DNA of 33,349 nucleotides, taken from contig DYJH01000002.1 of the NCBI GenBank assembly GCA_020723255.1, positions 26,979 to 60,327 on the forward strand, written 5' to 3'. Within the stretch, counting starts at the first letter, position 1; each line of letters begins with the position of its first letter. Of the stretch, positions 1 through 33,349 are shown piece after piece. Under the pieces are notes generated by a model that worked only from the letters and a program-made list of their open reading frames with translations, did no database searches and was not told the origin of the DNA. This DNA is from Desulfonema limicola (GTDB lineage: Bacteria; Desulfobacterota; Desulfobacteria; Desulfobacterales; RPRI01). The position numbers and the translations under genes were made by a program.

Positions 1-1
1 A

Positions 2-736
2 GGCCAAAATATTAGAACCGCTAATATTTTTAATCCTCTCATGTCTTCCGGTGATTTTCTCTCATATATATGTATCGATCTTGGAATATCAACAAACTCA
101 GGCAAATCACGCGGGCAACAGCTTATGTTGCTTTATAATTTTCTTTTGGAATGTTTCAAAAAAAAGCAAATGGTTTTTTTGATAATTGACGAAGCTCAGT
201 GCCTTGATGCAGAAATCCTGGAAGAAGTTCGTTTATTAACAAATTTTGAAACGTCAAGTAAAAAACTGCTTCATATTATTCTTTTAGGACAACCCGAATT
301 AAACGAAACTCTTGCAGACAAACGATTCAGAGCTTTAAAACAAAGAATTACCGTTCGTTATAATTTGAATGAGCTTAATTTTAGCGAAACAAAAGAATAT
401 ATTAAATACAGGCTAAAAAAAGCGGGATGTCGTAATCTTGCTCTTTTCGATAAAGGTTCCTTAAAAGAAATATTCAAATATTCAAAAGGCATCCCAAGAT
501 TGATAAATACTGTATGCGATCAGGCTCTCATAATTGGATTTTCACGGGATCTCAGGTTTATAAGAAAACCGGTTATAAGGGAAGTAATCAGGGATTTAGA
601 AGGGTTTAAGAGCAATATAAAGATGAGGTTTCTGCCTGTGCTCTTTGTTATTCTGTTAATATTGATTTGCGCGGCAATTGCAACTTTTATATTTTATCCT
701 CGCATTTTTGTAGCAACAATAAATTTTTTTTTATAA
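2..736 (+). CDS. ExeA/GspA-like AAA ATPase of the XrtA-locus type, 5' truncated
   Basis: This is the C-terminal part of a P-loop ATPase of the ExeA/GspA type, the class that accompanies tyrosine autokinases in XrtA/PEP-CTERM exopolysaccharide loci. The frame is open to the window edge, and the residues before the first internal ATG (41) fit the family (IFNPL), so the gene starts outside the window and its Walker A loop is missing. Walker B is clear as LIIDEAQ, followed by a sensor-type ILLGQPEL segment and an arginine-rich RLINTVCDQAL region. A hydrophobic segment of about 25 residues at the C-terminus predicts one membrane anchor. It ends 26 bases before the kinase gene, so the two are probably cotranscribed. 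Its cellular role in polymer assembly or export is inferred from the family. Confidence 0.85.
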   Translation, partial: GQNIRTANIFNPLMSSGDFLSYICIDLGISTNSGKSRGQQLMLLYNFLLECFKKKQMVFLIIDEAQCLDAEILEEVRLLTNFETSSKKLLHIILLGQPELNETLADKRFRALKQRITVRYNLNELNFSETKEYIKYRLKKAGCRNLALFDKGSLKEIFKYSKGIPRLINTVCDQALIIGFSRDLRFIRKPVIREVIRDLEGFKSNIKMRFLPVLFVILLILICAAIATFIFYPRIFVATINFFL

Positions 737-762
737 ATAACAAATATTGAGGTTATACTGTT

Positions 763-1620
763 ATGGGGAAAATATTTGAAGCACTTCAGAAAGCAGAAGA
801 AGAAAACATTCAGGCGTTTCAGGCAGACACTGTCAATTCATCATTAGATAATACTATTCTTGATGATAAACTTATATGCTATTATCAGCCCGGTTCTATT
901 GTTTCAGAACAGTTTAGAAAACTTAGAACTTATCTCCTAATGCCCGCTGCCGGTGTAAAATCCAAAACATTTCTTATATCCAGCACTTTTAGCGGAGAAG
1001 GGAAAAGCTTAATAGCAATAAACTTGGCCATTACAATAGCTATGGAATTAAACAGTCATGCACTTTTAATGGATTGTGATCTCCGTAATCCCTCACTTTC
1101 AAGGTGGTTCGGTGTTGATAAAGCAAAAGGATTATCGGATTACCTGCTAGGCAATGCAGAGTTACCCGACCTTATAATGAAAACAGGAATTGATAAACTC
1201 AACATTCTTACTGGAGGAAGCAGTCAGGATAATCCTGTTGAACTAGTAGGTTCGAAAAAAATGGAAGGTCTTGTTGACGAGTTGAAATTGCGCTATAGTG
1301 ACCGGTATATTATACTTGATTCTTCTCCGGTACTTGCGACAACAGAACCGCATGTGCTTTATAACATGGTTGACTGTATTCTTCTTGTAATAAGAGCTGG
1401 AGTTACACCAAGAGAATCGGTTCAGCAGGCTATTAAATTCCTTGGAAAAGAAAAAATTACAGGTGTTATTTTAAATGGTATGAATTTTAAATCAGCTGCG
1501 CTTCGCTCAAGATATTTTGGCACTTCTCAATATTATCCGTATTACGGAAATGTTAAAAATGATAAATTTAAAAGCGTTGGCAGTAAGATAAGTTCTATGT
1601 TCAAGAAAGATAAAAAATAA
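763..1620 (+). CDS. BY-type tyrosine autokinase (CpsD/CapB-like, XrtA-associated)
   Basis: A 285-residue bacterial tyrosine kinase that would autophosphorylate a C-terminal tyrosine cluster and regulate polymer length or export. It begins MGKIFEALQKAEEE, a typical start for the XrtA-associated group. Walker A is GEGKS at residues 78-82, Walker A' has D104 and D106 in LMDCDLR, and Walker B is ILDSSP around D186. The tail carries the tyrosine cluster Y251, Y257, Y258, Y260 and Y261. There is no N-terminal membrane domain, so a separate Wzz/GumC-like adaptor should exist, probably upstream of the window. A TGAGG ribosome binding site lies at 748-752. Confidence 0.9.
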   Translation: MGKIFEALQKAEEENIQAFQADTVNSSLDNTILDDKLICYYQPGSIVSEQFRKLRTYLLMPAAGVKSKTFLISSTFSGEGKSLIAINLAITIAMELNSHALLMDCDLRNPSLSRWFGVDKAKGLSDYLLGNAELPDLIMKTGIDKLNILTGGSSQDNPVELVGSKKMEGLVDELKLRYSDRYIILDSSPVLATTEPHVLYNMVDCILLVIRAGVTPRESVQQAIKFLGKEKITGVILNGMNFKSAALRSRYFGTSQYYPYYGNVKNDKFKSVGSKISSMFKKDKK

Positions 1621-1669
1621 ATTATTGCAATTTTAACATATATACTGTGTTTTTTTATATACATAATTG

Positions 1670-1698
1670 TTGCAAAATGATATATAATTTAATATAAT
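1670..1698 (+). promoter_or_regulatory. Predicted sigma-70 promoter for the sugar transferase gene
   Basis: TTGCAA (1670-1675) and a perfect TATAAT (1693-1698) are separated by 17 bases in an AT-rich gap between the kinase and the sugar transferase. This suggests an independent transcript starting near 1705. The surrounding AT richness makes chance matches easier. Confidence 0.5.
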
Positions 1699-1734
1699 TT
1701 TCATAAAAAAAGAACTTATATATGCCAGGAAGAT

Positions 1735-2898
1735 ATGGATACGTTAAGTTTGTGTCTTAAAAAATTTGCAGGATTTTTTCGTAAGACATCTGAAACGGAT
1801 AATGAACCACTTGCCAATTCAAGTAAGATATTTTTTAATATGTCTTATTTTCTCTATCTTCTCAAAATAGAGCGTAAAAGAACAGAACGATCAAAAAAAC
1901 CGTTTCTTCTTATGCTGCTTGATATCTCGGAGCTTAAATCTTACCACGGCAAGGATGTTGTTGTTGATAAAATAAAAGAAATTTTTATTTCCTGTTTGAG
2001 AGAAACCGATATTAGCGGATGGTATGAAGCTAATGAGATTATGGGCGCAATATTTACGGAAATAAATATAATAGATAAAACCTCTATAGAGAACTTATTT
2101 ATAAAGATAAACGACAGGATTAATAAGTCCTTTGATGCAAACATTTCAAAAAAAATAAAAATATCAATCCATACGTATCCCGAGATACACAATAATGCTT
2201 TTATTATTAATGAAGAATTGTTTGATACAAATCTGTATCCCGATTTTTCAAAGTCGAGCATTTCAAAGAAGGCGGGATCGTTTATAAAAACAATAATGGA
2301 TTTTACCGGAAGTTTATTAACTCTCATATTTCTTTCTCCTGTATTTCTTTTAATCGCAATAGCTATAAAACTGACATCAAAAGGCCCTGTTTTTTTTAAA
2401 CAGGAAAGAATGGGATTAAACGGCAAGAAATTCTCCTTTCTAAAATTCAGGTCAATGTATGAAAACAGTGATAGTAAATGCCATAAGGAATATATTGAAA
2501 AATTTATCGGGCAGGGTCAATCTGATCCAAATGCTCCGGGAGTATATAAATTATGTAATGATTCACGAATTACACCTTTAGGAAATTTTCTAAGAAAAAC
2601 CAGCTTGGATGAGCTTCCTCAATTTATAAATGTACTCAAGGGTGAGATGTCGCTTGTTGGACCACGTCCCCCTATACCTTATGAGTGTGAACTTTATGAT
2701 ATCTGGCATAAATACAGATTATTTTCCGTCAAACCAGGCATTACAGGTTTATGGCAAGTTAGAGGAAGAAGCAGAACAACTTTTGATGAAATGGTTCGTC
2801 TTGACTTAAGATATATCAATCACTGGTCTTTGTGGCTTGATATCTCACTTATATTTCAAACTCCATTTGTAATATTAACCGGTAAGGGAGCATATTAA
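1735..2898 (+). CDS. Undecaprenyl-phosphate sugar phosphotransferase with N-terminal degenerate GGDEF-like domain
   Basis: The initiating enzyme, which transfers a sugar-1-phosphate from a UDP-sugar to undecaprenyl phosphate at the inner membrane. The C-terminal half (about residues 185-387) is a bacterial sugar transferase: a hydrophobic segment at about 190-215, the acidic pair D292-E293 in TSLDELPQ, then VGPRPP and PGITGLWQV. The N-terminal 180 residues do not match the usual membrane domain of WbaP-type enzymes. Their pattern (ERKRTERSKKPFLLMLLDI, then LRETDISGWYEANEIMGAIF) resembles a nucleotide-cyclase/GGDEF fold without the GGDEF signature, so a non-catalytic regulatory domain is inferred. 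AGGAAG precedes the ATG. Sugar specificity cannot be read from the sequence. Confidence 0.88.
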   Translation: MDTLSLCLKKFAGFFRKTSETDNEPLANSSKIFFNMSYFLYLLKIERKRTERSKKPFLLMLLDISELKSYHGKDVVVDKIKEIFISCLRETDISGWYEANEIMGAIFTEINIIDKTSIENLFIKINDRINKSFDANISKKIKISIHTYPEIHNNAFIINEELFDTNLYPDFSKSSISKKAGSFIKTIMDFTGSLLTLIFLSPVFLLIAIAIKLTSKGPVFFKQERMGLNGKKFSFLKFRSMYENSDSKCHKEYIEKFIGQGQSDPNAPGVYKLCNDSRITPLGNFLRKTSLDELPQFINVLKGEMSLVGPRPPIPYECELYDIWHKYRLFSVKPGITGLWQVRGRSRTTFDEMVRLDLRYINHWSLWLDISLIFQTPFVILTGKGAY

Positions 2899-2903
2899 TA
2901 TTG

Positions 2904-2989
2904 TTAACAGCTACCGGTTCACAGTTTACAGTTTGCCGACCATCAGCCATCAACTGTAAACTGCTTTTAACCGTCAACTGCCTTTAAGG
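2904..2989. repeat. F1 intergenic repeat with 12-bp inverted repeat
   Basis: A stretch built from variants of AACTGTAAAC and AACCGTCAAC. It contains the perfect inverted repeat CAGTTTACAGTT (2922-2933) and AACTGTAAACTG (2952-2963) with an 18-base loop. The same motif family recurs at about ten other gaps in this window. Confidence 0.8.
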
Positions 2990-2997
2990 AATATGTT

Positions 2998-4002
2998 ATG
3001 ATTCACATTGGGGTAATAGGCTTTGGATACTGGGGCCCTAATCTTGTGAGAAATTTCAGCTCTGCCGATGGTTCGGAAGTTGTTTTTATTTGTGATTCTA
3101 ATCCTCAAACACTTAAAAAAGCCAGTAAGAGGCATCCCGGAATTAAAACAACAACAAATCATAAAGAACTTATTAAAGATCCCTCTGTTGATGCTGTAGT
3201 AATAGCAACCCCGGTATTTACACATCATGCACTTGCAAAAATGGCCCTTAAAGCAGGCAAAAACGTTTTTATTGAAAAACCGTTTACATATACCATACAA
3301 GAAGCCGAGGAGCTGATCGAACTTGCTGCAAAGAAAAACCTCAAGATTATGGTAGATCACACATTTCTTTATACAGGTTCGGTAAGGAGAATAAAACAAC
3401 TTGTTGACGATAAAGTTTTAGGAGATATTTACTACTACGATTCCATCAGGGTCAATCTGGGCCTCTTTCAGCACGACGTTAACGTGGTATGGGATCTAGC
3501 TCCGCACGATATCTCTATAATGCTTTATGTATTAGGCGAAAAACCGCACGCAGTCATAGCAACAGGAGCAGAACACTTTAGTCGCGGCCTTGAAGATGTG
3601 GCATATCTTACATTTTACTTTAGCAATAATTTGTTGGCGCATATCAGTGTAAATTGGCTTTCTCCAATTAAGATAAGAACCACTCTGATCGGTGGCCAAA
3701 AAAAAATGATGGTTTGGAATGATCTCGAACCTGATGAGAAAATAAAAATATATGATAAAGGTGTTCAGGTAAAAACCAAAGAGGGAAAGTATAACCTCCT
3801 TGTATCTTATCGTTCGGGAGATATGTGGGCGCCGAAGATTGACCATACCGAAGCTCTTAAACTCACAGCTGATAGTTTTGTAAGCTATTTAAATGGAGGC
3901 GGCAGAGTTGTAAATGATGGAACAGCAGGGCTTGAGGTGGTAAGAATACTTGAAGCATCAACAGCATCACTTAAAAATAACGGTAACATGGTGTATCTGT
4001 GA
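2998..4002 (+). CDS. Gfo/Idh/MocA-family NAD-dependent sugar dehydrogenase (UDP-sugar 3-dehydrogenase type)
   Basis: A 334-residue oxidoreductase with an N-terminal Rossmann fold (G8-F-G-Y-W-G13) and the family catalytic motif EKP at residues 93-95 (K94), followed by a GFO-type C-terminal domain with WDLAPHD. Next to an acetyltransferase and a DegT aminotransferase, the likely role is oxidation of C3 of a UDP-sugar, as for WbpB/WlbA in UDP-2,3-diacetamido-uronic acid synthesis. The substrate is inferred from context. The stop overlaps the next start by 4 bases (GTGA at 3999-4002), so translation is probably coupled. AAGGA precedes the ATG and lies just after the F1 repeat. Confidence 0.85.
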   Translation: MIHIGVIGFGYWGPNLVRNFSSADGSEVVFICDSNPQTLKKASKRHPGIKTTTNHKELIKDPSVDAVVIATPVFTHHALAKMALKAGKNVFIEKPFTYTIQEAEELIELAAKKNLKIMVDHTFLYTGSVRRIKQLVDDKVLGDIYYYDSIRVNLGLFQHDVNVVWDLAPHDISIMLYVLGEKPHAVIATGAEHFSRGLEDVAYLTFYFSNNLLAHISVNWLSPIKIRTTLIGGQKKMMVWNDLEPDEKIKIYDKGVQVKTKEGKYNLLVSYRSGDMWAPKIDHTEALKLTADSFVSYLNGGGRVVNDGTAGLEVVRILEASTASLKNNGNMVYL

Positions 4003-4499
4003 ATTATCTCTGCATAGCTGATGACGTAAAGTTTGGAAATAATGTTAAGCTTTCAAAATATATAAACCTCTATGGATGCTCTATAGGTGACAATACAAAG
4101 ATCGGTGCATTTGTGGAAATACAGAAGAATGCGTTTATAGGGAAAAATTGCAAGGTATCAAGCCATTCGTTTATTTGCGAGGGTGTAACCATTGAAGATG
4201 AAGTGTTCATAGGTCACAATGTAACTTTTATAAATGATAAAAAGCCACGCGCCACCACAAATAACGGCAAATTACAGACTGAGTCTGATTGGAAGGTAGA
4301 GCCTACGCTTGTTAAAAGAGGGGCATCGATAGGTTCGAGCTGTACAATTCTATCAAATATTACAATAGGCGAATATGCAATAATCGGCGCGGGAAGCGTA
4401 GTTACAAAAGATGTGCCCCCTAACGCTATTGTTGCTGGAAATCCGGCCAAAATACTTAAAAAATTGGATAGTAATAATTATGAAAGTGCCATTTCTTGA
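3999..4499 (+). CDS. wbpD: Left-handed beta-helix N-acetyltransferase, first copy (WbpD-like)
   Basis: A 166-residue hexapeptide-repeat acyltransferase that would acetylate the 3-amino group made by the adjacent aminotransferase, using acetyl-CoA. Imperfect [LIV]-G-x4 turns run through the protein (for example IGDNTKIGAFVEI and IGEYAIIGAGSVV), ending with the typical VVTKDVPPNAIVAGNPAK. The conserved segment GHNVTFINDKKPRA matches the FIND(K/D)xxPRA pattern of the WbpD/WlbB group. The start is GTG, overlapping the preceding stop by 4 bases. The 3' end overlaps the aminotransferase gene by 20 bases. A paralogue lies at 22544-23008. Confidence 0.88.
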   Translation: MNYLCIADDVKFGNNVKLSKYINLYGCSIGDNTKIGAFVEIQKNAFIGKNCKVSSHSFICEGVTIEDEVFIGHNVTFINDKKPRATTNNGKLQTESDWKVEPTLVKRGASIGSSCTILSNITIGEYAIIGAGSVVTKDVPPNAIVAGNPAKILKKLDSNNYESAIS

Positions 4500-5595
4500 T
4501 CTTAAAGCTCAATATCTGTCGATTAAGTATGAAATTGACCTTGCAATACATCAGGTTATTGATAATTCAGCATTTGCTGGGGGGCCTTTTGTGGAGAAAT
4601 TTGAAAAGGCATTCGCACCATACTGCCAATGCAAAGAAGCTATTGGCGTGGGAAGCGGAACTGATGCGCTATGGATCGCTTTGATTGCTCTTGGGATCGG
4701 CGATGGCGACGAGGTCATTACGGTTCCATCCTCTTTTATCGCAACAGCGGAAGCCATTAGCTTCACCGGAGCAAAACCAGTTTTTGTCGATATCGATAAA
4801 GATACCTGCAATATGAATCCCGATCTTATTGAAGCGGCTATTACTTCCAGGACAAAAGCTATTATTCCCGTACACCTTTTTGGTCAGATGGCAGATATGG
4901 ATCCGATCATAAAAATCGCAAATAAGCGCAACCTGTTCGTAATCGAAGATGCATGCCAGGCTCACGGGGCGGAATATAAGGGAAAAAGAGCAGGATCTAT
5001 AGGCGATGCCGGATGCTTCAGTTTTTATCCCGGCAAAAATCTTGGGGCATACGGTGAAGCCGGAGCGGTAGTCACAAACAATGCCGGACTGGCTGAAATA
5101 ATGCGTATATTCAGGGATCATGGGCAGTCAAAAAAATATTGCCACAAAATAATAGGCTGGAACGGGCGTATGGACGGAATCCAGGGGGCAATACTTGAAG
5201 CAAAACTAAAACATCTTTCCGCATGGAACGATGCCAGACGGGAACATGCCGGAGTATATAAAGAACTGCTTAAAGATATAGACCGTATTTCACTTCCTGT
5301 TGAAATGACACAAACAAAACACGTTTATCACATCTATGCAATAAAGACAAAAAGGAGGGATGAACTTATAAAATATCTTACAGAAAAGGAGATCTCTTGC
5401 GGAATTCATTATCCCGTTCCTATACATCTTCAGGATGCCTATAAGAATATGGGGCTTAAAAAGGGCTGTTTCCCGGCATCTGAAAATTGTGCGGATGAAT
5501 TTGTCTCCCTTCCTATGTTTCCTGAATTGAGCAGAGATCAGATTGAGTTTGTAGCGCAGGAAATAATAAATTTTATAAAAACGGTTGACAGTTGA
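4480..5595 (+). CDS. wbpE: DegT/DnrJ/EryC1 PLP-dependent sugar aminotransferase, first copy (WbpE-like)
   Basis: A fold-type I aminotransferase of 371 residues from ATG 4480. It would transfer an amino group from glutamate to the 3-keto UDP-sugar made by the upstream dehydrogenase. The PLP-binding lysine is K186 in FYPGKNLGA, and IEDACQAHGA supplies the aspartate that holds the PLP ring nitrogen. A start further upstream at 4411 is in frame but would overlap the acetyltransferase by 89 bases. ATG 4480 gives MKVPFLDLKAQY, the usual N-terminus. The last codons and the stop (5593-5595) lie inside an F1 repeat that forms a long hairpin, so the C-terminal TVDS is repeat-encoded. A paralogue is at 23537-24688. 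Confidence 0.92.
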   Translation: MKVPFLDLKAQYLSIKYEIDLAIHQVIDNSAFAGGPFVEKFEKAFAPYCQCKEAIGVGSGTDALWIALIALGIGDGDEVITVPSSFIATAEAISFTGAKPVFVDIDKDTCNMNPDLIEAAITSRTKAIIPVHLFGQMADMDPIIKIANKRNLFVIEDACQAHGAEYKGKRAGSIGDAGCFSFYPGKNLGAYGEAGAVVTNNAGLAEIMRIFRDHGQSKKYCHKIIGWNGRMDGIQGAILEAKLKHLSAWNDARREHAGVYKELLKDIDRISLPVEMTQTKHVYHIYAIKTKRRDELIKYLTEKEISCGIHYPVPIHLQDAYKNMGLKKGCFPASENCADEFVSLPMFPELSRDQIEFVAQEIINFIKTVDS

Positions 5596-5642
5596 CGGCT
5601 TCAGGTTAACTGTCAACCGTGAACCGGAAACTGGAAACCGTG
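5581..5642. repeat. F1 repeat hairpin overlapping a stop and the next start
   Basis: The perfect 13-base inverted repeat ACGGTTGACAGTT (5581-5593) and AACTGTCAACCGT (5608-5620) extends by three more pairs (one a G-T) to a 16-bp stem with an 8-base loop. The left arm contains the last codons and part of the stop of the aminotransferase gene. The right arm ends on the first candidate GTG (5619) of the next gene. It could act as a translational or RNA-stability element between two operon genes; that role is inference. Confidence 0.8.
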
Positions 5643-6680
5643 GACTCTGCTTTTCAGATCTTGGATCCTAAAATCTGTGAAAAATGGGATGATGAAATTA
5701 ACGCGTTCAACGACAGTTCCTTTTTTCATTCAACAGCCTGGTCAAAAGTTTTATCCGATTCATACTGTTATACCCCATGTTATTTTATATCGTATGATAA
5801 TGGCAAGATGTCTTCTATAGTTCCAATGATGGATATAAAAAGTGTTTTATCCGGACATAGAGGGGTGTCTCTTCCATTCACCGATTATTGTAATCCGCTT
5901 GTATCAGAAAGTATAGAGTTTCATGAAATATTTGACCGGATTGTAAAATACGCAAAAAATAATGATTGGAGGTTTGTAGAGCTTAGAGGGGGCGATCAAT
6001 ATTTGCCTGATGCAATTCCTTCTTCCATTTTCTTGGGACATTATATTAAACTTTCATGCCAAGAAAACGAAACTTATAAACTTTTAAAAAATACTTTTAA
6101 AAGAAATATAAAAAAAGCTGTTACAAGCGGAGTTAATGTTAATTTCTTTTCTACACTTGAAGCTGTTAAAGAATTTTACAGACTTAACTGTATTACAAGG
6201 AAAAGACATGGTCTTCCCCCGCAGTCATATCGTTTTTTTAAAAAAATATATGAATACATTATAGCAAAACAGCAAGGAATTGTAGTTCTTGCCTCTTATA
6301 ATAATAATTATATAGCAGGAGCTGTTTTTCTGCATTTTGGCAATACTGCTATTTACAAGTTTGGCGCCTCGGATATGAAGTATCAGAATCTGAGAGCAAA
6401 TAATCTTGTTATGTGGGAAGCCATTAAATGGTATTCCAATAAAAAATATAAAAACATTTTTCTCGGACGAACAGAGCTTGAAAATCAGGGGCTGAGACAG
6501 TTCAAGTTGGGTATGGGCGCGCAGGAATATCCCATTAAATATTACCGTTATAACATTAAAACCGGTTCATTTACGAAGGAACCGGAAAAAATCAGCCTGT
6601 TTCAGGCCAAAGTATTTGCTAAGATGCCTGTATTTATGCTTAAAATTATTGGAACGCTTTATTACAGGCATGCCGGGTAA
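5619..6680 (+). CDS. FemAB/GNAT-fold aminoacyl- or acyltransferase-like protein
   Basis: A 353-residue protein of the FemAB-like, double-GNAT superfamily often found in XrtA-type exopolysaccharide loci. Supporting segments are FFHSTAWSKVL near the N-terminus, a central FKRNIKKA motif, AGAVFLHFGNTAIYKFGASD, and LRANNLVMWEAIKW near the C-terminus. Known FemAB enzymes add amino acids to peptidoglycan precursors, but the polysaccharide-locus branch has no established substrate. The start is uncertain: GTG 5619 and GTG 5640 are both in frame and both sit in or at the edge of an F1 repeat, and no better start exists downstream. A second member of the superfamily is at 30734-31843. Confidence 0.75.
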   Translation: MNRKLETVDSAFQILDPKICEKWDDEINAFNDSSFFHSTAWSKVLSDSYCYTPCYFISYDNGKMSSIVPMMDIKSVLSGHRGVSLPFTDYCNPLVSESIEFHEIFDRIVKYAKNNDWRFVELRGGDQYLPDAIPSSIFLGHYIKLSCQENETYKLLKNTFKRNIKKAVTSGVNVNFFSTLEAVKEFYRLNCITRKRHGLPPQSYRFFKKIYEYIIAKQQGIVVLASYNNNYIAGAVFLHFGNTAIYKFGASDMKYQNLRANNLVMWEAIKWYSNKKYKNIFLGRTELENQGLRQFKLGMGAQEYPIKYYRYNIKTGSFTKEPEKISLFQAKVFAKMPVFMLKIIGTLYYRHAG

Positions 6681-6729
6681 TTCATATCTTTAGTTTAAGG
6701 CAATTTGTGCCGATTTATAGCTCAGCAGT

Positions 6730-6772
6730 TATAAAAGCTCTCTAAATGTAACTGACGGGGCGGAGCTTTATA
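6730..6772. other. Imperfect inverted repeat in the leader before the 6800 gene
   Basis: TATAAAAGCTC (6730-6740) can pair with GAGCTTTATA (6763-6772) with one bulged A and a loop of about 22 bases. It lies in the 119-base gap before the dehydrogenase, whose GGGGAAAGG ribosome binding site follows. A leader structure is possible; there is no run of T to make it a terminator. Confidence 0.35.
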
Positions 6773-6799
6773 CTCATGAGGGGAAAGGTGTAAAATTTT

Positions 6800-8485
6800 A
6801 TGGCCATTAAAAAAATGACAAAAAACAAAAAAACAATAGTTAATCACGAATCGGTCTCCGTTTCTCCCAGCGGTGAAGCCTTCCCTATCCCAGGTCAGGA
6901 AGACTACAAAAGAGAACTCGCCAGGTTAAAAACCCTTGTTGCCGGTCAGCGAAAGTTAAATCGTGAGATAGTAGTTGTTATGGGGGTAGGCTTTGTCGGA
7001 GCAGTAATGGCCGGAGTAATTGCAGATTCGGTTGATAAATCGAGCGGCAAACCCGGTAAGTTTGTAATCGGTATGCAGCGCCCCTCTCCCCGTTCTTTCT
7101 GGAAAATACCTTATATGAATCGTGGCATAGCGCCGGTAGAAGCTGAAGATCCTGAAGTTGCCCCGCTTATTGAACGCTGCGTAAAAAAGAAAAAAAATCT
7201 AATCGCAACTTTTACACATGACTCCCTGAGCCTGGCTGATGTTGTTGTCGTTGATGTTCAGTGCGATTATTTTAAAGAAACTCTCGGTAACTGCCGTGAA
7301 GGCCATGCCGAAATAGCGGCTCTTGAGGAGAGCCTCAAGATAATTGGTGAAAAAGTTAATCCTGATTGCCTTGTCCTTATTGAAACAACAGTTCCTCCGG
7401 GAACAACTGAATATGTGGCATATCCTATTGTAAAAAAAGCTTTCGAAAAAAGGGGCATTAAGTCGGAACCGCTGCTGGCGCATTCATATGAAAGAGTCAT
7501 GCCCGGGCGTGATTACGTTGCTTCCATCCGTGATTTCTGGCGTGTATGCAGCGGAATAAATGATATTGCAAAAAAGCGAGTTGAAAAATTCCTGAATGAA
7601 ATATTGAATACGGATAAGTTCCCTCTTACCGTTCTTGAACGCCCGATTGAAAGTGAAACCTGCAAAATTATAGAAAACTCTTATCGTGCAACTATACTGG
7701 CATTTCTCAATGAATGGAGCCTGTTTGCTGAACGCAATGGTGTGGATCTTATAAAAGTTATCAAGGCTATAAAAGTCAGGCCCACTCATAACAATATAAT
7801 ATTTCCGGGACCGGGGATAGGCGGTTATTGCCTTCCAAAAGACGGCGGGCTGGGAGTCTGGTCTTATCATACGCTTATGGGTTTCGATGACGATATATTC
7901 AAAATCACACCGCTTGCAATAGATATAAATGATACCCGTTCACTTCATGCTGCCGAGCTGGTCCGTGACGCCTTAAGAAATATGAGCAAAATTGTAGCAG
8001 CCTCAAAAGTTGCAGTTTTAGGAGCTTCCTACAGAGAAGATGTTGGAGATACCCGCTACAGCGGATCAGAAATTCTGGTGCGCAAACTCAGTGAGATGGG
8101 GGCAGAAATAGGCGTTCATGACCCCTATGTAAAACACTGGTGGGAACTTGAAAAGCAGGATATCTATCCTGCCCCCGGGCATTCATGGGCGCGTTTTTTC
8201 AGAAATCAGGATAAACTTTCAGAAACACATATAGAACATGACATTAAAAAAGTTCTGAAGGGGGTAGATGCTCTGGTTCTGGCAGTTCGCCATCAGGACT
8301 ATCTTAAACTTGATCCGGATGATGTTTTCAAAATGGTCGGCAAACCATTTGCTGTCATCGATTGCTTCGGCATCCTCGATGACCGGCAAATACAGCGTTA
8401 TTTCGAACTTGGCTGCGAAGTAAAAGGATTGGGCAGGGGGCATGTGAAAAGAATAAAGGATAATATAAAAAGGATAGTCCCATGA
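6800..8485 (+). CDS. UDP-glucose/GDP-mannose dehydrogenase family nucleotide-sugar 6-dehydrogenase, extended form
   Basis: A 561-residue NAD-dependent dehydrogenase, longer than the usual 420-450 of the family. After a charged N-terminal extension of about 55 residues comes the Rossmann motif GVGFVG (62-67). The central domain carries PIESETCKIIENSYRA, and the catalytic cysteine is C344 in GPGIGGYCLPKD. The GPGIGG form resembles UDP-HexNAc 6-dehydrogenases (WbpA/WecC type) more than plain UDP-glucose dehydrogenase, which fits a role in forming a HexNAc-uronic acid. This assignment is inferred. The stop overlaps the next start by 4 bases (ATGA, 8482-8485). Confidence 0.82.
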   Translation: MAIKKMTKNKKTIVNHESVSVSPSGEAFPIPGQEDYKRELARLKTLVAGQRKLNREIVVVMGVGFVGAVMAGVIADSVDKSSGKPGKFVIGMQRPSPRSFWKIPYMNRGIAPVEAEDPEVAPLIERCVKKKKNLIATFTHDSLSLADVVVVDVQCDYFKETLGNCREGHAEIAALEESLKIIGEKVNPDCLVLIETTVPPGTTEYVAYPIVKKAFEKRGIKSEPLLAHSYERVMPGRDYVASIRDFWRVCSGINDIAKKRVEKFLNEILNTDKFPLTVLERPIESETCKIIENSYRATILAFLNEWSLFAERNGVDLIKVIKAIKVRPTHNNIIFPGPGIGGYCLPKDGGLGVWSYHTLMGFDDDIFKITPLAIDINDTRSLHAAELVRDALRNMSKIVAASKVAVLGASYREDVGDTRYSGSEILVRKLSEMGAEIGVHDPYVKHWWELEKQDIYPAPGHSWARFFRNQDKLSETHIEHDIKKVLKGVDALVLAVRHQDYLKLDPDDVFKMVGKPFAVIDCFGILDDRQIQRYFELGCEVKGLGRGHVKRIKDNIKRIVP

Positions 8486-9777
8486 ACATAACTGTTGTCG
8501 GTACCGGATATGTCGGACTCGTTACAGGAACCGGTTTTGCAAACCTGGGCAACAAAGTAATCAGTTTTGATATCGATGAAGAGAAATTAGAAAATCTCTC
8601 AAAAGGAGAACTAACGATCTATGAACCTGGCCTTGAAGAGATTTTAAAAAGAAATATTAAAACAGGACGGCTTATCTTCACATCCGATCCCCAAAAAGCT
8701 GTCAGGGAATCCAATATAATATTAATCTGTGTAGGCACTCCCACTAACCACATACAGGAAGCCGATTTAACTTCGGTAGAAAATGTTGCAAAGCAGATAG
8801 GCAAGTTCATGAACGGATACAAGGTTGTTGTAAATAAAAGCACGGTGCCTGTTGGAACCGCTGAACTCGTTAGAAATATTATAAAGTCAAATCAGAAAAA
8901 AAAGATTGATTTTGATGTGGTCTCAAATCCCGAATTTTTAAGAGAAGGCGCTGCCTTAAAAGATTTTGAAAATCCCGACAGAATTATTATCGGAACAGAC
9001 AGTAAAAAGGCCGAAAAAATAATGGTTTCACTATACAGATCCGTTGCAAGAACCGGAAGGCCGATAATGCTTACCGATATAAAGAGTGCTGAAATAATAA
9101 AATATGCCTGCAATGCAATGCTTGCAACAAGAATAAGCTTCATGAATCAGTTATCTTTCTTGTGCGATAAAACCGGTGCAAACATCAGGGATGTTTCCAG
9201 AGGACTTGGACTTGACAGCAGAATTGGTCCGCGTTTTCTGCAAGCAGGCATAGGCTATGGCGGAAGCTGCTTTCCCAAAGATATAAAAGCGTTGATCTCC
9301 ACTTTAAAAAAGTATGAATGCGATTGTGATCTTTTTAAAGCGGTTGACAGAATAAACGAAAAGCAAAAAAGCGTAGTCGTGGAGAAACTCAAATCGGTTA
9401 TGAAATTAAACGGAGCTGTAATTGCTATATGGGGTCTTTCATTCAAGCCTAAAACAGACGATATAAGGGAAGCGCCGTCAATTAAAATAATCGGCGAGCT
9501 TCAAAATCTGGGTGCAGCAATTCACGCTTACGATCCCATTGCAACGAAAAACGCTGCAAAAGTTTTGAAAAAGGTTGAGCTTTTTGAAACACCTTATGAC
9601 ACTGTCAAAAACTGTGAAGCTCTTATAGTTGCAACCGAATGGGATGAATTCAGAAATGTTGACATGAAAGCCGTTAAATCGCTTATGAAAAAGCCCGTCA
9701 TTGTTGACGGAAGAAACATATACGATCCGGATGAACTGAAAAAACTTGGTTTCATATATTTAGGAATAGGAAGATAA
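8482..9777 (+). CDS. ugd: UDP-glucose 6-dehydrogenase
   Basis: A 431-residue enzyme that oxidises a UDP-hexose to the UDP-uronic acid in two NAD-dependent steps. The N-terminal Rossmann motif is GTGYVG (7-12), followed by EPGLEEIL, NKSTVPVGTA and NPEFLREGAA. The active-site cysteine is C263 in GGSCFPKD, and the C-terminal domain shows WGLSFKPKTDDIREAPS. Length and all motifs match Ugd. It is translationally coupled to the preceding dehydrogenase by a 4-base overlap. Another Ugd lies at 17129-18475, so three UDP-sugar dehydrogenases occur in the window. Confidence 0.93.
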   Translation: MNITVVGTGYVGLVTGTGFANLGNKVISFDIDEEKLENLSKGELTIYEPGLEEILKRNIKTGRLIFTSDPQKAVRESNIILICVGTPTNHIQEADLTSVENVAKQIGKFMNGYKVVVNKSTVPVGTAELVRNIIKSNQKKKIDFDVVSNPEFLREGAALKDFENPDRIIIGTDSKKAEKIMVSLYRSVARTGRPIMLTDIKSAEIIKYACNAMLATRISFMNQLSFLCDKTGANIRDVSRGLGLDSRIGPRFLQAGIGYGGSCFPKDIKALISTLKKYECDCDLFKAVDRINEKQKSVVVEKLKSVMKLNGAVIAIWGLSFKPKTDDIREAPSIKIIGELQNLGAAIHAYDPIATKNAAKVLKKVELFETPYDTVKNCEALIVATEWDEFRNVDMKAVKSLMKKPVIVDGRNIYDPDELKKLGFIYLGIGR

Positions 9778-9785
9778 ATAATATA

Positions 9786-9819
9786 GCTCATCAGTTGGTA
9801 AGTTCTTAAGCTGATGAGC
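9786..9819. promoter_or_regulatory. Inverted repeat upstream of vapBC (possible operator)
   Basis: GCTCATCAG (9786-9794) and CTGATGAGC (9811-9819) are perfect inverted arms with a 16-base loop, placed just after ugd and 17 bases before the vapB start. VapB antitoxins commonly bind palindromes near their promoter, so an autoregulatory operator is a reasonable inference. No T run follows it. Confidence 0.45.
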
Positions 9820-9836
9820 AAAAGACCGGAGGAATA

Positions 9837-10067
9837 ATGAACACAGCAAAAATTTTTAAAAGCGGAAATTCTCAGGCGGTAAGATTACCTAAAGAATTTC
9901 AATTTGATACGTCAGAGGTTCAAATATTTCGAAGAGGAGATGAGATCATTCTTAAAAAAAGTCCAGGAAATTTAGCCAAAGTATTTGAACTACTCACCGA
10001 ATTATCAGATGACTTTATGGAAAATGGCAGACAGCAGCCAACTGTTCAGGAACGAGAGGCATTCTGA
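9837..10067 (+). CDS. vapB: VapB-type antitoxin with AbrB/MazE-like DNA-binding domain
   Basis: A 76-residue antitoxin. The N-terminal 45 residues (TAKIFKSGNSQAVRLPKEF, then VQIFRRGDEIILK) form the swapped-hairpin AbrB fold of the VagC/VapB group, which would bind its own operator. The acidic C-terminal part should bind and block the PIN toxin. A GGAGG ribosome binding site lies about 4 bases before the ATG. The stop and the toxin start share one base (TGATG at 10065-10069). The pair sits between ugd and the 2-epimerase gene, interrupting an otherwise biosynthetic series. Confidence 0.9.
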   Translation: MNTAKIFKSGNSQAVRLPKEFQFDTSEVQIFRRGDEIILKKSPGNLAKVFELLTELSDDFMENGRQQPTVQEREAF

Positions 10068-10462
10068 TGTATATGCTCGATACTGATATTTGTATCTATA
10101 TTATTAAACATAAACCAACGAGCGTACAGGCGCGCTTGAAAATGCTGCAGCCGGGGCAGCTTGTCATGTCTGCCATAACATTTGCCGAGTTAGTGAATGG
10201 CGCAAGAAAAAGTAAACATATAGAGCCGAACATAGCTAAATTAAATGAATTGGCAGAAGTAATTGAAATATATCCTTTTGATAAAAAGGCTGCTGTTTTT
10301 TATGGTGATGTGCGTTCAGCCCTCGAAAAAAAAGGCGAAATAATAGGAAGCAATGACTTATTGATCGCTGCTCATGCTTTAAGCCTTAATTTGATTTTGG
10401 TTACAAACAATCAAAAAGAATTCAAACGAGTTGATGGACTAAGAATAGAAAACTGGGTATAA
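10067..10462 (+). CDS. vapC: VapC PIN-domain ribonuclease toxin
   Basis: A 131-residue PIN-domain toxin, expected to be a metal-dependent endoribonuclease held inactive by the upstream VapB. The catalytic acids are visible: D5 in MYMLDTDICIY, E41 in TFAELVNGA, and D97 in GSNDLLIAAHA. The following VTNNQKEF segment is the usual fourth motif. Length is normal and the frame is intact, so the module looks functional. An F1 repeat starts about 4 bases after its stop. Confidence 0.92.
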   Translation: MYMLDTDICIYIIKHKPTSVQARLKMLQPGQLVMSAITFAELVNGARKSKHIEPNIAKLNELAEVIEIYPFDKKAAVFYGDVRSALEKKGEIIGSNDLLIAAHALSLNLILVTNNQKEFKRVDGLRIENWV

Positions 10463-10466
10463 GAGG

Positions 10467-10499
10467 CCGGTTTACGGTTTACAGTTATCGGTTAACTGC
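10467..10499. repeat. F1 intergenic repeat copy
   Basis: CGGTTTACGGTTTACAGTT followed by ATCGGTTAACTGC, the F1 motif in the opposite sense to most other copies. It includes the short palindrome CAGTTA/TAACTG and separates vapC from the 2-epimerase gene. Confidence 0.7.
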
Positions 10500-10523
10500 T
10501 TAAGTCTATACATCTAAAACAAA

Positions 10524-11636
10524 ATGAATAATCTAAAACTCCTCCTGGTTGTCGGCGCAAGGCCGAATTTCATGAAAATAGCTCCTCTTCTGCATGAAAT
10601 CCGGAAACAGAATATTACCGAAGAACAAGGCAAAACCAATATTGCACATCTTCTGGTTCATACCGGTCAGCATTATGATGTAAAGATGTCTGAAGCATTC
10701 TTCAAGGAACTTGAAATCCCGGACCCGGATTTTAATCTGGAAGTTGGCTCAGGTTCTCATGCCGTACAGACGGCTGAAATAATGATAAGATTTGAAAAAG
10801 TGTGTCTTAAGGAAAGCCCCGACTGGATTATAGTTGTAGGCGATGTAAACTCAACTATGGCCTGTACGCTGGTTGCTGCAAAGCTGGGAATAAAAGTTGC
10901 GCATATCGAAGCCGGACTCAGAAGTTTCGACCGGTCAATGCCTGAAGAAATAAACAGGCTTGTTACCGATGCGTTAGCTGATCTATTGCTTACACCATCG
11001 GAAGATGCCGATCTGAATCTATTAAGAGAGGGTGTTCTTCCGGAAAAAATAAAGCGTGTTGGAAATATAATGATAGATACATTGGTATTTAATCTGAAAA
11101 AAGCAAGATCACTGAAGCCATATGCACAGTATGGGCTTGAAGAAAATAAATATGTTTTTGTCACTCTGCACCGCCCATCAAACGTTGACAATAAAGAATC
11201 TCTTGCCTTGATAATACAAAATCTTGCTGAGTTATCAAAAAAGCTGCCTGTTGTTTTCCCGCTGCATCCGCGAACAGAAAAAAACTTAAATCAATACGAT
11301 ATGTTTCCTTCTTTAGATAGGTATCCTCATCTCAAGCTCTGCAAACCCGTAGGATATTTTGAAAGCATAGGGCTTGCAGACAAGGCAAAATTCGTATTAA
11401 CTGATTCAGGAGGACTGCAGGAAGAAACAACTTTTCTTAAAGTCCCCTGTCTTACCTTAAGGCCAAATACAGAACGACCTGTTACTATTACTGTCGGCAC
11501 AAATAAACTTACCAGTGTTGATACTATTACAGACGATATAAACCGCATACTGGAAGGAAAGCATCAGCCCGGTGCAATTCCTGAACTCTGGGACGGCCGG
11601 ACAAGCAACAGAATCATTAAAATATTGAAAAATTGA
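10524..11636 (+). CDS. wecB: Non-hydrolysing UDP-N-acetylglucosamine 2-epimerase family (WecB/WbpI-like)
   Basis: A 370-residue epimerase that inverts C2 of a UDP-HexNAc or of a UDP-2,3-diacetamido-uronic acid through a 2-acetamidoglucal intermediate. Family segments appear in order: VVGARPNFMKIAPL, HTGQHYD, VVGDVNSTMA, HIEAGLRSFDRSMPEEINR, VTLHRPSNVDN, TDSGGLQEE and LRPNTERPVT. Length is normal. Given the two WbpB/D/E-like sets in the locus, a WbpI role (gluco to manno configuration) is as likely as WecB, and the sequence alone does not decide. It is the only such epimerase in the window. Decayed mntA coding sequence follows its stop directly. Confidence 0.93.
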   Translation: MNNLKLLLVVGARPNFMKIAPLLHEIRKQNITEEQGKTNIAHLLVHTGQHYDVKMSEAFFKELEIPDPDFNLEVGSGSHAVQTAEIMIRFEKVCLKESPDWIIVVGDVNSTMACTLVAAKLGIKVAHIEAGLRSFDRSMPEEINRLVTDALADLLLTPSEDADLNLLREGVLPEKIKRVGNIMIDTLVFNLKKARSLKPYAQYGLEENKYVFVTLHRPSNVDNKESLALIIQNLAELSKKLPVVFPLHPRTEKNLNQYDMFPSLDRYPHLKLCKPVGYFESIGLADKAKFVLTDSGGLQEETTFLKVPCLTLRPNTERPVTITVGTNKLTSVDTITDDINRILEGKHQPGAIPELWDGRTSNRIIKILKN

Positions 11637-11910
11637 TATTGATGTTTATCTAAGCGGCAAAAAACTTTCTGAAAATAGGCTACAAATTCTCGGAAATTTG
11701 ACGGACATTTTCAAAACCGACGAAATCGATCTTGTGATTTTAAATACAGCACCGCTTTCACTCCGTATGAAAATTTTAAAGAAAAAAAAAGTTCTTGCTG
11801 ATAATGCTCCTTTTTTTCGTAACTCTTACGAATCTATAACAATGAGGACATATTTTGATTTTTCAAAACTTGAAAAGCGCATACTTGAAAGGCAGTTTTT
11901 AAGTGGTTGA
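11635..11910 (+). pseudogene. mntA remnant: minimal nucleotidyltransferase antitoxin, N-terminus missing
   Basis: In the frame of 11635 the sequence reads DIDVYLSGKKL, then TDEIDLVILNTAPLSLRMKI, and ends with YFDFSKLEKRILERQFLSG. This matches the C-terminal two thirds of MntA-type minimal nucleotidyltransferases of HepT/MntA (type VII) TA systems. The DID of the active site is present, but the GS(Y/x)ARG motif that should lie just before it is not. No start codon fits, and the homology begins at the wecB stop, which suggests that recombination removed the 5' end. ATG 11698 would give only a 70-residue fragment. The original hepT start (GTG 11903) overlaps this stop. Confidence 0.7.
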
Positions 11911-12083
11911 TCATGTCTTGATTTAAAAAAAATATCCGAACTTGAGCAGTATCTGGCGCAACTCGAAGAGTTTTCAGACATATCAATTTCAACATATTCA
12001 AATGACTTGATCCTCAGATAGCAGCAAGCATGTTGCACAAAAATTTCAAAGATTTTGTTGAATTTAAATTAGAGTATAATTGA
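11903..12083 (+). pseudogene. hepT remnant: HEPN toxin with frameshift and internal deletion
   Basis: GTG 11903 gives MVDHVLI, then a stop inside an A-rich run. One frame over, the sequence continues KKISELEQYLAQLEEFSDIS and stops at 12018-12020. MLHKNFKDFVEFKLEYN (12030-12083) resembles the HepT C-terminus. The central region with the catalytic R-x4-6-H motif is absent, so the toxin is dead. This is the expected partner of the mntA fragment just upstream. Confidence 0.6.
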
Positions 12084-12252
12084 ACAAACAATTCAAGGGG
12101 ATGATATTGTAATAAATAAGGGGGGACAACCTCTCGTTAGGCTTGTCGCTTTTGCAAAACAGGATAGGAAACAGCGACTATTCGGAAGTGCGAAAGAATT
12201 AATCCGGTTCGCAGACAATTTTGATACACCTCTTGAAGACTTTAAAGAGTAA
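12073..12252 (+). pseudogene. Phd/YefM-type antitoxin remnant, N-terminus missing
   Basis: The frame from 12073 reads IEQTIQGDDIVINKGGQPLV, then RLVAFAKQ, and ends with KELIRFADNFDTPLEDFKE before TAA 12250-12252. This is the middle and C-terminal part of a Phd-family antitoxin. The N-terminal helix region and start codon are missing, as an in-frame stop sits at 12070-12072 and no ATG follows. No PIN toxin follows it, so the module has lost its partner. It overlaps the hepT remnant by 11 bases. Confidence 0.65.
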
Positions 12253-12403
12253 GTTCCGATACAATATTTTCAAAATATTCTGTGAAACTCATTTGGTAAA
12301 ATGCTGACTGCTATTCGTTTCTTATCAACTTACGAACTTATGAGCTATTTTTACCGTTAACCGTCTTCAGCCTTGCACCTGCCTGTGAAGCAGGATGTCA
12401 GTC

Positions 12404-12516
12404 TTTTAAGAATTTTTCCTTCTCAAAAATTCTTAAAAAAAACTCTGTGACTCTGTGCTCTCTGTGAGAGAAAAAAATATCTCGCAGAGCCCGCAAAGGT
12501 TGCAAAGATTTTTCAG
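12404..12516. repeat. F2 structured repeat, copy 1 (complete form)
   Basis: A composite repeat in four parts. First comes a perfect 14-bp hairpin, TTTTAAGAATTTTT (12404-12417) with AAAAATTCTTAAAA (12425-12438) around a 7-base loop. Next is the core CTCTGTGACTCTGTG (12443-12457). Then a 10-bp hairpin with one G-T pair, CTCTGTGAGA (12460-12469) with TCTCGCAGAG (12480-12489). Last is CCGCAAAGGTTGCAAAG. The DegT remnant starts immediately after. Eight same-orientation copies or parts occur in the window. Confidence 0.85.
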
Positions 12517-12752
12517 AACTTGAAGATGTCAGGGCAGTTTATCATCTCTATGTTGTGAGAGTTATGTTTACTTAGGTCATACGGAAAAAGATTTTCCAGA
12601 GGCCACAAACGCTTCACAGGAAATCCTATCTCTTCCGATGGTTCCGGAATTAACGGAAACTCAAATAGAGTATATAGCCGAAAAAATTAAACCGTTTGCT
12701 TTTTAGGCAGGATAAATTAGCCGCAGACATCCGCAGATAATTATGGATAGAA
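12513..12752 (+). pseudogene. DegT aminotransferase 3'-end remnant A with internal deletion
   Basis: GAACTTGAAGATGT and TATCATCTCTATG match the intact aminotransferase around 24400. The sequence then jumps about 100 bases to TTAGGTCATACGG (12572) and continues YLGHTEKDFPEATNAS to KIKPFAF and a stop at 12704-12706. The flank GGCAGGATAAATTAGCCGC after the stop is also shared with the gene ending at 24688. The join is out of frame, and no start or PLP lysine is present. The same deletion occurs in remnants B and C. Confidence 0.8.
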
Positions 12753-12815
12753 AGTAAACCGCCAATTGCCAATCGTTAGCAGATAGCCGTAAACTATCAA
12801 CAGATAACCTGTCTA

Positions 12816-12842
12816 TTGGTAACATAAATGTTGCTATATAAT
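12816..12842 (+). promoter_or_regulatory. Weak predicted promoter before the RelE/HigB-like toxin
   Basis: A perfect TATAAT (12837-12842) follows TTGGTA (12816-12821), with a 15-base spacer that is shorter than ideal. If used, transcription would begin almost at the ATG 12851, giving a very short or absent leader. Confidence 0.3.
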
Positions 12843-12849
12843 CTAAACC

Positions 12850-13185
12850 CATGATAAAATAAAAGAGTATATTGATCAATCTGGAAAGTCTCCTTTTTCC
12901 ATGTGGCATAATCGATTGGATTCAATTGCGGCTGCAAAGGTTTCTACAGCATTATATCGACTCGAGCAGGGTAATTTCTCTAATACTAAAGGGATCGGTG
13001 GTGGAATATTAGAATATAAAATTGATTTTGGCCCTGGCTATCGAGTGTATTTTGGAAAGGATGGTGAGGTTCTTGTAATCCTTCTTGGCGGTGGGACGAA
13101 GAAACATCAACAACGTGATATTGATGCCGCAAAAGCCTGTTGGAAAAATTATAAGGACCGAAAACGGGAAACAGATGAGGTATAA
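12850..13185 (+). CDS. RelE/HigB-like (Gp49 family) addiction-module toxin, uncertain or damaged N-terminus
   Basis: The protein matches the short RelE-superfamily killer proteins of the Gp49/HigB-like group, probably ribosome-dependent mRNA interferases. Key segments are WHNRLDSIAAAKVSTALYRL, EYKIDFGPGYRVYF and VILLGGGTKKHQQRDIDAA. The first ATG in the main frame is 12901, but homology starts earlier (KIKEYIDQSGKSPFS, from about 12856), which is the expected N-terminus. ATG 12851 lies one frame off and meets TAA after three codons. So either a one-base deletion has damaged the start, or a rare start (ATA 12859) or the internal ATG is used. It sits 2 bases before the antitoxin gene, in toxin-first order. 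Confidence 0.75.
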   Translation, partial: HDKIKEYIDQSGKSPFSMWHNRLDSIAAAKVSTALYRLEQGNFSNTKGIGGGILEYKIDFGPGYRVYFGKDGEVLVILLGGGTKKHQQRDIDAAKACWKNYKDRKRETDEV

Positions 13186-13187
13186 AA

Positions 13188-13538
13188 ATGGCTTTAACAA
13201 AAAATTTTCGTAAAACAATTTATGAACGGGCTAAGAGAGATGCTGCTTATCGTAAGGCAATGCTGTCTGAAGCAATAGATAGCTTATTATGTGGCGAGAT
13301 AGAAGTAGGAAAGGCCATCCTACGTGATTACATAAATGCGACTATAGGTTTTGGGACTCTTGGCGAAAAACTTCATAAACCAAGCAAAAGCCTTCACCGC
13401 ATGTTAAGCCCTGCGGGAAATCCAAAAACAAACAATTTTTTCGAGATTTTGAATTTTTTACAAAATAATGAAGGCGTGGATTTTACTGTAATTGCCAGAC
13501 ATCACCAGAGATCTGATCTTCACAATTCCGTATCCTGA
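13188..13538 (+). CDS. HigA-like antidote protein (Xre-type, COG3636-like)
   Basis: A 116-residue helix-turn-helix antidote paired with the preceding RelE/HigB-like toxin. Family features are ALTKNFRKTIYERAKRD at the N-terminus, GKAILRDYINATIGF, and LGEKLHKPSKSLHRMLSP as the helix-turn-helix. The normal family ends soon after GVDFTVIARH; the last dozen residues here (HQRSDLHNSVS) are an unremarkable extension. Only 2 bases separate it from the toxin stop. The frame is intact, so the antidote appears functional even if the toxin start is damaged. Confidence 0.85.
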   Translation: MALTKNFRKTIYERAKRDAAYRKAMLSEAIDSLLCGEIEVGKAILRDYINATIGFGTLGEKLHKPSKSLHRMLSPAGNPKTNNFFEILNFLQNNEGVDFTVIARHHQRSDLHNSVS

Positions 13539-13695
13539 TATCACTAACCTTTTTTGAAGTATATATTTTATTACAGTGTGGACATCTGTTATGTTTTTAA
13601 AAAATCTGGCAATTGCAAAAGTATTAACAAAAATCTTAAAGTTTCATCAAATCGGAAGAACAGCGGTTGGCCACTCAATACACAAAACGGTAACT
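13539..13695. other. Non-coding stretch with no recognised content
   Basis: An open frame of 72 codons runs from 13576 through this stretch into the DegT remnant, but its first 40 residues match nothing I recognise and its last part is DegT sequence. I see no RNA gene, promoter or repeat here. Confidence 0.4.
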
Positions 13696-13965
13696 AACAA
13701 ATACCTTGCAGGCACTGGCCTGATTACACCAATTGAACTTGAAGATGTTACAGCAGTATATCATCTCTATGTTGTGAGGATTATGCTTATTTAGGTCATA
13801 CGGAAAAAGATTTTCCAGAGGCCACAAACGCTTCACAGGAAATCCTATCTCTTCCGATGGTTCCGGAACTGACCAAAGCGCAAATTGAGTACATCGCAGA
13901 AAAAATTAAATCATTTGCTTTTTAGACAGCATAATTTAGCCGCAGACATCCACAGATAATTAATG
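13696..13965 (+). pseudogene. DegT aminotransferase 3'-end remnant B with the same internal deletion
   Basis: The sequence AACAAATACCTTGCAG to CATCTCTATG matches the intact gene from about 24363 (NKYLAxTGLITP, ELEDVTAVYHLY). It then skips to TATTTAGGTCATACGG (13791), continues to GCTTTTTAG (stop 13923-13925), and shares the TTAGCCGCAGACATC flank. More upstream DegT sequence is kept than in copies A and C, but the deletion joins the same two points. The stop arises shortly after the junction. Confidence 0.8.
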
Positions 13966-13973
13966 TTGGCAAA

Positions 13974-14012
13974 AAGAAAACTCCGTGCTTCTGCATACTC
14001 CGTGAGAGCTAA
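13974..14012. repeat. F2 repeat, copy 2 (diverged core only)
   Basis: CTCCGTGCTTCTGCATACTC followed by CGTGAGAG is a diverged version of the F2 core, in the same orientation as the other copies. It lacks the flanking hairpin arms. It separates the HigBA-like module and remnant B from the PIN module. Confidence 0.6.
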
Positions 14013-14027
14013 AAAACTTCAAGAAGA

Positions 14028-14056
14028 TTGACACATATGGGAATATGATAGATAAT
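14028..14056 (+). promoter_or_regulatory. Strong predicted sigma-70 promoter for the PIN TA pair
   Basis: A consensus TTGACA (14028-14033) is followed after exactly 17 bases by GATAAT (14051-14056), five of six matches to TATAAT. It lies about 90 bases before the antitoxin start and just after an F2 copy, so this TA module appears to carry its own promoter. Confidence 0.6.
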
Positions 14057-14145
14057 AAAAATTAAATAATAAAATCATCTCCAGATAAGTTTATTGATGA
14101 TAAGGAAACAAGGTTCGTAGTTGAAGAGAAATGCAGGAAAATAAT

Positions 14146-14358
14146 ATGCCAAAACTGAAAGACATTGATGTTAATTATGATCAGATAAAAGACTTGGTTT
14201 ATCAATTGGCCTTTGAAAAAAAGATGGCTCTTATAAAGGAAATTGTTAAGGATAGAGGCTATCAGGAAAGTTTTTACCATTTTACAGAGTCATTGGCAAA
14301 AAAGTATGATATCCCTGATATGAATGAATCCGAACTGGATGCCTATCTTCATGAGTAG
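14146..14358 (+). CDS. Putative antitoxin of a COG1569-type PIN module
   Basis: A 70-residue protein from ATG 14146 (MPKLKDIDVNYDQIKDLVYQ), rich in charged residues and ending ESELDAYLHE. It has no obvious DNA-binding motif that I can name. It resembles small antitoxins that precede COG1569 PIN toxins. ATG 14131 is also in frame; I prefer 14146 because AGGAAA lies 5-10 bases upstream. The stop lies 8 bases inside the toxin gene, so translation is coupled. Confidence 0.75.
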   Translation: MPKLKDIDVNYDQIKDLVYQLAFEKKMALIKEIVKDRGYQESFYHFTESLAKKYDIPDMNESELDAYLHE

Positions 14359-14797
14359 TCTTTCCCCCGTGGTTAATGGAAACACTTTGATCCCTAAGAT
14401 TGTAATCGATACAAACATTTATATATCAGCTATATTTTGGGGTGGAAAACCTCGAGAACTTGTTGATTTAGGACGAAGCGGACAAATATCGATATTTACA
14501 TCATTGGATATAGAGCAGGAGATATTCAGAAAACTAAAAACAAAATTCAGGCTTTCAGAAGAAGAATCAGCCCAAATACTTCTCGATTTTTCAACATTTA
14601 CAAATCTGGTTATTACCTCTCGAGGAATAACAGTGATTGATGATGACCCTGATGATAATAAATTCATTGAGTGTGCACTATCATCCATGTCCGGATTTAT
14701 TGTCTCAGGAGATAGACACCTTTTAAGACTGGAACATTACGAAGGAATAAAAATTCTAAGGGCCGCAGAATTTCTCTCAATCATATCAAAAGAATAG
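14351..14797 (+). CDS. PIN-domain toxin, COG1569 type
   Basis: A 148-residue putative ribonuclease toxin. Catalytic features are D20 in KIVIDTNIYISAIFW, the ELVDLGRSGQ and SLDIEQEIFRKL helices, and the acidic DDDPDDNKFIECAL segment followed by IVSGDRHLL. The longer in-frame start at 14324 would overlap the antitoxin more; ATG 14351 gives an 8-base overlap and a normal N-terminus. It is distinct in sequence from the VapC at 10067. An F1 repeat and an F2 part follow. Confidence 0.85.
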   Translation: MSSLSPVVNGNTLIPKIVIDTNIYISAIFWGGKPRELVDLGRSGQISIFTSLDIEQEIFRKLKTKFRLSEEESAQILLDFSTFTNLVITSRGITVIDDDPDDNKFIECALSSMSGFIVSGDRHLLRLEHYEGIKILRAAEFLSIISKE

Positions 14798-14825
14798 CTG
14801 AGTAAGAGCCAATATTTATAAAAAT

Positions 14826-14898
14826 CCGTTAACTGTGAACCGTCAACCGTAAACTGTCAACCGTCTTTCTTTGACTCTGTATTCTCTGCGAGAGATAA
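14826..14898. repeat. F1 repeat joined to F2 repeat copy 3
   Basis: F1 motifs (CCGTTAACTGTGAACCGTC, AACCGTAAACTGTCAACC) run from 14826 to 14865, followed by the F2 part GACTCTGTATTCTCTGCGAG up to about 14898. The F2 piece lacks the first CTCTGTG unit. It separates the PIN module from the DUF2283 gene. Confidence 0.7.
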
Positions 14899-14963
14899 AA
14901 AAGCTTAATGAAAATCGAACCAATTAAAATACTCTATCTTTTTCATGCATTAGGCTGAATTTT

Positions 14964-15212
14964 ATGAAGATAAAATATTCTGAAGAAGCTGATATCCTTT
15001 TAATAACTCTCAGGGATGGGACGCCTGAAGATTCCATAGATTTGAATGAGGGTATTATTTTACACCTTGATCATGAGGGGTTGCCCCTTGAGATTGAAAT
15101 CCTTGATGCCGCAAAACTGTCTATGCTGAAAGAAATAAGTGTGGCAACATCATTCGGAGAAGGTAAGACCTCGCGCAGCAAAGCTCTTTCATCCAATTCA
15201 AATAATATTTGA
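14964..15212 (+). CDS. DUF2283-family small protein
   Basis: An 82-residue protein whose first 50 residues (MKIKYSEEADILLITL, SIDLNEGIILHLD, PLEIEILDAAKL) match the DUF2283 family. These proteins often neighbour DUF4258-type or other TA-like partners and are suspected antitoxins, but their function is not established. No partner lies here: the gaps on both sides hold only F1/F2 repeats. It appears orphaned, or it has a partner not recognisable by sequence. Confidence 0.75.
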   Translation: MKIKYSEEADILLITLRDGTPEDSIDLNEGIILHLDHEGLPLEIEILDAAKLSMLKEISVATSFGEGKTSRSKALSSNSNNI

Positions 15213-15240
15213 TAACACAGCTGTCCAAAATTCAGAAAGA

Positions 15241-15370
15241 CTATTTAACCGGGGTCAAAAATTCTTAAAAAAACTCTGTGACTCTGTGCTCTTTGTGAGA
15301 GGTAAAAATGGTTTTTAAATTATTAACCGATAACCGTAAACCGTCTTTATAACCGTTGACTAAAAACTGA
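15241..15370. repeat. F2 repeat copy 4 followed by F1 repeat
   Basis: TATTTAACCGGGGTCAAAAA and ATTCTTAAAA are the right half of the F2 hairpin, followed by the core CTCTGTGACTCTGTG (from about 15274) to 15300. F1 motifs (ATTAACCGATAACCG, TAAACCGTC) run from 15321 to 15370. It lies between the DUF2283 gene and the DUF433/DUF5615 module. Confidence 0.8.
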
Positions 15371-15384
15371 AAAGAGGCTCTGAA

Positions 15385-15606
15385 ATGAACGAATATATTG
15401 AAGTTAACCACTTAATATGTAATGGCAAACCCGTCATACGCGGCACCAGAATTATGGTTAGAAATATATTAGGTATGATTGCCGGCGGCTACCATATTGA
15501 AAAGATTGTAGATGCATACCCCGAATTGACCATAGACATGGTTCGTGGAACCTTAGAATATGCTGCTGAAGTAATTGATGAAGAGCAGGTACTGGCACAT
15601 GCCTGA
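15385..15606 (+). CDS. DUF433 antitoxin (VapB45-like), first module
   Basis: A 73-residue DUF433 protein with the signature CNGKPVIRGTRIMVRNILGM and DAYPELTIDMVRGTLEYAAE. DUF433 proteins are winged-helix-like antitoxins of PIN-like DUF5615 toxins. AGAGG lies upstream of the ATG. The stop overlaps the toxin start by 8 bases, giving coupled translation in antitoxin-first order. Two related modules are at 25952-26454 and 26749-27344. Confidence 0.88.
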   Translation: MNEYIEVNHLICNGKPVIRGTRIMVRNILGMIAGGYHIEKIVDAYPELTIDMVRGTLEYAAEVIDEEQVLAHA

Positions 15607-15982
15607 CACTCCTTCACAATTATGCTTTTTACTTGATCAAAATATACCGATGGCAATTTCCGCATGGATGAAGTCAGAATATCCACATTGGATTATTCAA
15701 CATGTAAATGATTTGGAATTTCAGGGAAAATCTGACAGTTTTTTATATAAATGGGCACAGGAACGTTGTGCAATAGTTATCACATATGACGAAGACTTTG
15801 CCGATGCACGCATGTATCCTTTGGGAAAACATCATGGGGTAATCCGTCTACGTGTATGGCCTACCACAACCGAAAATACTCAGGAAGCGCTAAGACGTTT
15901 GCTAACTCAAGTGCACGAAACAGATATAATAAATAGCTTAATAATTATTGATAACAATAAAATCAGAATAAGAAAACTTTAA
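15599..15982 (+). CDS. DUF5615 PIN-like toxin (VapC45-like), first module
   Basis: A 127-residue PIN-like (Mut7-C related) toxin, predicted to be a nuclease. Features are FLLDQNIPMAIS near the N-terminus with the first catalytic aspartate, QGKSDSFLYKWA, VITYDEDFADARMYPL with the central acidic pair, and GVIRLRVWPTT. The C-terminal strand region (SLIIIDNNKIRIRKL) is intact, unlike the toxin at 26200. I use ATG 15599, because the longer in-frame start at 15575 overlaps the antitoxin further without a better ribosome site. Confidence 0.85.
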   Translation: MPDTPSQLCFLLDQNIPMAISAWMKSEYPHWIIQHVNDLEFQGKSDSFLYKWAQERCAIVITYDEDFADARMYPLGKHHGVIRLRVWPTTTENTQEALRRLLTQVHETDIINSLIIIDNNKIRIRKL

Positions 15983-15999
15983 TTATTAATGAACTTGCC

Positions 16000-16136
16000 A
16001 ACCATCAACCTATATTCTTCAAACGTCAACTGTAAACTGTAAACTGTAAACCGTTTTTAACCGTAAACATGGAACCCTTTAATAACTCTTAAAAAAAACT
16101 CTGTGACTCTGCGCTCTCTGTGAGAGATAAAATAAT
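16000..16136. repeat. F1 repeat plus F2 repeat copy 5
   Basis: F1 motifs (AACTGTAAACTGTAAACTGT and ACCGTTTTTAACCGTAAAC) run to 16070. The text TTTAATAACTCTTAAAA and the F2 core CTCTGTGACTCTGCG follow, to about 16136. The same F1-to-F2 junction recurs almost unchanged at 25660-25735, so the two are copies of one composite unit. Confidence 0.8.
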
Positions 16137-16155
16137 CTGACACTTTGATACTCAT

Positions 16156-17091
16156 ATGCCTATTCACAAAACCTACTATCTAATCAAATCATTCATGCCC
16201 CGTTGGCTGCAGATTTATATCCGCAGCAATGTGTTGCTAAAAAAGCGCCATAAATATAAAGATGTCTGGCCGGTAGATGAAAAAGCTGCAACACCTCCCG
16301 AAGGCTGGACAGGTTGGCCTGAGGGGAAAAAATTCGCTTTTGTATTGACGCATGATGTCGAAAATGCAAAAGGACACGATAATTGCAAAAAACTGGCTGA
16401 AGTGGATGAGAGCTTTGGTTTCAGGTCATCTTTTAATTTTGTTGCAAAAGACTACCCGGTTTCTGCAACACTTCGCCAGTATCTCACTGAACGGGGATTT
16501 GAGGTCGGCATACACGGCCTGCATCATGATAAAAATCCATTTCGGTCAAAAGCAATATTTCAGAAGCAGGCTGTTGAAATCAACCGCTGTTTAAAAGAAT
16601 GGAATTCAGTCGGCTTCCGGTGCCCGAGCATGTATCATAATCTTGAAATGCTTCATGATCTGAACATTGAATATGATGCATCTACATTTGATACCGATCC
16701 TTTCGAACCTCAGCCTGACGGCATGGGCACAATCTTTCCATTTAAAGTGCCGGGCAATTCTCAGCGGAATGGATATATCGAATTACCTTATACCCTGCCC
16801 CAGGATTTTTTGCTTTTTGTACTTATGCGGGAAAAAAATATAGATATATGGAAAAACAAACTGGACTGGATCGCAGAAAACGGAGGAATGGCCCTCCTAA
16901 TCGTTCATCCCAATTACATAAATTTCAATCAAAAAACAAATTACGATGAATATCCCGTCCGACACTATATCGAATTTCTGGAATACGTTAAATCCAGATA
17001 TAAAGGGCAATACTGGCACGCACTTCCGAAAGATGTGGCGCAATTTTATAGAGCACATTTTAAACGGAAACAACATGTTAGCAAAGATTAA
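16156..17091 (+). CDS. Polysaccharide deacetylase-family protein (NodB-like)
   Basis: A 311-residue carbohydrate esterase-4-like protein that could remove N-acetyl groups from a lipid-linked or polymeric sugar. The first motif is LTHDVE (H66, D67) in place of the classical TFDDG. The metal-binding motif is H120 and H124 in GIHGLHHD, followed by GFRCPSMYHN. The C-terminal third (NGGMALLIVHPNYI) fits the same branch. There is no signal peptide, so a cytoplasmic or membrane-face role is likely. Its exact substrate is unknown. Confidence 0.82.
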   Translation: MPIHKTYYLIKSFMPRWLQIYIRSNVLLKKRHKYKDVWPVDEKAATPPEGWTGWPEGKKFAFVLTHDVENAKGHDNCKKLAEVDESFGFRSSFNFVAKDYPVSATLRQYLTERGFEVGIHGLHHDKNPFRSKAIFQKQAVEINRCLKEWNSVGFRCPSMYHNLEMLHDLNIEYDASTFDTDPFEPQPDGMGTIFPFKVPGNSQRNGYIELPYTLPQDFLLFVLMREKNIDIWKNKLDWIAENGGMALLIVHPNYINFNQKTNYDEYPVRHYIEFLEYVKSRYKGQYWHALPKDVAQFYRAHFKRKQHVSKD

Positions 17092-17128
17092 TAATGAAAT
17101 ATAAAAGCAGACCCAATAAGGAGGATTC

Positions 17129-18475
17129 TTGGATATTTGCATTGTTGGAACGGGATATGTAGGGTTAGTAACTGCCGCATGTTTTGCCGAAACCGGCAAT
17201 GAAGTTCATTGTGTGGATAATAATATTGAGATCATTGATAAATTAAACAGCGGAAATATTCACATTTTTGAACCTGGCTTAGAAAGCATAGTAAAAAGAA
17301 ATGTTGAAAGCGGCAGACTATTATTTTCGACCGATCTATCTGCCGGGATAGACAATGCCCTGTTCATATTTATCTGTGTGGGTACGCCCCCAAATTCCGA
17401 AGGAGCATGTGACCTGACATATGTGAGGCAGGTTGCTTCACAGATAGGCAAACTTATAAATGAGTATAAAATTATTGTTAATAAATCAACTGTGCCGATT
17501 GGAACAGCCGATGAAGTCCGTAGCATAATTGAAAGCGAACTTGCAACAAGAGGTCTAAAAATTGAATTCGACGTTGTTTCCAATCCGGAATTTTTAAAAG
17601 AAGGGAGTGCGGTCAACGATTTTATGAGCCCGGATCGAATTATTATCGGCACAGATAATATCAGAACATTAAAGCTTCTTGAAACCTTGTATTCACCTTT
17701 TGCCCGCGCAAGGGATAAGATAATTACAATGGATACAGTCAGTGCAGAGATGACAAAATATGCTGCGAACACTATGTTAGCAACCAAAATTTCTCTGATG
17801 AATGAACTTGCTAATATTTGTGAAAAGGTTGGAGCAAATATAATGAGTGTGCGTACCGGAATTGGTTCCGACCGGCGTATCGGGTATAGCTTTATCTATC
17901 CTGGAATCGGTTTTGGAGGAAGCTGTTTTCCAAAAGATATCAGAGCACTTATCAATACTGCTCAATCTGTTGGAATTACACCTTATCTTATTTCAGCTGT
18001 CGATGCTGTTAATAAGTATCAAAAAACCGTTTTATCCAGTAAAGTTATAAGTTATTATGCAAACAAGGGCGGCATCAAGGGCAAGACATTAGCCTTATGG
18101 GGCTTGGCATTTAAACCAAATACAGATGATGTCCGCGAATCAGCTGCGCTTGACATCATTAAATCTCTAAATAGTGAAGGTATGAAAATTAAAGCTTTTG
18201 ACCCTGCCGCTAACGAAAATGCCCGAAACAGTCTCAAAGGCATCAGCAATATCGACTTCGTTAACGACCAATATACGACATTAGAAGGCGCTGATGCCCT
18301 GGCTATAATAACAGATTGGAATCAATTTAAAAATCCTGATTTTTTTAAAATTAAAGAGTTACTTACCGCTCCGGTTATTTTTGACGGGCGCAATTTATAT
18401 TCGCCTGAGTATATGAAATCAGAAGGATTTGAGTATTTCAGTATCGGGAGACCGGATGTTAACCGTCTTAGATAA
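17129..18475 (+). CDS. ugd: UDP-glucose/UDP-HexNAc 6-dehydrogenase, second Ugd
   Basis: A 448-residue dehydrogenase with the same architecture as the enzyme at 8482: GTGYVG near the N-terminus, EPGLESIV, NKSTVPIGTAD, NPEFLKEGSA, catalytic C266 in GGSCFPKD, and WGLAFKPNTDDVRES. The start is TTG 17129, supported by AGGAGG at 17119-17124; no ATG gives the full Rossmann fold. It probably supplies the uronic acid precursor for the second gene set. Sequence differences show it is a diverged paralogue of the 8482 enzyme, not a recent copy. Confidence 0.92.
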   Translation: MDICIVGTGYVGLVTAACFAETGNEVHCVDNNIEIIDKLNSGNIHIFEPGLESIVKRNVESGRLLFSTDLSAGIDNALFIFICVGTPPNSEGACDLTYVRQVASQIGKLINEYKIIVNKSTVPIGTADEVRSIIESELATRGLKIEFDVVSNPEFLKEGSAVNDFMSPDRIIIGTDNIRTLKLLETLYSPFARARDKIITMDTVSAEMTKYAANTMLATKISLMNELANICEKVGANIMSVRTGIGSDRRIGYSFIYPGIGFGGSCFPKDIRALINTAQSVGITPYLISAVDAVNKYQKTVLSSKVISYYANKGGIKGKTLALWGLAFKPNTDDVRESAALDIIKSLNSEGMKIKAFDPAANENARNSLKGISNIDFVNDQYTTLEGADALAIITDWNQFKNPDFFKIKELLTAPVIFDGRNLYSPEYMKSEGFEYFSIGRPDVNRLR

Positions 18476-18528
18476 AACCCAATATTTAAAAATGATGGAC
18501 TCTTAATCAGAAGATAGGGAAAAAACAG

Positions 18529-20154
18529 TTGATCGGTGTTATAACAAAAGAATCTGAATATGATATTGTCACCGAGTTTTTTCAGTTGTTTAAAACTCCC
18601 TGGGAATTTTATATTGAAAATAAAAACTATGACGTAGTTATTGTTACTTCCGAAGAGCTTCCTGTAATCAACGCCAACTTCATAATATTTTATAATGGTT
18701 CCCCAACTCGGTTTGATTCTGAACAAATGCTTGAACCAAAAGTTACAAGTGAAAACTTCATTTCTTCGGATCAGGATTTGCCTTTTCCAGTCTACGGGCA
18801 TATGTTGACGTTTCGCAAGCAGGAGCAAACTTGGCTTACTATAGAATTGTCAAAAGAAGCTGTTGCAATAGAAGTTAGCTATCATGACAAGAAGGTAATT
18901 CGCATCGGTTTCGACCTGTTTCATGAAGTTTACTTTCTTCTGACATCCGGTCAACCTGTTGAATATTCGCATATCCTGACTCTTGATTTGCATATATCCA
19001 TCCTGCGTGAATTGATTTTAAAATCTGGCATGCCACTGGTTGAGATTCCACCCATGCCAGCCGGTTATAATTTTGCTTGTTGCCTTACCCATGACATTGA
19101 TTTTGCGGGAATCAGAAGACATAAATTTGATCATACCATGTTGGGTTTTCTTTACCGCGCATTTTTCGGTTCTTTACAAAATGTTTTTAAAAAGAATCGA
19201 CCGTGGCGCAAACTCTGTAAAAATTGGCAGGCTGTTTTTATGCTTCCTTTTGTTTATATGGGCCTTGCAGAAGATTTTTGGATGAAGTTCGATCGTTATA
19301 TTGAGATTGATGATTTTCATTCCACATTTTTTATAATTCCTTTTAAGAATCTTGCAGGAATCAAGCTTGCGGGCAATAAACATACATTAAGAGCCACAAA
19401 GTATGATATTTTTGATATTGTAGTTGAAATACGAAATTTTCTATCGCAAGGCTGCGAAATCGGTGTTCATGGAATTGATGCATGGATAGATATTGAAAAA
19501 GGACGTACAGAATTTGAGCGGATTTATGAAGTAACCGGAATGTCTGAAGTGGGCGTGAGGATGCATTGGCTCTATTTCAATGATAAGTCTTATCATATTT
19601 TAGAAAAAGCCGGATTCCATTATGATTCATCTTTTGGATATAATGATGGAGTAGGCTATAAAGGTGGAACTACGCAGGTCTTTCGCCCGATAGGATTGAA
19701 TACATTGCTGGAACTCCCGATGCATATCCAGGATACTGCTCTTTTCTATCCGGATCGCATGGGTTTAACTGAAGAAAATGCATGGCCGTTAATAAATAAT
19801 CTTTTGGAAAAAGCGAAGCAATACGGCGGCGTTTTGACTATCAACTGGCATGACAGGAGTTTAGCCCCGGAGAGATTATGGGGTAATTTTTACATCGATC
19901 TTGTTGAAACTTTGAAAAATTCCAAGGCATGGCTTGATACAGGTTCACAAATTATCAGATGGTTTAATAAGAGACGTTCTGTTCAGTTTAAAGAAGTCGG
20001 TTTTTTGAAGGACAAGATAAAATTGTCTATCGAAAGTAAACATGTTGATGATATTCCTGATCTTATAGTTAGAATTCATAGACCTGATGCCGACACAAAC
20101 AAACACATTGATATTCCCTTTGCAAATGACTTACAAGCCGAATTTCCAATATGA
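18529..20154 (+). CDS. Large polysaccharide deacetylase-like protein
   Basis: A 541-residue protein with a deacetylase-like core preceded by about 170 residues of unassigned sequence. The core motifs are LTHDIDFAG (H188, D189), GVHGIDAW (H314), VRMHWLYF and TINWHDRS. The second metal-site histidine expected four residues after H314 is not present, so the fold may be divergent or the metal may be bound differently. The TTG start follows AGGG at 18514-18517, and no better start is visible. The family occurs in exopolysaccharide loci. Its activity is inferred and less certain than for the other two deacetylases. Confidence 0.7.
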   Translation: MIGVITKESEYDIVTEFFQLFKTPWEFYIENKNYDVVIVTSEELPVINANFIIFYNGSPTRFDSEQMLEPKVTSENFISSDQDLPFPVYGHMLTFRKQEQTWLTIELSKEAVAIEVSYHDKKVIRIGFDLFHEVYFLLTSGQPVEYSHILTLDLHISILRELILKSGMPLVEIPPMPAGYNFACCLTHDIDFAGIRRHKFDHTMLGFLYRAFFGSLQNVFKKNRPWRKLCKNWQAVFMLPFVYMGLAEDFWMKFDRYIEIDDFHSTFFIIPFKNLAGIKLAGNKHTLRATKYDIFDIVVEIRNFLSQGCEIGVHGIDAWIDIEKGRTEFERIYEVTGMSEVGVRMHWLYFNDKSYHILEKAGFHYDSSFGYNDGVGYKGGTTQVFRPIGLNTLLELPMHIQDTALFYPDRMGLTEENAWPLINNLLEKAKQYGGVLTINWHDRSLAPERLWGNFYIDLVETLKNSKAWLDTGSQIIRWFNKRRSVQFKEVGFLKDKIKLSIESKHVDDIPDLIVRIHRPDADTNKHIDIPFANDLQAEFPI

Positions 20155-20194
20155 TGATACCGATATAAGGTTTTAATTCAATGAGGAATAATTT

Positions 20195-21376
20195 TTGAAT
20201 ATGAAAAAACACGTATGTATGATTGGATATACTAATTATAAATCGGACGCGCGGGTCAGGCGGGAGGCAGAAACTTTAGCCGCAACCGGCGATTTCGAAG
20301 TATCATTTCTTGCTTTAAAAGAAGAAGAAAGTGCAAGACCCTACGAGCTTGAAAAAATAGAGGTTATAGAACTGAATGTTAAAAAATTTAGGGGTCAAAA
20401 TAAAATTAGTCACTTCCTGTCATACATGAATTTTTTTTCCCTTGCTTTCTTTAAGTGCAGCAATTTTTTACTAACACGTAAACTCGATATAATTCATATC
20501 CATAATATGCCAAATTTTCTTGTTTTTACCGGTTTGATACCACGTTTGTTCGGCAAAAAGATGATTCTTGATATCCATGATTCAACACCTGAAACATACT
20601 ATGCAAGGTATAAAGATAACCCGAACCGGTTTTTATATAAACTCTTGTGCCTTGAAGAGGCTTTATGCTGTGCTTTTGTAAATAAAATAATATGTGTTAA
20701 CCATATCCAACGGGACAAACTTGTTAAAAGAGGAATTCCCTTACAGAAAATAGTCATTTCCATGAATGTGCCAGATCCTAAATGGTTTGCAGCAGAACCT
20801 GTAGTAAGAGATAATAAATCCAAAAATAATATTAAGCTCATTTATCACGGAACAATTGCAAAAAGGCTTGGCATCGATCTGGCAATAAGAGCCTTTTATA
20901 ACGTGTGCAAAGAAAATTCAAACATGGAATTTTATATCCTTGGAGATGGTGAAGCAATGAACGAATGTATAGAGTTAAGTAAAAATTTGGGACTTGATAA
21001 TAAAATTCACTTTAGTAAAAAAATATTACCTATAGAATTACTCTTGGGTATTTTAAAAGATATGGATGTTGGTGTTGTTGCTAATAGGAGGAATTCTGCA
21101 ACAGAACTTATGCTTCCAGTGAAATTGCTTGAATATGTTGCTTTGGGTATACCTGCCGTTGTTCCAAAATTAAAGGCAATAGAAAATTATTTTACTGATG
21201 AGATGGTAAGCTACTTTGAGCCAGATAATATCGAATCTTTTACAAACTCGCTTTCCGGTTTATGCGCAAATGAAAATAAAAGAAAGGTTCAGGCCGAAAA
21301 GGCTAAAGCGTTTTTAAACCATTACGGTTGGGAAAACCATAAAATGGATTTAATAAATCTATATAAAGAAATTTAA
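20195..21376 (+). CDS. Family GT4-like glycosyltransferase
   Basis: A 393-residue GT-B glycosyltransferase. The acceptor domain has CMIGYTNYKSDARVRREAE and DIIHIHNMPNFLVF. The donor domain has LIYHGTIAKRLGIDLAIRAF, EFYILGDGEAMNE and the EX7E-type region ELMLPVKLLEYVALGIP. It would add a sugar to the lipid-linked repeat unit on the cytoplasmic side. It is the only complete glycosyltransferase in the window. Start TTG 20195 or ATG 20201 is possible; GAGGA lies 7 bases before the TTG. Confidence 0.88.
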   Translation: MNMKKHVCMIGYTNYKSDARVRREAETLAATGDFEVSFLALKEEESARPYELEKIEVIELNVKKFRGQNKISHFLSYMNFFSLAFFKCSNFLLTRKLDIIHIHNMPNFLVFTGLIPRLFGKKMILDIHDSTPETYYARYKDNPNRFLYKLLCLEEALCCAFVNKIICVNHIQRDKLVKRGIPLQKIVISMNVPDPKWFAAEPVVRDNKSKNNIKLIYHGTIAKRLGIDLAIRAFYNVCKENSNMEFYILGDGEAMNECIELSKNLGLDNKIHFSKKILPIELLLGILKDMDVGVVANRRNSATELMLPVKLLEYVALGIPAVVPKLKAIENYFTDEMVSYFEPDNIESFTNSLSGLCANENKRKVQAEKAKAFLNHYGWENHKMDLINLYKEI

Positions 21377-21385
21377 GAAGAAAGT

Positions 21386-21470
21386 GAATAGTAAATAGTG
21401 ACGGGTGACAGATAGACCTACACTTCTCGTCACACGTGACTCGTCACTATTTACCAGTTATCATTACGGA
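21386..21470. repeat. F3 inverted repeat, copy 1
   Basis: GTAAATAGTGACG (21391-21403) and CGTCACTATTTAC (21442-21454) form a perfect 13-bp inverted repeat. The loop contains further GTGAC/GTCAC units. F3 is built from GTAACGAG- and GTGACGGG-like words and is found only around the second gene set. Confidence 0.8.
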
Positions 21471-21477
21471 GACTGAT

Positions 21478-22542
21478 ATGGAAAAAACAAGGTTTGCACT
21501 CATCGGTTGTGGTCAGATAGCAAAAAAACATGTTCAGGCCATTCAAAACCATCTGGCAGATGCTGAAATTACCGGCTTTTGTGATGTCGTAAAAGAACGG
21601 GCGGAGAAATTCGCCGGTCAGTTAAAAGCTTCTGCATTTTCAAACTCAAAAGAAATGATGGATAAAATCGGAAATGAAATTGATATTGTGAATGTGCTCA
21701 CTCCCAGCGGTATGCATCATCAAAGTATCATGGATATAGTCGAATATGGAAAACCTATAGTTGTTGAAAAGCCTATTGCCTTACGCCTTGATGAGGCCGA
21801 TGACATCATTCGTGCGTGTGATAACAACAATGTAAAAATTTTCGTGGTTCACCAGAACCGTTACAACCTTCCGGTTGTAAAAGCAATGGAAGCCATGAAA
21901 AATGGAAGATTTGGAAAGCTTGTGATGGGGACTGTCCGGTTGAGGTGGAAAAGAGATCAGGCATATTATGATTCGGCAAGCTGGCGCGGATCATGGGCTT
22001 ATGATGGAGGTGTGTTCACTAATCAGGCAAGCCATCACATTGATATGCTCACATGGTTTATGGGTCCCGTGGAGAGTGTCAAAGCCATAGCTACGACACG
22101 TCTGGTTAATATTGAATGTGAAGATACGGGAGCTGCGCTGATAAAATTCACTAACGGAGCTATAGGAATTATTGAAGTGACCACAGCAACACGGCCTAAA
22201 GATCTTGAAGGTTCAATAAGTATATTAGGGGAAAAAGGCAGTGTGATCATTGGCGGATTTTTCATGAACGAGCTGACTACATGGGAGTTCGAAGACAGGC
22301 AACCCGAAGATGATACTGTGTTTGAAAAATACGGGAAAAACCCTCCGGCATGGGGTTATAATCTTGGAGAGTATCTCAAGGGAGTTATAAATGCTATTGA
22401 TAGTAATAGATCGGGACTGGTGGATGGCCTTGAAGGAAGAAAATCACTGGAACTTATAAGCGCCATTTACGAATCTATTGAAACAGGAAATGAAATCACC
22501 CTGCGTTTCCAGCCCAAAAAGTGTAAACTGGGAATAGTATGA
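21478..22542 (+). CDS. Gfo/Idh/MocA-family UDP-sugar 3-dehydrogenase (WbpB/WlbA-like), second set
   Basis: A 354-residue oxidoreductase from ATG 21478, which is preceded by GGAG. The in-frame ATG 21436 lies within the F3 repeat and is not used here. The Rossmann motif is GCGQIAKKH, the catalytic lysine is K98 in EKPIAL, and the C-terminal domain has RLRWKRDQAYYD, WRGSWAYDGGVFTNQASHHID and GAIGIIEVTT. These match UDP-N-acetyl-2-amino-2-deoxyglucuronate dehydrogenases. With the next two enzymes it forms a compact 3-oxidation, acetylation and transamination set. One base separates its stop from the next start. Confidence 0.88.
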   Translation: MEKTRFALIGCGQIAKKHVQAIQNHLADAEITGFCDVVKERAEKFAGQLKASAFSNSKEMMDKIGNEIDIVNVLTPSGMHHQSIMDIVEYGKPIVVEKPIALRLDEADDIIRACDNNNVKIFVVHQNRYNLPVVKAMEAMKNGRFGKLVMGTVRLRWKRDQAYYDSASWRGSWAYDGGVFTNQASHHIDMLTWFMGPVESVKAIATTRLVNIECEDTGAALIKFTNGAIGIIEVTTATRPKDLEGSISILGEKGSVIIGGFFMNELTTWEFEDRQPEDDTVFEKYGKNPPAWGYNLGEYLKGVINAIDSNRSGLVDGLEGRKSLELISAIYESIETGNEITLRFQPKKCKLGIV

Positions 22543-22543
22543 T

Positions 22544-23008
22544 ATGAACCACCCAAAATTAATTAATGTCAGGATTCGTGATGTGGAATTTGGAGAAAAT
22601 GTTATTATCGTTGAACCTGTCAACATTTACGGTTGTAAAATAGGCAATGATTGTTTCATAGGCCCCTTCGTGGAAATCCAGAAGGATGTTATAATCGGAG
22701 ACAGATGCAAAATACAGTCTCATGCATTTGTGTGTGAACTGGTCACAATAGGAAATGATTGCGTCATTTCCCACGGAGTAATGTTTATCAACGATCTTTT
22801 TAAAACCGGAGGTCCTGCCAGAGGAAACAAGGCATTATGGAAATCAACCCATATTGGCAATAATGTTTCCATAGGAACCAATTCCACAATATTGCCGGTT
22901 AATATTTGCGACAATGTGGTAATAGGCTCAGGTTCTGTAGTAACTAAAGATATCACTGTATCAGGAATTTATGCAGGCAATCCCTCAAAACTCCTTCGGA
23001 AGTTATGA
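22544..23008 (+). CDS. wbpD: Left-handed beta-helix N-acetyltransferase, second copy (WbpD-like)
   Basis: A 154-residue hexapeptide acetyltransferase, paralogous to the one at 3999. Both share the VNIYGCKIGNDCFIGPFVEI-type opening, an FIND segment, PAR, and VVTKDIT followed by YAGNPSK. It would acetylate the 3-amino group introduced by the aminotransferase at 23537. The ATG follows the dehydrogenase stop by one base. The four-helix-bundle gene now separates it from its aminotransferase partner. Confidence 0.9.
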   Translation: MNHPKLINVRIRDVEFGENVIIVEPVNIYGCKIGNDCFIGPFVEIQKDVIIGDRCKIQSHAFVCELVTIGNDCVISHGVMFINDLFKTGGPARGNKALWKSTHIGNNVSIGTNSTILPVNICDNVVIGSGSVVTKDITVSGIYAGNPSKLLRKL

Positions 23009-23015
23009 AATTAAT

Positions 23016-23056
23016 AGTAACGAGTAACTGGTAAATAGTAGCGAGTGAGGGGTAAG
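23016..23056. repeat. F3 repeat, copy 2 (left flank of the four-helix-bundle gene)
   Basis: AGTAACGAGTAACTGGTAAA, then TAGTAGCGAGTGAGGGG. The segment TAACGAGTAAC (23018-23028) is perfectly inverted at 23456-23466, on the other side of the gene. The end of the repeat supplies the GAGGGG ribosome binding site and GTG start of that gene. Confidence 0.75.
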
Positions 23057-23409
23057 TGGGAAAGCCACACCATAAATTGAACGTCTGGAAAAAAGCGGTT
23101 GAGTTTGTTACGCGGATTTATCAAGTTACAGTCTTATTTCCTTCAGAAGAGAAATTTGGCTTGGTCTCTCAAATGAGGCGTTCAGCCATTTCGATTGCGA
23201 GTAATATAAGTGAAGGTGCAGGACGAAACAACAAAAAGGAGTTCAATCAGTTTTTAGGCATTGCCCAGGGTAGCTCATCAGAGTTGGAAACACAACTGAT
23301 CATATCTCGTGAACTTGGATTATTAACCAATCAAATAGCTGACGAATTGATTCAGGAGTTGGATTCAATTTCAAAGATGATTATCGGGTTACAGCGTACT
23401 ATAAGGTAA
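23056..23409 (+). CDS. Four-helix-bundle protein (S23/IVP, Avd-like superfamily)
   Basis: A 117-residue protein of the four-helix-bundle family related to proteins encoded in 23S rRNA intervening sequences and to the Avd accessory protein of diversity-generating retroelements. Signature segments are HKLNVWKKAVEFVTRIYQV, FGLVSQMRRSAISIASNI, EGAGRNNKKEFNQFLGIAQG and SSSELETQLIISRELG. The function is not established, although nucleic-acid binding is suspected for relatives. The GTG start and GAGGGG site come from the left F3 repeat, and the gene is enclosed by inverted F3 copies. No reverse transcriptase or template repeat is visible. It interrupts an otherwise continuous wbpD-wbpE order. Confidence 0.88.
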   Translation: MGKPHHKLNVWKKAVEFVTRIYQVTVLFPSEEKFGLVSQMRRSAISIASNISEGAGRNNKKEFNQFLGIAQGSSSELETQLIISRELGLLTNQIADELIQELDSISKMIIGLQRTIR

Positions 23410-23520
23410 GGGCAGTGACAAGTGAATAGTAAAAGAATTACACCGCTCGTTACCCGTTACTCGTTATTCGTCACTATTTACGACTTTTCACATGTCACTA
23501 TCTGCCCGTCACTTTTTTTA
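23409..23520. repeat. F3 repeat, copy 3 (right flank of the four-helix-bundle gene)
   Basis: GGCAGTGACAAGTGAATAG and CTTTTCACATGTCAC with CTATCTGCCC form an imperfect outer inverted repeat. Inside it, GTTACTCGTTA (23456-23466) pairs with the left-flank copy at 23018-23028. TCACTATTTAC recalls the copy at 21442-21454. Confidence 0.75.
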
Positions 23521-23536
23521 ACCGGAGAAAATAAAC

Positions 23537-24688
23537 ATGCAAATACCTTTTGTAGATTTAAAAAGCCAGTATAAAAGCATTAAAGAAGAAATTGATGGCG
23601 CCATATCAGCAGTAATTTCCAAAACCGCATTCATCGGTGGGTCACACCTTAAAAATTTTGAAGAGGCCTTTGCTAAATTCTGCAATGTCAAACATTGCAT
23701 CGGAGTCGGTAACGGCACAGATGCTATCTTTATCGCACTGAAAGCGCTCGGCATCGGGCCTGGGGATGAGGTTATCACCGTTGCCAACAGTTTCATCGCA
23801 ACTTCAGAAGCTATTACCATGACAGGAGCTAAAGTAGTATTCGTAGATATAAACCCAAAGACCTATAACATAGACCCAAATAAACTCGAAGATCTTCTAA
23901 AGCGACGGTTCAGCTCCGGCCCCCGATCCCTGACAACTGAGCCCTGTTTTAAGCCTAAAGCCATTATTCCTGTTCATCTCTACGGCCAACCGGCAGATAT
24001 GGACCCTATCCTATCCCTTGCTGAAAAATACAATCTCAAAATAATTGAAGACTGTGCTCAGGCACATGATGCGGTTTACAAAGGCCGCAAAATCGGTTCC
24101 ATCGGGAATATGGCTTGTTTCAGCTTTTACCCTGGGAAAAACCTCGGTGCTTACGGAGATGGCGGTGCTATCGTCACAAATGATGATGAGCGGGCTGTTA
24201 AGGCAAGAATGTTTGCCAATCACGGCAGAATAGATAAATACGACCATGAAATGGAAGGTGTTAACAGCCGTCTGGATGGATTGCAGGCAGCTATCCTGGA
24301 AGTAAAACTGAAGCATCTTACCGAATGGACAAAAGCACGCCGCAAGAATGCATATCTCTACAACAAATACCTTGCAGACACTGGTCTGATTACACCCGTT
24401 GAACTTGAAGATGTTACAGCAGTATATCATCTCTATATTGTACGGGTTAAAAAAGAACTGCGTGAAAAGCTTCAATTCCACCTCAAAGAAAATGGCATTG
24501 CCACCGGTATTCACTATCCGATCGCACTTCCTAACCTTAAGGCTTATGCTTATTTAGGTCATACGGAAAAAGATTTTCCAGAGGCAACAAAAGCCTCTCA
24601 TGAAATCCTGTCACTTCCCATGTTTCCGGAACTGACAGAAGCACAAATTGATTACATGGCCGAAAAAATTAAACCGTTTGCTTTTTAG
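23537..24688 (+). CDS. wbpE: DegT/DnrJ/EryC1 sugar aminotransferase, second copy (WbpE-like)
   Basis: A 383-residue PLP-dependent aminotransferase, paralogous to the enzyme at 4480. The PLP lysine is K201 in FYPGKNLGAYGD, with IEDCAQAHDA for ring binding and GNGTDAIFIAL for phosphate contacts. It carries an insertion of about 15 residues after LLKRR (residues about 125-140, FSSGPRSLTTEPCFKP) that the first copy lacks; its DNA is GC-rich. It would aminate the 3-keto UDP-sugar of the second set. Its last third and 3' flank are the source sequence for remnants A, B and C. Confidence 0.93.
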   Translation: MQIPFVDLKSQYKSIKEEIDGAISAVISKTAFIGGSHLKNFEEAFAKFCNVKHCIGVGNGTDAIFIALKALGIGPGDEVITVANSFIATSEAITMTGAKVVFVDINPKTYNIDPNKLEDLLKRRFSSGPRSLTTEPCFKPKAIIPVHLYGQPADMDPILSLAEKYNLKIIEDCAQAHDAVYKGRKIGSIGNMACFSFYPGKNLGAYGDGGAIVTNDDERAVKARMFANHGRIDKYDHEMEGVNSRLDGLQAAILEVKLKHLTEWTKARRKNAYLYNKYLADTGLITPVELEDVTAVYHLYIVRVKKELREKLQFHLKENGIATGIHYPIALPNLKAYAYLGHTEKDFPEATKASHEILSLPMFPELTEAQIDYMAEKIKPFAF

Positions 24689-24730
24689 GCAGGATAAATT
24701 AGCCGCAGACATCCGCAGATAATTATGGAT
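24689..24730. repeat. F4 flank shared with DegT remnants
   Basis: GGCAGGATAAATTAGCCGC followed by AGACATCCGCAGATAATTAT occurs here and after remnant A (12707-12748); a diverged version follows remnant B (13926-13965). It was therefore copied together with the DegT 3' end. Confidence 0.75.
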
Positions 24731-24735
24731 AGAAC

Positions 24736-24800
24736 ATAACCTGTAAACCGTTAACCATAAACTGATAACCGTTTTTAACCATGAACTATGAACCGAAACC
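24736..24800. repeat. F1 repeat copy upstream of and entering the hicA fragment
   Basis: CCTGTAAACCGTTAACCATA, then AACTGATAACCG and TTTTTAACCATGAACTATG. The last of these contains ATG 24781, which reads into the hicA remnant. Confidence 0.75.
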
Positions 24801-24924
24801 TGTTTTAGGGGTATGTGTTGTGCGTCAGCGTGGGAGCCATATAAGACTCGAAAAATCTACCGGAGCGGGTGTTCATAAGATAACGATTCCTAATCATGAT
24901 ACAATTGCTAAGGGCACATTATAA
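24781..24924 (+). pseudogene. hicA toxin remnant with repeat-derived start
   Basis: A 47-codon frame beginning in an F1 repeat (MNYEPKP) and continuing VRQRGSHIRLEKSTGAGVHK, then ITIPNHDTIAKGTL and stop. The second part is the C-terminal half of a HicA double-stranded-RNA-binding-like toxin, with the catalytic histidine of GSHIR present. The N-terminal strand and helix are missing. It could be translated from the repeat's ATG but is probably non-functional. It is a different hicA from the one at 25282, since both contain GSH regions. Confidence 0.65.
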
Positions 24925-24951
24925 CACAAAACCAAACACGCAACACTCAAC
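24923..24951. repeat. F5 repeat, left copy flanking hicBA
   Basis: AACACAAAACCAAACACGC followed by AACACTCAAC. A same-orientation copy (AACACAAAACCCAACACTC) lies at 25548-25573, so the hicBA pair is bracketed by direct repeats. Confidence 0.6.
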
Positions 24952-24964
24952 ATAATTTTTTCTG

Positions 24965-24998
24965 TTTCCATAACCTTTAACCTTTAACCGTAAACCTT
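24965..24998. repeat. F1 repeat copy, short
   Basis: CATAACCTTTAACCTTTAAC and CGTAAACC, a shortened F1 motif between the hicA remnant and hicB. Confidence 0.55.
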
Positions 24999-25050
24999 GC
25001 TTCAGAGACCACAAAAATAAATTTACAAATAATATAGGAGGTCATTTGTT

Positions 25051-25281
25051 ATGGAACGAGTGATCAAAATACATATTGAAAAGCTTCCGGAGGGTATATA
25101 TTTGGGAACTTCGGATGATATTCAGGGTCTTGTTGCCCAAGGGCGGACAGTAAGTGAAACAATCGAAATTGCCAGAGACATAGCAAGGCGGCTACTCGAA
25201 GCAGAGCTTGAAAGGAAGGGCTCTATGCCGGTGAGTGAGCTGCCTGAAAAATTTGATTATCCAATAGTGATAGGAATTTAA
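25051..25281 (+). CDS. hicB: HicB-like antitoxin
   Basis: A 76-residue protein with a partial RNase H-like HicB fold: IHIEKLPEGIYLGTSDDIQG, then LVAQGRTVSETIEIARDIAR. It lacks a C-terminal DNA-binding domain, as is common in short HicB proteins. AGGAGG at 25036-25041 precedes the ATG. The next gene starts on the base after its stop, in antitoxin-first order. The reading frame is intact although its toxin is frameshifted. Confidence 0.8.
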   Translation: MERVIKIHIEKLPEGIYLGTSDDIQGLVAQGRTVSETIEIARDIARRLLEAELERKGSMPVSELPEKFDYPIVIGI

Positions 25282-25520
25282 GTGGGAAAACTTTCCGGAT
25301 TTCGGTATCGCGAGATCATCAAAAGATTGAAGCTATTCGGCTTTACTTTCGATCGCCAGGCTGCCGGGAGCCATGAAATATGGTATAATCCAATCCATCA
25401 AGCGGGCGGTATACAACTATCCCAAATCACCCGGGAGATATGCCTGAAGGGACATTACGTGCGATTTTAAAGCAAGCCGGAATAGATCCAGATAAATTTA
25501 TCGAAAACAGGATAGCTTAA
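25282..25520 (+). pseudogene. hicA: hicA toxin gene interrupted by a frameshift
   Basis: The GTG start gives MGKLSGFRYREIIKRLKLF and FDRQAAGSHEIWYNP, a clear HicA N-terminus with the catalytic histidine in GSHE. After codon 39, near 25395-25400 (AATCCAATCCATC), the HicA sequence moves to another frame: TIPNHPGDMPEGTLRAILKQ, then AGIDPDKFIENRIA and stop at 25518-25520. In the original frame an unrelated tail stops at 25470. A single-base indel explains this; sequencing error or programmed frameshifting are less likely alternatives. Confidence 0.8.
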
Positions 25521-25547
25521 AAGTATTATGCGCTTCTCGATTCAAAA

Positions 25548-25690
25548 ACACAAAACCCAACACTCAAAACACTGTCAACCTTGAATTATAAACCATCAAC
25601 CGTCTTTATAACCATCAATCGTTAACTGGAAATCGGAAACCGTGAACCATCAACTGTAAATTGTTTTTAACCGTAAACAGGGAACTCTTT
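25548..25690. repeat. F5 right copy followed by a long F1 repeat
   Basis: AACACAAAACCCAACACTC begins at about 25548. F1 units follow to 25690 (for example ACCATCAACCGTCTTTATAA, ACCGTGAACCATCAACTG, TTTTTAACCGTAAAC). This is the longest F1 block in the window. Confidence 0.75.
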
Positions 25691-25691
25691 A

Positions 25692-25785
25692 ATAACTCTT
25701 AAAAAAAACTCTGTGATTCTGCGCTCTCTGTGAGAAACAAAAAAGACATCTCGCAGATCACACTGAAATCACAAAGATAGATTAT
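25692..25785. repeat. F2 repeat, copy 6
   Basis: AATAACTCTTAAAAA, the core CTCTGTGATTCTGCG, and a stem CTCTGTGAGA with ATCTCGCAGA. It opens the right-hand TA array, with the same F1-to-F2 junction as at 16060-16110. Confidence 0.8.
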
Positions 25786-25838
25786 CCCCAGATCAATATA
25801 TAGCATATACAATAACAACTAATTTTATATTCCTTAGC

Positions 25839-25867
25839 TTGACATGCCACTCAATTATTCATAAGAA
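25839..25867 (+). promoter_or_regulatory. Possible promoter before the second DUF433 module
   Basis: A perfect TTGACA (25839-25844) is followed after 17 bases by TAAGAA (25862-25867), only three of six matches to TATAAT. The position, 25-30 bases before a ribosome binding site, is suitable. Confidence 0.35.
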
Positions 25868-25892
25868 AAATCAAAAAGATACGAGGAAATAT

Positions 25893-25958
25893 CATGAGTC
25901 AGATTACTTTACAGCAATACCATGTCTTTCAAAAGAGCAGGAAGGTGTATTATGGATG
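25893..25958 (+). CDS. Very short ORF (21 codons), possible leader or remnant
   Basis: ATG 25893 is preceded by GAGGAAA and encodes MSQITLQQYHVFQKSRKVYY plus one residue, overlapping the DUF433 start by 7 bases. It has a better ribosome site than most real genes here, so it may be translated as a leader coupling into the antitoxin. It may instead be the surviving start of a lost gene. I recognise no family. Confidence 0.3.
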
Positions 25959-26203
25959 AAGATCGGTTATTAGAAAAAATTACATATAACCCTAAGATTT
26001 TTAATGGCAAACCAATTATTAAAGGGAGGCGACTTGCCGTTGAACATGTGCTTGGAATGCTGGCAGCAGGTGATACAGCAGAAACTATTTTAGGAGGATA
26101 TCCATGGCTGGAAATGGAAGATATTCAAGCGTGTATAGCCTATGCACGCAGAATTGTAGCCCATGAGAGGATTGAATCTATTTTCCAGGAAACCGGTACA
26201 TGA
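25952..26203 (+). CDS. DUF433 antitoxin (VapB45-like), second module
   Basis: An 83-residue DUF433 protein from ATG 25952 (MDEDRLLEKITYNPKIFNGK), with IIKGRRLAVEHVLGMLAAG and EMEDIQACIAYARRIVAHE. AGGAAGG precedes this start; the upstream in-frame ATG 25922 lacks a good site. It overlaps the toxin start by 4 bases (ATGA). The antitoxin looks intact although its toxin is altered at the C-terminus. Confidence 0.87.
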   Translation: MDEDRLLEKITYNPKIFNGKPIIKGRRLAVEHVLGMLAAGDTAETILGGYPWLEMEDIQACIAYARRIVAHERIESIFQETGT

Positions 26204-26454
26204 AGGTATTACTCGACACCTGTGTCTGGGGCAATGCAAAAGAACAATTACTTCAAAAAGGCCATGATACGATATGGGCAGGTGATTGGCCTGAAGATCC
26301 AGGTGATTTGGAAATTCTTGAGCTTGCACATAAACAAAATCGCGTGCTTGTTACTCTTGATAAAGACTTTGGTGAAACCCTTTATCAATGCGAGCAGGAG
26401 ATTGAAGTTGGGATAAATAAGAAATTAACTTTGGATGTGTGGGATAAGCTATAA
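26200..26454 (+). CDS. DUF5615 PIN-like toxin, second module, C-terminally altered
   Basis: The first 60 residues (MKVLLDTCVWGNAKEQL, IWAGDWPEDPGDLEILELAH, VLVTLDKDFGETL) match DUF5615 toxins with the catalytic aspartates D6 and the DKDFGE pair. The usual continuation (GIxRL and two more strands, about 35 residues) is missing. Instead it ends with an unrelated QCEQEIEVGINKKL tail after a total of 84 residues. It may be inactive or only partly active. This fits decay or a recombination breakpoint within the gene. Confidence 0.75.
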   Translation: MKVLLDTCVWGNAKEQLLQKGHDTIWAGDWPEDPGDLEILELAHKQNRVLVTLDKDFGETLYQCEQEIEVGINKKLTLDVWDKL

Positions 26455-26550
26455 TAATGTTCTTCAACCGATTTGATAAGATTATTCATTTCTTAGCGGT
26501 TCAGATTGTTTTTAACCGAAGGACTTTACTGCATCAGCAGCATGTCAGCT

Positions 26551-26695
26551 TTTTAAGAATTTTCCTCCCTGCCCCGTTAAATTCCAAAGGGCTATTTACC
26601 AGGGGTCAAAAATTCTTGAAAAAAACTCTGTGACTCTGTGCTCTCTGTGAGAGAAAAAAATATCTCGCAGAGCCCGCAGAGATCACAAAGGTTTT
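26551..26695. repeat. F2 repeat, copy 7 (complete form)
   Basis: An outer stem AAGAATTTT (26555-26563) with AAAATTCTT (26609-26617) encloses GCCCCGTTAAATTCC and TTTACCAGGGG. Then come CTCTGTGACTCTGTG and the second stem CTCTGTGAGA (26643-26652) with TCTCGCAGAG (26663-26672). It separates the second and third DUF433/DUF5615 modules. Confidence 0.85.
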
Positions 26696-26748
26696 TTACT
26701 GCTGACACAGAACACAATTTACCGATAGTAGTTCATAAGGAATTTTCG

Positions 26749-27114
26749 GTGATTAGATTTATAGCAGACGTTAACGTTGAAAAAAGAATTATTGATTGTT
26801 TGATAAAACTTGGGTTCGATGTTAAATGGATTCCTGATTATGATTGTGAAATGAACGATGCAGATCTTTTAGCAATGGCAACTAATGAAAATCGCATACT
26901 AATAACCAATGACAAAGATTTCGGTGAGCTGGTTTTTTTGCGGAAACAAAATTTTGCAGGAATAATACTTATTAGAGTTAAGGGGCAGAATACAAAAGAA
27001 AAAGTAAATCTGGTAGAGAAGCTAATACTGAATTATAAAGAAAAATTACCAGATCACTTTTCAATTATCACCAAGACAAAATTTAGATTTATTCCGTTGG
27101 AGGATATAATATGA
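26749..27114 (+). CDS. DUF5615 PIN-like toxin, third module, toxin-first order
   Basis: A 121-residue intact DUF5615 protein from GTG 26749, preceded by AAGGA at 26737-26741. An open frame extends back to 26638, but that part is F2 repeat sequence. Motifs are RFIADVNVEKRIIDCL, DYDCEMNDADLLAMATNEN, ILITNDKDFGELVF and GIILIRVKG, so all acidic positions are present. It overlaps the DUF433 gene by 4 bases. The toxin precedes the antitoxin, opposite to the other two modules. Confidence 0.85.
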   Translation: MIRFIADVNVEKRIIDCLIKLGFDVKWIPDYDCEMNDADLLAMATNENRILITNDKDFGELVFLRKQNFAGIILIRVKGQNTKEKVNLVEKLILNYKEKLPDHFSIITKTKFRFIPLEDII

Positions 27115-27344
27115 ATGAAGAAGCATTGCTTAAAAGAATCACAACAAATCCAAACATTATGTTGGGCAAACCGGTCATTAAAGGCACAAGATTGACAGTG
27201 GAGTTTATCATAGAAAAATTGGCTTACGGATTTACCTATAAGGATTTAAAAGAAGATTATCCTTTTATTGATGAAGATGACATCCGTTCAGCTCTTTTAT
27301 ATGCAGCAAAATGTTTAGCCCATGAAGAAGTCTATGCAGCCTGA
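27111..27344 (+). CDS. DUF433 antitoxin (VapB45-like), third module
   Basis: A 77-residue DUF433 protein: TTNPNIMLGKPVIKGTRLTV, FIIEKLAYGFTYKDLKEDYP and DDIRSALLYAAKCLAHEE. It starts inside the toxin stop (ATGA at 27111-27114). Its sequence is closer in form to the second module than to the first. It would neutralise the upstream toxin. Confidence 0.88.
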   Translation: MNEEALLKRITTNPNIMLGKPVIKGTRLTVEFIIEKLAYGFTYKDLKEDYPFIDEDDIRSALLYAAKCLAHEEVYAA

Positions 27345-27398
27345 GGCGATGCCATGCAAAGACTTTAGGAAAACTTTCTGCGATAGCAAGATATCATA

Positions 27399-27538
27399 TT
27401 TCAAGAATTTTTCTACCCTGCCCCGTTAAATTCCAAAAAATATTTAACCGGGGTCAAAAATTCTTGAAAAAAACTCTGTGACTCTGCGTTCTCTGTGAGA
27501 GAAAAAAATATCTCGCAGAACCCGCAAAGGTCGCAACG
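27399..27538. repeat. F2 repeat, copy 8 (complete form)
   Basis: A perfect 14-bp outer stem TTTCAAGAATTTTT (27399-27412) with AAAAATTCTTGAAA (27456-27469) encloses an inner stem CCCCGTTAAAT (27421-27431) with ATTTAACCGGGG (27442-27453, one bulge). Then come CTCTGTGACTCTGCG and the stem CTCTGTGAGA (27491-27500) with TCTCGCAGA (27511-27519). DegT remnant C follows at once. Confidence 0.85.
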
Positions 27539-27733
27539 ATTTTTCAGAACATGAAGATGTCAGGGCAGTTTATCATCTCTATTTTGTGGGGGTTATGTTT
27601 TTACTTAGGTCATACGGAAAAAGATTTTCCAGAGGCAACAAACGCTTCACAGGAAACACTGTCACTTCCCATGTTTCCGGAACTGACTGAAAAACAAATA
27701 GAACACATCATCAAAGCGATAAGGGTATTTTGA
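27538..27733 (+). pseudogene. DegT aminotransferase 3'-end remnant C with the same internal deletion
   Basis: GAACATGAAGATGTCAGGGC to CATCTCTAT joins directly to ACTTAGGTCATACGG (27604). It then reads LGHTEKDFPEATNASQETLS and ends in KAIRVF. The stop (27731-27733) shares a base with the epimerase start (TGATG), as if a full aminotransferase gene once preceded the epimerase. It resembles remnant A in its F2 junction but ends differently from A, B and the intact gene. Confidence 0.8.
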
Positions 27734-28803
27734 TGTTTACCATAACCGAAAACGATTCGATAATAAATTTTAAAGACCGAATACTCATAACAGGCTCAAA
27801 TGGATTTATTGGCTCAAGAGTTGTTAAGACTTTGTTACATCATGGTTTTGTAAATTTACGTTGTTTTGTCAGACCAGCGGGAGATTTCGCCGCTCTTGAA
27901 CAAGCAATTTATTCCTTTGTTAATGCTGATGTCGAATTGGTAAAGGGGAATTTACTTTCACGTGATGATTGTAAAAGGGCTGTCGAAGGTGTTTCAGTGA
28001 TATTTCATCTTGCAGCTGGAATGGATAAATCATTTTCCGGCGCTTATATGAATACTGTAGTTACTACAAGAAACCTCCTTGATGCAGCCATAGAATACGG
28101 AGGTCTTAAGCGTTTTTTAAACGTAAGTTCTTTTGCTGTCTATTCTGGCACGAAAATAAGACGGGGTCGATTACTTGATGAGACATGTGAAATAGAAAAT
28201 CCTCCTGAACAGAGGGAGGAAGCCTATTGTTATGCAAAAATTAAGCAGGATGAATTACTCCTTGAGTATAACCGAAAATATAATATACCTTATGTAATAG
28301 TGAGACCTGGTGCGGTTTATGGCCCTGGTAAAAATGCAATAACTGGTAGAATCGGCATCGGAACATTTGGTATTTATATACATTTAGGAGGTTCCAATAA
28401 GATACCTCTTACATATGTTGATAATTGTGCTGATGCAATAATAATGGCTGGTCTTAAGAAAGGCGTTGATGGCGAAATTTTCAACATTGTAGATGATGAC
28501 CTTCCAACAAGCAGGGAATTTATTAAACTTTATAAAAAAAATGCGAGAGACTTTAAATCAATCTATATTCCAAAGTGGATGTCATATTCCCTTTGTTATT
28601 TATGGGAAAAATATTCGGAATGGTCTGAAGGGCAGGTACCGCCGGTATTTAATCGAAGCAGGTGGGCAGCCGAATGGAAAGGCCATATGTACTCTAACCA
28701 AAAATTAAAATATTTGTTGGGATGGTCCCCTGAAGTCCCTTTTGATGAAGCAGCAAAAAACTATTTTAATTACATAAAGGAATGTAAAAACAAGCATGAT
28801 TAA
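27733..28803 (+). CDS. NAD-dependent sugar epimerase/dehydratase (extended SDR)
   Basis: A 356-residue extended SDR enzyme. The NAD-binding motif is GSNGFIGSRV near residue 20. The catalytic pair is Y167 and K171 in YCYAKIKQDE, followed by VIVRPGAVYGPG and TYVDNCADAI. The reaction (epimerisation, dehydration or reduction of a nucleotide sugar) cannot be fixed from motifs alone. ATG 27733 is preferred; TTG 27730 is one codon earlier. It overlaps the next gene by 8 bases. Confidence 0.87.
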   Translation: MFTITENDSIINFKDRILITGSNGFIGSRVVKTLLHHGFVNLRCFVRPAGDFAALEQAIYSFVNADVELVKGNLLSRDDCKRAVEGVSVIFHLAAGMDKSFSGAYMNTVVTTRNLLDAAIEYGGLKRFLNVSSFAVYSGTKIRRGRLLDETCEIENPPEQREEAYCYAKIKQDELLLEYNRKYNIPYVIVRPGAVYGPGKNAITGRIGIGTFGIYIHLGGSNKIPLTYVDNCADAIIMAGLKKGVDGEIFNIVDDDLPTSREFIKLYKKNARDFKSIYIPKWMSYSLCYLWEKYSEWSEGQVPPVFNRSRWAAEWKGHMYSNQKLKYLLGWSPEVPFDEAAKNYFNYIKECKNKHD

Positions 28804-29908
28804 AGTTGGCATTATCGGATGTGGAAAAATAGCAGACCAACATGCTGAGCTGATCAAAAGAATACCAGCAAGTAAGATTGTTGGTGTTTGTGATACAGAA
28901 GAATTGATGGCAAAGCAGCTTAGCGAACGGTTTGGGATTAAATATTATTTCAGCGATATAAACAAGCTACTTGAAGTTGCACAGCCTGATGTCATACACA
29001 TTACGACTCCTCCGCAAAGTCATTATCTATTGGCCCGAAAATGTCTTGAAGCAGGATCTCATGTTTATGTCGAAAAACCTTTTACACTTAATACAATAGA
29101 GGCGGAGGACTTAATATCGCTTGCATTGAGAAAGGAATTAAAAATAACCGTCGGTCATGATGCTCAGTTTAGTCCTGCAGCATTACGTATGCGTAATTTA
29201 ATTACGCATGGATATCTGGGTGGTCCGCCGGTCCATATGGAAAGCATTTTCTGTTATGATTTCGGTGATAGTCGCTATGCAAAAGCATTCTTAGGAGATA
29301 AAACCCACTGGCTCAGAAAGCTGCCAGGAAATTTAATGCACAATATTATCAGCCACGGCATATGTAAAATTGCAGAGCTATTGATAAGTGACGAACCTAA
29401 AGTTATAGCACATGGTTTTAGTAGCCCTTTGTTAAAACATATAAATGAAACAGATATTATCGATGAATTAAGGGTTATTATTTATGACGATAATAATACA
29501 ACTGCCTACTTCACTTTTTCATCACAAATGAACCCATTACTTCATCAATTCAGAATTTATGGACCTCAAAATTCATTAATCGTTGATGATGATAATCAAA
29601 CACTTATTAAAATTTATGGGGGAAAATATAAAAGTTATTTGAATCATTTCATTCCTCCTTTTATCTATATCAATCAATATTTATCTAATTCAATGTATAA
29701 CTTATCAAAATTTATAAAAAATGATTTTCATATGACTTATGGTATGAAGTACTTGATAGAATCATTTTACCGCACAATTTTGGATAAAGCATCTTTGCCT
29801 ATATCCTATAGAGAGATTATTCTTACATCAAAAATAATGGATTCTATTTTTGAACAGGTTTATCCTTTAAACCGAACTAATAAGCTGACGAATAACTTCA
29901 CAGCATAA
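28796..29908 (+). CDS. Gfo/Idh/MocA-family sugar dehydrogenase, third copy
   Basis: A 370-residue oxidoreductase with GCGKIADQHAELIKRI at the N-terminus, the catalytic lysine K94 in EKPFTLN, and GHDAQFSPAALRMRNL after it. It differs clearly from the copies at 2998 and 21478 and lacks an adjacent acetyltransferase and a functional aminotransferase (only DegT remnant C lies upstream). It may act with the epimerase to make a different deoxy or keto sugar. The specific substrate is unknown. The start overlaps the epimerase gene by 8 bases. Confidence 0.82.
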   Translation: MIKVGIIGCGKIADQHAELIKRIPASKIVGVCDTEELMAKQLSERFGIKYYFSDINKLLEVAQPDVIHITTPPQSHYLLARKCLEAGSHVYVEKPFTLNTIEAEDLISLALRKELKITVGHDAQFSPAALRMRNLITHGYLGGPPVHMESIFCYDFGDSRYAKAFLGDKTHWLRKLPGNLMHNIISHGICKIAELLISDEPKVIAHGFSSPLLKHINETDIIDELRVIIYDDNNTTAYFTFSSQMNPLLHQFRIYGPQNSLIVDDDNQTLIKIYGGKYKSYLNHFIPPFIYINQYLSNSMYNLSKFIKNDFHMTYGMKYLIESFYRTILDKASLPISYREIILTSKIMDSIFEQVYPLNRTNKLTNNFTA

Positions 29909-29913
29909 ATGTT

Positions 29914-30741
29914 ATGATAGTACGCTTGATCAAATTATTTATTTCAATAATCTTCTATATTATATATAAATGTATTTCTTTATTATATTCTCTGATGGGA
30001 ATTCCATTTCCAGGGATGATGGTAGTTTTAATGTACCACTCTGTTAAGTCGGAACAACGTTCTCAATTTGAAAGGCACTTGAATGAGATTTTGAAACTTG
30101 GCCACGTTGTTTCTGCCGATACAAACTCTTTAAATAATCTCAAGAATAATATAGCAGTAACGTTTGATGATGGATTCCAAAATATTCTTAATAATGCTTT
30201 GCCTCTGATGCAGCAGAAGAAGATACCCGCAACAATTTTTATTCCAACTGGTTATTTAGGTAAAAAACCTGGTTGGATCAACAATCCACTGGATTCAAAT
30301 GCTAATGAACTTCTTATGACAGAAGAACAATTAAAAGCATTGCCAAATAATTTAATTGCTATTGGTTCTCATACGGTGTCACATCAACATTTAAAGGGTG
30401 TTAAGAGAGATACCTTAATAAGAGAACTTATCGATTCAAAAAGTAAACTGGAAAGTCTATTATGCGAGCAAATTACTTTACTTTCGTTGCCATATGGATC
30501 TTTTGATAAAAAGCATACTGAATTATATAAAGAGGTGGGTTATAAACGTATCTTTTTAAACATACCAACATTTCCTGCCTCGAAAACAGATTCTTACGTT
30601 ATTGGAAGAATAAGTGTCTCATTTGATGATTGGTTAATAGAATATCGATTGAAATTATTAGGCGCTTATCAATGGCTTCCCTTTGCTATAAACACTAAGA
30701 ATAAAATTAAAAGTATTATTGGATTTATTAGAAGTGAATAA
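29914..30741 (+). CDS. Membrane-anchored polysaccharide deacetylase (NodB domain)
   Basis: A 275-residue carbohydrate esterase-4 protein with the full classical motif set: TFDDG (D85, D86), the metal-binding H153 and H157 in SHTVSHQH, and LPYGSF. An N-terminal hydrophobic segment (about residues 5-25) suggests a membrane anchor or uncleaved signal, so it may act on the periplasmic face on polymer or lipid-linked sugar. Of the three deacetylases here, this has the most canonical active site. It starts 5 bases after the preceding stop. Confidence 0.87.
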   Translation: MIVRLIKLFISIIFYIIYKCISLLYSLMGIPFPGMMVVLMYHSVKSEQRSQFERHLNEILKLGHVVSADTNSLNNLKNNIAVTFDDGFQNILNNALPLMQQKKIPATIFIPTGYLGKKPGWINNPLDSNANELLMTEEQLKALPNNLIAIGSHTVSHQHLKGVKRDTLIRELIDSKSKLESLLCEQITLLSLPYGSFDKKHTELYKEVGYKRIFLNIPTFPASKTDSYVIGRISVSFDDWLIEYRLKLLGAYQWLPFAINTKNKIKSIIGFIRSE

Positions 30742-31843
30742 TAAAAGAGGCATGAGAGAACTTGCGACAAAATATACTGCTGAAGTTGATAGCATAGACA
30801 AAAAGTGTTGGTATGAAATTCTAAAACATTTTACTGACGCCAATATATATCAGTCTTGGTCTTATGACGCGATAAGATGTGGAGAAAAAAATATAAGTCA
30901 TTTACTTCTGAAAAGAAATGGCAATGTTGTTGCTGTCGCCCAGTCAAGAATTCTAAGAACACCAATAATAAATGTTGGCATTGCATATGTCCGTTGGGGA
31001 CCAATATGGAAGCTTTACAACTCTACAAATAACAAGGAGGTATTTTGCCAGATACTTCGAGCTTTGCGGAATGAATATGTATGTCGACGTGGTTTGGTTT
31101 TGCGTTTATATCCGATTCTTTTTGATGATGAATCTGATGAACTCCTTCCTTTATTGCAACAAGAGGGTTTTAGTCATCTTCAAACAGGCAAGCATGAAAG
31201 GACGCTGATAATCAATTTAGACCATTCTATAGATCATTTGCGTAAAGGTCTTCATCAAAAATGGCGTTACAATTTAAAACTAGCTGAAAAAAATAAATTA
31301 GAAATAATTGAGGGATATGATGATGAATTGTTCAGTTTATTTATAGGAATTTATAGAGATCTGATAAACAGAAAAAAATTTATACAACCAAATGATATAA
31401 AAGAATTCAGATTAATCCAAAAAGATCTTCCTGAGCATTATAAAATGAAGATTATATTATGTAGATTTGAAGCCGAAATTTGTGCTGGTGCAATTTTTAG
31501 TGCGATAGGCAACACAGGCACATATCTTTTTGGAGCAACAAATACTATAGGTTTAAAAAATTATGGATCGTATCTTATACATTGGAAATTTATAGAATGG
31601 CTAAAACAAAATAATTATACCTATTACGACCTGCACGGTATTAATCCCGAGACAAATCCCGGAACATATAGATTTAAGAAACAACTGTGTGGGATAAACG
31701 GAAAAGATGTACATTTTTTAGGACAGTTTGAAGCAAGTAATAATTACTTTAGTACTTTAGCTGTAAAAAGTGGCAATGTCTCAATGCTATTTATAAGGAA
31801 TACAAAAAAAACCATCCATAATTGGTATAAAACAAAAAAATAA
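30734..31843 (+). CDS. FemAB/GNAT-fold transferase-like protein, second copy
   Basis: A 369-residue (from GTG 30734) FemAB-like protein: YQSWSYDAIRCGEKN, YVRWGPIWKLY, LRKGLHQKWRYNLKLAEKN, ICAGAIFSAIGNTGTYLFGA and NYGSYLIHWKFIEWLKQ, then DLHGINPETNPGTYRFKKQL. These match the FemAB-type proteins that attach amino acids to lipid-linked substrates; its substrate is unknown. The start is uncertain (TTG 30719, GTG 30734 or ATG 30752). GTG 30734 gives a modest overlap with the deacetylase. It is only distantly similar to the protein at 5619. Confidence 0.78.
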   Translation: MNNKRGMRELATKYTAEVDSIDKKCWYEILKHFTDANIYQSWSYDAIRCGEKNISHLLLKRNGNVVAVAQSRILRTPIINVGIAYVRWGPIWKLYNSTNNKEVFCQILRALRNEYVCRRGLVLRLYPILFDDESDELLPLLQQEGFSHLQTGKHERTLIINLDHSIDHLRKGLHQKWRYNLKLAEKNKLEIIEGYDDELFSLFIGIYRDLINRKKFIQPNDIKEFRLIQKDLPEHYKMKIILCRFEAEICAGAIFSAIGNTGTYLFGATNTIGLKNYGSYLIHWKFIEWLKQNNYTYYDLHGINPETNPGTYRFKKQLCGINGKDVHFLGQFEASNNYFSTLAVKSGNVSMLFIRNTKKTIHNWYKTKK

Positions 31844-31861
31844 AGTATAATTATAATTCTT

Positions 31862-32896
31862 ATGACTAAAAAATTATTTGATTTTTTCAACAGGATTTTT
31901 TCTTTAAATGAAGAAAACACCTCTTCCCAAAGGAATGACACAAATTTTTTGCGTGCCATATCAATTTGTCTAATTATAAACTCCCACATGGAAGATTTTT
32001 ATCCTATTAAGCTCCTTGCTACAGGAGGCATGATAGGAAATTCCATCTTTTTCATGCTTTCATCTCTTGGACTTTTTCTAAGTTGGCAAAAAAAAAGCAT
32101 AAACGATTTTAAGACATGGTATGGCCATAGAATAACTAGAATATATCCCTCTGTTTGGGCAATAGTTATTCTGATTACTTTCCCTATCGATTTGTATTTT
32201 GGTTCACTCAACACTAATAGTTTTCTTTATGAAATGGGGAAATTTTTCTTTCCTCCTTTTTGGTTTCTACAAGCATTACTAATTTATTATATTTTTATAT
32301 TTTTCACATTAAGAAATTATTCCTATAAATCATTAATCATTACAACTATTCCTGTCTTGTTATTTTATGGAACATATTATGTAGTTAAACTTGATTTAAC
32401 AACATTTTCTATCGAATCTTCTTTTTTTAGAATAATCTTTTATCTTCTTATTGTTCTATGGGGACTTTATTTGGGATCTATAAAAGAAAATATTATTTTT
32501 AATGGTGCAAAAGATATTTTATTTTTATTTTTATGTGTAGGGGTAATATATGCTCACAAATTTCTTATGTACCGCGGAGTGTTATTTCAGTTTCAATTTA
32601 TTCAGCACTTGGCTATGTTTCCATTGCTTTACTATGCACTGAAAATTGCAAATTCTAATTTTATTATTAATATTATTATGAATAATTCGTTTTTAGGAAA
32701 ACCGATTAAATTTATTAGTAAGATAACTTTAGAATTATTTATGGTAAATAATTCTATAGACATAGTTATAAGTCGAATGAAGTATGATTTCCCGCTTAAT
32801 TCAATTATATTTATAGTAACAAACATTTTTCTGGCATTATTTGTTTATACCTGTTCTCAACATATTAGCAAAATATTTAAAATAGAGACTAATTAA
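31862..32896 (+). CDS. Acyltransferase-3 family integral membrane protein
   Basis: A 344-residue protein with about ten hydrophobic segments, typical of acyltransferase-3 enzymes (WecH, OatA membrane domain, NodX) that O-acylate surface sugars. The N-terminal family features are NDTNFLRAISICLIINSH with the conserved histidine, SIFFMLSSLGLFLSW, and the arginine motif GHRITRIYPSVWA. The sequence is very AT-rich, as is common for membrane proteins here. It would modify the polymer, for example by acetylation. The donor and acceptor are not readable. Confidence 0.82.
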   Translation: MTKKLFDFFNRIFSLNEENTSSQRNDTNFLRAISICLIINSHMEDFYPIKLLATGGMIGNSIFFMLSSLGLFLSWQKKSINDFKTWYGHRITRIYPSVWAIVILITFPIDLYFGSLNTNSFLYEMGKFFFPPFWFLQALLIYYIFIFFTLRNYSYKSLIITTIPVLLFYGTYYVVKLDLTTFSIESSFFRIIFYLLIVLWGLYLGSIKENIIFNGAKDILFLFLCVGVIYAHKFLMYRGVLFQFQFIQHLAMFPLLYYALKIANSNFIINIIMNNSFLGKPIKFISKITLELFMVNNSIDIVISRMKYDFPLNSIIFIVTNIFLALFVYTCSQHISKIFKIETN

Positions 32897-32903
32897 TACT
32901 AAT

Positions 32904-33349
32904 TTGCGCAAGAACTTATCATATATATTAATAACTCCGGCTAGGAATGAAGAAGCGTTTATAGAGAAAACAATTCAATCGGTTATATTGCAAACCGTCT
33001 TACCTCAAAAATGGATTATTGTCAGCGATGGATCAACTGATAGAACTGGCGAGATCGTACAAAAGTATTTAATAAAATACTCCTGGATTGAACTCATTCG
33101 AATGCCCGAACACAGAGACCGCCAATTTGCCGCAAAAGTGAGTGCTTTTAACGCTGGCTTTGAAAAAATCGGCAACACAAAGTATGATGTTATCGGAAAT
33201 CTTGATGCAGACATATCATTTGAAGAAGACTACTTTGATTTTTTAATGTCAAAATTTGCAAGCGATCCAAAACTCGGTGTTGCAGGTACTCCTTTTGTCG
33301 AAGATGGCTCTCATTATGACTACCGATTTACTAATATTGAACATGTATC
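32904..33349 (+). CDS. Family GT2 glycosyltransferase, 3' truncated by the window
   Basis: The first 148 codons of a GT-A inverting glycosyltransferase. Segments are YILITPARNEEAFIEKTIQS, the nucleotide-binding VSDGSTDRT, and the metal-binding DAD in GNLDADISFEEDYFD. The TTG start at 32904 is 7 bases after the acyltransferase stop; no good ribosome site or ATG is visible nearby, so the start is uncertain. The gene continues beyond the window. Confidence 0.85.
   Translation, partial: MRKNLSYILITPARNEEAFIEKTIQSVILQTVLPQKWIIVSDGSTDRTGEIVQKYLIKYSWIELIRMPEHRDRQFAAKVSAFNAGFEKIGNTKYDVIGNLDADISFEEDYFDFLMSKFASDPKLGVAGTPFVEDGSHYDYRFTNIEHV

Follow-up and report, generated by a model that had tools for sequence, protein, structure and literature searches.

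The repeat F2 of the 33,349-nucleotide stretch of Desulfonema limicola DNA analyzed here (the window) is one arm of a ~98-nt element, E, that contains three CTCTGTG heptads and has a sharp end. We hold with moderate confidence that E is a non-autonomous mobile repeat with F2 as its outer arm, that recombination between direct copies reshapes the intervals between them, and that toxin–antitoxin (TA) modules in these intervals resist loss. A preliminary description of this DNA had read the repeats and modules as a cassette array with structured boundaries, a reading partly supported by our analysis. The repeats look like places where a region of sugar-coat genes is shortened, extended, and rearranged.

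As first described, five F2 copies in the left part of the window share one orientation, with cores starting at 12443, 13981, 14867, 15274, and 16099 on the + strand; three further + copies start at 25709, 26626, and 27474 on the right. Searching the window's own genome with the 28-base F2 core (up to three mismatches) gave six matches, every one inside the window, and the backwards core gave none in the same search. The copies at 13981 and 14867 are degenerate (8/28 and 5/28 mismatches; left arms 13980–14009 and 14866–14895, +). The left arm at 15273–15302 (+) is followed by one at 16098–16127 (+), directly upstream of a deacetylase-like gene, where the sister genome G005 also has one. The most complete left-array copy of E (12376–12508, +) consists of an H0 hairpin, TGTCAG, hairpin H1 (12404–12438), and arms L (12442–12471) and R (12480–12508). 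On the right, a left and a right arm form a palindrome (25708–25777, +), and in two + copies of E, as read from the sequence, a further hairpin is nested in the loop of H1: 26522–26691 (arms 26625–26654 and 26663–26691) and 27371–27539 (arms 27473–27502 and 27511–27539). The proposed folding of F2 into two hairpins around an unpaired core fits the copy at 12443. R was found at only four of the eight window copies (12443, 25709, 26626, and 27474).

All six intervals between neighboring F2 copies in the window hold one TA or TA-like unit, a count that leaves out the 9.6-kb gene block at 16127–25708; the genes and remnants below are on the + strand. The first left interval contains a RelE/ParE-type toxin gene (12901–13185; TIGR02683, E = 2.5e-27, match starting at profile position 12 of 95). 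Its partner ORF (13188–13538), earlier called HigA-like, has no family match and is a putative antitoxin by position only. In the second interval, the toxin of the PIN pair (14324–14797) matches PIN_3 and TIGR00305, and the VapB15 match of its partner (14131–14358) is weak (20 bits, far under the cut-off of 80). The third holds the DUF2283 protein (14964–15212) as a single gene with no partner seen, and the fourth has both families reported there, an antitoxin-like DUF433 protein (15385–15606) and a PIN-like, toxin-like DUF5615 protein (15575–15982). On the right, one interval holds DUF433 with a short DUF5615 (profile positions 1–66 of 110; 25922–26454) and the other DUF5615 with DUF433 (26638–27344), where the given ORF start falls inside the F2 arm and the true start is probably later. 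An upstream ORF and a frameshifted HicA gene (25051–25502, frame change between 25389 and 25392) lie just before the F2 copy at 25709; this ORF, which had no match in a Pfam search, shares 91% identity with its counterpart in G005. The degT remnants noted earlier are real, with three partial 3′-end copies and one common internal deletion relative to degT at 23537–24688; they lie at 12516–12743, at 13735–13962 (same deletion), and, past the last F2, at 27554–27733. For the claim that at least one unit has its own promoter, one consensus match exists at 14028 (11/12), but promoter-like sites overall occur at chance level (17 versus 14.5 expected, sd 4.5).

Element E runs in the order H0, TGKCAG, H1 with a CCTCTCA loop, and three CTCTGTG heptads, and its 3′ end is sharp: the information content stays near 2 bits per base as far as GAGAG and is at most 0.2 from +33 on. 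Across 50 aligned copies, 13 of the 14 pairs of the H1 stem change on both sides, and H0 and H1 together reach a covariation score of 0.601, versus 0.195 (sd 0.012) when shuffled and at most 0.163 when slid. The far copies in this covariance alignment were chosen for a stem of at least 13 bp (42/120 passed, 39 used), a selection that inflates the percentage of paired cells. Without stem selection, CCTCTCA lies within 50 nt upstream in 35 of 120 copies, and a perfect stem of at least 8 bp surrounds it in 30 of those 35, compared with 16 of the 89 other CCTCTCA sites in these loci. The H1 covariation and these unselected counts support the idea of structured boundaries. The H1 stem varies among copies within one genome, and only 6 of its 693 cells are G-U, which appears to favor conservation at the DNA level. 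Rfam at gathering score returned no match for the element and only two tRNAs in eight sources, and E as an RNA gene was rejected for lack of a match. At locus L042, R-H3 ... H1-L units, with model matches on both strands, place the modules between units, and we therefore dropped the idea that TA modules sit inside the loop of one palindrome.

Within the window's genus, copies form mostly same-strand arrays inside a polysaccharide locus. A pattern search of 59 relatives with up to three mismatches, which misses diverged copies, detected F2 in four genomes, and the covariance model had matches, several of them weak, in 7 of the 10 genomes of the genus. G005 has 24 F2 pattern matches, all on one strand, and 46 model matches, some on the minus strand and with inverse ends among them. 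Its array is longer than that of the window, and its backbone is colinear with the window at 79–85% identity, with some of the same modules sitting elsewhere. The strict one-for-one alternation of repeats and modules fails in G005: its 26 intervals, spread over three contigs, include 11 that are empty (78–143 nt), one with a GxxExxY gene (L040 2066–2446), one with fragments only, and two that carry two modules; one also carries ugd. At least 9 of the 15 filled intervals contain TA genes. Two units lie between a tviB-like gene and ugd, which adjoin in the window, and comparison of this insertion with the window by eye recognized no target-site duplication. A wecB-like gene fragment lies inside the array, and some E matches are on other contigs, with neighbors that read as non-TA on two (C38 and C85).

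The suggestion that whole modules are gained, lost, and reordered stands insofar as module content and order differ between species, in comparisons that use one genome per species and in which no within-species event is observable; breakpoints are mixed. The sister genome G007 lacks a segment of the window (8472–16145), through either a gain or a loss, and has the two flanking matches 18 nt apart. G007 also carries its own short array, with E, an ORF plus ParE, F2, and an MNT gene. HicAB homology in G005 stops just short of an element, 4 nt ahead of its TGTCAG, and in the window–G005 comparison the deacetylase block starts inside the element upstream of it, but two PIN toxin deletions in G005 end inside the gene, not in F2. 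When a pair was compared with an intact relative, the broken gene was on the toxin side in 4/4 cases (HicA in the window, two PINs in G005, and DUF5615 in G008), a small, non-systematic tally that leaves out a by-eye DUF5615 candidate in G005 and in which the toxin genes are the longer ones. These broken toxins show a failure of addiction for several modules.

In the explanation that we favor, E would have been mobile and multiplied in this genus, mostly in one orientation, inside the polysaccharide locus. Recombination between direct copies of E, presumably homologous, may have duplicated, deleted, and reordered the intervening DNA. TA-bearing intervals would have persisted owing to the penalty on losing a TA module, with addiction as the probable filter, while other genes would have decayed to remnants or intervals been emptied to units of ~165 bp arm to arm. 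Integron-type recombination is not needed in this explanation, which builds on direct observations of the element, its conserved structure, its spread, the differing module order, the locus lacking the segment, and the remnants. Speaking against it are the PIN deletions with ends inside genes, the broken toxins, the 11 empty G005 intervals, the E matches with non-TA neighbors, and the lack of a recognized target-site duplication.

Unexpectedly, genes for GxxExxY (PDDEXK_3) nucleases proved to be flanked by inverted heptad arms of the same general type. Of the 28 GxxExxY loci that were scored, 13 had inverted similarity between their 260-nt flanks (score of at least 40), versus 10 of 756 mispaired flanks (1.3%) and 0/29 HicA, 0/28 integrase, and 2/25 Y1 loci; with 600-nt flanks, the corresponding counts were 15/28, 0/29, 0/27, and 4/24. 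Heptad triples occur at 9 of 30 GxxExxY loci and at 0/30 each of HicA, Y1, and integrase loci. At L271, from the window's order, inverted CCTCTCA hairpins and then CTTTGCG/CTCTGCG heptads flank the gene on both sides. The far loci that bear CTCTGTG contain five GxxExxY genes, four of them no more than 100 bp from the arm (P = 0.0045); one of them, at L066, is enclosed by inverted arms that span 459 bp from outer end to outer end. These counts, the GxxExxY gene in the G005 array, and D and ExK residues invariant in 10 aligned proteins make it possible, if still doubtful, that E is the non-autonomous form of an element whose autonomous form carries GxxExxY between inverted hairpin-plus-heptad ends, the protein nicking or cutting and moving the ends in trans. 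Against this stand the own genome's sole PF13366 gene (L273), which has other heptads nearby, the presence of the CCTCTCA hairpin at only 1 of 30 sampled loci, and direct flank similarity that also scores at least 40 at 10 of 28 loci. S23/four-helix genes lie in inverted arms equally often (12/28), and the nuclease is therefore not the sole resident. We tentatively propose that an undescribed class of small mobile elements could have ends made of tandem-heptad arms and a subterminal CCTCTCA hairpin, with the GxxExxY PD-(D/E)XK nuclease as resident enzyme, and that F2, as a non-autonomous form, may have built an integrase-free cassette platform in this genus that gathers and reshuffles TA modules. 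The link is testable and joins a widespread family of unknown function to a widespread kind of intergenic repeat; if true, it would account for many of the tandem heptad repeats seen in environmental genomes, and it would reveal a route to TA arrays other than integrons. That TA genes in general are bounded by such repeats was ruled out for HicA (inverted similarity 0/29), whose 600-nt flanks show direct similarity at 8 of 29 loci. Among viral contigs, one GxxExxY locus was observed.

REP/REPIN (RAYT) and BIME sequences are extragenic hairpin repeats that form inverted pairs and are dispersed, often at gene 3′ ends. F2 is likewise extragenic, multicopy, and hairpin-forming. Outside the genus, copies are dispersed, mostly in Desulfobacterota, and 13 of 14 genomes carry them on both strands. 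With a simple gene caller, 17 of 134 far copies overlap an ORF of at least 100 aa, 18 are at contig edges, and 99 are intergenic, with L facing the 3′ end of a gene in 70 of the 99. We found no TA enrichment next to copies outside the genus, and F2 as a TA-specific boundary was not borne out. Dispersed copies with no such enrichment are one of the two outcomes that the preliminary description had named as speaking against it. The same distribution would suit ordinary REP/BIME-like repeats that happen to separate TA genes, the array being a passive collection between operons. We consider this unlikely given that copies in the window's species and in G005 are clustered in a single locus with a strong strand bias, that every window interval and most filled G005 intervals hold TA genes, and that the order is species-specific. 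Unlike REP/REPIN–RAYT pairs, F2 does not correlate with Y1/RAYT, and the H1 stem is not constant among the copies of a single genome. PF01797 (Y1/RAYT) occurs in 12 of 13 genomes, including G001 with one weak E match, and is absent from G067 with 21 F2 matches; Y1/RAYT was rejected as the mover.

MITEs and mobile insertion cassettes are short non-autonomous repeats with inverted arms and sometimes passenger genes. E is comparably short and may share the inverted arms, seen in the R-H3 ... H1-L units of L042, with R at half of the window copies; it differs in that no transposase with matching ends is proven and no target duplication was recognized. Geobacter metallireducens has multicopy tandem 7-/8-nt repeats, paired on opposite strands at variable distance and annotated as putative sites of global regulators (IHF/HU) (PMC2700814). 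E shares with them tandem heptads in opposite-strand pairs and multiple copies, whereas the available excerpt of that report describes no conserved-loop hairpin and no link to GxxExxY or TA arrays (PMC2700814). A limited literature search (titles and abstract openings) found no description of element E or of the GxxExxY link.

Sedentary chromosomal integron and CALIN arrays combine tandem small modules, including TA, with structure-conserved boundary sites (PMC8618304), and the window likewise has tandem small TA modules between structure-conserved sites. Unlike such arrays, those of the window lack attC-like sites in our home-made search, and F2 is also dispersed elsewhere. The earlier statement that no integrase is visible holds for the window's contig (C85), which has no PF00589 match, but not for the genome (G000), which encodes at least three integron integrases, with at least one more in G005 (TIGR02249 382–443 bits, cut-off 265), in a scan of 10 ORFs of 20 matches (8 in G000 and 12 in G005). 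A strict attC search (RYYYAAC/GTTRRRY boxes, paired inner arms) gave none in eight stretches, intI ones included. No site came up when the arrays in the window, L039, L040, and L042 were searched with relaxed settings, and there was no excess over shuffled sequence. F2 as attC was rejected on both searches, with the reservation that our home-made detector had no proven positive control. To our knowledge, a conserved CCTCTCA loop and a heptad arm are not attC features. A cluster of attC sites without a nearby integrase (CALIN), on which an IntI encoded at another place in the genome would act, would explain the same-strand structured repeats, small modules, and TA genes and has candidate integrases above the curated cut-off, but is highly improbable given these attC results, the loop and arm, and the lack of an F2-like triple in the four intI stretches examined. 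The window is a case of TA modules accumulating between structured repeats without recognizable attC sites. On an intI contig, the relaxed search returned one canonical-looking site (L364 4719–4782).

F2 forms the terminal part of a larger structured element that is spread among genomes and, in the window's genus, lies mostly in same-strand arrays whose order differs between species; gene remnants and a sister locus lacking the segment are also seen. In the window, the eight F2 cores (12443, 13981, 14867, 15274, 16099, 25709, 26626, and 27474) are all on the plus strand, the strand of the listed genes. The preliminary description had reported five like-oriented copies in the left array with one TA or TA-like unit per interval; both points hold, and single units occupy 6/6 intervals between adjacent copies within the two arrays. 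A search of the window's own genome (3.67 Mb, 217 contigs, completeness 87%) for the 28-base core, tolerating up to three mismatches, gives six sites, all inside the window, and 0 for the backwards control. With a 98-position covariance model and a limit of E <= 0.001, nine sites are recovered: the window accounts for seven, and two weak ones lie on contigs C41 and C83.

Comparison of copies from other genomes placed F2 at the end of this ~98-nt element, E. Upstream of the F2 arm, a hairpin with a CCTCTCA loop (H1) is present in many copies, in many cases preceded by TGGCAG/TGTCAG and a small hairpin, H0; the 3' end of E is sharp. Stems of 10 bp or longer occur in the 50 nt preceding 58/120 copies, versus 149/1200 random 50-mers. 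CCTCTCA itself occurs up to 50 nt upstream of 35/120 copies, and a perfectly paired stem (at least 8 bp) surrounds it in 30 of these 35, versus 16/89 for CCTCTCA occurring at other places in these loci. When 50 copies picked for having the hairpin (11 from the genus, 39 from outside it) were aligned, 13 of the 14 H1 pairs varied at both positions. Paired cells make up 95.4% of H1, a value inflated by the hairpin-based choice of copies. H0 is weaker (76.6% paired cells). Scored jointly, H0 and H1 reach a covariation of 0.601, versus 0.195 (sd 0.012) for shuffled and at most 0.163 for slid alignments. G-U cells are few in H1 (6/693), and the stem therefore seems to be maintained at the DNA level. 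Some copies, as read from the sequence, hold a nested ~40-nt hairpin inside the H1 loop (CCCCGTTAAAT...ATTTAACCGGGG; window 26551-26620 and 27400-27465), and similar letters occur in stretches L059, L078, L092, L094, and L095.

The sister genome G005 carries 24 pattern matches on a single strand and 46 covariance-model matches, located on contigs C30, C37, and C39 apart from a few on C38, C79, and C85; the model matches include minus-strand ones, among them inverse ends (R-H3) on C39. The 29 arms on C30, C37, and C39 delimit 26 intervals. The one-unit-per-interval layout is exact in the window (6/6) but not in G005, where 11/26 intervals are empty (78-143 nt). Nine of the 15 filled intervals hold TA families over the Pfam cut-off, counting lone MNT genes as TA-like, and one of the nine also carries ugd. 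Four more are weaker cases or resemble TA units in layout (a HicB-like gene scoring below the cut-off, DUF1902, a DUF7718/DUF5647 pair, and a DUF433 fragment together with an unassigned ORF); of the last two, one holds a GxxExxY gene and the other fragments only. By eye, a shortened F2 below the scan threshold (stretch L040, 3376) divides one two-module interval. Contig C79 has a TA-rich stretch (L298 3774-10453) with BrnT, HEPN, HicA, and PIN over the cut-off and five model matches on both strands; its HicA gene is bracketed by two weak E matches on the plus strand. The neighbors of E on C38 and C85 are, by eye, an exosortase-like and a cyclophilin-like gene. Two very similar HicA genes, in G005 (L040 3702-3938) and genome G008 (L233 3865-4080), have different settings.

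The backbone is colinear between the window and G005 (1725-9776 with L039 95-8659; 16081-17047 with L040 4309-5260), and the modules differ between ugd and the deacetylase-like gene. Counterparts of the window MazE, MNT-like stretch, and VapB-like ORF lie at L040 525-817, L039 10578-10936, and L040 2746-3026, respectively, and the HicAB pair of the right array immediately follows ugd in G005. Fragments of a wecB-like gene and of degT mark lost genes. In sister genome G007, 18 nt separate the two flanking matches, versus 7.7 kb in the window; a short array further on contains E, an unassigned ORF with ParE (profile 1-52 of 89), F2, and an MNT gene. Breakpoints vary in their position relative to the element: HicAB homology stops at L039 9209, 4 nt ahead of an element's TGTCAG, and the deacetylase block starts within the element upstream of it, while two PIN deletions end elsewhere. 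In all four one-sided losses compared, the toxin-side gene is broken and its partner open.

F2 copies occur in at least 116 stretches from named genomes. Among 80 listed, 74 belong to Desulfobacterota-type groups or "Deltaproteobacteria", three are labeled only Proteobacteria or Pseudomonadota, and three are Thermomicrobiaceae, Neomarinimicrobiota, and Fermentibacteria; this distribution suggests Desulfobacterota as the phylum of the window's genome. With one mismatch allowed, 14 other genomes contain 3 to 39 motif matches each, on both strands in 13 (G071 has three, on one strand). Of 134 matches in loci outside the genus, 18 are at contig edges and 17 overlap an ORF of at least 100 aa; in 70 of the remaining 99, the arm faces the gene's 3' end. 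We queried 1046 ORFs from these loci with 35 array proteins, a search that detects only relatives of those proteins, and found 12 matches: 4/291 within 400 bp of a motif, all to the GxxExxY query, and 8/755 farther away, with none of the seven non-GxxExxY matches within 400 bp. Therefore, the anticipated TA enrichment around F2 is not seen outside the genus by this search.

GxxExxY nucleases (PF13366, PDDEXK_3) match in 55/148 genomes of the phylum. We sampled 30 loci (best match per genome) and scored 28, of which 13 have inverted similarity of at least 40 between their two 260-nt flanks, versus 10/756 mispaired flanks; the same score is reached at 0/29 HicA, 0/28 integrase, and 2/25 Y1 loci. 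Direct similarity of at least 40 occurs at 10/28 GxxExxY loci. In L271, a locus from a genome of the window's order, inverted CCTCTCA hairpins and heptads flank a GxxExxY gene, the two-part arrangement also found at the end of E. This shared end architecture ties F2 to GxxExxY, whose role in movement is putative. E may move, perhaps via GxxExxY, and homologous recombination between direct copies would both prune and duplicate modules. TA modules might be retained since losing them is costly; TA persistence through costly loss has been proposed for integron arrays.

Of ten integrase ORFs scanned, four exceed the curated cut-off for integron integrases: three in the window's genome (C2:17979, C20:8755, C192:1530) and one in G005 (C33:2612). 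None is on an array contig; the earlier statement that no integrase is visible applies to the window's contig but not to its genome. A home-made search found no attC in the array parts; its relaxed version gave one canonical-looking site, on the integrase contig C20 (L364 4719-4782). The array is not classed here as an integron or a CALIN.

Inverted flank similarity also occurs at S23/four-helix (PF05635) loci of the phylum (12 of 28 scored, versus 1.1% mispaired), with tandem heptamers present. The S23 gene of the window (TIGR02436, 23056-23409) is flanked by inverted tandem octamers (region 23018-23500). A second repeat family in the window, tandem AACCGTA/AACTGTA heptamers (5580-5645, 14824-14882, 15304-15348, 16000-16058, 24732-24776, and 25563-25675), adjoins several F2 copies and is similar to the arms flanking S23 genes elsewhere.
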